From NCBI GenBank assembly GCA_014155875.1, contig JACEFZ010024517.1:70001-134000 (forward strand): DNA of 64,000 nucleotides, read 5' to 3'. This document shows positions 1-64,000 of the stretch, piece after piece. Numbering within the stretch: the first letter of the stretch is position 1; each line of letters begins with the position of its first letter. Source of the stretch: Cepaea nemoralis (taxonomy: Eukaryota > Mollusca > Gastropoda > Stylommatophora > Helicidae). Below the pieces are notes generated by a model, which was not told where the DNA came from, searched no databases, and saw only the letters and a program-made list of their open reading frames with translations. The position numbers and the translations under genes are program-made.

Positions 1-112
1 CTCAGTTTAATCTATTGCTGGCGTGTTATCAGTTTAATCTATTGCTGATGTGTTCTCAGCTAATCTATTGCTGGCGTGTTCTAGCTAATCTGTTGCTGAC
101 ATGCTTCCCCAC
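1..112. repeat. Short imperfect tandem repeat, about 28-bp unit
   Basis: About four diverged copies of a unit built around CTAATCTATTGCTGGCGTGT can be read. The array lies directly downstream of the C1q stop codon on the minus strand, so it would be 3' untranslated or intergenic DNA. No coding signal seen. Confidence 0.7.
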
Positions 113-118
113 TGGTTG

Positions 119-124
119 TTTATT
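119..124 (-). promoter_or_regulatory. Candidate polyadenylation signal AATAAA overlapping the C1q stop codon
   Basis: The minus strand reads TGAATAAA here: the TGA stop of the C1q exon (126-124) shares its final A with a canonical AATAAA hexamer. If used, the 3' UTR would be only a few tens of bases long, within the window. No transcript evidence is available, and other signals may lie beyond position 1. Confidence 0.4.
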
Positions 125-260
125 CACTTGTTTCCCACATCGACCAGATAGCCAGTGAAGGTAGTGTATCTGTTCAGACCGCTTCCGTGGATGCTGGATG
201 GGTTGTGAACTTTCACATAGACTCTGTCACCAGACTTGACACTCAGAGCTATGGAATTCC
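124..260 (-). CDS. C1q domain-containing protein, terminal exon (exon C)
   Basis: This exon encodes the C-terminal third of a C1q domain, the trimerising jelly-roll domain of secreted pattern-recognition and complement-like proteins. Visible motifs are GDRVYVKVHN followed by NRYTTFTGYLV, the usual last beta strands. A strong acceptor (TTTTGTCTGTCTCTAG) immediately precedes it. The exon starts with two bases that complete a Gly codon left by exon B (phase 1), then has 44 codons and a TGA stop. Together with exons A and B it gives a continuous domain of 132 residues, the usual C1q length of about 130. The neighbouring intronic DNA (about 320-560) is an ATC/CAT-rich stretch. No disabling change is seen. 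The secretory signal and any collagen or coiled-coil stalk must be encoded upstream of exon A and were not found. Confidence 0.93.
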
Positions 261-319
261 CTAGAGACAGACAAAAGGATTTATTTACTTCAATAACATT
301 GTGTATGGCCAGCATTTTC

Positions 320-560
320 GTCGACACTGTCATCATTATCATCACCAGCGTCAACATTAGCAACATAATTATTACCATCATCATTATCATCATCATTACC
401 GTCATAATCATCATCAGCACCATTAATATCATTATCACAGTCACCACCTTTATTAGCACAGTCACCACCATCATTATTACAATCACAATCACCACCATCA
501 TCATCGCCACTGTCATCAACAACATCAGCATCATCATTACCATCATCATCAAGTCTTTAA
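320..560. repeat. ATC/CAT-rich low-complexity tract
   Basis: The segment is dominated by imperfect CAT/ATC/ACC trinucleotides. It lies in intron 2 of the C1q gene, about 60 bp upstream of the last acceptor on the minus strand. Long open frames across it give Met- or Ile-rich products and are artefacts of composition. Confidence 0.85.
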
Positions 561-649
561 AAGTGTTTGCATATCCTTTACAGGACATCGCTGTCAACAT
601 CAGCATCTTTCAGCTGATTGTTGATTTGTTGGCATGATTACGCTCAGTA

Positions 650-805
650 GTTTGCCATTGCTTTCTGAGCGGCCGGCTCACATACCCCGTAAGTTACATA
701 CCGACGCGATTCGACCCACTGCTGATTCTCACCGTCGTCACGTTACTTACGAGAGTATACGAGATTACGGAGAAAAGTCGGTAACCACTAGGCCACGAAG
801 CCGGC
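650..805 (-). mobile_element. tRNA-derived SINE-like head
   Basis: On the minus strand a polymerase III A-box-like TGGCCTAGTGGTTA (795-782) is followed about 65 nt later by a B-box-like GGGTCGAATCGC (717-706). This spacing and the CGTGGCCTAGTGGTTA start resemble tRNA-related SINE heads. The fragment ends near GCAATGGCAAACTACTGAG. No tail or target duplication was identified, so its ends are uncertain. Confidence 0.45.
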
Positions 806-1440
806 ATCAATTTCTACATAGGAGGTTGAAAGATAATGGACAACTACCTCGCTTTTCATGTGGGTTCTCTTTCTCACACAGCCTAAATCCCCATGACTGT
901 TTCATTAAACGGTTTCTTTGTTAAATAAAAAACACTCTTCTCCTCCCAACCCCCACTCGCCTGTTATGTCCATGCGACTGTGTGTACACCCTCTCCGTGC
1001 TTTACCTCTTTCCTATCCCAGGAGTGTCTTCCTTCTAGAGATTGACTTCTCACCCCAACAGTAATGTTGTCTTTCACAATGCGTCACTTCCTGTCACCTG
1101 ACCTACGGAGCTCGTGGCAATTGATTGGGGGTTTGATTGTTGTACTTTAGGCTTTAAAAGTCTCCAGAAATAGAAACACTCGAGGTGTTTGTGGTGTTTT
1201 ATATATTTACGTCAATGTCTTTGGTTTGCGTGCTGAAGCAGGCATTCTCCCCTCGCCTTTCATTCTGCTACTTGTGATTGTGTTCTTACAAAGCTGACCC
1301 ATCCCACTTCCATTTGTGTTGACTCGGTGTGTGGATCCACTCAAGCCGAAGCCGTGAAATCTTGCTACAACTCTGATTATGTTAACCCACTTCATCTTGG
1401 GCCATAACAACCCCACCCCCCCACCCCCGCAACAACAGTC
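806..1440. other. Unassigned intronic sequence
   Basis: I see no convincing gene, RNA or repeat structure here, apart from a short C-rich run near 1407-1425. Short open frames on both strands lack recognisable motifs. It lies in intron 2 of the C1q gene. Confidence 0.5.
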
Positions 1441-1444
1441 AAAT

Positions 1445-1795
1445 AGTATGTCTACTTTACTGGCACCTTGCTGTCTTGACAGACGAATTTATTACATTGT
1501 GCTTCAAAAAGACATAATAACCACAACCTATGGCGGTGGTGAATGTGGCTGATAAAGCCATTTCGTGCTGTAAATGTTCGTCCACAGTGGATGCATGTGA
1601 AAGCATGGTCATTTGCACCATCATGCGCCAATTTCTGTCTCTCACGCTCTGTGAGTGCCTTATTTGCAATCATTTTCTTCTTTGTCTTGATTCCATTTCT
1701 AATAGTTGCCCTCCATGCAACGCGTTCAGCGGCGACGTGCTCCCAATGTGCATTATCAATGTCTGTATCAATCATATGTGTCTGTTTACTATCGT
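1445..1795 (-). mobile_element. LINE 3' end with C2H2-like terminal finger, 5'-truncated
   Basis: The minus strand encodes the C-terminal tail of a non-LTR retrotransposon ORF2. It has an AHWEHVAAERVAWRATIRNG-type block, then a CIHCGRTFTARNG...H...H finger, then a stop and a 3' UTR. The same arrangement and 3' UTR wording (GAAGCACAATGT ... GTCAAGAC.G.AAGGTGCCA) occurs at the end of the plus-strand LINE at 43903-46217, so the two are one family. This copy retains only about 350 bp. Confidence 0.8.
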
Positions 1796-1812
1796 TATTG
1801 TAATAACCCATT

Positions 1813-1833
1813 GGGCATGGATTGTCCATGCCC
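1813..1833. other. Perfect 9-bp hairpin
   Basis: GGGCATGGA, a 3-base loop, then TCCATGCCC. It sits in the short gap between two LINE fragments and next to a second, longer hairpin at 1837-1888. Confidence 0.75.
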
Positions 1834-1836
1834 AGT

Positions 1837-1888
1837 AATGAAAGGTTAGATTGTTGTAATATCATTGATCAAAATCTAACCTTTCATT
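1837..1888. other. Perfect 16-bp inverted repeat with 20-nt loop
   Basis: AATGAAAGGTTAGATT at 1837-1852 is exactly mirrored at 1873-1888. It lies at the junction upstream of the CR1/L2-like LINE fragment. Confidence 0.8.
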
Positions 1889-2396
1889 CCAATGTTCATG
1901 CTCTCGTTACACAAACAAAAAAGTATACCAACTTGCCAAAATTTAAAAAAAATTCCTTGATGACAACACAATACAAGTATTATATACTTCCCACATACAC
2001 ATACATATTAACTATTGCTCCACAATCTGGAATGGATGCTCCAAATAAATAACAAAATGTCTTTATTCACTCCAGAAAAAGCAATGCATTTAATTAATGG
2101 TAAAAAGCTTACCAACAAATCTAAGATACATGAACGTCCTCAATTACTGCCACTTCACAAACGCTTAATTTTCAACAAGGCCAAAATAATTCGTACAAAC
2201 ATAATTCAGAATGCTCCAAGCTATCTTTGGCCTTTGTTTAAATATATTGCAAGAGATACTGAACGACTAAACATACTTCTTCAAGTCCCTAAACCTAGGT
2301 TAGTCTTTTGCAAAATAGTCTTAGCGTACTCTGCTGCTCTGTTGTGGAACAATCTTCCACAAGAAATCACCACCAATCACTATACACAGAGTCGCA
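1889..2396 (+). mobile_element. CR1/L2-like LINE, 3' part of ORF2 (left half)
   Basis: This is a 5'-truncated LINE. Near 2140-2390 the plus strand encodes a run containing LLPLHKRLIFNKAKIIR, then LAYSAALLWNNLPQEI. The latter is the F/AYSGA-LWNSLP-type motif near the C-terminus of CR1/L2/jockey-like reverse transcriptases. Stops and frame changes upstream show decay. The ORF is interrupted at 2396 by the large inverted-repeat element and resumes at 12226. Confidence 0.8.
2391..2396. repeat. 6-bp target-site duplication, left copy (GTCGCA)
   Basis: GTCGCA directly abuts the left terminus AGTAGTATATTATGG of the large element. The same six bases follow its right terminus at 12220-12225. Confidence 0.85.
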
Positions 2397-2699
2397 AGTA
2401 GTATATTATGGTTTCCAGACACATATTTTTTTGGAGGCTGATAGGCTGATAGGGTTTATGAAGGAAATATGGGGAAAATTGTCGACTCGGCTCCAGAATC
2501 TGGAGGTTGATAGGGTTTATGAAGGAAATATGGGGAAAATGTTGACTCGGTAAAATTTTTTTGGGTGGGAACGGTTTTTTGACGGGTGTGAAAGTAATTA
2601 AGGTAAAAGTATTTTTAGTTGGTTGGTTCTGTAGTGGAAAGAGAGGGTGTGAAGGGGAAAGTTATTTTGGTTACGTAGGGTATATTAGTATGGGTAGTG

Positions 2700-3020
2700 A
2701 TGTATAAACAAGGGTGTGATGGGTCGTGGTTTCTACTCATGGGTTGGATATATGGTGGTTACGTATATGAATGTGTCTGTTCGTGGTGTAGTGATGTATA
2801 AACAAGGGTGTGATGGGTCGTGGTTTCTACTCATGGGTTGGGTATATGGTGGTTACGTATATGAATGTATTAGTATGCGTGGTGTAGTGATGTATAAACA
2901 AGGGTGTGATGGATCGTGGTTTCTACTCATGGGTTGGGTATATGGTGGTTACGTATATGAATGTGTTCACTATGCATGGTGTAGTGATGTATAAACAAGG
3001 GTGTGATGGGTCGTGGTTAT
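2700..3020. repeat. About 93-bp tandem repeat in left arm
   Basis: Roughly 3.5 copies of a unit containing GATGTATAAACAAGGGTGTG and CTACTCATGGGTTGG. The open frame through it only translates the repeat. The mirror array is at about 11590-11920. Confidence 0.85.
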
Positions 3021-3229
3021 ACTCGACGACTCATGGGTAGAGGTGTAGATGGTTACTATCATCTGAACAGTGTGATAGTAGTGAAGGTAAAGGGTGGTAT
3101 ATTCACTACCATCATTACAAAGGAAATCTTATAAAGTTATAATGGGTGTCATTTGATGGTAAGGGGTGGATATTAGTGATCAAGTAGGAGTGATATAGGG
3201 GTGGTCATAAATGTAATAAGAGGTGTTCG

Positions 3230-4110
3230 CAGTTACACACTGGTCAACCAGTGGTCAAGCAATGGTCAAGTAAGGGTCAAGTAGTCAAGTAAGGAAATTT
3301 TAGGGAAAAATGATTGTAATGAGATGGTGATAATTAAAGAGTGGTAAATTAGAGGTCAAGCAGTGGTCAAGCAGTGGTCAAGCAAGGAACATTTTAGGGA
3401 AAACTGGTCGTAGTGACATGGTAATGCAAAATATGGGGTAAATTAGTGGTCAAGTAGTGTTCAAGTAGTGGTCAAGCAGTGGTCAAGCTGTGGTTAAGTG
3501 AGGGAAATTTTAGGGAAAAGTGATTGTAATGAGATGGTGATGATTAAAGAGTGGTAAATTAGTGGTCAAGCAGTGGTCAAGCAGTGGTCAAGTGGTCAAG
3601 TAAGGAAAATTTTAGGGAAAATTGGTCGTAGTGACATGGTAATGCTTAAATTAGTGGTAAATTGGTGATCAAGTAGTGGTCAAGTAGTGGTCAAGCAGTG
3701 GTTAAGTGGTGGTTAAGTGAGGAAAATTTTAGGGAAAAGTGATTGTAATGATATGGTGATGCTTAAAGGGTGGTAAATTAGTGGTCAAGCAGTGGTCAAG
3801 TGAATAAATTTTAGGGAAAAGTGATTGTAATGATATGGTGATGCTTAAAGGGTGGTAAATTTGTGGTCAAGCAGTGGTCAAGCAGTGGTCAAGTGGTCAA
3901 GTGAATAAATTTTAGCGGAAAGTAGTTGTAGCGACATGGTGATGCTTAAAGGGTGGTCAAGTAGTGATCAAGTAGTGGTCAAGTGGTCGAGTGACCACTT
4001 AAATTGTAGAGGACGATGTGCCTAAGATTATGGTAGTGATTAAAGTGATCGATGACGTGGTCAAGCAGTGGTCAAGCAGTGGTCAAGTAGTCGAGTGACC
4101 ACTTAAATTG
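3230..4110. repeat. CAAGYAGTGGT short repeat in a higher-order array
   Basis: An 11-bp motif (AGTGGTCAAGC/T) is repeated two to four times per block. Blocks alternate with a conserved segment containing GGAAAATTTTAGGGAAAA and GTAATG.GATGGTGATG, giving a higher-order unit of roughly 110-130 bp. The mirror array is at about 10610-11385, with a different number of blocks. Confidence 0.8.
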
Positions 4111-4261
4111 TAGGGGAAAGTACGTATAGTGCAATGGTGGTGGGTAGAGTGAAGAAGAATCAATAGTAGTGATAATAGTACTACCAATAATATCGACAAG
4201 AATATTAGCTGGTGCGTTGTTAGAGATACAAGTATCTTTTTTTTTGTCGGGTGTGTAAAAA

Positions 4262-5000
4262 TCATACAAAGAGGGTCATACAACCACAAAGACAACGAAA
4301 CACACACACACGTACACACATACAGACACAGAAGTACAGACAAACCATACCATTACTACTGTCATCACAACTATACACAAGTACACACCCATAAACAAAT
4401 ACACAAAGAGGGTCACACAAACACACATACAAACACAAAGACAACCATACACAGACAACCCATACCATTACTACTGTCACATCAACACCTATACACATGT
4501 GCAGAGACAGCACAGACACACTCGTACCATTACTATCACCACAACTATACACAAGTACAGACACACAGACATCAACTACACAAATACACACCTACAAACA
4601 AAAACACACAAAGACACAGACACACTTGTACATACAGACATTAACACTGACAAGTACCCATACCCATCTCCTACCATTACTATTGTCATCACAACTATAC
4701 ACAACCACGTACAGACACATCTGCACGTACACACAGACATCAACTACTACAAACTCAAAGACACACACCCAAAGACAGACACACATCCATAATCAACCAC
4801 ACACAGACACAAAACACAAGTACAACCAGACATCAACTACACCCATACACACTTGATACACTTATACATACAGACATACACATAAAGACAGACAACCACA
4901 AAGACACACCCATACCATTACTACTGTCAACATCAGCTATACACAAGTATAGATACACTCACCCATCGCAAATACACACACCCATAGCCCTTTCCTGGCC
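4262..5000. repeat. CA-rich complex tandem repeat in left arm
   Basis: ACACAGACA-type dinucleotide-rich stretches alternate with a recurring CATACCATTACTACTGTCA / ACAACTATACACAAGTACA block. The mirror is at about 9720-10460. Thr/His-rich open frames here are compositional. Confidence 0.8.
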
Positions 5001-5204
5001 CCACAAGAATATTACAAACTACACAAACCACATACCCTTTTTGGTAAAGAACGCAGATGTCCGAGACAGCCCCTACGTCATCAACGCCATATGCAAAAGT
5101 CATTAAGCATGAGTCATCAGTTTGTAGGGAAGCAGGCGGGCGTTAGAAAACACTGTCTACAAAATTGCTACGTCAGCTATGTAGGGTCGTGTGCAGAACC
5201 AGTG

Positions 5205-5211
5205 TATAAAA
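5205..5211 (+). promoter_or_regulatory. TATA box of the left-arm zinc-finger gene
   Basis: TATAAAA lies about 280 bp upstream of the zinc-finger start codon. TACGTCA motifs occur at 5074-5080 and 5169-5175, resembling CRE half-sites. The arrangement is duplicated exactly in the right arm, where TATAAAA is at 9511-9505 on the minus strand. Role is inferred from position and sequence only. Confidence 0.55.
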
Positions 5212-5485
5212 TAGACGGCGTCTCTTGTGAGCTCAGTACCAGTTCACGGCTGACTTGGGTACCTACAGAGTTATTTTTGTGAAACCTGCTGTTGTAAGTC
5301 GCTTAGTGTAGTAAGCAGATATTATTCACGTACTGACTTGGCTAGCTACAGCAGTGAAACAGGTTGGTGTGAGCCTTATTCGTTTCGTCAGGCATCTGAT
5401 AAAACAGTGAAACATATATTGTATACATCAGAACTTTTTGGTGTTGTAAGAAAGCGAAAGTGTGTCTTATGACCAGTTTATCAAT

Positions 5486-6067
5486 ATGGCCACCAGATCT
5501 ACTTTCACGTGTTCAATGTGCGACAAAGACTTCCGTGATGCGAATAATCTTAATCGTCACATTCGGACCATTCACGGTACGAAATCATACTTATGTCATA
5601 TCTGTGGACAACTTTTCAACAGAAAAGACAATCTACAAAGACACATGCGAACACACCATCAACCACGTATGAATACATCAGAACCAGAGACGACAGCACC
5701 ATATGTATATTTACACCATCCTCGTAGTGTAAGTCAAGTACCAGACTACCACCACTGTATCTTCAATGATAACCTTACCCGCTACAATGGGAACATTCAC
5801 AATGATTATCCCTGTCAGTTACGTAACAATCTATACAATTCGAATCTACAACGGTACTTACATCACCAGATACCACGAGAAAGAACGACACCCTTAGACA
5901 CCCTGGCAACATGTCCACTCATAGTAGCAGAGGATATCCAACCAAATGATAGAGACAGCTTGGCAGCCCTTAAGGCGTACTGCAAGGACCTGTCGATTAT
6001 GCTACCCAATCAAGTGGTAGTATTAGAAAAAAGTGTCGACCACCGCTACCGGGTGGTTTTGGTATGA
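5486..6067 (+). CDS. Two-finger C2H2 zinc-finger protein in left TIR
   Basis: Starting at the ATG in AATATGGCCACC, the frame encodes 193 residues. Near the N-terminus are two fingers, CSMCDKDFRDANNLNRHIRTIH and CHICGQLFNRKDNLQRH-type. Both have C-X2-C-X12-H spacing and TFIIIA-like linkers, so DNA binding is expected. The remainder (about 130 residues) is unfamiliar and polar. It could bind the element's own DNA, but that is inference. An upstream ATG opens an overlapping frame of about 70 codons. The C-terminus ends VDHRYRVVLV because of a run of six A's near 6029; the right-arm copy has seven and ends differently. Not a gene I recognise by name. Confidence 0.75.
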   Translation: MATRSTFTCSMCDKDFRDANNLNRHIRTIHGTKSYLCHICGQLFNRKDNLQRHMRTHHQPRMNTSEPETTAPYVYLHHPRSVSQVPDYHHCIFNDNLTRYNGNIHNDYPCQLRNNLYNSNLQRYLHHQIPRERTTPLDTLATCPLIVAEDIQPNDRDSLAALKAYCKDLSIMLPNQVVVLEKSVDHRYRVVLV

Positions 6068-6414
6068 GACCTTCATAAAAAAGAAGTATTCAGATATCTC
6101 ATGTGTGATGACTTCGACAACAACAGTGTTGTGTTACTCAATCAAGCTATATCAGTCAACTGTATACTCAAAAATGAAGAGCACTAATCCAGAACTTTTT
6201 GGTTTTTCACTAACTATCTATGTCATTGATTTTTTCTTATATCACTAAACTGTTTTGATGAATAACACACATATTTTGTTGATAAAAATATTGAAATCAA
6301 GATTTTTGTTTTGTTGATTTTCTTTAGTGGGTTGTTTTCGTGACGTTGTCCTCTTCTTATCGGAGAGGGGATGAACAGAGACACATACAGACATGCACAG
6401 AGACATTTTATACA

Positions 6415-8102
6415 GACATGAACAAAATCGGGGGAAAAGTTATGGCAAATACAGAAATATTTCAGTCAAATGTATGAAAAGTAGGAAACTTTGCTAACCA
6501 AATACGGGAAGATACTGACCAAAATATGAAATGTCTAGGCCAAATTTATGAAAACTATGACAATATGATTACCAAATGGGAAGAGACTTTCAATCAAATT
6601 TATAAATATTTCAACTAAACTTATAAAAAACTAGGAAAATTTGTCAACCAAAAGGGAAAAGGTCAACCAAATACTGAAATATCTCAACCAAAACTTATAA
6701 AAATATTATCACTTCTTATAAAAAAATAGAAAAATGCGTCAGACAAATCGAAAAATGTTGGCCAAATTCAGATATAACTCGAACAAACTTATAAAAAGAT
6801 AGGAAAAAATATTATCCAACACAACTAAAATGGTGATCAAAGTTATAAATACCACATCCAAACTTATGAACAGTAGGAAACTTTGTTAACCTTATAAAAA
6901 GTAGGAATATTTGTCAAACAAAGCGAAGCAAGTAAAGACATATTTCAATCAAACTTATAAACGTGTCATCCAACATGATAAAAACTAGGAAAATCTGTCA
7001 GTCAGTCTAAGAAATAGCTATGGAAAAGTAAGAACTATGTCGACCAAACTAAGGCAAAGGTGTTACCAAAATTATGAAAAATGTAACTTCTGTAGTTATC
7101 TCATACGTGTCTTGAAGTTTTATCTGAAAACCCGTTATCAATGTCACCACTTTCTCGATTTTACATTACCGAAACCTCCAACTTCACCGTATCTGCTACA
7201 GAAACCCTTATACCGACTAAGCACTCATCTCTCCACACTCTTGGTTTCTTTCTAACACAAACTGGTCACATCAACAAGAACTTCAAACCTCCATTGTACA
7301 CGTGGTCCATTGAAACAGACATAACAACATTTATGGTAAGGTCGTCTATGGTTCCAACTAGTATAGTTTCTGTATCAGCTAGGTATTCATCATCACGGAA
7401 CCATTTCCCATGGCTGCCAGCTTCAACTTTCCATACCACAATGTCTGCTACACTATCATTTCATTGTTCCAGCTTTCAACAACACAACGGTTTTTTTCTC
7501 GAAGTCTGCCTAAAATACCATTTCTTAGGGTGTCCACTCCTAGCGCACTTTACCATTTCACATCTGCAATAACGACAAGTCTGCAAGCAACCACCACTGT
7601 CTGTTATAAACTCGGCCTTTCTTATAAACACGCCTACCTTAGTGAACTCATAAATACCAGCTACCACATCTTCTAACCGACTTTCAGTGTTTCATAACAA
7701 ATAACACTAACATTCGTTTTGATTACAGAACAATATGATTTCTGGTGACTAGGCAGATTTTCCAACCTAATAGAGGTAAAGCATCTGTCCCCCTAACCTA
7801 CTAAGCGCTATTCTAGACAACGAATACGGTCATCGATCAGCACCCCTAAGAAGAACTTGAAAAAACAACAGAGATTGGGTTCCTGAGACGAATTATCTGA
7901 ATTCGTTGGACTACCACAGTAATTAATGATGAACGCCTAAGGAAAATAGAGCATTATATACACCAAACACAACAAACTCTTTCTTACTAACCCTAACCCT
8001 AATTATACATCATTTAACCCTAACCTAACCCCTTACCCTAACTATTCACCAAACACAACAAACTCTTTCTGTAAGAGACATAGACACAAACCACTGTTAG
8101 AA
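6415..8102. other. Unique core of the inverted-repeat element
   Basis: The A-rich left half has diverged copies of AACTTATAAAAA-TAGGAAAA-TTTGTCAACCAAA spaced by about 60-70 bp (roughly 6430-7080). The rest lacks recognisable proteins. Open frames of 60-140 codons at 7037-7676 show no motif. No transposase, integrase or polymerase is seen. Confidence 0.6.
7987..8042. repeat. Short telomere-like CCCTAA tract
   Basis: CTAACCCTAACCCTAA, then degenerate AACCCTAACCTAACCCC and TTACCCTAACT. This resembles a small interstitial telomeric repeat, the complement of TTAGGG, inside the element core. Confidence 0.6.
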
Positions 8103-8296
8103 ACCGAAAAAGTTAAATTTTAATTCATTTAAAAATATTAAATCGTAATTTTATTGCGCCAAATGTAAGCTCGATATAGTCCTATACATAACCTATACCT
8201 ATACCTATACATAGTCTATATCTGTATATTAAGTGAAGCGAAATAAAATTACGATTTAATATTTTTAAGTGTTAATTAAAATTTAACTTTTTCGGT
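8103..8296. mobile_element. 194-bp palindromic MITE-like element
   Basis: The left end ACCGAAAAAGTTAAATTTTA is mirrored at the right end. Inverted similarity extends about 57 bp on each side (shared TAAAAATATTAAATCGTAAT). The centre is TATACCTA-rich. No clear target duplication was seen. It abuts the inner end of the right arm. Confidence 0.7.
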
Positions 8297-8301
8297 ATAA
8301 A

Positions 8302-11300
8302 TGTATAAAATGTCTCTGTGCATGTCTGTATGTGTCTCTGTTCATCCCCTCTCCGATAAGAAGAGGACAACGTCACGAAAACAACCCACTAAAGAAAATC
8401 AACAAAACAAAAATCTTGATTTCAATATTTTTATCAACAAAATATGTGTGCTATTCATCAAAACAGTTTAGTGATATAAGAAAAAATCAATGACATAGAT
8501 AGTTAGTGAAAAACCAAAAAGTTCTGGATTAGTGCTCTTCATTTTTGAGTATACAGTTGACTGATATAGCTTGATTGAGTAACACAACACTGTTGTTGTC
8601 GAAGTCATCACACATGAGATATCTGAATACTTCTTTTTTATGAAGGTCTCATACCAAAACCACCCGGTAGCGGTGGTCGACACTTTTTTTCTAATACTAC
8701 CACTTGATTGGGTAGCATAATCGACAGGTCCTTGCAGTACGCCTTAAGGGCTGCCAAGCTGTCTCTATCATTTGGTTGGATATCCTCTGCTACTATGAGT
8801 GGACATGTTGCCAGGGTGTCTAAGGGTGTCGTTCTTTCTCGTGGTATCTGGTGATGTAAGTACCGTTGTAGATTCGAATTGTATAGATTGTTACGTAACT
8901 GACAGGGATAATCATTGTGAATGTTCCCATTGTAGCGGGTAAGGTTATCATTGAAGATACAGTGGTGGTAGTCTGGTACTTGACTTACACTACGAGGATG
9001 GTGTAAATATACATATGGTGCTGTCGTCTCTGGTTCTGATGTATTCATACGTGGTTGATGGTGTGTTCGCCTGTGTCTTTGTAGATTGTCTTTTCTGTTG
9101 AAAAGTTGTCCACAGATATGACATAAGTATGATTTCGTACCGTGAATGGTCCGAATGTGACGATTAAGATTATTCGCATCACGGAAGTCTTTGTCGCACA
9201 TTGAACACGTGAAAGTAGATCTGGTGGCCATATTGATAAACTGGTCATAAGACACACTTTCGCTTTCTTACAACACCAAAAAGTTCTGATGTATACAATA
9301 TATGTTTCACTGTTTTATCAGATGCTGACGAAACGAATAAGGCTCACACCAACCTGTTTCACTGCTGTAGCTAGCCAAGTCAGTACGTGAATAATATCTG
9401 CTTACTACACTAAGCGACTTACAACAGCAGGTTTCACAAAAATAACTCTGTAGGTACCCAAGTCAGCCGTGAACTGGTACTGAGCTCACAAGAGACGCCG
9501 TCTATTTTATACACTGGTTCTGCACACGACCCTACATAGCTGACGTAGCAATTTTGTAGACAGTGTTTTCTAACGCCCGCCTGCTTCCCTACAAACTGAT
9601 GACTCATGCTTAATGACTTTTGCATATGGCGTTGATGACGTAGGGGCTGTCTCGGACATCTGCGTTCTTTACCAAAAAGGGTATGTGGTTTGTGTAGTTT
9701 GTAATATTCTTGTGGGGCCAGGAAAGGGCTATGGGTGTGTGTATTTGCGATGGGTGAGTGTATCTATACTTGTGTATAGCTGATGTTGACAGTAGTAATG
9801 GTATGGGTGTGTCTTTGTGGTTGTCTGTCTTTATGTGTATGTCTGTATGTATAAGTGTATCAAGTGTGTATGGGTGTAGTTGATGTCTGGTTGTACTTGT
9901 GTTTTGTGTCCGTGTGTGGTTGATTATGGATGTGTGTCTGTCTTTGGGTGTGTGTCTTTGAGTGTGTAGTAGTTGATGTCTGTGTGTACGTGCAGATGTG
10001 TCTGTACGTGGTTGTGTATAGTTGTGATGACAATAGTAATGGTAGGAGATGGGTATGGGTACTTGTCAGTGTTAATGTCTGTATGTACAAGTGTGTCTGT
10101 GTCTTTGTGTGTTTTTGTTTGTAGGTGTGTATTTGTGTAGTTGATGTCTGTGTGTCTGTACTTGTGTATAGTTGTGGTGATAGTAATGGTACGAGTGTGT
10201 CTGTGCTGTCTCTGCACATGTGTATAGGTGTTTATGTGACAGTAGTAATGGTGTAGGTTGTCTGTGTATGGTTGTCTTTGTGTTTGTATGTGTGTTTGTG
10301 TGACCATCATTGTGTATTTGTTTATGGGTGTGTACTTGTGTATAGTTGTGATGACAGTAGTAATGGTATGGTTTGTCTGTACTTCTGTGTCTGTATGTGT
10401 GTACGTGTGTATGTGTTTCGTTGTCTTTGTGGTTGTATGACCCTCTTTGTATGATTTTTACACACCCGACAAAAAAAAGATACTTGTATCTCTAACAACG
10501 CACCAGCTAATATTCTTGTCGATAATATTGGTAGTACTATTATCACTACTATTGATTCTTCTTCACTCTACCCACCACCATTGCACTATACGTACTTTCC
10601 CCTACAATTTAAGTGGTGACTCGACTACTTGACCACTGCTTGACCACTGCTTGACCACGTCATCGATCACTTTAATCACTACCATAATCTTAGGCACATC
10701 GTCATCTACAATTTAAGTGGTCACTCGACCACTTGACCACTACTTGACCACTACTTGACCACCCTTTAAGCATCACCATGTCGCTACAACTACTTTCCGC
10801 TAAAATTTATTCACTTGACCACTTGACCACTGCTTGACCACTGCTTGAACACTAATTTACCACCCTTTAAGCATCACCATATCATTACAATCACTTTTTT
10901 CCTAAAATGTCCCTAAAATTTTCCTCACTTAACCACCGCTTGACCACTGCTTGACCACTACTTGACCACTACTTGATCACCAATTTACCACTAATTTAAA
11001 CATTACCATGCCACTACGACCAATTTTCCCTAAAATTTTCCTTACTTGACCACTGCTTGACCACTAATTTACCACTCTTTAATCATCACCATCTCATTAC
11101 AATCACTTTTCCCTAAAATTTCCCTAAAATTTTCCTCACTTAACCACCGCTTGACCACTGCTTGACCACTACTTGACCACTAATTTACCCCATATTTGGC
11201 ATTACCATGTCACTACGACCAATTTTCCCTAAAATTTTCCTTACTTGACCACTGCTTGACCTCTAATTTACCACTCTTTAATTATCACCATCTCATTACA

Positions 11301-12219
11301 ATCACTTTTCCCTAAAATTTCCTTACTTGACTACTTGACCCTTACTTGACCATTGCTTGACCACTGGTTGACCAGTGTGTAACTGCGAACACCTCTTATT
11401 ACATTTATGACCACCCCTATATCACTCCTACATGATCACTAATATCCACCCCTTACCATCAAATGACACCCATTGTAACTTTATAAGATTTCCTTTGTAA
11501 TGATGGTAGTGAATATACCACCCTTTACCTTCACTACTATCACACTGTTCAGATGATAGTAACCATCTAGACCTCTACCCATGAGTCGTCGAGTATAACC
11601 ACGACCCATCACACCCTTGTTTATACATCACTACACCATGCATAGTGAACACATTCATATACGTAACCACCATATACCCAACCCATGAGTAGAAACCACG
11701 ATCCATCACACCCTTGTTTATACATCACTACACCACGCATACTAATACATTCATATACGTAACCACCATATACCCAACCCATGAGTAGAAACCACGACCC
11801 ATCACACCCTTGTTTATACATCACTACACCACGAACAGACACATTTATATACGTAACCACCATATATCCAACCCATGAGTAGAAACCACGACCCATCACA
11901 CCCTTGTTTATACATCACTACCCATACTAATATACCCTACGTAACCAAAATAACTTTCCCCTTCACACCCTCTCTTTCCACTACAGAACCAACCAACTAA
12001 AAATACTTTTACCTTAATTACTTTCACACCCGTCAAAAAACCGTTCCCACCCAAACATTTTTTTACCGAGTCGACATTTTCCCCATATTTCCTTCATAAC
12101 CCCTATCAGCCTCCAGGTTCTGGAGCCGAGTCGACAATTTTCCCCATATTTCCTTCATAAACCCTATCAGCCTATCAGCCTCCAAAAAAATATGTGTCTG
12201 GAAACCATAATATACTACT
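8302..12219 (-). repeat. Terminal inverted repeat, right arm (3918 bp)
   Basis: Reverse-complement counterpart of 2397-6414 in the same order: C2H2 gene, promoter (TATA at 9505-9511), CA-rich array (about 9720-10460), CAAGYAGTGGT array (about 10610-11385), 93-bp repeat (about 11590-11920) and terminus at 12219. It is about 100 bp shorter through repeat copy-number differences. Confidence 0.9.
8638..9231 (-). CDS. Two-finger C2H2 zinc-finger protein in right TIR
   Basis: This is the inverted duplicate of the gene at 5486-6067, 197 residues from the equivalent ATG. It keeps the same two C-X2-C-X12-H fingers. One substitution (Met to Arg) falls in the second finger's RHRRTHH region. An extra A in the homopolymer near 8688-8694 shifts the frame, so the protein ends KCRPPLPGGFGMRPS rather than VDHRYRVVLV. 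The promoter region with its TATA box is duplicated. It is not clear which C-terminus is ancestral. Confidence 0.7.
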   Translation of the reverse strand: MATRSTFTCSMCDKDFRDANNLNRHIRTIHGTKSYLCHICGQLFNRKDNLQRHRRTHHQPRMNTSEPETTAPYVYLHHPRSVSQVPDYHHCIFNDNLTRYNGNIHNDYPCQLRNNLYNSNLQRYLHHQIPRERTTPLDTLATCPLIVAEDIQPNDRDSLAALKAYCKDLSIMLPNQVVVLEKKCRPPLPGGFGMRPS

Positions 12220-12225
12220 GTCGCA
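12220..12225. repeat. 6-bp target-site duplication, right copy (GTCGCA)
   Basis: Identical to 2391-2396 and directly adjacent to the right terminus. Confidence 0.85.
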
Positions 12226-12577
12226 ACCTGTTTGCAAACTATCTCTGTACAGACTATATCCGCCCCACCCCCTTAAAAAATAAAAATAATGGAACATCAC
12301 CTCAAACGAGAACTAGCTAATAAACAGTCCCATATGTATGGTACTTGACATCTTCCTTTGGTATTTATAATGGCCATGTTAATAATTGCTTTAGTCAGTC
12401 ATATGTTATTGATTATTTTCCATACGTTTTAGTGCATAATGTTCATTTGTTTTGTAAGATTAGTTTCATAAGTGATGTTGAATGAAATAACGTATGAGAG
12501 AAAAGAGAGAAGAAGGGCAGAATGTCAGACGGGCCTGCGTGCCCAATTCTGAACCCTTTGGAAATAAAGTTTGTTCG
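12226..12577 (+). mobile_element. CR1/L2-like LINE 3' end (right half)
   Basis: The first bases continue the LINE reading frame broken at 2396, with NLFANYLCTDYIRPTP-type residues. Then comes a 3' UTR that ends GCCCAATTCTGAACCCTTTG, GAAATAAAGTTTG and a short GTTCGTTCG tail. Such GAACCC-TTTGGAAATAAAGTT ends with a short octamer-like tail are typical of CR1/L2-type LINEs. The CR1/L2 label comes from these motifs and was not tested by phylogeny. Confidence 0.8.
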
Positions 12578-12654
12578 TTCGATCGAAATAACCCGCTGCA
12601 GCCGTTGTAATAACCCACTAACGCCGGACACATGTAATCTGTGTACTAATCATC
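12578..12654. repeat. Degenerate TGTAATAACCC-type satellite fragment
   Basis: Copies of TGTAATAACCCACTAC-like sequence recur here and at 13575-13690, 13945-14035 and 14275-14700, separated by LINE fragments. They look like a diverged edge of the 45-bp satellite that starts near 14725. Confidence 0.5.
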
Positions 12655-13574
12655 ATCATGTGCCATGACGGTCATGTTTTACCATCTCACTCGATCACCA
12701 GTGTCGTGGATAAGTTGTGTTCTTGTCTCGACCATACAACATGGTCAAGCAATCCAGTTATTTACTTCTCTGCCCTCCCCTCCCCTAGAATGCAGTTTAT
12801 GAAGAAGAAGACACTTCACTAACAATTACCAATGCCAAGATTGATGATGCTGGTCTGCACAAAATGTGTGACTGTTTAGGTCTAATTTCTCTAATCAGTT
12901 TACGGGTTTCATTTGTTTCATGTAATACTTGGTCGTTGGTTTTTTAATGTCTGCCATGATATTCTTTGCATTCTCCTCAGAAACCACATTTACACAGCCA
13001 TCAGATGTTTTTCAGCTTGTCTGCTCATTGTCCACGCTTTACATCTATACACAAGTACAGGTTGTTTGTAGCACCTCAACAATCTTTTTCTCGTTGCATA
13101 TGCCATCATTTTCAGTATGTTTTTCATCTTGCAAAAGGTTGCATTCGCCATGGCTATTCTTGTTCTAATCTCTTCAAGGCATCTCCCATCAGATGTTATG
13201 ACTGTTCCGAGATATTTGTACCTATTCACTTGTTGAAGAATATTCCCATTTACTTGTATATTACATTGTGGTATTTCCTTCTTCTCAGTGACAACCTTTG
13301 TCGTCTTACAATTTAATTCTAACCGACATTGTTCACTGAGTGCAACATTCGCATCTACTAAATGCTACAAATCCTTGTAATCAATACTGTATAATTCGCT
13401 TACCTAACGTTATTGATGTTATGTCCCCCAAAGATGATTCCTTTCATATCGTCAACATTTCTGATAATACTTTCACTGTACATGGAAAAAAACGTCTGGA
13501 GACATTACACATCCCTGTCTCACACCTCTCGTAATACGCTGATATTGACCTACTTCATTATCAATATTTATGGC
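12655..13574 (-). mobile_element. RTE-like LINE, 3' half of ORF2, decayed
   Basis: On the minus strand a GVRQGCVMSP motif near 13510 is followed by the C-terminal domain RYKYLGTVITSDGR...RTRIAMANATFCKMK, ending near 12660 with a CATGATG-type tail. Stops and frame changes are frequent, and the catalytic YADD box is mutated. Related copies of the same family lie at 20765-22245 and 13685-13945. Confidence 0.75.
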
Positions 13575-13684
13575 AGTTATGTACTATTGTTATTGTAATA
13601 ACCCGCTACAGTGGGAAACATATAATATGTCTATTGCAGTTATAGTAGTAACCCACTACAGCCGCTGTAATTACCCATTATAGC

Positions 13685-13945
13685 CAGAAAAAGTGAATCT
13701 GTCTACTCAATCAATCAATCAATCATGTGCCACGCCGGAAAGCGTGGGCGGTCATGACTCGCCATTTCACTCGATCACCAGAGTCGTGGATCAGCTCAGT
13801 GTTCCTATCTCGTCCATGCCACGTGGCCAAGCAATCCAGGTATTTTACTCGTGGTCTTCCTCTTGGTCTGTTCCCCTCGATCTTGCCAGTTGTCACTAAG
13901 TTCTCTAATCCATTTCTTCTCATAACGTCAAAAATATGTTGACTG
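13685..13945 (-). mobile_element. RTE-like LINE 3' end
   Basis: The minus strand encodes a C-terminal tail containing GNRPRGRPRVKYLDCLATWH, then DRVKWRVMTAHAFRRGT and a stop. A short ATTG repeat tail (TCAATCAATCAATCAATC on the plus strand) follows. It is a 5'-truncated copy of about 260 bp. Confidence 0.75.
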
Positions 13946-14035
13946 TCTTCTACTGATACTGTAATAAGCCACTATAGATGGACCATGTAATCTATCTCCA
14001 TTGTTATTCTAATCAATCTACTACTGGTTGTCAAG

Positions 14036-14275
14036 GGTGCAGTCACGTGTGAGGCAACCAGGACTGCAAGAGCTGTGAAGAAAAGGCAGGACAGAAAAAC
14101 CACTGCAGGAAATCCACCTCCAGAAACGTCAATCATTCTTTGTCCACATTGTCAAAGAACATTTCGAGCCACAATAGGTCTTATCAGCCATCTTAGAACT
14201 CACGGCTTCATACTTTCAACCCCACTGGATGAAATGAATGGTCATCATCATTCTTGATGGACAAACAACAACAAC
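14036..14275 (+). mobile_element. LINE 3' end with terminal C2H2-like finger
   Basis: It encodes RQDRKTTAGNPPP, then CPHCQRTFRATIGLISHLRTH, then a stop, then a CAACAACAAC tail. This is the C-terminal finger of a non-LTR retrotransposon family. Sister copies end at about 16835/20200 and 36840. Confidence 0.8.
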
Positions 14276-14724
14276 ACTACTGGTTGTGTAATAACATACC
14301 TACTGTTATTCTAGTCAGTCATCTACAACTGGTTTTGTAATAAAATAACTTCTGTTATAGTTATAAGACTACTATTGCAATTCTAATCTTTCTTCTCATG
14401 TTATTGTAATCAGTAGATTAATCATATGATTCCGACTAGTCAACAGTCATTGTAATAAGACTACTACAGTTATTAACATAAATCATCACTGTTGTAATAA
14501 ATCGCCAATGTTGCTATAAAACAATCATCACTGATATTGTAATACCTTATCACTGTTAGTGTATTAAATAATCACTGTTGGTATAATAAATCATCACTTT
14601 CATTGTTAACAATCATCTCTATTATAGATACTAATCATCACTGATATGTAATAATACATCGCCGTTTATTCTGGACTATCTACTTCTGTTAATGTAATAA
14701 TTCACTGATGGTATGTTTTTAATA
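14276..14724. repeat. Degenerate TGTAATAA-rich repeat
   Basis: Loose repeats of TGTAATAA, TCATCACTGTT and CTACTGTTATT with no stable period that I can define. It grades into the ordered 45-bp satellite. Confidence 0.5.
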
Positions 14725-15905
14725 CATGCATAATGTTGTAGTCTGTCAATCAAGTAAGTTTTATAATTCTATTAGTGGTGTTGTAATCTTTCAATGAAGT
14801 CAGTTTAATAAGTATATTAGTGGTACTGTAATCTTTCAATGAAGTTAGTTTAACAAGTCTATTAGTGGTACTGTAATCTTTCACTGAAGTTAATTTCATA
14901 AGTCTATTAGTGGTACTGTAATCTTTCAATGAAGTCAGTTTAATAAGTCTATTAGTGGTACCGTGATCTTTCAATGAAGTTAGTTTTATAAGTCAATTAG
15001 TGGTACTGTAATCTTTCAATGAAGTTAGCCTTATAAGTCAATTGGTGGTACTGTAATATTTCATTGAAGTTAGTTTAGTAAGTCTATTAGTGGTACTGTA
15101 ATCTTTCAATCAAGTCAGTTTCGTACGTCTATCTGTGATACTCTAATCTTTCGATCGAATAATTTAATAATTCTCTTTGTGGTATTGTAATCTTTAAGTG
15201 AAGTCAGTTTAATAAGTCTATTTTTGTTACTGTAATCTTTCATTCAAGTGAGTTTTATGGGAATATTAATGGTATTGTAATCTTTTAAATAAATAGTTTA
15301 ATAAGACAATTTGTGGTCTTGTAATCTTTCAATGAACTCAATTTTATAAGCCTATTACTGGTATAGTAATCTTTCTATGAAGTCAGTTTAATAACTTTAT
15401 TAGTGGTACTGTAATATTTTAGTGGAGTCAGATTAACAAGTCTATTAGTGGTACTGTAATCCTTCAATCAAGTCAGTTTAATACGTCTATTACTGGTATT
15501 GCCATCTTTCAATCAAATAGTGTAATAAGTCTATTTGTTGTACTGTAATCTTTCAGTGAAGTAAGTTTAATAAATCTCTTTGTGGTACTGTAATCTTTCA
15601 ATCAAATAGTTTAATACGTATAGTTGTGATATTTTAATCGTTCAGAGAAGTCAGTTTAGTAAGACTATTGGCGGTACTGCAATCTTTCAATCAAGTCCAT
15701 TTAATAAGTATAGTAGTGATATTGTAATCTGGCAATAAAATAGTTTAATAAGTCTATTTATGGTATTGTAATCGTTTAATCAAGCCAGTTTAATACGTGT
15801 ATTAGGGTATTGTAATCTGTCAATCAAATAGGCTTAATAAGTGTATTAGTGGTATTGCAATCTTTCAATCAAATAGTTTAATAGGTCTATTTGTGGTATT
15901 GCAAT
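14725..15905. repeat. 45-bp satellite array
   Basis: About 26 copies of a unit built on GTCTATTAGTGGTACTGTAA and TCTTTCAATGAAGTTAGTTT. Copies diverge to the right. The array stops at 15905 where unrelated DNA begins and resumes at about 22246-22315, so the intervening 6.3 kb was inserted into it or replaced part of it. Confidence 0.9.
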
Positions 15906-16269
15906 TGGTTTAGCGGGTTGGCATATCCTCTATCACAGGAGAAGTAAGGTGTCTCCTTCCCTCCGCTTGCCTACGGGACACCCTTGGGCAAGATGAAGTA
16001 CCCGTTCAGTTTCCCGATCTGGGTTAAGTGAAGCCATGTGTGACGGTGGTGGATGAGGTTGAAGAGCATCTGACAGATAGTTGTAGGTCATGGTCTCCAG
16101 CATTACGACAGTAGGCAGAGGATCTCTTTTTTGGGGGAGAAATGGCTGCGGCCATTGACCAGTATGGTCACTGCTAAGAAGGCAAGCAATGGCAAACTAT
16201 ACTATTTACAGCTTTGCATCTCATCGAAAATCAGAGAAACGGCGTAAATGGGTGCTCTATAGTAGCAGC
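15906..16269 (+). other. Unclassified segment joined to LINE fragment
   Basis: It contains GCATCTGACAGATAGTTGTA and GGTCACTGCTAAGAAGGCAA with no protein signal. It may be a SINE-like or 5' UTR portion of the LINE that follows, but I cannot confirm this. Confidence 0.3.
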
Positions 16270-16827
16270 CTCGCCAGGTAAGGGTAGAGTCATGTGCTAT
16301 ATGCTCGTGAAACCTGGACTTTTTATCAGCGACACCCTAGGAAATTAAACCACTTCCACACAGTCTGCCTTAGGAAGCAATTGAAGACTGAATGGCAAGA
16401 CACAATAGCAGACATTGAAGTCTTAGAAAGAGTGTCCATGCCCAGTATCCACACTCTACTAATGAAGAATCAGATTCGCTGGGCTGGTCACTTAACTAGC
16501 ATGCCATATCACATGCTCCCTAAACGATTTTTGTTTTTAACGGCGAGCTGCGTTGTGGTAAACGATCCCAAGGCGGCCAGAGTAACCGCTTTAAAGACAC
16601 TGAAAATCTCATTGAAAGCTTTTGGAATTCATCATGAGACTGCTGCCAAAGACCGAAATTCATGAAGTACATCATTACGCAAGGGTGCTATCACTTGTGA
16701 AGCAACCAGGACTGCAAGAACTGTGAAGGAAAGGCTGGACAGAAAAACCACAGCAGAAGATCCTCCTCCTGGAAAGTCAAGCATTCTTCGGCCACATTGT
16801 CAAAGAAATTGTCGAGCCAAAATAGGC
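16270..16827 (+). mobile_element. LINE ORF2 C-terminal region (left part), decayed
   Basis: It encodes YARETWTFYQRHPRKLNHFH, then WQDTIADIEVLERVSMPSIH and RWAGHLTSMPYHMLPKRF, the region after the reverse transcriptase palm. The finger region begins near 16720 (RLDRKTTAEDPPPGKSSIL; first Cys lost to Arg). The hAT element interrupts it inside the finger, and it resumes at 20101. Confidence 0.8.
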
Positions 16828-16835
16828 CTTATCAG
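16828..16835. repeat. 8-bp hAT target-site duplication, left copy (CTTATCAG)
   Basis: CTTATCAG is part of the LINE finger codons. It is repeated at 20101-20108 immediately after the hAT right terminus. Confidence 0.9.
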
Positions 16836-16969
16836 CAGGCTTGTCCATGAGAATGGGATACCCATGGGATTCCATGGGAAACGTCCCATGGGATGGGACG
16901 GGACAGCAAACATTTGTATTTCCCATGGGACACATGGGACAGTAGCCATGTCATAGCAACTTTTTAAAA

Positions 16970-17031
16970 AATCTTTCAATCAAGTCCGTTTAATAAGCAT
17001 TAATTTCCTAGGGTGTCGCTGATAAAAAAGT
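16970..17031 (+). other. Filler DNA copied from neighbouring satellite and LINE
   Basis: 16970-17000 matches a 45-bp satellite unit such as the one at about 15688-15716. 17001-17031 is the reverse complement of 16318-16347 in the flanking LINE with one extra A. Neither belongs to a hAT element. Confidence 0.7.
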
Positions 17032-17034
17032 ACA

Positions 17035-18700
17035 ATATATCCTGGCCTACCACAGGGGTCACCATTATCTCCGGTACTGTTCAACGCCTACACAGTGAAA
17101 ATCACCAGTGAGCAGATAACTCGACCTGGTAGGACATTGTCATATGCCGATGACGTTTTAGTGTATCGTCAGGGTAAGGATAGAGAGCAGGTTGCTGTGG
17201 AACTACAAACCGAACTCAATCGCATTAAGTACTTGGTGTGATGAAGCTGGGGCAATGGTCAACCCAACAAAGGCAACAGTGACTTGGTTCTCGTTGAATA
17301 ATCATATTGTCAACACTCCAACACCAACTGTAAAGCTGTGTTCAGAGACGGTGGAAAGAACGCAGGCAATGAATTACCTGGGGATACGGTTTGATCGAAG
17401 CCTTGCTTATAATGAGCACATAGACCAGGTGATAACAAAGGCCAAGCGGGGTTTGGCTGCGATGCGGGTGATGGCGGCAGCAAACTGTGAGCAGCGCCAT
17501 CTATGTCTTCTGTACGAGGGACTGGTCATGTCTGTTTTTGAGTATGCAATGGCAATCCTGACTCTCAGCCGTAAGCAGATAGAAAGGATGGAAAGGATAC
17601 AGAATGAAGCTATGCGCATTATTCTTGGATGTACAAGAGATACAGCATGCAGGGCGATGCGCTACCTTCTTGATTTTCCAACCATTGAAGACAGAATACA
17701 AGTTTGCAGAGCACGCGCCTACCTCAGAGTTAACGCAAACACACAACATCCACTGCATAGTGAAATTATGAAGGTGAAGGGCAGCAGGTTAAAAAGAGGA
17801 CGGTCGTGGATGGGTCAAGCCGAAGACATTCTTCAACAGGTGTGTTCACTTGAGGACTTAGAACCTGGCGAGGAGTGGGTACAAGTGCCAACAGATTTCT
17901 GCACATCCTTTTCAGTTTGCATCCAACTAGATAGAAAATGCAGACAAGAAAATCCGGCTGCTGTGGAGGCTGAAGTACAAGCGTTGATTTTCGAGAATTC
18001 GCTAGACGGTGATGCTGTCATCTACACAGATGGGTCGGTCGTCCGACATGTGAGAAGCTCATGGGTCTTTACGGCTCGGGCCGGAGGGAGAATTGTGAAG
18101 GAGGACTCTGGTGCTTTCACTGAAACCACAAGTAGCCTGACTATGGAAGTCATGGCAGTAAGTAAAGCAATAACATGGCTCGAGACACAGACATTCACTA
18201 GGGCATGTTTCCTTAGCGACTCAATGAACATGATCAAGAAGATAGAGGTTGGGTGGATCCGAAGAGAATGGTTGCTGTCTCTGGAGCGGTCTCGTCTGGC
18301 AAAGATTAGTTTCATCTTCGTGCCAGGGCATGCGGGAGCACAAGGAAATGAGCGAGCTGACAAGCTCGCAGGTGAGGCTACGGTGGAGGGCGGACGCGCC
18401 ATGGACCAGGCTGACATTCTGAATGCTCCACAAGAAGTAAGACTTTTCCGTGAACCAAGTGATGACTGTGAATCTACAATCATGGCCAGACTGCGAGAAA
18501 AGCAAATTAAAAGAGGGGTGGCCAAACAAGAACACTACGCAGGAAGCCAACGAAGATTGATAAACCAACACAGAACTGGTTTCGTTAGCCGCTACACGCT
18601 GCGGGATTTGCTGAGGAGGGGATCCGAGCACTTATGGACTGAATGGTTCGATGTGCAATGAGGATGATCTGTCGACTAACAAACTAACTTTTTTTAAAAT
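17035..18700 (+). pseudogene. RNase H-bearing LINE (I-superfamily-like) ORF2 fragment
   Basis: This is a 5'-truncated reverse transcriptase, starting at motif B (GLPQGSPLSPVLFN), then the catalytic SYADDV box near 17148. A frameshift near 17225 is followed by an intact 480-codon stretch to 18661. That stretch has the thumb/connection region and an RNase H domain: YTDGSV, Glu in LTMEVMAV, SDSMNM, and GHAGAQGNERAD with the final His/Asp. The C-terminus is SEHLWTEWFDVQ. The 3' end is GTCGACTAACAAACTAAC. A sister copy at 55525-55685 ends in a clean TTAG-repeat tail. RNase H points to I-type clades (I, Nimb, Ingi, R1); the exact clade is not resolved. Confidence 0.85.
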
Positions 18701-18839
18701 CTTTGTAAAGCCTTTTATCGTTCCTTTTTCTTTATATACTTATATCAATTCTTTATCTCTTGGTGGGACACCGGATAAATTAATAAATGCGCGCATGCGA
18801 TCATATTACCAACGTTTCAATGTCCATTAAAAAAAAATT

Positions 18840-19807
18840 ACTCGCATTACTTTAATGAAGGTGATGAAGAATTCTTAAACCACATTCCGAATATTGTTCA
18901 GATTAAAGGAATGCTGTACATACATGAGAAACTCAAAACATGTGTTGACAAACTAGAAATTGATGGTACTATATCTCATTTAATTTTGCTGTTATACTTC
19001 CTCCTAGACTATCAGTTGTACAAAGTTATTGTTGATATTGACGACGAAACTTCCAGCAGCATGGTGAAGAAATAGTGTAAGAACTTTCAGAAAATTATTG
19101 GAGAAAAACTGTGGCCATATTGCGGCAGTTCTTTGGCAGTTACTGCAGCATTCATTACTGGACTTGACATCAAAGCCAAAATAGAAGACATGGTTAAGTC
19201 AGTTGTTACTAAGAAGAAAGGGAATGTGGACACCAATAAATGGGCCAATGATTGGATCGCTTTTTCTAAGTCTGTTGTTCCAACTGTTATTTCATTCATC
19301 AATGATTTAAATCTTTCTTCTGAATCATCTGCTGTATGTGAAGTATCAGGAGTTGTAGAACAAAAACCGAAAAGTGATTTTGATTTATGTTTTGATCCTC
19401 CACCAAACAAAACACTTAAGTTTGATGACCCCAGAAACAAATGCCTTGAGGATGAAGTTATCATGTTTCAAAAATTACGGCAACCAACTTCACAACCATT
19501 CAATTATTGGGAAAATGAACATAGGTTTCCACTGCTAACAGCAAGTGCGAAAATTGTCTTGACCACACCAGTGTCCTCAGCGGCAGTAGAGCGCTTATTT
19601 AGTGCAGCTGGGTTGTTGTTGAGTAAGTTACGAAAACGGATGTTACCAGCTCTCGTTATAAACGTTGTGTATGTCAGATTTACATGTAAGATGAAAATTG
19701 TGGAAATGGGTCAGGGATAACCTGGATTAATTGAATTATTAGAAACAGTCGATCAGCAGGAAATTGATAATGTGCTGAATGAGCAGAGTGACTCTGAAAC
19801 AGAATGA
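18840..19807 (+). pseudogene. hAT transposase, C-terminal remnant
   Basis: The conserved part is the hATC dimerisation domain: FNYWENEHRFPLLTASAKIV, VSSAAVERLFSAAG, LSKLRKRMLP. Upstream are segments of the RNase H-like fold region (LKTCVDKLEIDG, YQLYKVIVDI), with stop codons at about 19075 and 19718. The N-terminal BED finger and first catalytic region are missing. It is in the orientation expected for the enclosing element. Confidence 0.85.
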
Positions 19808-20100
19808 GAGTGTCAGAATGACACTGAATTGTCATATTTAGATTAAACTTTATTTTAATAAAATACTCTTGAATATTAACATTAATAGAGTCTGTTGTTT
19901 TACATATCTCTCTGTACATGTAGTCCTATTTAGTAGACACTAACCTTAAACTTTCATAAATTTCATAATTTTATTTGAACTGTACTCCACATTGGTATTA
20001 TCATGGGAATCCCATGGGAATCCCATCGGATGGGACAGGCAAAATTACTGTGGGATGGGATTGGAATGGGACTGAAAAATGTGTCCCATGGACAAGTCTG

Positions 20101-20204
20101 CTTATCAGCCATCTTAGTACTCACGGCTGCATACTCTCAACCCCACTGGATGAAATGAATGGTCATCATCATTCATGATGGATAAACAACAACAAGTCAT
20201 GTGC
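20101..20204 (+). mobile_element. LINE C-terminal finger and 3' end (right part)
   Basis: This starts with the second copy of CTTATCAG and continues the finger ISHLSTHG, then the C-terminus ending MNGHHHS, a stop and an AACAACAACAA tail. It completes the LINE interrupted at 16827. Confidence 0.85.
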
Positions 20205-20510
20205 ACCAAGTGACTACAGACCGTCAACAGGCCATAGAGTGCAAAAGATTACCATCATTGAAAGTTGGAACTTGGAATGTCAAAGCAATGAGTGCAGATA
20301 GAAAATTGGATAACATCAAACAATAAATGGGAACAGAATATATTGACATATTAGGCTTGTGTGAAACGAGATGGAAAGGGACATGGATTAAGACCGGGTA
20401 GGATTGTAAGATTATGTATTCTGGAGGAGAGAGCAGGCAAAGACCCTGGTGACCGAGTGAGACAGCAAAAAATGACCTCCCACGCTTATCGGCATGGCAC
20501 ATGATGGATG
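20205..20510 (+). mobile_element. RTE-like LINE with start and end joined (internal deletion)
   Basis: The plus strand starts with an AP-endonuclease N-terminus (KVGTWNVKAMSADRKLDNIK, then IDILGLCETRWKG). It jumps near 20425 directly to the family's 3' end (GTGACCGAGTGAGA...GGCATGGCACATGATGG). The endonuclease core, RT and C-terminal domain are deleted. Confidence 0.7.
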
Positions 20511-20764
20511 GATGGAGATCTTATTAGAAGGCATCATGTAAAATGGTCTGACCTTGCAAGCAGGGGTTACCAACTAACTGCATATCACAACAAGCAATGA
20601 TGTACAGACCAAATGAAAGCGGAGGAAGAGACCGACCACGTAAACGATGGTCATAGAGAATAGTAGAGCCCATGGGAATATCGATACATTAAACCCTTAA
20701 ATGGGCTGTTTGTATTTCACCTCGTCAGCGCAAGGAACAAGAGGAACATGATGCGATGACATGA
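20511..20764 (+). mobile_element. LINE 3'-end fragment
   Basis: It matches the 3' fragment at 39560-39810 (shared ATGATGTACAGACCA, CGACCACGTAAACGATGG-type and CATGGGAATATCGATACAT). It encodes the QQAMMYRP...GRGRPRKRW...ESMGISIH type C-terminus. Stops are present. Confidence 0.7.
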
Positions 20765-20929
20765 GACATAGAAGTAAACAAAGACCTACGTTTTTGCTTT
20801 ATTGACTACACAAAGGCGTTCGATCAAGTAAGACATGTCAACATGAAGGAGATGCTTGAAGATCTGCAGATTGATGGGAAAGACCTAAGACTCATTAAAA
20901 ACATAATTGGAAACAACAATCTGCCATAA
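20765..20929 (+). mobile_element. RTE-like LINE reverse transcriptase fragment (motif A)
   Basis: It encodes CFIDYTKAFDQVRHVNMKEM, then LEDLQIDGKDLRLIKNII, the catalytic motif A region of an RTE-type RT. A SINE-like repeat interrupts it; it continues at 21409. Confidence 0.75.
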
Positions 20930-21408
20930 GTTAACCAGGTTTACAAACATCCGCAGAAGTCCGAAGCGAAAGCTCGCTGAGTGGATGTCGTCTGCAGACT
21001 GACCATTTCTGCTTTGCGTGAGGAACGGCCTGTAGCGAACGAAAAGCCCAAGTGAGGAAGGGAAGCAGCCATGCGTAGGATGTGACGACCCTTTGGGTGA
21101 ACCCAGTACCAAAGCGCTATGTGTCGGCTCTGCAATTATGAAAGCTTCTTTGGATTGCAGTTAATGCCCATATTCTGTCCCTGCCTTCCCTTGAGAGTTG
21201 ACCATGATGTATTTGGCCGTTCTAACTTGACCAGCTGGGATGTGGGCGACACCCAACAGTGAGAGTAGAATATCCATCGAAACCCCGGAAAGGTTAACCC
21301 GGCCAACAAACACCTGCAAAAGTCGGATGTGTCGGCCTAAGAGCGCACAATTTGACACAACGCAAAAACGTCTAAGAAAAACACCCCAGATGAAAGCAGA
21401 AGAAAAGG
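20930..21408 (-). mobile_element. SINE-like repeat (479 bp) with 12-bp flanking duplication
   Basis: AATCTGCCATAA occurs at 20918-20929 and 21409-21420, flanking this segment. On the minus strand it starts with TCTGCTTTCATCTGGGGTG. It shares long stretches with 63030-63545, including TTCATAATTGCAGAGCCGAC. No protein motif is seen. The flanking duplication indicates LINE-assisted insertion. Whether it is a true tRNA-derived SINE is unclear. Confidence 0.65.
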
Positions 21409-22245
21409 AATCTGCCATAAAGATTGATAATAAAGTAGTCAATACCAACCTATTAACAGAGGTGCGAGACAGGGATGTGTAATGTCTCCAGATGTGTTTT
21501 TGTTTCTCTGAGCAGTGAAAGTATTTTCAGAAATGCTGACAATATGAAAGGAATCAAAATTGAGGGACGTAATATCAATAACATTAAATATGCAGATGAT
21601 ACAGTATTTATTGCAGACAATCGTCAGGATCTGCAACAGGTAGTAGATGAGATTGTTGCACACAGTAAATAACTTCGGTTAGAATTAAATTGTCAGAAGA
21701 CAAGGTTTATGGTCGTCACCAAGAAGAAGGAAATACCACAATGTAATATACAAGTAAATGAAAATATTCTTAAACAAGTGAATCGGTCCAGTTATCTCGG
21801 AACAGTCATAACATGTGATGGAGGTGCCTTGAAGAGATTAGAACAAGAATTGCCATGGCGATGGAAGCCTTTGGCAAGATGAAAAACACACTGACCATTA
21901 AAGACATGTCATTTGCAACGAGAAAAGTGTGTTAAAGTCCTGCATAGAACCTGTGCTTTTGTATGGATATGAAGTGTGAACAATGGGCAGAAAAGCTGAA
22001 AAAACATCTAATGGCTGTGGAAATGTGGTTTCTTAGGAAAATGCAAAGAATACCATGGGTAGACAGAAACACCAATGAACACGTCCTACCAGAAACATAT
22101 AAAAACTGTAAATTGTTTAAAGAAATTGGACGTAGACAGTCACCATTTTGTGGTCACTTTATCTCCTTTACTTTACTCTGGTGATCAAGTGAGGTGACAA
22201 AACATGACCGCCCACGCTTACGGGCATGGCACATGATGATGATGA
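21409..22245 (+). mobile_element. RTE-like LINE, RT to 3' end
   Basis: It resumes with ESAIKIDNKVVNTN, then motif B remnants and the catalytic box NIKYADDTVFIADNRQDLQQ (near 21590). The C-terminal YLGTVITCDGG region and the 3' end GGGCATGGCACATGATGATG follow, with an ATG-repeat tail typical of RTE elements. Multiple frameshifts make it non-functional. Confidence 0.8.
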
Positions 22246-22318
22246 TGATTGTAATCTGTCAATCAAGTCAGTTTAATAAGTCTATTAGTGGTGTTGTAAT
22301 CTGTCAATTACTTGCATT
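22246..22318. repeat. Resumed 45-bp satellite
   Basis: TGTAATCTGTCAATCAAGTC then TCTATTAGTGGTGTTGTAAT match the array ending at 15905, marking the far side of the inserted block. Confidence 0.85.
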
Positions 22319-22400
22319 GTTTTGACTGTAGCATGGGATATCAACAACAGTAATAGCAATACCAACACACGATAACAACGACAGCAACAGGATGTCGTAC

Positions 22401-22530
22401 CTCCCGAGGAAAAGCCCTGCCTGTCTAGTCCTTGGGCTCTGGACAGAGACTCATCGTTGTGATAGATTGTGAACCAGAACCCAGTATTGGGGTAGGATAG
22501 GGCGTGGACGTGAAACACATACAGGCCTGT
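22401..22530 (-). CDS. C1q domain-containing protein, middle exon (exon B)
   Basis: The acceptor TCGGTTGTTCAACAG precedes codons for TGLYVFHVHALSY, the G-x-Y-x-F core strand of C1q domains. These are followed by FWFTIYHNDESLSRAQG and GFSSG. The exon ends GGGAG followed by the donor GTACGACA. The start is in phase 0, matching the end of exon A. The end leaves one base, which joins the two leading bases of exon C to make Gly. The reading frame is intact over 43 codons. The exon is wedged between the end of the satellite/LINE block (22318) and the microsatellite at 22557 that hosts the LTR retrotransposon. Confidence 0.93.
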
Positions 22531-22556
22531 CTGTTGAACAACCGATACAACATGTT

Positions 22557-22595
22557 AGATCTGTCTGTCTGTCTATCTGTCTGTCTGCCTTTCTG

Positions 22596-22680
<85 letters not shown>

Positions 22681-22681
22681 A

Positions 22682-22740
<59 letters not shown>

Positions 22741-22742
22741 AC
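22557..22742. repeat. TCTG/TATC tetranucleotide microsatellite
   Basis: GTCT repeats, then about 25 ATCT units, then GTCT repeats. The same GTCT repeat continues after the retrotransposon at 30714, so the element inserted into the microsatellite. Confidence 0.95.
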
Positions 22743-23336
22743 TGTCTATTTCTCACCCGGAGTTGCAACGCGTTGTCTGTACCAACGCCAGGCAATGCAA
22801 CCGAGCTCAACGCTGAGCTATGTTTAACACTACAGTTATAACGCGGCGTCTTCGACAGCGCCAGAGAAGCCCAGCCGGGCTCAACACTGAGCGACGCTAA
22901 GCAGTCGTGAGTCAGCGGGAACACAGCGTGAACATTGTAGGTCACGCAAGGTGACTCGACCCCAACTAACGTGTATGCTGAACGGCTGGTCAGACAGGGC
23001 TTGGGAGTCGTACTGGACGGACGCGATTGAATGAGGCCTGAGTGTTTGAGCATGCATCGATAGCTAGCCTGTATGACTGTTGGAGACTGAACGCCTGTGT
23101 GTTTGACTTGTAAGTGGATTGCATTGATGTATTCTTTGATTGATTGTATTTATGATATAATGATATTGTGAATTATGATTGCGCAATGCCTGTATTGTTT
23201 CTGATGAGTGCATTGCGCGAATAAAGAGTGCGAATTATATCATTGGGTATTCACGTCGAGTTATCTAGTAGTAATATTTAGTATCTCACTTGTCAGTAAA
23301 CGAGCTACATTTCTTGCCTTACGCAAGACCCTGACA
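22743..23336 (+). repeat. 5' LTR of Gmr1-type copy 1
   Basis: It starts TGTCTATTTCTCACCC; the first bases are blurred by the adjacent GTCT microsatellite. It ends GCAAGACCCTGACA. An AATAAA lies in GCGCGAATAAAGAGTG at about 23218-23224, probably the polyadenylation signal. Confidence 0.9.
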
Positions 23337-23375
23337 AGTGCGAACGTGGAGGCTTTTCGTCCTGGTTTTTGAACA
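23337..23375 (+). promoter_or_regulatory. Putative primer-binding region
   Basis: AGTGCGAACGTGGAGGCTTT follows the 5' LTR. An almost identical stretch begins the second element at 48000. No textbook TGG sits directly at the LTR edge; TGGAGG starts 11 nt in. The primer tRNA is not identified. Confidence 0.4.
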
Positions 23376-24058
23376 AATGCGAACGTGTAAAATATAAGAT
23401 AGAGCGGAAGTGCGTATGTGTTGATAGCGTCTAGGTGATAAAATAACTGTAAATTAACGGATAAGTACGATCTTTCGTGTTGATTTAGTTAAACCATAAG
23501 TGCGAAGACTGAGCTATAAGTCCAAACGTGGCGTCTTCGTACTTAGTGAATTTCAACCGATCTAGGGGAAAAGATAAAAACAAAAATGGCGGCCATGTCC
23601 TTGAATGCCACTGAGTAGGAGTAATGTAAGCGGAAAGTCTGAAAAGTGTGAAAAGAGAGTTGTTGATTGTGGTGAAACGACTAACAAAAATACTTGACGA
23701 CATACAAACCTACAAAAACTTAAGTGACATTACATACACCACACACTTGCACATGTTCTAATTTCTCTTGTTCCAAAAACAACAGGTTGTTTTGTGTCAT
23801 CCATACCTGTTCCTTGTAAACTCCAAATTTTTTGTCGACCTGAATTAAGATCCAGTGTGATTTCGGGCAGTACTGAACAGCCATTGTCCGACACATTGTC
23901 CCAGGAATACTTGAGTATAAATTTTTTTCTCTTCTTTATACTTTCGTTGATCAGGCCAAAACATAAGCTGTATTATTAAGAACTGTAAACTATTGAATTT
24001 AAATTACTAACAACATAATTAATTGTGTGTATCTATTTCATCAGACATATTGTTCATC

Positions 24059-25426
24059 ATGTCTAGTTTAAACGATTACATCGAAATGGGTTTAAAGATG
24101 AATCTTTCCGGTGAAGAGTTGAGAGTCTGGAGTGAGAAAAAGTTTGCAGAATACCTCCTATTACAGGAAAAAGTTAATGAGCGTGATGAGAGAGCAGCCG
24201 AAAGATCTTTGAAACAGTCTGAATTAGATACTGCTTTAAAACTTAAACAGACAGAATCAGATACTGCTTTGAAACAAGCTGAAATTTTAGCTCAGAGTAA
24301 GAGAGAAGAACTTGAAATAAATGATCGAAATAACGTGAAGAGCTTGAAGTACAGCTAAAAATTGAACAGCTGAAAGCAGAAACTTCGAAAGAGAAGGAAG
24401 ATAGAAAATCAGACAAAGATCAGCCATACAAGAAATACCAAGGGCTTATTAAAAGTTACACCACAGGTGACTGCATAGCAGCCTTCACCCAAAATTTTGA
24501 ATGTATTATGGATCATTACCAGATCCCAAAGTCTGAATGGAGTATAATATACATGAGAAGTCTTTCTGGGGACCTCTGAAAGTGATAGAGTCTATTCCAA
24601 ATGACCTGAAGAAAGATTATCAGTATATTAAGACTAAAATTATGTCTCATTTCTTGCTAGATGAAGCAGGCTACAGAGAACAGTTTAGGTAAATTGTCTC
24701 CTAAACCAACACAAACGTTCTCTGATTACATCTCAGAAGTACAAAATATTTTTTCTAAGTGGCTGTCAGCAGCCAAAGTGAATGGTAATTTTGATAGATT
24801 GACAGATCTTATTTTGAGAGATAAAATTATTACATCTCTCCCACCTCCATTTTCGAAATTTCTATTGGAATGTCAGTGTGAAAGTGTACAACAGATTGAA
24901 AGTCGTGGCTCAGGTTATTTTTCAGCCAATAAACAATGTTTCACTAGTGGATTGACTAGCACAGACTTTGTAGCAGCCGCTACATATGGTAGATCTAAGT
25001 CAGTGCCCTACAACAAACAAAAGCCCTATAAGCAATCTGCTGAGAAAGTTTTATCAGTGCAGATATTGCCACTTATCACACAATGAAAGTGAAATATGTG
25101 ACCAACATCCAGGGTACACTTCTTACTTGCAGAACTATATATCTAAGCAAGACAAAGAAAGAAAGAGCTACAGACGTCTCACCAAATGTTTCCTTTGTAA
25201 GGCGGATGGCCATTGCCGTAATGATTGTAAAGGCAAAGCAATGACCAGAAAGGCTAATGCAGCCATGTTTGATAGCTCTTCCTCAGAAGATGAAAGTGTA
25301 GAAGATCATCCTGTAAACTCAGCACATTCCATTGATGTGTTTCACCATGAAAAATGTACCATCTGTGATCGATTTCATGAGGATGGCGTTTTAACATGCG
25401 GCCATTCCTATACCTGTTACAAATGA
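24059..25426 (+). pseudogene. Gag of Gmr1-type copy 1, frameshifted
   Basis: It starts MSSLNDYIEMGLKMNLSGEE. A charged coiled-coil stretch with repeated LKQ/ELDTALK segments follows, then a capsid-like region (YKKYQGLIKSYTTGDCIAAF, TFSDYISEVQNIFSKWL). A zinc knuckle CFLCKADGHCRNDC (C-X2-C-X4-H-X4-C) lies near 25190-25232. At least two frame changes (about 24340 and 24550-24690), and one near 25060, break it. Gag would form the particle and bind RNA. Confidence 0.8.
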
Positions 25427-26123
25427 GGAGGCCAATTTAGTAGTTAACTCCCAAGGTAAATTAATTATCCACCATGGGTATGTTAATGGTAGAGCTGCCA
25501 CCATTTTACGAGATAGCGGCAGTACTCTCATTGGCGTTAAGAGAGACTATATCTTACCATCACAATATAGTGGTAAATATGTTACATGCAGAACTTTCTC
25601 AGGTAACATCAAGAAATACCCGCTTGCATGGGCATACATAAGTACACCATTTCTTACAGGAAAAGTTAAATGCGCAGCATTACCAATCCTTGTTGCGATT
25701 TTATCATTGGTAACCTTCCTGAGGTAAATTATATGCCACATGACAGTATTACATCCACTGTCACTTGTAACATTGATAATACCATCTCACCTTCATCTCA
25801 AATCACCATTCATGATGTATTACCACCTGTAAATGAATGTATGCATGCCAATTCGGCAACGCCAGCACATGAATGTAGTTGTTTGAATGTAACACCAACT
25901 TGTAATGATAATGATAACCGTGATATTACAAATGCAGTAACCAGATCTACTGCTCAAATGCAAGATCGAATCGATCAGACAGAGGCTTTACACCAAATAA
26001 GCCCAGTTGTAACATCTCCTGAAACAACCAGGGAGAAATTTATAACAGCTCAAAAAGCCGATCGATCTTTGCAGAAGTATTTTAAACTAATAGAGCAAAA
26101 GCCACGATTAGCAAAGAACGCTT
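25427..26123 (+). pseudogene. Retropepsin-like protease region of copy 1
   Basis: The frame continues from the gag end and contains GRAATILRDSGSTLIGV. Its DSG triad, with Asp at 25512, is the retropepsin active site. It is followed by a TCRTFSGNIKKYPLAWAYI strand and a C/D-rich linker, ending in a stop just before the integrase. Frame changes near 25426 and 25670 interrupt it. Confidence 0.75.
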
Positions 26124-26197
26124 AATGGTATTTTGCTCTGAAAAACGGAGATCTGACACGGTACTATACCAAAGGTTCTATCACTACAGAACAAACG

Positions 26198-28825
26198 GTG
26201 CTACCTTCAGAAAACCGCAAGCAAGCATTAAAGCTAGCGCATGACATACCCTTCGCAGGGCATTCGGCTTATGCTAAAACAAGAGCAAGGTTACTTACTC
26301 AATTCTATTGGCCTAAATTCTGCAGTGATACCAAACAGTATTGCAGATCGTGTGACATCTGCCAAAAGCTTGTTAAAAAGGGTAAACACCCGCAAGCTGA
26401 ACTGCAAATCACTGATTTGGCAAGCAGACCGTTTGAAAAGATCTCGGTCGATATAGTTGGTCCTCTTAACCACATAACATCGAGAGGAAATAAATATATT
26501 GTAACAATAATTGATCTCTGTAGTCGGTGGCCAGAAGCAATTCCGATGAAGAACATAACTTCCAAAGACATCATGGAAGTCTTCTTCCATATTTTTGCAA
26601 GGGTAGGATTCCCTGATACCATCCTCTCAGATCGGGGTAGTCAGTTCATTGCCTCAGCTACGCAAGCCTTTACTAAAATGTTGGGTGTGAAGCAGTGTTT
26701 TAACAGCCCCTACCACCCACACTCCACTGGTATTATAGAAAAGATTAACGGTGATCTTAAACATATGCTCTCAAAAGTTACCCAAGAACACCCTGAAGAT
26801 TGGGATACGTATCTACCTGCTATTTTATTTGCATACAGGGAAGTGCCCCATTCCAGCACTGGATTCTCACCATTTGAAATTGTATATGGTGCCAAACCAC
26901 GCGGCCCATTATCTTTGTACCAGTCTATGTTGACTGAAAGTAAAACTATACCTACACCCATTTCATCGTATGAACATGTAACATCATTGCGCGATAGAAT
27001 CATGAAATCATGTGTGTTAGCGAAAGAAGCACTACAAAAATCAGGTGCTATCTACCGACAATACGCTAACAGAGGAAATAGAACAATTACTCTGACGCCA
27101 GGACAGGACGTTCTTCTTCTATTGCCAAGTGACAGACATCTTCTCACAGACTCATGGCAAGGACCGTTTAAAGTGTTACGACAAATTTCGACAGTAGATT
27201 ACGAAATTGCAGTTAGGGACAAACACAAGATTTTTCATATTAACATGCTCAAACCATATTACCACAGGGGCGTCGACCAAGTAGAGACTACAGCAAGCAC
27301 AACAATAGTGGACCAGACAGACGACAAATATACTGACGAGATACCGACACCAGTACTTGACACGACAACCAACCTACAGGACATAAAGGTAAATCCTAAG
27401 CTGACGCAGACACAGACCGACAGTTGCAGACAAGTGTTACAAGAATACAGTACGATTTTTTCTAACAACCCAGGACAGACAGACTTAGTGCATCATCATA
27501 TTATTTTGACATCCGACATCCCAATAAAATGCAGACCATATTCCATTCCTATACACTACAAAGACAAACTACACCAAGAAATTATTGATTTAGAAGCAAA
27601 CCATATCATCCGACGTTCACAATCACATTTTTGTTCACCTATTGTCATTGTGAGGAAAAAGGACAACACAATAAGACTCTGTGTTGACTATCGGAAACTC
27701 AATAGCATCACACAGTTGGATTTGGAGCCAATGAGCAACTGTGAAGACAAACTAACTGAACTGACTGACTCACGTTACTTTACTAAACTTGACATGACAA
27801 AAGGTTACTGGCAAATACCTGTACATGCTGACAGCATACATCTGACAGCATTTGCCACACCCTGGGGACTATACGAATGGTGCAAACTACCATTCGGGCT
27901 AGTTAATGCTCCAGCCACATTTGTCAGAATGACAAGACTTCTTTTGACAGACATTTCTAACATCATTTGGTACATGGACGACATTTGCATACATACAAAG
28001 AACATGACAGACCACATAACAGCACTACAGCAGACATTCGACAGGATTAGACAACATGGACTGACAGTAAAACCATCCAAAGTCGATATAGCCTTTCAAG
28101 AAATTTCATTTTTGGGCTATAAGATCTCAAATGGCTTTATATCGACTGACGATAACATCATGTCCAGAATTTTGAAATTGTCGCTTCCGACAACCAAGAA
28201 AGAGTTGCGAAGTGTGTTAGGTCTTTTAAATTATTATAGACAATTTATTCCTCATTTTGCTGAATTGACCAAATGTTTCACTGATTTACTAACAAATAAA
28301 CATCCTAATGTCATTGTGAACAGCGAATGTTTAAGGCCTGCATTTGCGAAAGTATTAGCTTATTTTTCTAGTGAACCTATTCTAAAATTACCCGATCTTA
28401 GCACTATTTTCAGGTTAAGATGTGATGCGAGCTCCGTAGCCATTGGAGGGGTGCTTCTTCAAGAACACGACCAAATCTTGTACCCTGTATACTACGTCTC
28501 TCGAAAACTGAACACCAGGGAACGGAATTACAGCACGCCGGAACTTGAAGCCCTCGCTCTTGTGTTTTCGGTACGTAAACTTTCAAGATTTCTGTTAGGA
28601 AAACACTTCATTGTAGAGACAGACAATAGTCCATTGACGATTATCACCAGAGGAACTCCAAGTAATCACAAAGTGGCAAGATGGTCCCTTCTTCTGCAGG
28701 ACTATAGCTTCGAAGTCAGACATATAAGAGGCTCACAAAACTCACTGGCCGATCTTCTATCTAGATGTCCATACGACTTACCCAGTAGCCATGTAACACC
28801 CGAGCACACTGCAGATGGTGTATAA
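26198..28825 (+). CDS. Pol of copy 1: integrase, then reverse transcriptase and RNase H
   Basis: An open frame of 875 codons; the true N-terminus is probably upstream, past a stop near 26123. Order: integrase zinc-binding region (H15, H22, C52, C55) and core with D85, D145 and E181, a D,D-35-E triad. Then a C-terminal region with WQGPFKVLRQIS and KIFHINMLKPYY at about 325-355. RT starts near residue 445 (CVDYRKLNS; FTKLDMTKGYWQIP; LPFGLVNAPATF; catalytic YMDD at 592-595). RNase H starts near 740 (RCDASS; PELEALALV; ETDNSP; HIRGSQNSLADLLSR). All key residues are present. Polyprotein order differs from most gypsy elements, where integrase is last. Confidence 0.93.
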   Translation: MLPSENRKQALKLAHDIPFAGHSAYAKTRARLLTQFYWPKFCSDTKQYCRSCDICQKLVKKGKHPQAELQITDLASRPFEKISVDIVGPLNHITSRGNKYIVTIIDLCSRWPEAIPMKNITSKDIMEVFFHIFARVGFPDTILSDRGSQFIASATQAFTKMLGVKQCFNSPYHPHSTGIIEKINGDLKHMLSKVTQEHPEDWDTYLPAILFAYREVPHSSTGFSPFEIVYGAKPRGPLSLYQSMLTESKTIPTPISSYEHVTSLRDRIMKSCVLAKEALQKSGAIYRQYANRGNRTITLTPGQDVLLLLPSDRHLLTDSWQGPFKVLRQISTVDYEIAVRDKHKIFHINMLKPYYHRGVDQVETTASTTIVDQTDDKYTDEIPTPVLDTTTNLQDIKVNPKLTQTQTDSCRQVLQEYSTIFSNNPGQTDLVHHHIILTSDIPIKCRPYSIPIHYKDKLHQEIIDLEANHIIRRSQSHFCSPIVIVRKKDNTIRLCVDYRKLNSITQLDLEPMSNCEDKLTELTDSRYFTKLDMTKGYWQIPVHADSIHLTAFATPWGLYEWCKLPFGLVNAPATFVRMTRLLLTDISNIIWYMDDICIHTKNMTDHITALQQTFDRIRQHGLTVKPSKVDIAFQEISFLGYKISNGFISTDDNIMSRILKLSLPTTKKELRSVLGLLNYYRQFIPHFAELTKCFTDLLTNKHPNVIVNSECLRPAFAKVLAYFSSEPILKLPDLSTIFRLRCDASSVAIGGVLLQEHDQILYPVYYVSRKLNTRERNYSTPELEALALVFSVRKLSRFLLGKHFIVETDNSPLTIITRGTPSNHKVARWSLLLQDYSFEVRHIRGSQNSLADLLSRCPYDLPSSHVTPEHTADGV

Positions 28826-30101
28826 ACTGCAAATTAAATAGTGCTCAACACCACAGCCAATTGTGACATCATGTCAGTAACGCTGTGAAGAATGATGTGA
28901 TAGGGAAGATTTAATCTCCCATTGTAAATAAATTGTGTAGATACTATTATTATTATGTGAATGAATGTGTCGTATAACTGTGAGATATGTGAAAGAATGT
29001 GAATAGCATTGTAAATATGTAATAGTATAATAAACAGACACTACAAGTGTCACAGGACAGTACTACAGGACCCAAAGACTTACCGAACTCGAACTGCGTC
29101 AAGTAATCCTGAGTACATGCACAAAGATGAGTCCACGGCGTTTTAACAAGTACGAATGATGACCGTGACAACCTAATCCGAGAAGAACACGGAAGAAACT
29201 ATCCAACAGCTGGTTACAACAACTGGTTGCTCCGTTTGGTTAAAGTCCATCTAGAACGGAAGACCTTGATGTGAATGTCAACATAACACATTTGTGGAAC
29301 AACACAGCTGTACACTTCCGGTATATTTGCATATTAATTTGAAAGTTAGCAGACGATACTAAAATGTTCATAAATCTATGACAATTGTATGAAACTTTGG
29401 GTATGAAATATTTCCATATACGGAATTGTATATGTTGATTTTTGTTAGATGTAATCTCAGCATCGTAACTTGATTTACTTTTTCACAACAGTGACCTTTT
29501 GTGCACTTTTGTCAATAAGTATCAAATTATGACACTAAGAAATGAAATTTTACTTGTAATTCATTTCGTTGAAAGCATGATAAAATTACCGTCCCTAAAC
29601 TTTTGTATTATAACCAAGGGACATAACTAAAAATTGTTGGTGATGTGTAAATATGTATTGAAACTATCAACATGTTTGCCTGATGGGTAACACGTCAATG
29701 TGACGTCATTTGTGTATGGAGAGAATTGCCAAAACTGTAGACCTTCATTGGACACTCTGATTAAATAAGGTTAGAGGTCTAATGTTGGAGTTATCTTACA
29801 GGTAGATACTCACAGTCTGACCTGACGATTTGGAATTTTTGTTTTTTGGTTGAGAGGTAGGGGCGAAGTTAGCCGTAACCTACCGGACTGGCTGTGTCAA
29901 TACAGCGAGGTAATATCCATCAAAGTGATTGTACTTGACGGGTGTACTTGATGGTTAAGCATAAAGATTGTATGCATATTGTTTGCTAATCACCTGTACA
30001 TGTTAATAACAATCAAAGATTTATGTCAGATGAAGTACAAAGTTCGATTCTGACAAGGTAAATAAGAGCTATATAGAGTACATGAAAGGAAAACCTTTCA
30101 T
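28826..30101 (+). other. Retrotransposon 3' untranslated region
   Basis: About 1.3 kb between the RNase H stop and the polypurine tract, without an open frame resembling env. The second element has a comparable 1.4-kb stretch, so a long non-coding 3' region is a family trait. Confidence 0.7.
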
Positions 30102-30120
30102 GAAAAAGGTGGGTGGAGAG
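30102..30120 (+). promoter_or_regulatory. Polypurine tract
   Basis: GAAAAAGGTGGGTGGAGAG lies immediately before the 3' LTR, the expected plus-strand primer. Confidence 0.8.
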
Positions 30121-30713
30121 TGTCAGATTCTCACCCGGAGTTGCAACGCGTTGTCTGTACCAATGCCAGGCAATGCAACCGAGCTCAACGCTGAGCTATG
30201 TTAAACACTACAGTTATAACGCGGCGTCTTCGACAGCGCCAGAGAAGCCCAGCCGGGCTCAACACTGAGCGACGCTAAGCAGTCGTGGGTCAGCGGGAAC
30301 ACAGCGTGAACATTGTAGGTCACGCAAGGTGACTCGACCCCAACTAACGTGTATGCTGAACGGCTGGTCAGACAGGGCTTGGGAGCCGTACTGGACGGAC
30401 GCGATTGAATGAGGCCTGAGTGTTTGAGCATGCATCGATAGCTAGCCTGTATGACTGTTGGAGACTGAACGCCTGTGTGTTTGACTTGTAAGTGGATTGC
30501 ATTGATGTATTCTTTGATTGATTGTCTTATGATATAATGATATTATGAATTATGATTGCGCGATGCCTGTATTGTTTCTGATGAGTGCATTGCGCAAATA
30601 AAGAGTGCGAATTATATCATCGGGTATTCACGTTGAGTTATTTAGTAGTAATATTTAGTATCTCACTTGTCAGTAAACGAGCTACATTTCTTGCCTTCCG
30701 CAAGACCCTGACA
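30121..30713 (+). repeat. 3' LTR of Gmr1-type copy 1
   Basis: TGTCAGATTCTCACCCGGAG to GCAAGACCCTGACA, nearly identical to 22743-23336 apart from scattered substitutions and a 1-bp length difference. Confidence 0.92.
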
Positions 30714-30772
<59 letters not shown>

Positions 30773-30773
30773 A
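30714..30773. repeat. GTCT microsatellite (right side of insertion)
   Basis: About 14 TGTC units, continuous with the microsatellite at 22557-22742 before the retrotransposon inserted. Confidence 0.9.
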
Positions 30774-30929
30774 TTTTAGAAATCAACTTATTGAATCGCA
30801 TTACTATTTTTTACGTTACGCAATGTATGTGCATAATTTGTTATCCATTTGTTACACATTTGTGAGAATGCTCTCGATGATCGTCAGTGTATGAGTGTGT
30901 AAAGTGTGGGAGTTTGTTCACAGTAGCTT

Positions 30930-31149
30930 CAGAGATTATGTGAGGCATCATGTATGTGTCTAGATGTAAGGATTGTGTTTGGGTTGGTGATGGGTTTGTG
31001 GGTGGGGGTATGTGTGTGGAGGGGTGTGGTTTGGGAGATGTTTGTGGGTGGGAGAGGTGTGGGTGGGTTGGGAGATGTGTGCGTGGGTGGGGGAATATGT
31101 GTGTGGATGACGGATGTATCTGTGTGGGGATGTGAGTGTATCGGTGGAG

Positions 31150-31192
<43 letters not shown>

Positions 31193-31755
31193 GGGGGGGT
31201 GAAAATTGCGTGTATGAGTGGATGAATATTCGTGTGTGGGGATGTGTGGATGTGTGGGTGGGGGATGTGGGTTGGTGTATGGGGATATGTGTAGGGGTGT
31301 GGGGAATATGTTTATGGGTTGGGGGATGGGAGTGGCTGATGTATATGGATGGGGAGGTGTGTGTGGGTGGGGCGATGTGTGTGTGTGGATGGGGAAGGTG
31401 TGTGTGTGGATGGGGAGGATATGTGTGGATTGTGGGGGTGTGGATGGTGGGAGATGTGTGTGTGTGTGTTGATGGAAGATGTGTGTGGTAGTATGGTAGA
31501 AATGTATGTGAGTGGGGGATGTGTGGGATGTGTGTGTGTGTGTGTGTGTGTGTTTGTGCATGTGGATATGTGTGTGTGAGTGGGGAGATGTGTGCGGGTG
31601 GGGATGTGTGTGTGGTGAAGGGTGTGTGAGTGGGTAAATAGGGAGGTGTGGGTTAGTGTGAGATGTGTGGGAGGGTGTGTGGGTTGTTGGAGGATGTGTG
31701 GGAGGGTGCGGAGGTGAGTGAGTAGTTGGAGGAATGTGTGTGTGAGTGTGTCACG
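30930..31755. repeat. TG/TGGG-rich low-complexity block
   Basis: Purely G/T-rich DNA with (TG)n runs and GTGTGTGGATGGGG-like units. Open frames on both strands reflect composition (Val/Cys/Gly on one strand, Thr/His/Pro on the other). Confidence 0.9.
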
Positions 31756-32176
31756 ATTTTGCTCAAATCAGCTGTCTTTGTACGAGGAATCTCCATAGTA
31801 CTAAACTACGTCATTGGGGAGTTCCCCAGTTACTTATAACTCGGGGGAAGTCGGCTGATTTTCATAACTTAGATTGTTCGAGAACTGGATGGTTCGAGAC
31901 CAAAAGGTCGAAACGGGCACTTGTTTTATCCCGTGAGCATAGTTGCCATTCTAGATAATTTATATCCAGATCTAGAGGTTTTTGCCGGCGTCTGGATACC
32001 GTTTTCAGACGTTTGGATGCTGGATGCAATTCTAGATACTTTTCATTTGGAGTCGGATATTTTGAATACTTTCTAGATGTACCCATTTTATGTTTGGTCT
32101 GGACGCGAGTAAATTATGGTAACTGCCATTATTTAAACTTTGAACTGACTTGGGTCAACACTCAACAATCTGGCAA
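31756..32176. other. Unassigned sequence ahead of hAT-like remnant
   Basis: No protein or RNA signature recognised. AACTGGATGGTTCGAGACC and repeated CTAGATA words may be part of a degraded transposon. It ends at a run of 16 C's (32177-32192). Confidence 0.4.
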
Positions 32177-32199
32177 CCCCCCCCCCCCCCCCGGTAATG

Positions 32200-33595
32200 A
32201 GTAAAAGGGCGCATAAGGGCACTGAAGAAACTTTTGGTCAGTAAACATTTAAACTTAAAGAATTTGGCTGCAATTGGAACCGATAATGCATCGGTAATGG
32301 TCGGTATCAACCATGGCGTGTATGCAAAATTGATGGAAGATATCCCATCTTTAATCCTCATAAAATGTGCGTGTCATTCCTTGCAGCTAGCATTATCTCA
32401 TGCCTCATCAGTCAGAATGTTTACCAAGGAATTTGGAATTCCTTATTGCTGAAACACATAACTGGTTCTCCAAATCATCTGTCAGATAACAGCAATATAA
32501 TAATTTATATAAAGCATTAAATGATAGTTCCTCACCACTGAAAATTCTGTCATATTGCAAAACTAGATGGTTATCAATTTAACCAGATGTTGAAGTAATT
32601 GTGAACCGATGGTTGGAGTTGAAGACACACTTCGAAATAACAAGACAAAATTAAAAGTGCTACACAGCTGAAATAATATATGGAATGTACAGTGATGAAA
32701 AATAATTTGGCATTCCTTCTCTTTTCACAACCCATTTTAAGTTAAGTGCAAAAAGTTAATAAACTATTTGAATCTCAAAATGTTGATAAAGTTAAATTAC
32801 TTGACGACCTCCTTTGCTATTTCACTCAATTGTTAAAAGACTTATATTGCCAACTTGTAAAGCTGACTTGTTCACTTGCACTATAGAGAGCTATTTGGCT
32901 CCCAAGCCATACCTGGGATACCAAATTGAATCAAAAATTGATGGTTACAAAACAAAAGGACTGCTAACAGAAAATGAAGAGAACAACTTAAGAAAGAGCT
33001 GTTAAGAGTTTCTTGTCTCATTATTCGATCAACTGAAGCAGAGACTTCCTGAAAATTTAGATGTATTGAAAAATATTTCAAAAAAATATACCTAAATATT
33101 GTCAAGTTATTAAATTTTTAGGGACTACTGATAATAGTGTGACGGAAGCAGAATATTAGTTAACAAAAATAAATTTGGTTGACTGAACAAACAAAAAAGA
33201 AACTGAAGCTTTTTGGAGTGAAGTAAGACAATTTAAAGATGTCTCAGGTAACAGTCCATTCTGTGAGCTCTTTGAATGTGCGATGTCTGCCATGATACTA
33301 CCCCATTCAAATGCTGATGCGGAAAGAGTTTTCAGTACTGTGAATTATACAAAATGTAAACTAAGAAACAGGATGAAACTTGATCTCTTAAATGCTATAT
33401 TGACAATAAGATTTGGCCTGATGAGAGCAGGAAAATGCTGTTCAACTTATCAGCTCCCTGATCGTGTAATAAAAGAAATTGGAACAGCTAAAGCATACCA
33501 GAGTCATTTTGAATCTGAAGCTTCAACTTCATCATCCAAGCTAAGTGCATCTTGTGAGACAGGCATCAGTGAAGATGAGGACATGATTCTAAAGG
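32200..33595 (+). pseudogene. hAT-like transposase-derived gene, decayed
   Basis: The N-terminal fragment encodes NLAAIGTDNASVMVGINHGV and ILIKCACHSLQLALSHASS, the Asp-containing region and CxxH block of hAT/ZBED-like transposases. The C-terminal fragment (33270-33595) encodes MILPHSNADAERVFSTVN and CKLRNRMKLDLLNAIL, the hATC dimerisation motif. Between them stops and frame changes abound. It is a different subfamily from the hAT at 16836-20100. Termini were not found. Confidence 0.8.
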
Positions 33596-33639
33596 TAAGT
33601 CACATCAATTTTGTTTTTAATTTTGCATATTCCTCTAAA

Positions 33640-34940
33640 AAGTACTGGAGAGTTTTGGTCATAGACCATAACTTTAAGAAGGGAAAATCCCAACTGCACC
33701 TCCCCGCGGTAGAGGATGGAAACACACCACGGTGTGGCTAACACAGCTCTGGGGACCGAGTATCCACCGGAATAAGTGGACAACTCTGCAGCTGAGCAGA
33801 GCAGGGCACTCACTTGTCCTGACAGTCGGAAATGGCTGTCAAAGGCAGAGTTAAAAGACCACCATGTGAATGTGGAAGGCAAGGGGAAACCACCACATTA
33901 TCTTCCCAAGATTTCATGGCGACACACATTTCAGACCGACAAACACACAATAATTTATTCTGGAGGGGACACACATGAAAAAGGTGTAGGAATAATATTT
34001 GATGAAAATACAGCCAAATCTATGACTGGATACTGGTGCATTTCAGATAGAGTTATAATGGTCAAAATCAAAGGCAACCCAATAGATATAAATATTATAC
34101 AAGTATATGCACCAATAACAAACAGTAGTGATGAAGATATACACAACTTTTACGATGAAGTTGAAATGGCAATAGCCCAAATTGGATCACAAGAAATAAA
34201 AATAATACTGGGGGATTTTAATGCAAGAGTAGGAAAGGGAAAAATAGAGGATATAGTGGGGAATTACGGTTTAGGTACAAATGAAAGAGGAGAGAAACTA
34301 ATAGAATGGGCAAATATTAATGATATGATAATTGGAAACACATGGTTTAAACACCATAAAAGACGACTATACACATGGAAAAGCCCTGATATGAAAATAC
34401 GCAAACAAATTGACTACATACTTGTTAATAAAAGATTTAGAAATGCATTAATTAATGTAAAGACAATGCCTGGTGCTGACGGTAACAGTGATCATGTATC
34501 ACTATGTGGACAAATAAAAGTAAGATTAAAGAGAGGGGAAAAATGGTTAAAAACTTGAGACTTAATAAAGAGGTTCTGAAAGTAGATAAAGAAATTCAAG
34601 AACAATACAGAGTGACTGTGAAAAATAGGTACAATGCAATAGCTAAAATACAGAGTATAGATGAACAATGGGAATGTTAAGGGACTCCATTCATCAAACT
34701 AGCAAAGAAAATGCAGTGAAAAGTACCACATATTGGAGCATACTGCCATATGACAGGCACGCCGCGAAACTAAGATACATGAAAAAAAAGGAGAAAAAGG
34801 GATTTTTCATAAGGACACACCAAACTGAACAAGCAGCACGAAATCCAAGGGAGACCCAAGACGTCACAGGACAACAAGTAAACAGACGTTGTGCGATTCT
34901 ATTAGGACGCGGATGTGTTTTTCGTGAAGCCCGTGTTCGG
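33640..34940 (+). pseudogene. LINE 5' half with AP-like endonuclease
   Basis: This starts with a leader (CCCGCGGTAGAGGATGGAAA and onward). A 260-codon open frame (33776-34558) follows, with its N-terminal TWNV box missing or altered. It includes SDRVIMVKIKGNPIDINIIQVYAP-type strands, ILGDFNARVG, RRLYTWKSPDM, IDYILVNKRFRNA and the terminal NSDHVSLCG. These are the hallmark residues of LINE apurinic-like endonucleases of RTE/BovB type. A linker resembling the region between endonuclease and RT follows, and the copy ends near 34940 without RT. Confidence 0.82.
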
Positions 34941-35830
34941 TGAATTTATGGATGCAAGGATTACGAGCTCCGGCAGGTAAATAGCAGGAGAGGAACTTGT
35001 AGACGATGAAACGATCAATGGAAGGACCGAAAGCACAAAACCTAGACCAATCCTGAATTCGGAACTTAGAAATAGATAACTGCGCTTCAAGGTGAATTGG
35101 ATGTATTAAGGGGGATTATCCTTAGACGATAGTTAAACGCCGTCCTTGTCTAAAAAGGGCAGTTTATAGTCTTGGAAGATCAGGCCTATTATTGTATCCA
35201 GCACACTATTAAACGTGTGATATTATTCGCCTGGATTGCGTCAGTTTGTTTTCGCATTGTTTTCCAGAAGTTCAGGTAACGTTTCTCAATTTACGAGTTG
35301 CAAAGCGTTGATGATAATTTCTTGTTCAATATTGCTGAAGTTACGTTGAAGCACATGCTGGATCAGCTCAAGTCGGATAAAAGCGGTCAGAGATATAAAT
35401 TGTCTCAAATCATGCCAACAGCAATTATACACACAAATAAGCTGAGTCAACGATGCCAGAGGTGAATGTGAACATTGGTCAATGAAAAACAGAACCGCAG
35501 ATTACATATTACGATGCTTAAATGATTGTGCTGAAAGATACCTCCCCAGCGGCACAACTCTATGGTGCTTCAGGACTGAAAAAAGCCTACTACTACTACT
35601 TATGTGAATATGCAAGAACTCATGTATGTGCGACAGACCTACACTCGGACAGACTGGTGTAAATTAAGAAACCTCCAGCAAGAAGAGCAGACATTTAGTC
35701 AGAAATACATAGAACGGGAGACAACCTCTCTTAAATATATTTTGATCTCAAGTGTTGCCTCCCTTTCGCCAAAGTTAATGTGGATGCATTCTGTTAACAA
35801 ACTAAGTGAAGCACAAAACCATCAATACCG
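34941..35830. other. Unassigned sequence
   Basis: No recognisable gene, RNA or repeat. Short frames only. It may contain further decayed transposon DNA. Confidence 0.4.
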
Positions 35831-35834
35831 TCAG

Positions 35835-36842
35835 AGAGCACCTGTTTGCTGATGATTGCACTCTATATGCCAAGACAGAGTCAGACATGCAACACAATGT
35901 TTCAGCTTTCTCATGTGACTGTGCCATCTTTGGGCTCAATATCAACTTGGAGAAGACTGTAGTTATGTAATAGCCAGCTCCAGGGAATAATCACACTGTG
36001 CCGAATATCAAAATCAATGCTAATAGACTAAGTGTTGTGGACAAATTCACTTATCTTGTCAGCACTGTGACCCAAGCTGTAACAATTGATGATGAAGTGA
36101 ATGCAAGAATCTCCAAGGCCAGCGCGGCCTTTGGAAAACTGTACAAGAATGTATGGGACAGAAATGTAATAAGCCTGCAAACAAAGCTGAAAGTCTAAAA
36201 ATCAGCACTGCTATATGCTTGTGAAACCTAGACTGGTTATCAGCGACACGCTAGGAAATTAAACCACTTTCACACAGTCTGCCATCGGATCTATTGAAGA
36301 TTAATTCTCCAGACAAAATCCCAGACACTGATATCATAGAAAGAGCGTCCATGCCCAGTATCCAAACTCTAATAATAAAGAATTAGATTCGCTGGGCTAG
36401 TTACTTGACTCGCATGCCAGATCACAGGCTCACTAAATGAATTTTTTTACGGCGAGCTGCGTTGTGGTAAATGCTCCCAAGGTGGCCAGAGGAAACGCTT
36501 TAAAGACACTCTGAAGATATCACTAAAGGCTTGTGAAATTCATCATGGCACGTGGGAGACTGCTGCCACTGACCGAAATTCGTGGCATACATGATTACGC
36601 AAGGGTGTAGTCACCTGTGTAAAAAACAGGACTGCAAGAGCTCTGAACAAAAAGGCTGGACAGAACAACAACTGCAGGACATCCACCTCCTGGAAAGTCA
36701 AGCATTCTTTGCCCACATTGTCAAAGAACATTTCTAGCCAAAAGATGCCTTAACAGCCATCTTAGAACTCACGGCTCCATACTTTCAATCCCACTGGATG
36801 AAATGAATGGTCATCATCATTCTTGATGGACAAACAACAAAG
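35835..36842 (+). mobile_element. LINE RT C-terminal half and 3' end, decayed
   Basis: It begins at the catalytic box (LFADDCTLYAKTESDMQHNV) and continues NINLEKTVVM, then VVDKFTYLVSTVTQ and the RISKASAAFGKLYKNVWDRN block. It then carries YQRHARKLNHFHTVCHR and the C-terminal finger region, ending with a TTCTTGATGGACAAACAACA tail. It belongs to the same family as 16270-20204 and 14036-14275. Numerous stops. Confidence 0.82.
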
Positions 36843-36879
36843 TGAAGCTGGCACTTAGTAACGTGAAGAACATGTCAAA

Positions 36880-36985
36880 GGGAAACGTGGAACAAACAAT
36901 TTAATGAACACAACTGTATCTTAAGAAACACTGGAACGTGTGCCTACCTTGATGTCGGAGAAGACACGGGAGCACTAAAGACACA
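36880..36985 (-). other. Short segment with splice-like signals beyond the minisatellite
   Basis: On the minus strand CTCTATCGCCTGTGTCTTTAG resembles an acceptor. It precedes 27 bases coding CSRVFSDIK and a donor-like GTAGGC. It could be a decoy microexon. Exons A and B join perfectly without it, so I do not count it as coding. Confidence 0.2.
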
Positions 36986-36989
36986 GGCG

Positions 36990-37806
36990 ATAGAGAATAA
37001 GTGTAGGCTTACCTTGGGAGCGGTGGAGAACAAGTGTAGGCTTACCTTGGGGGCGGTGGAGAACAAGTGAAGGCTTACCTTGGGGGCGGTGGAGAACAAG
37101 TACAGGCTTACCTTGGGAGCGGTGGAGAACAAGTGAAGGCTTACCTTGGGGGCGGTGGAGAACAAGTGTAGGCTTACCTTGGGGGAGGTGGAGAACAACT
37201 ACAGGCTTACCTTTGGGGGCGGTGGAGAACAAGTGTAGGCTTACCTTGGGGGCGGTGGAGAACAAGTGAAGGCTTACCTTGGGGACGGTGGAGAACAAGT
37301 GAAGTCTTACCTTGGTGGCGGTGGAGAACAACTACAGGCTTACCTTGGGAGGCGGTGGAGAACAAGTGTAGGCTTACCTTGGGGGCGATGGAGAACAACT
37401 ACAGACTTACCTTGGGGGCGGTGGAGAACAACTACAGGCTTACCTTGGGGGCGGTAGAGGACAAGTGAAGGCTTACCTTGGGGGCGGTGGAGAACAAGTG
37501 AAGGCTTACCTTAGGGGCGGTGGAGAACAAGTGAAGGCTTACCTTGGGGGCGGTGGAGAACAAGTGAAGGCTTACCTTGGGGGCGGTGGAGAACAAGTGA
37601 AGGCTTACCTTGGGGGCGGTGGAGAACAAGTGAAGGCTTACCTTGGGTGCGGTGGAGAACAAGTTTAGGCTTACCTTGGGGGCGGTGGAGAACAAGTGAA
37701 GGCTTACCTTGGGGGCAGTGGAGAACAAGTGAAGGCTTACCTTGGGGGCGGTGGAGAACAAGTGAAGGCTTACCTTGGGTGCGGTGGAGAACAAGTTTAG
37801 GCTTAC
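36990..37806 (-). repeat. 33-bp minisatellite of C1q splice-donor units
   Basis: Twenty-four tandem copies of a unit reading on the minus strand CACCGCCCCCAAGGTAAGCC followed by TTCACTTGTTCTC. The unit copies the last about 12 bases of exon A plus the first about 15 bases of the intron, so nearly every copy retains CAAG|GTAAGC. Exon A's own donor is the twenty-fifth. Units nearest the exon are open in the C1q frame and would add VSLxLFSTAPK per copy. Units with AAGCCTGTAG (for example near 37438) introduce a stop, and two units have 1-bp insertions. Confidence 0.92.
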
Positions 37807-37940
37807 CTTGGGGGCGGTGAAGATGCCGGTGTCACTGTTGTAGGCCTCACCATAGTTTACGAGAACATCGTCGAACTTCACAGTGTCATTAGTTTGATAG
37901 GTCGCGTCGTAGTTGACCACCGCAGAGAAAGCCACATTTC
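37807..37940 (-). CDS. C1q domain-containing protein, first exon seen (exon A)
   Basis: The acceptor TTGGCTTCTTTTCGCAG is followed by two bases completing an upstream codon. Then 44 codons encode NVAFSAVVNYDATYQ, VKFDDVLVNYGEAYN and TGIFTAPK, with donor GTAAGC. These match the conserved first half of a C1q domain: F-x5-N-x4-Y-x6-F-x5-G runs through this exon into exon B. C1q-domain proteins are usually secreted trimers that bind microbial or other ligands. The signal peptide and stalk exons lie further upstream (above 37940) and were not recognised. The entire downstream intron edge is the splice-donor minisatellite. Confidence 0.93.
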
Positions 37941-37964
37941 CTGCGAAAAGAAGCCAAAAAGAAA

Positions 37965-38130
37965 TGTGAACACACTTTGCCCTACATTTTTGTATTGGTA
38001 GGACCTGACCTAATCATCAATGACAATCGTTGCCCTATATTCTGGTATTGGAGGGACCTGACCTAATCGTCACTGACAATGGTTGCCCTATATTCTGGTA
38101 TTGGAGGGACCTGGCCTAATTTTCACTGAC
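37965..38130. repeat. 53-bp tandem repeat, three copies
   Basis: Three head-to-tail copies of TTGCCCTATATTCTGGTATT, GGAGGGACCTGACCTAAT, CGTCACTGACAATGG with few differences, just upstream of exon A. Confidence 0.85.
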
Positions 38131-38434
38131 AATGGCGTGTGGACAGGGATTCGATACCCAGGCTCGTCGCTCGGTACAGGAGAGAAAGACTGGCCACCTA
38201 TCTCCCGTAGACTTAGGGATGACACACGTGAGGGGCCCAACACTTCACACAGCCTACATGTTACTGCAAGGGACTAATTTTGCTTTTGTTTATCTTAACA
38301 TCGTGTTGTCTGTTCAGGGCTGCTTCTATCTTGTAAATCTCACTGATATGTTTCTGTGGGAGCATGTTTGCCATGACCTACCAACATAACCACAACTATT
38401 GGCAAAACTGGACATGCCCGATAGTTGTAACCAA
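38131..38434. other. Unassigned sequence
   Basis: No gene or repeat recognised. GGGATTCGATACCCAGG resembles a reversed pol III B box, a hint of a SINE remnant only. Confidence 0.35.
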
Positions 38435-38700
38435 CGAGTTAAGCACACACTGGTACAATAGATATAATCCTTGTGCCAAGCACACTCTGGTACAATAGAT
38501 ATAGCCTTGGTTATTAACAAAACCTGGTACAATAGATATACTCTGATGCCAAGCACACTTAGTACAATAGATACAGCCCTGGCGTTAAGCACACCCTGGT
38601 TCAATGGATATAGCCCTGGTCCAATAGACATATAAACAAAGACGCCACAAACAATATATTGCACACTCTGGTACAATAGCAGAAATTGTGAGCACCCTGA
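38435..38700. repeat. 37-bp satellite, left block
   Basis: About six to seven diverged copies of AAGCACACCCTGGTACAATA plus GATATAGCCCTGG. The same core (GGTACAATAGACACA) forms blocks at 47330-47998 and 55302-55530, so transposons appear to have dispersed one array. Confidence 0.75.
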
Positions 38701-39560
38701 CGACGGCAGAAAGAACGCCCCGATACCTCCAATATTCACCGATGAAGAAATCGCAGAGATGAACAGGGATCATGAACTCATGTGCAAGGAATGCAGAAGG
38801 CGCATCGAAGTAAAAGAAAAGAAGTAAAGAAACACAAGTGAAAACCAATGCCCTACGGTACCTATAAAGAATGCCCAGACTTAAACACTGGTGACGTACA
38901 CTCATGGGCATACTATATAGATGACGGAGAAATCGTCCCATGGCTGACCACTGAGGAAGAAATCGAAAAGCAACAGAACCCAAACTCGAAAGAGAACAAA
39001 AGCACAAGGAAGAAAATGAAAACATCGAAAAGCTCCTACGGGCTATACACAAAAAAGGAGGCACAAAGACCAAATAAAAAGTCCTTATAAGGACTGCAAA
39101 CAGTCAAGCCAGGAGACTTCACTTACCAAATATGCCACTAGAGGAGACGGAAACAAAGGACAGCCGCTGACCGACCCTGCAGCTGACGTCACAGACACAA
39201 ACCACCATAACCAGTCCGAGTTGGGACTCACTAGTAAGAGCGCACAAGACAAGAAGCAGGGTAAATGAAACTACAAAAAACCACGGCTCTCAAAAACAAC
39301 CAACGCTCAGGAAGCAGGTTAGACGAAACCGAATTTGGAATTTTTGTTTTGTTTCGAAAACTGGAATTGGAATTGGACAGTATGTTGCACGATGTATTGC
39401 CTTTCACATTTCACTGCATTTCATTAGGTTTATCTTGCGGCGTTACATATCATATTTCAAAAAAAAATTACGTACCCTTTACATGACGTCACAGTCATCG
39501 CTAGCATGCTCTAGCTGTTTCAGATTTCTTGGCCTAAAGTTGGGGTTATAGCTGAACTAG
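38701..39560 (+). other. Possible LINE ORF1 or non-autonomous element remnant
   Basis: Short polar frames occur (for example IFTDEEIAEMNRDHELMCKE then RRRIEVKEKK, and an acidic/lysine-rich frame at 38848-39090) without a known domain. Composition resembles the coiled-coil element at 42440-43322. No ends found. Confidence 0.3.
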
Positions 39561-39815
39561 ATTTTATTAGATGGCAGCAATTCAAATGGTTTGGCCATAC
39601 AAGTAGGTTACCAACTAACAGTATACCACAACAAGCAATGATGTACAGACCAGAGGGAAGCAGGGGAAGAAGCCGACTACGTAAACGATAAAAGCAGGAA
39701 ATAACAGAGTCCATGGGAATATCGATACATGAAACCCATAATCGGGTATTCTCCCGCTGTTTATACTTCACCTCGACATCGCAAGGTACCAGAGGAACAT
39801 GTTATAGTCTTACTT
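39560..39815 (+). mobile_element. LINE 3' end
   Basis: It encodes RWFGHTSRLPTNSIPQQAMM, then YRPEGSRGRS and ESMGISIHETHNRVFSRCLY. This is the same C-terminal region as 20511-20764 and the minus-strand LINE at 43323. One stop. Confidence 0.75.
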
Positions 39816-39839
39816 AGACATAATTTTGGCTCGCATTTT

Positions 39840-40190
39840 AAGACAGAGGTGGGACGCAGAGGTGTTTCCAAGGCACCAGGGCCGGGTTATATACTGGCCA
39901 AGACCTATTGATGAGTCCTCGTCGAGCGTCGTGGACAACAGGTCTCTTCGGGGTCCTGGCTAAAGTCAGTAGGATCTACGATTCCTCCGAAGTCGGAGAG
40001 TGTCTGCCTGTACGGCGAGGAATCACCAGTCTGCACACCAATAAGCCAGACATGGGACAACGGACACTCACGCAAACCTCAGGTCCTGTATGACATCACA
40101 CTGATGTTGGACAACAGGATGCCTTCATCCGACATATAGGACTTCGCGTTGGAGCTCAAGCCAACAACACAAGCAAGCAAGCAAGCAAGA
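39840..40190 (+). other. SINE-like segment with AGCA tail
   Basis: A compact GC-richer segment ending in AACACAAGCAAGCAAGCAAG, a simple-repeat tail like those of LINE-mobilised elements. No A or B box recognised with confidence. Confidence 0.35.
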
Positions 40191-40794
40191 CAGAGGTGAA
40201 ACATTTACAAGCGTTCAATAACGGCACTCTCACACACGGCAACGATAGTTTCAACCCGTTTATTCACAAAACTATTGACATGGGCAAACTCCCACGAGTT
40301 GCGCTCTTGGCAACACGCAACTTGTAAAACAACATTATCACAGGATTATAATCATTCATGAGAGATAATACAATATAATGGCATAACATAGCTCTCACAC
40401 TGTCTCCGTTCACACACAGTTCGCTTCATAACTCAGTCACGCCATCAATTCTACGATCATATCACAACGCTGACTAAGCACAACCACTGCCCTATATCTG
40501 TCCGTCTCGATGTCCTGAACCCGTCTGACCAACACAGGTGCGTTTGGCCAGTTCACGGCTGCTCACAGTTTGTGAGTCCCGTGCGGGGTGGTGTGGTGCG
40601 GTGACCACATGCCTTAGCCTGTTTATCGGTCTATTCGCACTCTGTGGATGCAGGTCGCCAGGCTCTCTGCCCTATTATCCTGCCGTGACCTGTCTCCTGT
40701 CTATTCCGTGCCATTCAGGGTATTGGGTCCCTGACAAAACATAATGAGAGCAGATGAGATGAGAGCGTGCTGAAAAAAAATATTGACTTTCTAC
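40191..40794. other. Unassigned sequence
   Basis: No gene, RNA or repeat recognised. Confidence 0.4.
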
Positions 40795-42170
40795 ATGACT
40801 TTGTGAGGTCGATGAAGGTAATAAACAGTGGTTGATACTGTTCACGGTAGTTTTCTTGCATTTGTCGAAATGAGAATATCATATCAATGGTAGACCGGTT
40901 ATGTTGGAAACCACACTGTGATTCGGGGTAGTCTTGATCTCCCAGGACTTGAAGTCTGTGCTAAACAATTCTGGCAAATACTTTCTCAACAATACACAGA
41001 AGTGAGATATCCCTATAGTTGTTACAGAAACTCCAATCGCCCTTGTTCTTGTACAGTGTTATGATGCTTGAATATTTGAAATCCTGTGGGACGTGTCTTT
41101 CTCGCCAGCATAGCTCTATTAGCTGGTGGATCTGTAGAGTGAGTGTGTCTTGCCCACCCCTGATAACCTCTATTGGAATCTCATTCCTACTTGGAGCCTT
41201 GCCAGATGCAAGTTCATTTATAGCACACTTAACTTCAGTTATGGTGGGAAGTGTGTCTAGGTGGTCAAGGGACGGCAGGGCCTCTATGGCATTGAGGGCA
41301 TCATCCGCTAGTTTGGTCTCACTTGAGTAAAGCTCCAAATAGTGCTCAACCCATCTATCCATCTGCTGTTTCTTATCAGTGATGATTTCTCTAGTCAAGA
41401 TTATCTGTGGTGCACTTCTGTTGATCATTGGACCACAGACTTTCTTTATCGCTTCATACATGCATTTTGAATGGACTCACATAACTTGATAAAGTAATCA
41501 TTTGCACACTATCTAGCAGCCTTTTGCACATCCTTCCAAGCTTTATTCAGCTTACTGAGAGTGTTTCGTCTTGTTCTTTCATTGTTTCTTAAGAGAGCTA
41601 TCTTAATTTTATCAATCAAGCGCTGCAGTGTCTGGCTGTTTGCCGCAAACCAGTCCTGCCTCTTATGATCCACAATGCCCTAAACCCCTACAGCTGCTGT
41701 ATAATGAGTTTTACTTAAGTTTACCCCCCTTTTCACTTACTGTACAATTTTCTGATGTATCAGTGAAAGCGTTTTCAAGTTGTTGTTAGGACTCAAAGCA
41801 TTTATCAGGATCGTGGGTGACAATAATATTAATTCTTTGGCTAGATTAGTGTATAGCTGTGTAGGTTCTCTTTGATCTCAGTCTAACCCTTGCAACAACC
41901 AAAGAATGATCCTTATAACAGTCAGCACTTTCGTAACTTCGAGTTAATGATGTTTGGTTCAGGAGTTGTCTCCGTGTGAAATGAAGTCCAGCTGATGCCA
42001 ATGGTCGGATTTTGTTTTTCTCACATAGTCAATATTCGTCAAGTCATTGGAAAATCCTGGATACATGGTTCTTACGTTCCAGGTTGTTATTCTTCTAAGG
42101 CATGTATCATTTCTGTTGTGATGTTGTCTGGACCCGATGTCAAGCCAGTTTTTATATGGTTAAGAGCATT
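40795..42170 (-). mobile_element. LINE with deleted endonuclease and truncated RT
   Basis: Minus strand: an endonuclease start TTWNVRTMYPG near 42080 jumps, after an internal deletion, to the end of the endonuclease (SYESADCYKDHSLVVARVRL). The linker DHKRQDWFAANSQTLQRLI and the RT N-terminus follow (MYEAIKKVCGPMINRSAP, NELASGKAPSRNEIPIEVIR, then YPESQCGF near 40920). It stops at motif A. It belongs to the same family as the plus-strand LINE at 43903-46217. Confidence 0.8.
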
Positions 42171-42439
42171 CTGACCTTCCATCTTCAACATTGATTGTCC
42201 TTCATTATTATTCCGAATACGATGCTGTTCTTGTACCATCATAAAGGTCTTTCATATAATCTAACCAGCATCATCTCAACTCATCTCATCATGTTCCTCT
42301 TGTACCTTACTGTGTGGATGTGAAGTATAAACATCGTGAGAGAGTCCGATTATTGATTAAGCCATGAAGATCGCCATTAAAACTAACCTACCTTATAAAG
42401 AGGATATGAGGCAATACTAGGCCACCAATTAACTCACAA
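42171..42439. other. Unassigned sequence
   Basis: Likely LINE-flanking DNA; no motif recognised. Confidence 0.3.
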
Positions 42440-43322
42440 AAAGCGACAAAACGCAACTGGAAGTCCAACGAAGGACTTGCAATCAAAGCTCAACAACATG
42501 GAGGAAGAAAAAATAAAAGATGCACGAGACCCAGATAACAGCCGCTCAGAGCATCTTGGACGAAACGAAGCAAGTTCAGCAGAAGATTGAACAGGATGTC
42601 GCTCGAATGGCTGCTATAAAGGAGGAGACAGAAGAAAGGCTATCAAGCATGGTAGAAGAATAAGACAAGACGCAAGAAGCACGGATAACGACCGTTCAGC
42701 GCATCGTGGACGAAATGAAGCAAGTTCAAAAGAAGATTGAGCAGGATGTCGCGCGAATGACTGCTATAAAGGCTGAAACTGAAGAACAGCTATCAAAAAT
42801 ACAAGATATGAAAGCAAGGACAGAAGATACTCCACAAGAGATATTAACACTGCTCAAGACCCAGACAGCCACACCCGAACCAGAAGATGCAAGAACACAG
42901 ACAGAAGAAGAAGCAACAGAGAAAGTACGATATCGCTCCCCACCACGATCGAACTGGCGAACCGCCCACAACACACGAAATCAAGGAAGACCAAGACGAC
43001 GCCCAAACGATCACAATTACTGGAGCATAAAGAACGAGAGGTAAAGCTCCCTAAAGGAAACAGCACCATATGAGGGGTGGGTACACAACAACTGCAAGCC
43101 CCAACAAGTGCGCGACTCTGTCCAGACATGAAAATCCTCATCAGGAAAGTAACGAACGCAATCAACCCATCAGAAGCCGGAAGCTGACAACAAGCAACCC
43201 AAAGTCCGAAAGACAAACTACAAGCTACACCATAAACACCCGTACATAGCCAAGTCGAAAACTCGAAGGCTGAAAGGGAGTACTCGTACCAAAAATTGGA
43301 TTGGATTGGATTGGATTGGATT
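42440..43322 (+). other. Element with duplicated coiled-coil ORF and ATTGG-repeat tail
   Basis: An internal tandem duplication of about 155 bp (42525-42665 and 42685-42815) encodes KQVQKKIEQDVARM-type coiled coil. The open stretch 42706-43044 (112 codons) has the coiled coil, then an acidic linker, then a basic RGRPRRRPND tail. The segment ends in (ATTGG)5 at 43297-43321, which abuts the 3' part of a minus-strand LINE. It could be a LINE ORF1 or a non-autonomous retroelement; the family is not recognised. Confidence 0.4.
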
Positions 43323-43891
43323 ATTGGCTTCATGTATTGATATTCCCATGGACTCTGCTATCCCCTCCGTCCAACGTTTACGTGGTCGGCCTCTGCCTCT
43401 GTTTCCATCTGGTCTGTACATCATTGCTTGTTGTGGTATGCCGTTGGATGGTAATCTACTTGCATGGCCAAACTTTTGACTTGCTGCTTTCTAATAAAAT
43501 CTAGTGCTGCTATAACCCCCACTTTAGTCCTGATTTCTTCATTTCTGATCTTATTTCTTCTTGATACGTTGAGTATTCTTCTTAGGAATATCATTTATGT
43601 TGTGATTTTTCTTTTCTCTTTTTCTGTGATTGTCCAGGTTTGGTATTGGTAGCATAGAGTTGGTAGGAAGAGTGTGTTGTAAAGTGCTTTCTTAGTAGTT
43701 ATTGATACATGTTTGTTCTTTAGTATTGGTGCCATTTGTCCAATGAGTTGGTTTGCTTTATTGCACCTATTTTCTATCTCGTCTTCTGATCTGCCATTTG
43801 ATGATATTATACTTCCTAGGTACTTGAAACGCTTTACTTGATTCAAGGGATGTTCTTTTAAGTGAATTGTTGTTGTTGTTTCTTCTTTAGT
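43323..43891 (-). mobile_element. Outer LINE, C-terminal part (split by nested LINE)
   Basis: The minus strand encodes PLNQVKRFKYLGSIISSNGR, then EIENRCNKANQLIGQMAPIL and ALYNTLFLPTLCYQYQTWTI. It ends with the GNRGRGRPRKRWTEGIAESM region. It continues the RT whose N-terminal part is at 46229-47300. Confidence 0.85.
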
Positions 43892-43902
43892 TATAGTCAT
43901 TA
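43892..43902. repeat. 11-bp target-site duplication, left (TATAGTCATTA)
   Basis: It matches 46218-46228 exactly; the plus-strand LINE lies between them. Confidence 0.85.
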
Positions 43903-46217
43903 AAATGATAAATGGAGTAAACTTAAGGAAACTATTTATAAAACAGCGGTAGGGGTTTACGGCACTGTGGATCATAAGAGGCAGGACTGGTTTGCGGCAA
44001 ACAGCCAGATACTGCAGCCCTTGATCATTAAAAAGAAGATAGCTCTCTTAAGAAACAAGGAAAGACCAACGCGTAACACTCTGAGTGAGCTTAAGCAAGC
44101 GAGGAAGGATGTGCAAAAGGCTGCCAGGCAGTGTGCGAATGACTATTGGATCAAGTTATGTGAGTCCATTCAAATCGCAAGTAATAAACATCAGAAGCAT
44201 GTAAGAAGGGATAAAGAAAGCCTGTGGTTGAATGATCAAAAGAAGTGCACCGCTGAAAAACTTGACTGGAGAAATCATCACTGATAAGAAACAGCAGATG
44301 GATAGATGGGTCGAGCACTATTTAGAGCTTTACTCAAGTGAGACCAAGCTAGCGGATGATGCCCTCAACGCCATAGAGGCTCTGCCAACTCTTGACCACC
44401 TGGACACACTTCCCACCATAACAGAAGTTAAGTGTGATATAAATGAACTTGCGTCTGGCAAGGCTCCAGGTAAGGATGGGATTCCAATAGAGGTAATCAG
44501 GAGTGGGCAAGACACACTCACTCTACAGATCCACCAGCTAATAGAACTATGCTGGCGAGAAGGACAAGTCCCACAGGATTTCAAAGATTCAAACATCATA
44601 ACGCTGTACAAGAACAAGGGCGATCGGAGTGACTGTAACAACTATAGGGGTATCTCACTTCTGTGTATTGTTGGAAAAGTATTTGCCAGAATTGTTCTGC
44701 GCAGACTTCATGTCCTGGGAGATCAAGTCTACCCAGAATCACAGTGCGGCTTCCGTCAGAACCAGTCTACCATTGATATGATATTCTCATTGCGACAGAT
44801 GCAAGAAAAATGCCGGGAACAAAATCAGCCACTGTTTATTGCCTTCATCGACCTCACAAAGGCATTCGATTTGGTCAGTCGTGAGGATCTGTTCAAAGCA
44901 CTAAAGAAGATTGGCTGTCCACCAACTCTTCTGTCCATTGTGAAATCATTCCACACAGGCATGAAGGGTATAATCAAATTTGATGGCTCAACTTCAGAAG
45001 AGTTTGAAATCAAGAGTGGAGTTAAGCAAGGTTGTGTACTATCCCCCACCCTCTTTGGGATATACTTTACACTTCTACTGAAATATGCCTTTCGTGATCA
45101 GGATGGTGGTATATACATTCACTCACGCTCAGATGGCGGCCTCTATAATGCTCACAGATTGAAGGCCAAGACCAAAATTAGGAGGGTACTAATCAGAGAG
45201 TTGCTTTTGTTTTTTGCGGATGATGCTGCAGATTACGACCCACTCTGAGGAAGAATTACAACATCTACTATCTGCATTCTCCAATGCTTGTTCTGAATTT
45301 GGTTTAACAATTAACAAAAAGAAGACACAGATTATGTCACAAGGTGCACATGGTGTACCATCAATCTTTATTGACGACGCCGAACTGGAGATAGTAGACC
45401 ATTTTACATATCTAGGAATCAGAGGTAAATAGCAAATTATCCCTCGATCAGGAAATCAACATCAGGATTGGCAAGGCAGCAACAACAATGAACATGTTAG
45501 CAAAAAGAGTCTGGGAGAACAGGAAGCTTACTGCCAAAACAAAAGTCCTCGTCTACCAAGCCTGTGTCCTTAGTACTCTTCTTTATGGCAGTGAAACCTG
45601 GACAACTTACTCACGCCAAGAGAAACGTTTAAACAGCTTTCATATGCGGTGTCTGCGAAGAATACTTGGTATTAAGTGGCAAGACAAAATCACAAATACT
45701 GAAGTATTGGAAAGATCAGGTTGTGTGACGGTGTATTCCATGCTCAGTCTTCGTAGACTTAGATGGATAGGACATGTTAGGAGGATGGATGATGGTAGAA
45801 TACCAAAGGACATCTTTTTTGGTGAATTACAGACAGGTAGGAGATCTCGGTCGGCCTCTACTACGATACAAAGATGTGTGTAAGTGGGACATGATTGATA
45901 CAGGCATTGATAATGCACATTGGGAGCAAGTCGCCGCTGAACGTGTTGCATGGAGGGCAACTATCAGAAATGGAATAAAGACAAAGGAGAAAATGATTGC
46001 AGATAAAGCACACACAGAGCGTGAGAGACGTAAGATGGTGCACAATGGTGGAAATGACCATGTTTTCACATGCATCTACTGTGGGCAAACATTTGCAGCA
46101 AGAATTGGCCTTACCAGCCACACTCGCCACCGCCATAGGTCGTAGTTATTAAGCCTTTTTGAAGCACAATGTATCAAACTATCGTCTGTCAAGACGGAAA
46201 GGTGCCAATGACAATGA
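43903..46217 (+). mobile_element. Nested LINE, 5'-truncated, RT to 3' end
   Basis: A LINE lacking its endonuclease. The linker and RT run from 43967: GKAPGKDGIPIEVI; YKNKGDRSDCNNYRGISLL; QCGFRQNQSTIDMIF; motif A FIAFIDLTKAFDLVSRED; motif B GVKQGCVLSPTLFG; catalytic FFADDAA at 45211-45231. A frameshift follows at once, then LTINKKKTQIM, LLYGSETWTTYSRQEKRLNS, WIGHVRRMDDGRIPKDIF. The C-terminal finger CIYCGQTFAARIGLTSHTRH and a 3' UTR close it. A second frameshift lies near 45425. It is inserted in, and opposite to, another LINE, with an 11-bp duplication. Confidence 0.9.
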
Positions 46218-46228
46218 TATAGTCATTA
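46218..46228. repeat. 11-bp target-site duplication, right (TATAGTCATTA)
   Basis: Identical to 43892-43902. Confidence 0.85.
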
Positions 46229-47300
46229 TCTCTGTTTTGCTTGTGCTAATTTTCATGTTATGTACCCTACACATTACATTTAGACTATTCATGTGGTCTT
46301 GTAATTCAGCTTCTGATTTTGCTTTTAGTGCTTGGTCGTCTACAAACAGGAGTTCTCTAATGGTTAGATTTGCAGATGGTTCTTCTGTGTTCTCGACATG
46401 CGGTGTTCATGCGGTCTATGTGTGGCTGGTTTCTTTACAAATGTTGTCTATATATGTTATGAAAAAAAAGAGGGGACAGGACACAATCTTGTCGTACTCC
46501 AGATTTTATGGTGAAGGGTTCTGAGTGTCTCACTATGCATTCATTGTTGTTGTATACGCTTCTACATAGGTTTGTTAGATGTGTACTCACTCCATATTGT
46601 TTAAGGATTTCCCACAGCTTTTTTCTATATACTCTATCAAATGCCTTTTCTTGGTCGACAAAGTCTAAGTAGAGGGTTTCATTGAATTCGATTGATTTTT
46701 CTATAAATTGTCTAAGAGCAAAAATGGCATCTGTGCATCCTTTGTTTTTCCTAAATCCAAGTTGTGTTTCGCTTAGTTAGGGTTCTATAGTAGTTCGTAG
46801 TCTTTTCTCAAGAATTTTGCAAAATATTTTCCCAGTATGACTCAAAAGGTCTCTGTATTGTCTGCAGTCTCTTTTGGTACCTTTGTTTTTCCAAATTTGG
46901 ATAATTATGGCGTTTCCCCAGTTTCGTGTTGTCTGTTGTTCTATCCTAACATAATCTGACCACGCTCATTAAATCTGATCTTTATCTGTTAAGATTTTGC
47001 CATGTTTCGTTCTTAGGCAACCCGTTGATGTATGTGTTCTTTATTTAGTGATGTCATTAATTTTTCTGTGCATTAATTTGGTATTCCAGGTGTTGTGTAG
47101 GTGTACTATGTCCCTGCAGATTTCTTTCGGATAAGCTTCTTTTGCCTCATTGCACAGTTTCTCATATTGTTCCAGTGAATATCTTCATATTTTTCATGGT
47201 TATTTGTGTTATGTCTTTTCATTTCCATGAGTTTTAAGATGTCTTCCGTCATCCATTTCTTAAGTCCAATCATCTGTATCCAGTAACACGGGGTATAAAA
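46229..47300 (-). mobile_element. Outer LINE, RT N-terminal part
   Basis: The minus strand encodes linker and RT: QLGFRKNKGCTDAIFALRQF, YLDFVDQEKAFDRVYRKKLW (motif A), RHSEPFTIKSGVRQDCVLSP (motif B), then SEAELQDHMNSLNVM and MKISTSKTEIMTI. The frame continues in 43891-43323 after the nested insertion. An internal stop follows QLGF upstream. Decayed. Confidence 0.85.
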
Positions 47301-47329
47301 GTGACTATTTAGTGTCCAGAAAATCATTG

Positions 47330-47998
47330 TACAGCATTTGCGATCTTTGTTTCCAGCAATGCATGGTACAATAGACACAATCTGTGTGTCCAGCAATGCA
47401 TGGTACAATAGACACAATCTGTGTGTCCAGCATTGCATGGTACAATACACATAATATTGGCGTCCAGAAATGGATGGTACAATAGACACAATATTGGTGT
47501 CCATAAATGCATGGTACGATAGACGCAATCTTGGTGTCCAGCAATGCATGGGACACAGTATACACCCCTTCACACAAAATGCACCCTCTTATTGTCCAGT
47601 AAACCGAGGTACAATAGGCACACTTCTGATGCTCAGAAAACGTTTGTACGATGACTATGACACCACGGCCCACCAATCTCAGGTACAATCCGCACAGGCT
47701 TAATGCCCACCAATCCCTGGTACAAAGGACACTGACCTAGTGCCCACTAACCGTGGTACAATGGACACAGACCTAATGTTCACTAACCGTGGTACAATGG
47801 ACACATATCTAATGTTGAGTAATCCCTGGTACAATGGGCACAGACCTAAAGTTCACCCATCCCTGGCACAATGGACACAGACTTAATGTCAATCAATCCC
47901 TTGTAAAGTGGACACATAAGTAATGTCCACCAGTCCCTGGTACAATGGAGACAGACCTAATGACGATTAATTCCTGGTACAATGGGGACAGACCTAAT
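47330..47998. repeat. 37-bp satellite, middle block
   Basis: About 17 copies of a unit around TGGTACAATAGACACAATCT / GTGTCCAGCAATGCA on the left, changing to CCTGGTACAATGGACACAGA / CCTAATGTCCACCAATC on the right. It ends exactly where the second Gmr1-type element begins. Confidence 0.85.
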
Positions 47999-48689
47999 GT
48001 GTGTGAACGTGGAGGTTCTCGTCCGGGTTTTTGAATCAATTGTAAGATAGAGCGAAGTGTGTAGAAATCAGACACTGTTTACGTGAGAGAGTATGAGCAT
48101 GCGTAGCTCATCACTGGTTGAACCAAAGGTTGAGCGTGAATTGTAAGATATAAGTGTAGGTGTGAACGTGATTTCATCATTAAAATAGAGATAGAAAGTG
48201 TGATTGTGTTACAGTTGCGAAAGAAAGAACACGTACAAGAGTTATGTAAAGCGAAAGAAAGCGTTTGCAAAGAAGTGACACTGAAATTGTATTCTGAACC
48301 GACGACACAACGACTAAACAAACATACTTGACAACATACAAACAAATCACATTTAGCTGACGACGCATACACCACATAACATATACACACTAATATTTCC
48401 TCTCTCCAAAAATAAACAGGTTTTTCATCCGAAATTGTACACTACAAAGGTCATTTTTCCTGGCTGCAGAAGACCAAGCAGCTTCTCTCTGGTGCAGTTT
48501 GCCAACATACATCCAGAGTTCCAAATTCCTGTATCACTTAAGTATTTTTCTTTTTATACATACTTTTTTACAGGTCCAGGCCTAAGTTGTATAATTATTT
48601 TGTAATTATTGTATTATATTCATATTGTATTTACTAACATTTGATAATTATTCTGTATAAATTCACTGTAACTAGATAGCAAAATTACC

Positions 48690-50140
48690 ATGTCTACGTT
48701 AGACGATTTCATTAAGTCCGGACTAAAATTAAATTTAACCGGAGACGAGTTAACAAAGTGGAGTGAGGTAAAATATGCAGAATATGTCCAGTTACAAGAA
48801 AAAGCTAGAGAAAGGGAAGACAGAGCTGCAGAAAGAGAGCTCAGAAAGTCAGAATTAGAGGCTAAGAAGACAGAAACAGAGGCAGAGCTCAGGAAGCCAG
48901 AGTTAGAGGCTAAAACCAAACAGTCAGAGTTAGAGGCTAAAACCAAACAGTCAGAGTTAGACGCAGAGGCTAGGAAGTCAGAGTTAGAGGCTAAGAAGTT
49001 AGAAACAGAGGCCGAGATAAGAAAAGCTGAGATTATTGCACAGAGCAAACGAGAAGAGCTTGAAATTACTGCACAGAGCAAACGAGAAGAACTGGAAATG
49101 AATGCAAAAAGCAAAAGAGAAGAGCTGGAAATGCAACTAAAGATTAAGCAGCTAGAGGCTGAAACATCATCAGAGAAAGAGTCTAAACAGTTAGAGACGA
49201 AAGAGAAAGATAATCAATATAAAAAGTACCAGGGTATCGTCAAAAATTTCGCTACTGGGGACTGCATCGCAGCATTCACCCAAAATTTTGAAACGATAAT
49301 GGAGCATTATCAGATCCCAGAGACAGAATGGAATATTATTTAATGAGAAGTTTATCTGGGGAACCTTTTAAAGTCAATGAGACCATCCCCAAAGACTTTA
49401 GGAAAGATTATCAGTATATAAAAGCCAAAATTATGGCACATTTCCTGTTAGATGAAAGCAGGCTACAGGGAACAGTTTAGTAAGTTAGCTCCAAAACCAA
49501 AACAAACGTTCTCTGACTACATTTCAGTAGTACAGGATGCATTTAGTAAATATCTAGCATCAGCTAAAGTAAATGACAATTTTAATAAACTGAAAGATTT
49601 GATTCTAAGAGACAAAGTCATCTCGTCTCTACCACCTCCTTTTTCGAAATTCTTACTAGAGTGTGAATGTGAGAGTGTGCAACAAATAGAAAAGCGTGGG
49701 TCGGCGTACTTTACGGCTAATAAACATTGTTTCGCTAGTGTACTGACAGACACAATTTGTAGCAGCCGCTACCTATGATAGGTCAAAACCAAGTACCCAT
49801 AACAGGCATAAAACCTTCAGGCAACCTATGAGCAAGAACTACCAATGCAATATTGTAATTTACAACACAATGAAAAGTGAGATGTGTGACAAAAACCCTG
49901 GGTATCTCACATATTTGCAAAACTATATAGACAAGCAAGACAGTAGAGAGGAAAAGCTACAAACATTCGACCAAATGCTTTCTTTGCAAAGCGTACGTCC
50001 ACTGGCGCCATGCTTGTAAGGGAAAGCAAATGACCAGAAAAGCCAACGCAGCATTGTTCGATAGCTCTTCCTCTGATGAAGAACTTGTAGAAGATCAACC
50101 TGTTAATGCAGCAGAGTCCATTGATGTTTTCCACCTGTAA
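48690..50140 (+). pseudogene. Gag of copy 2
   Basis: MSTLDDFIKSGLKLNLTGDE starts a 217-codon open stretch. It has a long coiled coil built of repeated KQSELEAKT / KSELEAKK segments and three REELE repeats. The capsid-like KYQGIVKNFATGDCIAAF follows. After a frameshift near 49343 the rest (TFSDYISVVQDAFSKYL; FSKFLLECECESVQQ) is readable to about 50140. The zinc knuckle is damaged (CKAYVHWRHAC in place of the C-X2-C-X4-H-X4-C of copy 1). Confidence 0.8.
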
Positions 50141-50164
50141 AAATGTACCACCTGCAACCGCTTT

Positions 50165-50760
50165 CATGAAGATGGCATGTTAACTTGCGGCCACTCCATA
50201 CCTATTGCAAATGAGGAAGCCAATTTGGTGATAGACTCCAAAGGAAAGCTCAATATTCATCATGGTTATGTGAACGGCAAAGTAGCCACAGTTTTACGCT
50301 ATAGCGGGTGCACTCTTATCGGTTTAAAGAGACACTTTACTTTACCTGCAGATTACACAGGCAAACATGTAACATGCAGAACTTTCTCAGGTAACATTGA
50401 GAAATACCCGCTTGCATGGGCATTTATTGAAACACCATTCCTAACGAGGCAAGGTTAATGCGCAGCATTATCTAACCCATGTTGTGATATTATTGTTGGT
50501 AACCTGCCGGAAGTGAATGATATGCCGCATGATTGTATAACATCTTCGTGTGAATGTAGTGTGTCGAATGCAGTGACTAGATCAGCTGCAGAAATGCAAG
50601 CTCAAACTAACCAAACTGAGACTTTAGAATTGTTAATTCCAGTCATAACACCTCTTAAGACCATGAGGGAATATTGTGTAACAGCCCAAAAGGCCGATAT
50701 CTCATTGGCATAATATTTTAAACTTGTAGGCCAAAAGCCAAAACAAACAAAGAATGCTAG
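50165..50760 (+). pseudogene. Protease region of copy 2
   Basis: It encodes GKVATVLRYSGCTLIGLKRH: the catalytic Asp of the DSG triad in copy 1 is Tyr here, so it would be inactive even if the frame were intact. TCRTFSGNIEKYPLAWAF and the linker follow, with stops. Confidence 0.75.
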
Positions 50761-50799
50761 ATGGCACTTTGACTTGAATGTGGTATCTTAACAAGGTAT

Positions 50800-53352
50800 T
50801 ACACTAAAGATGCCAAGACCATTGCGCAAACGGTGTTGCCAACCGAACACCGCAAAAAAGCATTGCAACTAGCACATGACATACCTTTTGCAGGGCATAT
50901 AACCTATGCCAAAACCAGAGCAAAGACTACGGGCACAGTTCTACTGGCCTAAGTTCTGCAGTGATATTAAACAGTACTGCAGATCATGTGACATCTGCCA
51001 GAAACTTGTAAAAAAAGGGAAACACCCTCAGGGAGAACTGCAAGTAATAGGTCTTGCCAGTAGACCATTTGAGAAAATTTCGGTAGACATCGTAGGTCCT
51101 TTAAACCATATAATATCAAAAGACAATAGATTCATTCTAACTGTCATTGATGTATGTAGTAGATGGCCTGAAGCGATTCCGCTTAAAAATATTACATCTA
51201 AAGACGTAATCGAAGTTTTCTTCCACTATTTTCGCAGAGAATAGGGTTATCCTGATACGATACTATCAGATAGGGGAAGCCAGTTTATCTCTGCTGCCAA
51301 TCAAGCCTTTACTAAAATGTTAGGTGCTAACACAGTGCTTTAATAGCCCATATCACCCTCATTCAACGGGGATAATAGAGAAATTGAACGGTGACCTCAA
51401 ACACATGTTGGCGAAAGTCACCCAGGAACACCCAAATGACTGGGACACCTGTCTACCTGCCATACCTTTCGCTTATCGAGAGGTACCTCACTCTAGCACA
51501 GGGTGTTCACCATTTGAGCTAGTATATGGCATTAAACCACGCGGCCCATTGTTAATTTATCACTCTTTGTTAACTGAATTAGAAAATGATCATTAAAGCA
51601 TTGTCACCATATGAACATGTAACAACTTTACTGTGACAGGATCATGAGATCCTGCATATTAGCAAAAGAATCATTGAGACAATCATGGTTCCTATCTATA
51701 AGAGAGTAGTGCAAACAGAGTGAAATAGGAACAATAACACTGACACCTGACAGGAACGTACTATTACTGTTGCCCAGTGACAAACATCTTCTGACAGATT
51801 CATGGCAAGGACCGTTTATAGTACTGAGACAAATTTCGACAGTGGACTATCAAATTGCCATAAACAACAAACACAAAATATTCCACATTAACATGTTAAG
51901 ACCTTACTACAACAGAGACGAAGACCAAGACGAAACTGCAGCAAGCACGACCATAGTGGACCACAAAGACTCAGACGACAACGAAGAAGTACCAATTCCA
52001 GCACTTGGCACGATAGACACATTACAAGACATAAAACTATCTCATCTTTCTCAGACTGAGATCGACAACTGCGGACAGCTGTTAGAAGAATATAAGTCCA
52101 TCTTTTCCAATCATCCAGGACAGACAGATTTAGTACAACATCATATCATATTGACGAGTCATTTACCAATAAAATCCAGACCGTATTCGATACCCATACA
52201 CTAGAAGGCCAAGTTACATCAGGAAATTTTGGAACTAGAGACAAACAAAATCATTAGAAGATCACAATGACAGTATTCTTCTCCTATAGTGATTGTGAAA
52301 AAAGAAGGACAACTCAATACGCCTATGCGTGGATTACAGGAAACTTAATGCTATAACACAGTTAGATTTAGAACCCATGGTTAAGTGTGAAGACATACTG
52401 ACGGAGATGACACATGACCAATACTTTACAAAACTTGACATGACGAAAGGTTATTGGCAAATACCGATGACGGACAGTTCCATACACTTGACAGCTTTTG
52501 CCACACCTTGGGGATTATACGAATGGCTTAAACTACCATTCAGACTAGTCAATGCCCCAGCAACATTCGTACGAATGACACGACTGCTGCTAGCAGACAT
52601 ACCTAATATACTTGCATACATGGACGATATCTGTGTACATACTAGGACAATGACAGAACACCTGACAACACTCCGACAAACATTTGACCGCATTAAACAG
52701 CACGGCCTAACAGTAAAACCATCCAAGCGCCTATCACGAAATTACATTTCTTGGCTATAAAGTTTGTAATGGATTTGTCACCACAGATGACAATATTGTA
52801 TCCAAGATTCTAAAATTGTTGCTTCCGACAACCAAAAAGGAAATATTGAGTATGGTGGGTCTACTCAATTATCACAGACGATTTATTCCTGATTTTGCTG
52901 GTTTGACAGAAAGTTTTACAAATTTACTAACCAAAGACAAACCAAATAAAATTGTAAACAGCGAGTGCCTGAGACCTGCATTTACACAGTTTTGTCATAC
53001 TTTTCATCTAATCCTATCTTTAAACTTCCAAATTTTGATATTTCTTTCAGATTGAGGACTGACGCAAGCTCCTTAATTGGAGGCTTTGGCATTAATTTTT
53101 TTCATTAGGAGATTATCTACATATTTATTAGGTCGTCATGTCATCATAAAGACTGACAACAATCCACTATTCATTATTAGGACAGGGACACCAACAAACA
53201 ACCGAATAGCAACATGGTCTTTACTGTTCCAAGACTTCAGTTTTGAAGTGAGGCACATCAGCGGTACACAAAATACGATTGCAGATTTGCTCTCCATATG
53301 TCCACCTCAAACGTCCGAAAATAGGCTATCTAGGCCTGAGCGCACAGATTAA
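50800..53352 (+). pseudogene. Integrase-RT-RNase H of copy 2, decayed
   Basis: Integrase: CRSCDICQKLVKKGKHP, SVDIVGPLNHI, ILSDRGSQF and GIIEKLNGDLKHML, broken by frameshifts near 51240 and 51330. RT: MDYRKLNAITQLDLEPM, FTKLDMTKGYWQIPM, catalytic AYMDDICVHT near 52615. Then frame changes near 52735. In RNase H the stretch between RTDASS and MEALALIFF is deleted, and TDNNPLFII with HISGTQNTIADLL remain. Domain order is identical to copy 1. Confidence 0.85.
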
Positions 53353-54753
53353 ATCAGAAGATCTGTGATTACTTGGAGCGCTCAGAGATCACAACCCAGC
53401 AAAGTAATGTGTAACATAGATACACATCGCTGGCACACATAACTGTGATAAGGACAGTGTCCTAAGTGTTTATTAAAAATTATATTTTTAATTAGTAAAC
53501 ATGGTGAATATATGTGTAGTTAGAAGGAAGAGTGACGATATTTTAAACACTTGTTAACATTTATACGAACAGTACTACGAGTGATCACAAAACTACCTAA
53601 ATTCAAATTATGGTAACATCCTCAGTACCTGCGCTTATGAATACGATTGATATAAGCCTAGCAGAGTGTTCTAACATTTTAACAATCATGTGTGAGAGAG
53701 ACGACGACATATGAATTCAACACATCCAGCAGAACAGTTTCAAGGAAATTTCCATAGAACTGTTATCCAAACTTCCGACGATGTGAACATTTCATTCGTA
53801 CTTCCATAGTTATCCAAATGTGTGAACGTTTAGACAGTGTAATCCATAATTCTACATAACATCGCAATCCAATCATGTGGAAGGACTATGTATTACCCCA
53901 GCATGGGAACACATAAACTGTGTACTTCCGTTATTTTTCGGAATTAATTAATAAATTTAGAAAATTAGCAGACTATACGATATATGTCACTAAGTGATCA
54001 CACTTGGTATAACTTTGTGATAGTAAATTTAAATAGAATTAACTGTATGAGAGGATTTTTATATTTGTAATCTGAGAATCATTGATTGATCAACTTGTTC
54101 TCAATAGTACCATCTAGGGCACTATTGACAATAAGCATCAAACTATGACGCTTAGAACTTAACTTACAAAAGTACTTTATTTTTTTTGAAACCATGAAAA
54201 AGTCATTCCCCATAGTGTTTCACAATACCATCTAAGGGAATTAACTTGAAATATTGGGATAATGTAAACATGTATGTATTACCTTGGTCATTGCGCCAGA
54301 ACGGCAACGCATCACAGGTCGGCATAAGCTATGCGTGGAATATAATTACTGAAGTTGTGGACCAACATTAGATTATCCGACCACATCGGTTGGGGTCTAA
54401 GCTGAAGTCATCTTAGAGAATAGATGACTTGTGGCCTGACATGTATCTTTTCAACAAAAAAAAACAATTCTTTCTCGGGAGGTAGTTGCGTCGCTTGAGA
54501 GATAGCATAAGACGCTGATAGCTACCGGACTGGCTAAGTCCGTCAGCAACCTAGGTGAAAATCAAACTAGAGGATGATACTTGAGAGGTGTAGCTTTATG
54601 GCAACACTGAATAGAAGATATAACATGTAAATTACCCATTATACTTCAACGAAAGAGTCACCTAATATGACAAACGATGGGTCGATTCTGACTTTGTATT
54701 AGAAGATTAACCCAACTTTAAATAGCCAGTAATGAAAGGATATACCTTTCATC
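53353..54753 (+). other. 3' non-coding region of copy 2
   Basis: About 1.4 kb without an open frame resembling a known gene. It shares words with copy 1's 3' region (for example CTACCGGACTGGCT). Confidence 0.65.
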
Positions 54754-54771
54754 CGAAGGGCGGCGGGAGAG
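54754..54771 (+). promoter_or_regulatory. Polypurine tract of copy 2
   Basis: CGAAGGGCGGCGGGAGAG directly before the 3' LTR. Confidence 0.65.
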
Positions 54772-55301
54772 TGTCAGAATCTTCCCAGGGTCTTCATCAC
54801 TAGCGCCTGGCAAAGACGGCACTTAGGTACGGCCGTGAACTGCGTTAACGCTTACGACTCAGTAACAGGGACCTCTGCGTGGTAACATTTCTGCGTGGCC
54901 CACGGAGTCCACGAGATGAGAAAGCAGGACCAACGCGGGCTCACTGCGGCTAGCGGTCAGACAGCCTTGGACCGTAGGACTGGACAGACGTTGTAAAAGA
55001 GCAGTGCACGTATTGAGTGTATGAGTTGACGCTAGATGCGGGAAAGCCTTTTGAGTATAGAAATACTGAATGCCTGGTATGTAATATTGCATTCATGAAC
55101 ATTCCTGTATATATATGTATATTGAAACGGCATTATCGCTGAGTTGAGCGATGCCTGTTATGAGTGCAGTTTGTGAGAAGTGAGATTAAAGTAGTTGAAA
55201 GATGTCACCGTGTGTTATGTACGTTCATTCTATGTGAGTGATTGTTATCACATCTGTTAGTCAATAAGAGCCATTATTGATTGCAATTCAAGACTCTGAC
55301 A
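54772..55301 (+). repeat. 3' LTR of copy 2 (530 bp)
   Basis: TGTCAGAATCTTCCCAGGG to CAAGACTCTGACA. It shares the ends and some internal words with the LTR of copy 1 but is clearly diverged, so the two copies are different subfamilies. Confidence 0.8.
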
Positions 55302-55529
55302 ACCGTGGTACAATGAACACAGACCTAATGTTCAGTAATCCCTGGCACAATGGACACAGACTTAATGTCCATCAATTCCTTGTAAAGTGGACACATAAGT
55401 AATGTCCACCAGTCCCTGGTACAATGGGGACAGACCTAATTACCATTAATTCCTGGTACACTGGGGACAGACCTAATGTCCACCAATTCCTGGCACAATG
55501 CTTAAAGTTCACCAACCCGTGGTACAATG
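55302..55529. repeat. 37-bp satellite, right block
   Basis: About six copies of CGTGGTACAATGGACACAGA / CCTAATGTCCACCAATCC type, continuing the block that ends at 47998. One more partial copy follows the LINE tail at about 55681-55735. Confidence 0.85.
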
Positions 55530-55680
55530 GTTAGTTAGTTAGTTAGTTAGTTAGTCGACAAATCATCCTCATTGCACATCGAACCATTCAGCCCATAAGT
55601 GCTCGGATTCTCTCTTCAGTAAATCCCGCAGCGTGTAGCGGCTTACGACACCAGTTCTGTGTTGGCTTACTAATCTTCTT
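55530..55680 (-). mobile_element. I-superfamily-like LINE 3' end with TAAC-repeat tail
   Basis: The minus strand encodes SQHRTGVVSRYTLRDLL and SEHLWAEWFDVQ, then a stop, GTCGACTAAC and a clean (TAAC) repeat of about seven units. It is nearly identical to the C-terminus of the RNase H LINE at 17035-18700. It is inserted in the 37-bp satellite. Confidence 0.85.
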
Positions 55681-55735
55681 TGGCACAAAGAGCACAGGCC
55701 TAATGTCCACCAATTCCTGGTACAATGAGCAGAAC

Positions 55736-55915
55736 CTGATTTCCAGCCAAAGCTGACAGATTTTGTAGCTAAAATTGTCAATGGGATGAGGTGCCAGGTT
55801 CTACGCCATGATCCATAATGACTTCCTAAGACAAGGATGGCGGGTATGCTTTGAATCTTCATTCAATTGTATGACCCGGTGAACAACGGCCACAAGGTAT
55901 AGAAACGATTTGTTG
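55736..55915. other. Unassigned sequence between satellites
   Basis: No gene or repeat recognised. Confidence 0.4.
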
Positions 55916-57017
55916 TTGAACATTCAATATTTACACACATGTTGTTCTGTCCAGCAACATTTACACACATGTTGTTCTGTCCAACAACATTTACACACAT
56001 GTTATTCTGTCCAACAACATTTGCATACATGTTGTTCTGTCCAACAACATTTACACAAATGTTCTGTCCAACAACATTTACACACATGTTGTTCTGTCCA
56101 GCAACATTTACACACACGTTATGTCCAGCAATATTTACACACATGTTCTGTTTGACAACATTTACACACATGTTGTAATGTCCAGTAACATTTACACACA
56201 TGTTGTTATGTGCAGTAAAATTTACACACATGTTGTTCTGTCCAACACAATTTACACACATGTTCTGTCCAGCAGCATTTACACACATGTTGTTCTGTTC
56301 AACAACATTTACACACATGGTGTTCTGTCCAACAATATTTACACACATATTCTATCCAACAACATTTACACACATCTTCTATCTAGCAACATTTACACAC
56401 ATGTTATGCCCAGCAACATTTACACACATGTTCTATCCGGCAACATTTACACACATGTTCTGTACAGCAACATTTACACACATGTTGTTCTGTCCAGCAA
56501 CATTTACACACAAGTTCTATACAGTCACATTTACACTCATGTTGTTCTGTCCAGCAACATTTACACACATGATCTATCCAGCAACATTTACACACATGTT
56601 GTTCTGTCCAGAAACATTTACACACATGTTCTATCAACAAACATTTACACACATGTTCTGTCCAGCAATATTTACACACATGTTGTTCTTTCCAGCAACA
56701 TTTACACACATATTATATACAGCAACATTTACACACATGTTGTTCTGTCCAGAAACATTTACACACATGATCTATCCAGCAACATTTACACACATGTGTT
56801 CTGTTCATGCAACCATTTACACACATGTTGTTCTATCATGTAACATTTACACACAATGTTGTTCTGTCATGTAACATTTACACACATGTTGTTCTATCAT
56901 GTAACATTTACACACATGTTGTTCTTCATGTAACATTTACACACATGTTGTTCTGTCATGTAACATTTACACACATGTTGTTCTATCATGTAACATTTAC
57001 ATACATGTTGTTCTGTC

Positions 57018-57036
57018 CTGTCTCTTATACACATCT
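57018..57036 (+). other. Exact 19-bp match to the Tn5/Nextera mosaic end
   Basis: CTGTCTCTTATACACATCT replaces part of one type-B satellite unit. This is the transposase recognition end used in tagmentation library adapters. Its presence inside a tandem array is best explained by untrimmed adapter sequence reaching the assembly. Confidence 0.8.
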
Positions 57037-60000
57037 TTTACACACATGTTGTTCTATCATGTAACATTTACACACATGTTGTTCTGTCATGTAACATTTA
57101 CACACATGTTGTTCTATCATGTAACATTTACACACATGTTGTTCTATCATGTAACATTTACACACATGTTGTTCTGTCATGTAACATTTACACACATGTT
57201 GTTCTGTCATGTAACATTTACACACATGTTGTTCTGTCATGTAACATTTACACACATGTTGTTCTGTCATGTAACATTTACACACATGTTGTTCTAGTCA
57301 TGTCACATTTACACACATGTTGTTCTATCATGTAACATTTACACACATGTTGTTCTGTCATGCAACATTTACACACATGTTGTTCTAGTCTATGTAACAT
57401 TTACACACATGTTGTTCTGTCATGCAACATTTACACACATGTTGTTCTAGTCATGTAACATTTACACACATGTTGTTCTGTCAGTACCATTTACACACAT
57501 GTTGTTCGATCATGTAACATTTACACACATGTTGTTCTAAGTCATGTAACATTTACACCATGTTGTTCTATCAGGTAACATTTACACACATGTTGTTCTA
57601 TCATGTACATTTACACACATGTTGTTCTGTCATGCAACATTTACACACATTTGTTCTGTCATGGAACATTTACACACTGTTGTTCTGTCATGTAACATTT
57701 ACACACATGGTGTTCTGTCATGCAACATTTACACACATGTTGTTCTGTCATGTAACATTTACACACATGTTGTTCTGTCATGTAACATTTACACACATGT
57801 TGTTCTAGTATGAACATTACACACAGTTGTTCTGTCATGCAACATTTACACACATGTTGTTCTGTCATGGAACATTTACACACATGTTGTTCTATCATGT
57901 AACATTTACACACATGTTGTTCTGTCATGCAACATTTACACACATGTTGTTCTGTCATGTAACATTTACACACATGTTGTTCTATCATGTAACATTTAGA
58001 CACATGTTGTTCTATCATGTAACATTTACACACATGTTGTTCTATCATGCAACATTTACACACATGTTGTTCTGTCATGTAACATTTACACACATGTTGT
58101 TCTGTCATGCAACATTTACACACATGTTGTTCTGTCATGTAACATTTACACACATGTTGTTCTGTCATGCAACATTTACACACATGTTGTTCTGTCATGC
58201 AACATTTACACACATGTTGTTCTGTCATGGAACATTTACACACATGTTGTTCTGTCATGCAACATTTACACACAATGTTGTTCTGTCATGCAACATTTAC
58301 ACACATGTTGTTCTGTCATGTAACATTTACACACATGTTGTTCTATCATGTAACATTTACACACATGTTGTTCTGTCATGCAACATTTACACACATGTTG
58401 TTCTGTCATGCAACATTTACACACATGTGTTCTATCATGCTAACATTTACACACATGTTGTTCTGTCATGGAACATTTACACACATGTTGTTCTGTCATG
58501 GAACATTTACACACATGTTGTTTGTCATGCAACATTTACACACATGTTGTTCTGTCATGTAACATTTACACACATGTTGTATCTGTCATGAACATTTTAC
58601 ACACATGTTGTTCTGTCATGCTAACATTTACCACACATGTTGTTCTTTCATTGCTAACATTTACACAACTGTTGTTCTGTCAAGTAACAATTTACCTACA
58701 ATGTTGTTCTATCATGTACAACATTTACACACAATGTTGTTCTGTCATGTAACATACCACTACCATGTTGTTTTCATCATGTAACATTTACACACATGCT
58801 TGTTCTGATCATGTAACATTTACACACATGTTGTTCTGTCATGCACCATTTACACACATGTTGTTCTATCAGTAACCATTACACCATACCCAGGTTGGTT
58901 CTGGTCATGCTAACATTTTACACACATGTTGTTCGTACATGTCAACATTTACACACATGTTGTTCTGTCCAGAAACATTTACACACATGTTCTATCAACA
59001 AACATTTACACACAAGGTCTGTCCAGCAATATTTACACACATGTTGTTCTTTCCAGCAACATTTACACACATATTATATACAGCAATATTTACACACATG
59101 TTGTTCTTTCCAGCAACATTTACACACATATTATATACAGCAACATTTACACACATGTTGTTCTGTCCAGAAACATTTACACACATGATCTATCCAGCAA
59201 CATTTACACACATGGTGTTCTGTACAGCAAAATTTACATACATGTTCTATCAACAAACATTTACACACATGTTCTGTCCAGTAACATTTACAGACAAGTT
59301 CTGTCCAGTAACATTTACACACATGTTCTGTCCAGCAACATTTACACACATGTTCTGTCCAGCAATATTTACACACATGTTCTGTCCAGTAACATTTACA
59401 CACATGTTGTAACAACAAACATTTACACACATGTTCTGTCCAACAACATTTACACACATGTTCTGTCCAGCAATATTTACACACATGTCGTTCTTTACAG
59501 CAACATTTACACACATGCTGTTCTGTCCAGCAACATTTACACACATGTTCTATCCAGCAACATTCACACATATGTTTTTCTATCCAGCAAAATTTACACA
59601 CATGCTGATCTGTCATGTTACATTTACACACAAGTTGTTCTGTCATGGCACATATACACACACGTTATGTCCAGCAACATTTACACACATTTTGTTCCGT
59701 TCAGCAACATTTACACACATGTTCTATCAAGTAACATTTACACACATGATCTGTCCGGCAACATTTACACACATGTTCTTCTGTCCAGCAACATTTACAC
59801 ACATGTTCTATCCAGCAACATTTACACACTTGGTCTATCCAGCAACATTTACACACATGATCTGTAAAGCAACATTTACACACATGTTCTATCCAGTAAC
59901 ATTTACACACATGTTCTATCCAGTAAGATTTACACACATCTTCTATACAGCAACATTTACACACATGTTCTATACAGCAACATTTATACACATGTTCTAT

Positions 60001-60550
60001 ACAGCAACATTTACACACATGTTATATCAAGTAAGATTTACACACATGTTGTTCTGTCAGACAAATTTACACACATTTTTCTGTCAGGCATATTTTACAC
60101 ATGTTGTTCTTCATGGAACATTTTACACACTGTGTTCTATTCATGCAACATTTACACACATGTTGTTCTTTGTACATTTACACACATGTGTTCTATCAAG
60201 CACATTTACACACATGTGTTCTGTCATGCAACATTTACACACATGTTGTTCTGTCAGCAACATTTACACACATGTGTTCTATCTGCAGATTTACACACAT
60301 GTTGTTCTATCATGCAACATGTACACTACAATGTTGTTCTGATCATGCTAACATTTACAACACATGTTGTTCTGTCATGTCACCTTTACACTACCTGTTG
60401 TTCTGTCATGTTAACATTTACACACATGTTGTTCTGTCATGGTAACATTTAGCACACATGTTGTTCTGTCATGCAACATTTACACACATGTTTCTATGAA
60501 GTAACATTTACACACATGCTGTTCTGTCATGTTACATTTACACACATGTT

Positions 60551-60562
60551 GTTCTGTCATGG
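60551..60562. repeat. 12-bp flanking duplication, left (TCTGTCATGGAA)
   Basis: It is repeated at 62657-62668 on the other side of a 2.1-kb insertion in the satellite. The sequence is itself a satellite word, so the duplication is suggestive but not decisive. Confidence 0.6.
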
Positions 60563-61418
60563 AATCCCCCCGCTGGCTGTTGTCAAAGGTATCTAGCACA
60601 AAGCACGTACTCCGTTGCTTCGGCGATAATTCTTTGTATTATTCATAGTTGGTTAGATATGACGTCATGATATAATCGGTCACCCTAGTAGAGCCTGCCT
60701 GCTAGGGAAGGGGCAGGAGATTCCCTTAGGAGTCCATACGCCTGGCGCCGCCCAGCCTGCATACGAGACGTTCCACGTTCAAGACCAGCTCACCCGTGGC
60801 CATTCAGTCCTCGGCACGTAGGTCCACCTTAAACTTGGGGGTTTATAATCGAAGTTTTCCATCTCCTAGATTGGCCTCTGTAATAGCTAACTGGCCCAAT
60901 TTACCCGGGGGCAAGAGGTTCCAGCTCCTCTTTCCTGATAGTTATAGGGTTGGGATTCATATTCATTTTCACATGAAATATGTTTCGCATGTTTGCAGAC
61001 AGAAATCTCAGATGGGCACCTGACAAACACTCTGATTGACAGAAGGGACGGGTAGATAGATATACGGACAAGTAACCAATGTCAGTAAAATGTTTTCGCA
61101 AGTAATGGAACGTTATCATGAAATATACAAGGAACTGTTGACACTTGAAGTTCCGGTAGGAATTCCAAGATTAGTGTGTATGTTTTGTCAACATAAGAGA
61201 TTTATACCAATTCTGTCGTGACACAGTTATGTTATCTCTGCTTATGTGGACAGTATCAGATCTCATTCTGAAGCTTCAAACGTTGACAACACACAGAGCT
61301 GGTACTATGTCTTTGAGATGAGATCGTATTTGGCCAATTATCCGGGTGTTTATGTGTGATGGACTGTGCATTGAATGTGCTTATAAGTCGCCCTCGTCTT
61401 CATCGCCAATGATGCTGG

Positions 61419-61995
61419 CTAATTTGTCGGATGTGGTGACACCGGCTTCCTCTCCCAGTCATCCATGTCGTAGGTTGTGACCACGGAGCGCCCAAACTGA
61501 AAATGAGGGCACAGATAAAGGAGAATGACCATTCGCACCAGTTGGCCCACGTATAGAAGTAGACTGACAAATAACACCACAATTTTGCTTTTGACCACAA
61601 ACATAGCAGGTAATGTCAGCAGTGCGCACAGAGTGGTAATAATGGCGTAAATGATGACCTTGTTAAGATCGTCTAAAGCACGTCGAGTAATCTTTGAGCC
61701 TTCTTATGTGAATACCTTTTTAACCCCAAACAACTGGACGATGCTGGTGATATCTAAGTGCAATATCAAACCGGTCATTGCCACGACCATGAAACATCCG
61801 GTATACTGGTACTGGATGTTGAACCACGGGCCAAGCCAGGTCTCCATGTAAACATATCCTTGTCTCTCTGTAGCAGGAAGGAAGCAGAAACATATCGTCA
61901 GGCTGAGATAGAGACTACCAGCGCCGACATGTGCTTTGTGTCGTGAGAACCCTCGTACCTGTATACATCTCGCAACGACATGGCAATTATATAGC
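61419..61995 (-). pseudogene. Multi-pass membrane protein fragment, antisense in LINE insertion
   Basis: The minus strand reads YIIAMSLRDVYRYEGSHD, then (after a frame change near 61900) ERQGYVYMETWLGPWFNIQY, a hydrophobic stretch with FMVVAMTGLILHLDITSIV, a TAA at about 61715, then ALDDLNKVIIYAIITTLCAL, KIVVLFVSLLLYVGQLVRMV and a hydrophilic tail ending SPHPTN. At least three hydrophobic helices are evident. CTTCCTTCCTGCTACAG next to the frame change resembles a splice acceptor. I do not recognise the family. It looks like a cellular gene segment, not a transposon protein, and carries at least one nonsense change. Confidence 0.5.
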
Positions 61996-61997
61996 AG

Positions 61998-62645
61998 ATG
62001 AGCAACACCGATTGGTCAGTGGTTAGAAACAGACGTAGTGGCTGGGACTTTATTGCAAAGGCTAATAGGCGAGTCTTGAAAAAGGAGGGCCTGGCATATG
62101 AGACTACGACCTTCAGCATGAGAATGAAGGTGGAGGCAGTAACAACGGCATTCCGGTGGCTAGAGGAGACTACTGCAACACATGTTGTGTTCATTACGGA
62201 TTCAAAGAATATGATTAGCAAGGCGGAGAAAGGAAGGTTTCGTGTGGAATGGATCTCATCGCTTCAGAGGTCACAGATTGTGAGAATTGTATGGATATTT
62301 TGCCCTAGTCATGCGGGTGTACGGGGGAATGAACAGGCTGATAGGCTAGCAGGGAATGCACCTATTGGAGGTATCTTGCCAATGGACAAGGGGGAGGTGG
62401 TCGTGCGCTTGTGGTACCAGGTGGAGAAGGCGGAGGAACAGATTGAGAACCCATATGTGGAAAGAATGAGATTGCGGGGGATCGGCAGGGGATCTGGAAG
62501 AATCTCAAAACTGAGAGGGAAGACCAGGAGAACTTTTAATCAGATAGCGGTGGGAACAATTAGTAGTATGACTCTTCTCTGGCTGTTGAACGAGGGGACT
62601 GAGCACGTATGGGAATGTCCTGAGTGCAGTGATGTCGGTTCTTAA
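61998..62645 (+). pseudogene. LINE RNase H domain and C-terminus
   Basis: It starts at the first RNase H Asp (NTDWSVV, normally TDGS) and continues MKVEAVTTAF (Glu), FITDSKNMISKAE (Asp), PSHAGVRGNEQADRLAG (His/Asp), then a tail ending WECPECSDVGS. It is open for 216 codons. Everything upstream of RNase H is missing. It is similar in layout to the LINE at 17035-18700 but a different family with an AACTC tail. Confidence 0.8.
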
Positions 62646-62689
62646 CTCAACTCAACTCTGTCATGGAACATACACACACAGCAGCAACA

Positions 62690-63029
62690 TTTACACACAT
62701 GTTGTTCTGTCCAGAAACATTTACACACATGATCTATCCAGCAACATTTACACACATGTTCTATCCAGCAACATTTACACCCATGTTCTATCAAGCAACA
62801 TTTACACACATGTTCTATCCAGCAACATTTACACACATGTTCTATCCAGAAACATTTACACACATGTTTTATCCAGCAACATTTACACACATGTTCTATC
62901 CAGCAACATTTACACACATGTTGCTCTATCCAGCAACATTTACACACATGTTCTATACAACAACATTTACACACATGTTCTATACAACAACATTTACACA
63001 CATGTTCTATACAACAACATTTACACACA
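62690..63029. repeat. 27-bp satellite (second block)
   Basis: About 12 type-A units (TATCCAGCAACATTTACACA then CATGTTC), continuing the main array after the chimeric insertion. Confidence 0.92.
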
Positions 63030-63748
63030 TGTTCTTCTTCTTCTTTGCGTTCATCTGGAGTGTTTTTTTTTTCAGATGTGATTGCGGTGTGTCTTGTTAC
63101 GCACCCGTGGGTCGAAACCCTTAGGCCAACACATCCGACTTTTAGCGTGCAATTTTCACCAGGTTAGAATTCCTCGGAGACTCTCGTTTTTGTGGTACCG
63201 TCCACATCCCAGCTAGTAAAGTTGGAACAGTCGAAGACTTCGGTCATCCCTCAAAGGAAGGCAGGGACAGTCCATGGCATTTTCCCCCATCCTGGGTGGC
63301 TTCCATAATTGCAGAGCCGACACATTGCGCCCTGGTGCTGGGCCCACAGAGGGAATCGTCACCTCCTGCTCATGGCTGCTTTAATTCCTCACTTCAATAT
63401 GCTGGGCATTTCGTTCGTCCCGGGCCTTTCCCGCATAAACCAGACAGGTCTGCAGATGGTATCCATTCAGCGAGTTTTCGGGTCGGACATGTGCTTGTCG
63501 TTGTTTCAGAGCAGTTCCGACCAAGAGCGGCTTTCGGAAACTAGGTAGTCAGAGCTGTTCCTAGCACGAGAAACATTCGGACGAGACATTTCACTCGGAC
63601 GTAAATGCGTAGTGCAAATTTTTATTTTGCCACCCGTAGGACGGCACTTCCGACTTCGGCGGGCATTTTTAATGAGGTTAGCCTTCCTCGGTTATCGAGG
63701 CACGTTAGACTTATTGTTGTGATGTCGCCCACATCTCAGCTGGTCAAG
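63030..63748 (+). mobile_element. SINE-like repeat, dimeric, inside the satellite
   Basis: It starts TTCTTCTTTGCGTTCATCTGG and shares TTCCATAATTGCAGAGCCGA and many other words with the reverse complement of 20930-21408. GTGGGTCGAAACCC at about 63109 resembles a pol III B box. A second partial copy of the inner segment (GTTAGCCTTCCTCGG, GTCGCCCACATC, CAGCTGGTCAAG) follows at about 63640-63748, so this copy is dimeric or rearranged. Confidence 0.6.
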
Positions 63749-64000
63749 ACAGCAACATTTACACACATGTTCTATACAGCAACATTTACACACATGTTAC
63801 ATACAGCAACATTTATACACATGTTCTATACAGCAACATTTACACACATGTTCTATACAGCAACATTTACACACATGTTATTCTGTCATGCAACATTTAC
63901 ATACATGTTCTATACAGCAACATTTACATACATGTTCTATACGGCAACATTTACATACATGTTCTATACAGCAACATTTACATACATGTTCTATCCAGCA
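63749..64000. repeat. 27-bp satellite (third block, runs off the window)
   Basis: About nine type-A units (CAGCAACATTTACACACATG TTCTATA). The array continues beyond the end. Confidence 0.93.

Follow-up and report, generated by a model that had tools for sequence, protein, structure and literature searches.

The locus described here raises the question of how the exon-intron junction of a C1q gene came to be multiplied into a long tandem series of splice donors, and whether such a series serves to vary the encoded domain or is a by-product of repeat instability. It lies in a stretch of 64,000 nucleotides of the genome of the land snail Cepaea nemoralis (GenBank assembly GCA_014155875.1, contig JACEFZ010024517.1, positions 70,001 to 134,000), hereafter called the window, to which all coordinates refer. 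A COX1-like stretch on a 284-kb contig of the assembly, which may be a nuclear copy, had 93% identity to a protein cluster labelled Helicoidea and 96% to one further protein, pointing to a helicoid land snail as the most likely host.

The C1q gene and the repeat at its first junction

The exon structure of the gene was set by homology, with the three exons of the C1q domain on the minus strand. The following features were distinguished (slash, splice site):

37807..37940, minus strand: C1q exon A, ending in TGIFTAPK at donor 1 (CCCAAG/GTAAGC); Pfam C1q match, open frame and acceptor TTCGCAG
36986..37823, minus strand: 33-bp junction minisatellite (donors 1-25), 24 units being complete and the 25th partial; TRF and unit table
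37444..37806, minus strand: units 1-11, without stops and sharing the frame of exon B; exon A, n units and exons B and C joined in silico
37013..37443, minus strand: distal units 12-24, with TAG in 12, 13, 15 and 19 and insertions in 14 and 18; unit table
36942..37012, minus strand: partial unit 25 running into old family intron sequence, with the last donor-like AAG/GTAGGC (last exon-side base 36948)
22531..37806, minus strand: intron A, predicted, 15.3 kb if donor 1 is used
22401..22530, minus strand: C1q exon B (TGLYVF...FSSG), beginning in phase 0; homology and in-silico joining
124..260, minus strand: C1q exon C (GNSIALS...GYLVDVGNK stop); homology and in-silico joining

Exon A ends on the minus strand in ACCGGCATCTTCACCGCCCCCAAG/GTAAGC. 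Exons A, B and C joined at donor 1 scored 89.5 bits against the Pfam C1q model (PF00386) over positions 1-127 of 127, the cut-off being 23.7. Two C1q proteins were retrieved from the database, the nearer being from Bradybaena similaris (45%). In the predicted Bradybaena protein P0001 the site of the units has no insert, the sequence there being FTAPK-AGLYVF. An AlphaFold model of P0001 built from the single sequence had a mean pLDDT of 44.7 and was set aside. Intron A also encloses an 899-aa open frame (26126-28825, stop to stop) which, as read from the sequence, resembles the integrase/reverse transcriptase polyprotein of an LTR retrotransposon.

The 33-bp array was delimited by TRF at 36986-37823 of the minus strand, with 25.3 copies and 91% matches; it starts inside exon A (37823) and continues into the intron, crossing the boundary between the two as placed by homology. 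All 25 donors of the series contain AAG/GTAAG, 23 of them as GTAAGC, one as GTAAGT (donor 13) and one as GTAAGA (donor 16), and they follow each other at 33 bp except after units 14 and 18, where the spacing is 34 bp. A weaker donor 26, AAG/GTAGGC, was located 65 bp beyond donor 25, and a tail resembling this terminal segment (36942..37012) was also present in relatives of the gene having a single donor. The first-pass annotation had described the array as built from the C1q exon-intron junction with a donor in almost every unit; TRF and the unit table confirmed this and gave a donor for each unit; the TAG-bearing units (12, 13, 15 and 19) and the two 1-bp insertions (units 14 and 18) that it had noticed were likewise recovered, and its 24 copies correspond to the full units, to which a partial 25th has to be added.

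In-silico joining to exons B and C produced a full C1q reading with 0-11 extra units from donors 1-12, and all readings from donors 13-26 ran into the TAG of unit 12. The earlier proposals that exon B (22530-22401) is entered in phase 0 and that the proximal donors keep the frame thus held, with 12 such donors in place of roughly eleven. A single inserted unit lowered the Pfam score from 89.5 to 75.6 bits and three units resulted in 76.2 bits, in two stretches; both values are far above the cut-off of 23.7 and the drop therefore carries little weight. In the two PDB alignments shown of the 31 matched sequences (5kca and 5ybz) the insert site was gapless.

Copies of the junction across the genome

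The draft assembly (3.47 Gb, 26,579 contigs) was searched at the DNA level with window positions 36900-37945 as the query; very common words were skipped, so that the counts are lower bounds. At least 52 matches were obtained in at least 30 places, and all 52 listed matches were located at C1q exon A junctions. Because every match adjoined the same C1q exon, there was no sign of a dispersed satellite, and an origin of the repeat as a satellite or transposable element was rejected for the 30 places found. Donors were then counted at each locus as GGTA[AG]G motifs in a run with gaps of up to 80 bp. More than one donor was present in 11 of the 30 copies, as listed below, while the other 19 had a single donor, the motif recurring within 80 bp of it in none of them.

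Window: 26 donors
L025: 12 donors
L017: 8 donors (6 in the 33-bp series)
L033: 7 donors (5 in the series)
L027: 5 donors
L042: 3 donors
L028: 3 donors (2 in the series)
L071: 3 donors
L022: 2 donors
L047: 2 donors
L069: 2 donors

Nine of the multi-donor loci had the 33-bp period, whereas L069 had one of 48 bp and L071 one of 49 bp; additional units with decayed donors were present in L027 and L042. At least two in-frame donors were kept in nine of the 11 loci, exon B being assumed to start in phase 0 everywhere. L017 has a TAG already in unit 1, so only donor 1 gives a C1q reading there, and in the 49-bp array of L071 the frame is lost from the second donor onward. L017 and L033 differ by one donor in the series (6 vs. 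5), the pair being only 89% alike. L022 and L028 were 97.8% identical over 4.6 kb with one full repeat unit each and are probably two haplotypes of one locus which the assembly kept apart; colinear C1q exons were seen for this pair at the end of contig G000:C6204 and the start of C18520. For the window array itself a second allele was not encountered.

Several of these loci showed individual peculiarities. In L042 (G000:C16739) the exon-proximal donor is weakened to GTAAAC, which was not counted, and the next unit reads AAG/GTAAGC, making it a candidate for a shifted donor. The 49- and 48-bp units of L071 and L069 (G000:C21514 and C20186) resemble 33-bp units in which the spacer is extended, 49 not being a multiple of three. 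The most diverged copy, L072 (G000:C11956), has one donor, beyond which lies an array with a period of 41 bp and 13.6 copies. The exon end is echoed in this array, the consensus of which has TGTCAAG at the donor position, without GTAAG.

Growth of the arrays and constraint on their parts

Of the 19 copies with one donor, 15 were combined into a consensus (the near copies L023 and L067 and the diverged L070 and L072 being excluded), in which the intron was examined for echoes of the exon end. Two eroded ones lay in its first ~65 bp: TCTTCACCGACATCAAG, at a distance of 63 bp from the matching exon sequence, with a score that 7 of 2000 dinucleotide-preserving shuffles reached, and TCTCCACCGCC, at a distance of 33 bp, with a score reached by 27 of 2000. 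The ungapped test at individual loci, which had preceded that on the consensus, was weak, with p ≤0.05 in 15 of the 30 copies and a best offset of 33 in ten of them. It failed at L069 (best offset 48, p 0.83) and at L071 (best offset 49, p 0.67), and that the array period follows the echo is therefore what we infer. In our reading the echoes are what is left of an earlier array at the junction, or the starting point for growth by misalignment, the two readings being compatible.

Changes in unit number could be followed between related copies. L047, with two donors, and L057, with one, grouped with modest support (80/73) in the exon A tree, and their difference looks like a single 33-bp step of this kind. 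The window and L025 were sister copies with 100/99 support, but had 26 and 12 donors, respectively; the mean distance between units was 2.76 within the window, 5.25 between the window and L025 and 5.61 within L025, the last value showing that the L025 array is not homogeneous. GCCAGCAAG ended all nine units of L017 and L033, as it does their own exon end, and none of the 24 window units. The multi-donor state needed at least four changes on the exon A tree (bootstrap 4-5), which was built from 30 rows and 160 columns and left 10 of its 26 inner branches open; the well-supported branches alone are compatible with a single origin. From these sequence comparisons a repeated expansion of arrays appears likely, as against one old array with losses. 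Inside the window array the mean pairwise distance was 1.71 for units 1-11 vs. 3.33 for the later units, and no significant polarity of divergence was found along the array (Spearman 0.21, p 0.32).

Exon A was open in all 30 copies. Between the window and L025 it had a dN of 0.039 and a dS of 0.280; the family median dN/dS was 0.47 (431 of 435 pairs) and dN exceeded dS in some pairs, indicating a modest constraint. For the repeat units, simulations with the observed number of substitutions gave a probability of 0.81 that units 1-11 of the window would be free of stops, and of 0.65, 0.98, 0.17 and 0.39 for the arrays of L025, L033, L027 and L042, respectively. An open frame is thus expected of the unit by chance in these stop-free arrays, and purifying selection on its reading frame was unsupported. 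L017 was left outside this judgement, the stop being part of its consensus (3 of 5 units). Stop units were more frequent in the window array as a whole than in the simulations (4 of 24, P 0.007), an excess which the copying of a single TAG variant inside the array would explain. Damaged units were distributed unevenly, with none among the 11 proximal and six among the 13 distal ones (Fisher p 0.016).

The donor core, defined as the eight columns of AAG/GTAAG, had none of the 37 deviations in the window array (column shuffles, p 0.0075) and was its least variable block of eight. When four array groups were pooled, the core held seven of 68 alternative states (p 0.003, or 0.006-0.013 once CpG or hypervariable columns had been taken out), values to be read with the units not being independent of each other. 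The bias was borderline in L027 and L042 together (p 0.05 by deviations, 0.03 by states) and not significant in L025 alone (p 0.35) or in L017 with L033 (p 0.22). The low variability may reflect selection on the donors, and growth of an array from a selected exon donor would give the same pattern; it is the best lead toward a possible function.

Explanations of the array and comparison with known systems

The window array is probably an old, slippage-prone minisatellite which arose from the junction between exon A and intron A in a multicopy C1q family and in which the exon-proximal donor may be the one mostly used. Misalignment of the exon end with its echoes, by replication slippage or unequal exchange, would add and remove units, and the period would be set by the spacing of the echo (33, 48, 49 or 41 bp) rather than by a coding need, the agreement of 33 bp with 11 codons looking incidental. 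The spliceosome might then act mostly at the exon-proximal donor to give a normal C1q domain. If donors 2-12 were used, each unit would contribute 11 more residues at a site which is insert-free in the aligned C1q structures, and donors 13-26 would lead to a premature stop; both would be minor products at most. Of the two options offered by the first-pass annotation, the neutral minisatellite with donor competition fits best with the periods of 48, 49 and 41 bp, the TAG in unit 1 of L017, the off-frame array of L071 and the units open by chance; on the same grounds its other option, a length-variable splice switch, was unsupported.

Such a switch, if maintained, would have donors 1-12 all in use and produce C1q domains with 0-11 copies of VSLxLFSTAPK, that is, length diversity in an immune-type family. 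The preserved frame at these 12 donors, the concentration of all six damaged units among the last 13, the retention of at least two in-frame donors in nine of 11 loci, the low variability of the donor core in the window and pooled arrays and Pfam scores above the cut-off with one or three units inserted are all in line with it. Yet the stop-free proximal units are what chance predicts in the window and in the four other stop-free arrays, units 1-11 are simply more alike than the later ones, L017 and L071 are incapable of in-frame forms of this kind, the Pfam score drops with inserts and P0001 has none, which makes a maintained switch quite unlikely. No database protein with repeated units appeared among the top 8000 candidates scored, and since only these were scored, the result says little. 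The constancy of AAG/GTAAG in all 25 window donors and its low variability in the pooled arrays, together with the 15.3-kb length of intron A, would also suit an array whose many donors jointly keep U1 snRNP bound where a long intron begins, securing exon A or blocking early polyadenylation, with only one donor being cut. We consider this unlikely, given that a single donor suffices in 19 of the 30 copies and that array size bears no relation to intron length by eye: L017 and L033, with six and five donors in series, have introns of about 0.5 kb, and L022 and L028, with two donors, of about 21 kb (the next exon B in line being assumed to be theirs). A variant of the same proposal takes the units for recursive splice sites, by which units joined to exon A are spliced out again. 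Recursive sites combine a pyrimidine tract with an acceptor AG joined directly to GTAAG, and 14-17 of the 20 bases before each AAG/G are indeed pyrimidines, but the acceptor-like triplet is AAG and not CAG in 26 of 26 cases; AAG is a weak form of acceptor and 33 nt are too short for one intron.

A broader proposal is that these junctions are recurrent birthplaces of donor arrays in which the donors are selected and the arrays functional, either for in-frame splice choice or for U1 binding, their rapid turnover resulting in a fast-evolving number of splice sites; this we regard as rather unlikely. Misassembled reads could in principle have created the array or its length in a draft of 26,579 contigs, but the window array has private unit variants in irregular order and the junctions on other contigs carry different arrays of their own, so that an artefact is very improbable, the exact copy number being that of the draft assembly. 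The slippage-prone minisatellite remains the preferred reading.

C1q-domain-containing (C1qDC) genes form families in molluscs, and the snail host gene resembles them in its C1q domain (PF00386) and its many relatives in the genome; to our knowledge donor arrays have not been reported from molluscan C1qDC genes. A literature search combining the C1q domain with intron, tandem repeat and splice donor found no paper, and a gene family with recurrent donor arrays of different periods was not found in the open-access literature searched. Intron gain by tandem duplication is similar in that splice signals are copied when the duplicated segment spans an intron-exon boundary; there, however, a new intron results, whereas in the snail only the donor side is multiplied, in many short units, with nothing pointing to a new intron.

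A closer parallel is found in the human interferon-induced gene IFI6 (6-16), whose repeat unit is 12 bp long. Multiple splice donors are supplied there by a minisatellite (Turri et al., 1995, as cited in PMC4526556, PMC2572611, PMC2915984 and PMC3618361); according to the account in PMC4526556, two downstream repeat units act as donors and three mRNA species are formed. With this splice-donor minisatellite on record (PMC4526556), the earlier statement that no equivalent had been described was wrong. The IFI6-type arrangement of tandem units each with a donor consensus was found in the window array as well (25 of 25 with AAG/GTAAG, spacing 33/34 bp), and in both cases the units supply splice donors to a gene of the immune response or of immune type. 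The genes are nonetheless unrelated, donor use is reported for IFI6 whereas the snail donors are predicted from DNA, and the snail arrays differ further in that several members of a paralogous family carry them, with periods that vary. In the polymorphic mucins of Schistosoma mansoni, as outlined in PMC2576457, repeat number and splicing likewise diversify a gene family of the host-parasite interface, but the units there are of about 1 kb and hold a 27-bp exon repeat, in contrast to the 33-bp junction repeat of the snail.

The recurrence of donor arrays across a gene family appears to be new. Thirty paralogous junctions in one genome, with 1-26 donors, several periods and arrays in and out of frame, offer a natural series on how the spliceosome chooses among identical donors, and are equally suited to asking how repeats at an exon end could become variation in protein length. 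They also contain a warning for annotation, as gene predictors may extend exons into junction arrays.

Other repeats of the window lie apart from the C1q junction. A minisatellite of about 158 copies with a 30-bp unit occupies 55921-60561, and similar 27-bp arrays were located at 62682-63035 and 63749-64000. A near-perfect inverted repeat (2552-6414 / 8302-12063) consists of five arm pairs of 388-1154 bp which are 99-100% complementary; its innermost arms are about 1.9 kb apart, and a zinc-finger-like ORF was read from the sequence on each strand of the arms.
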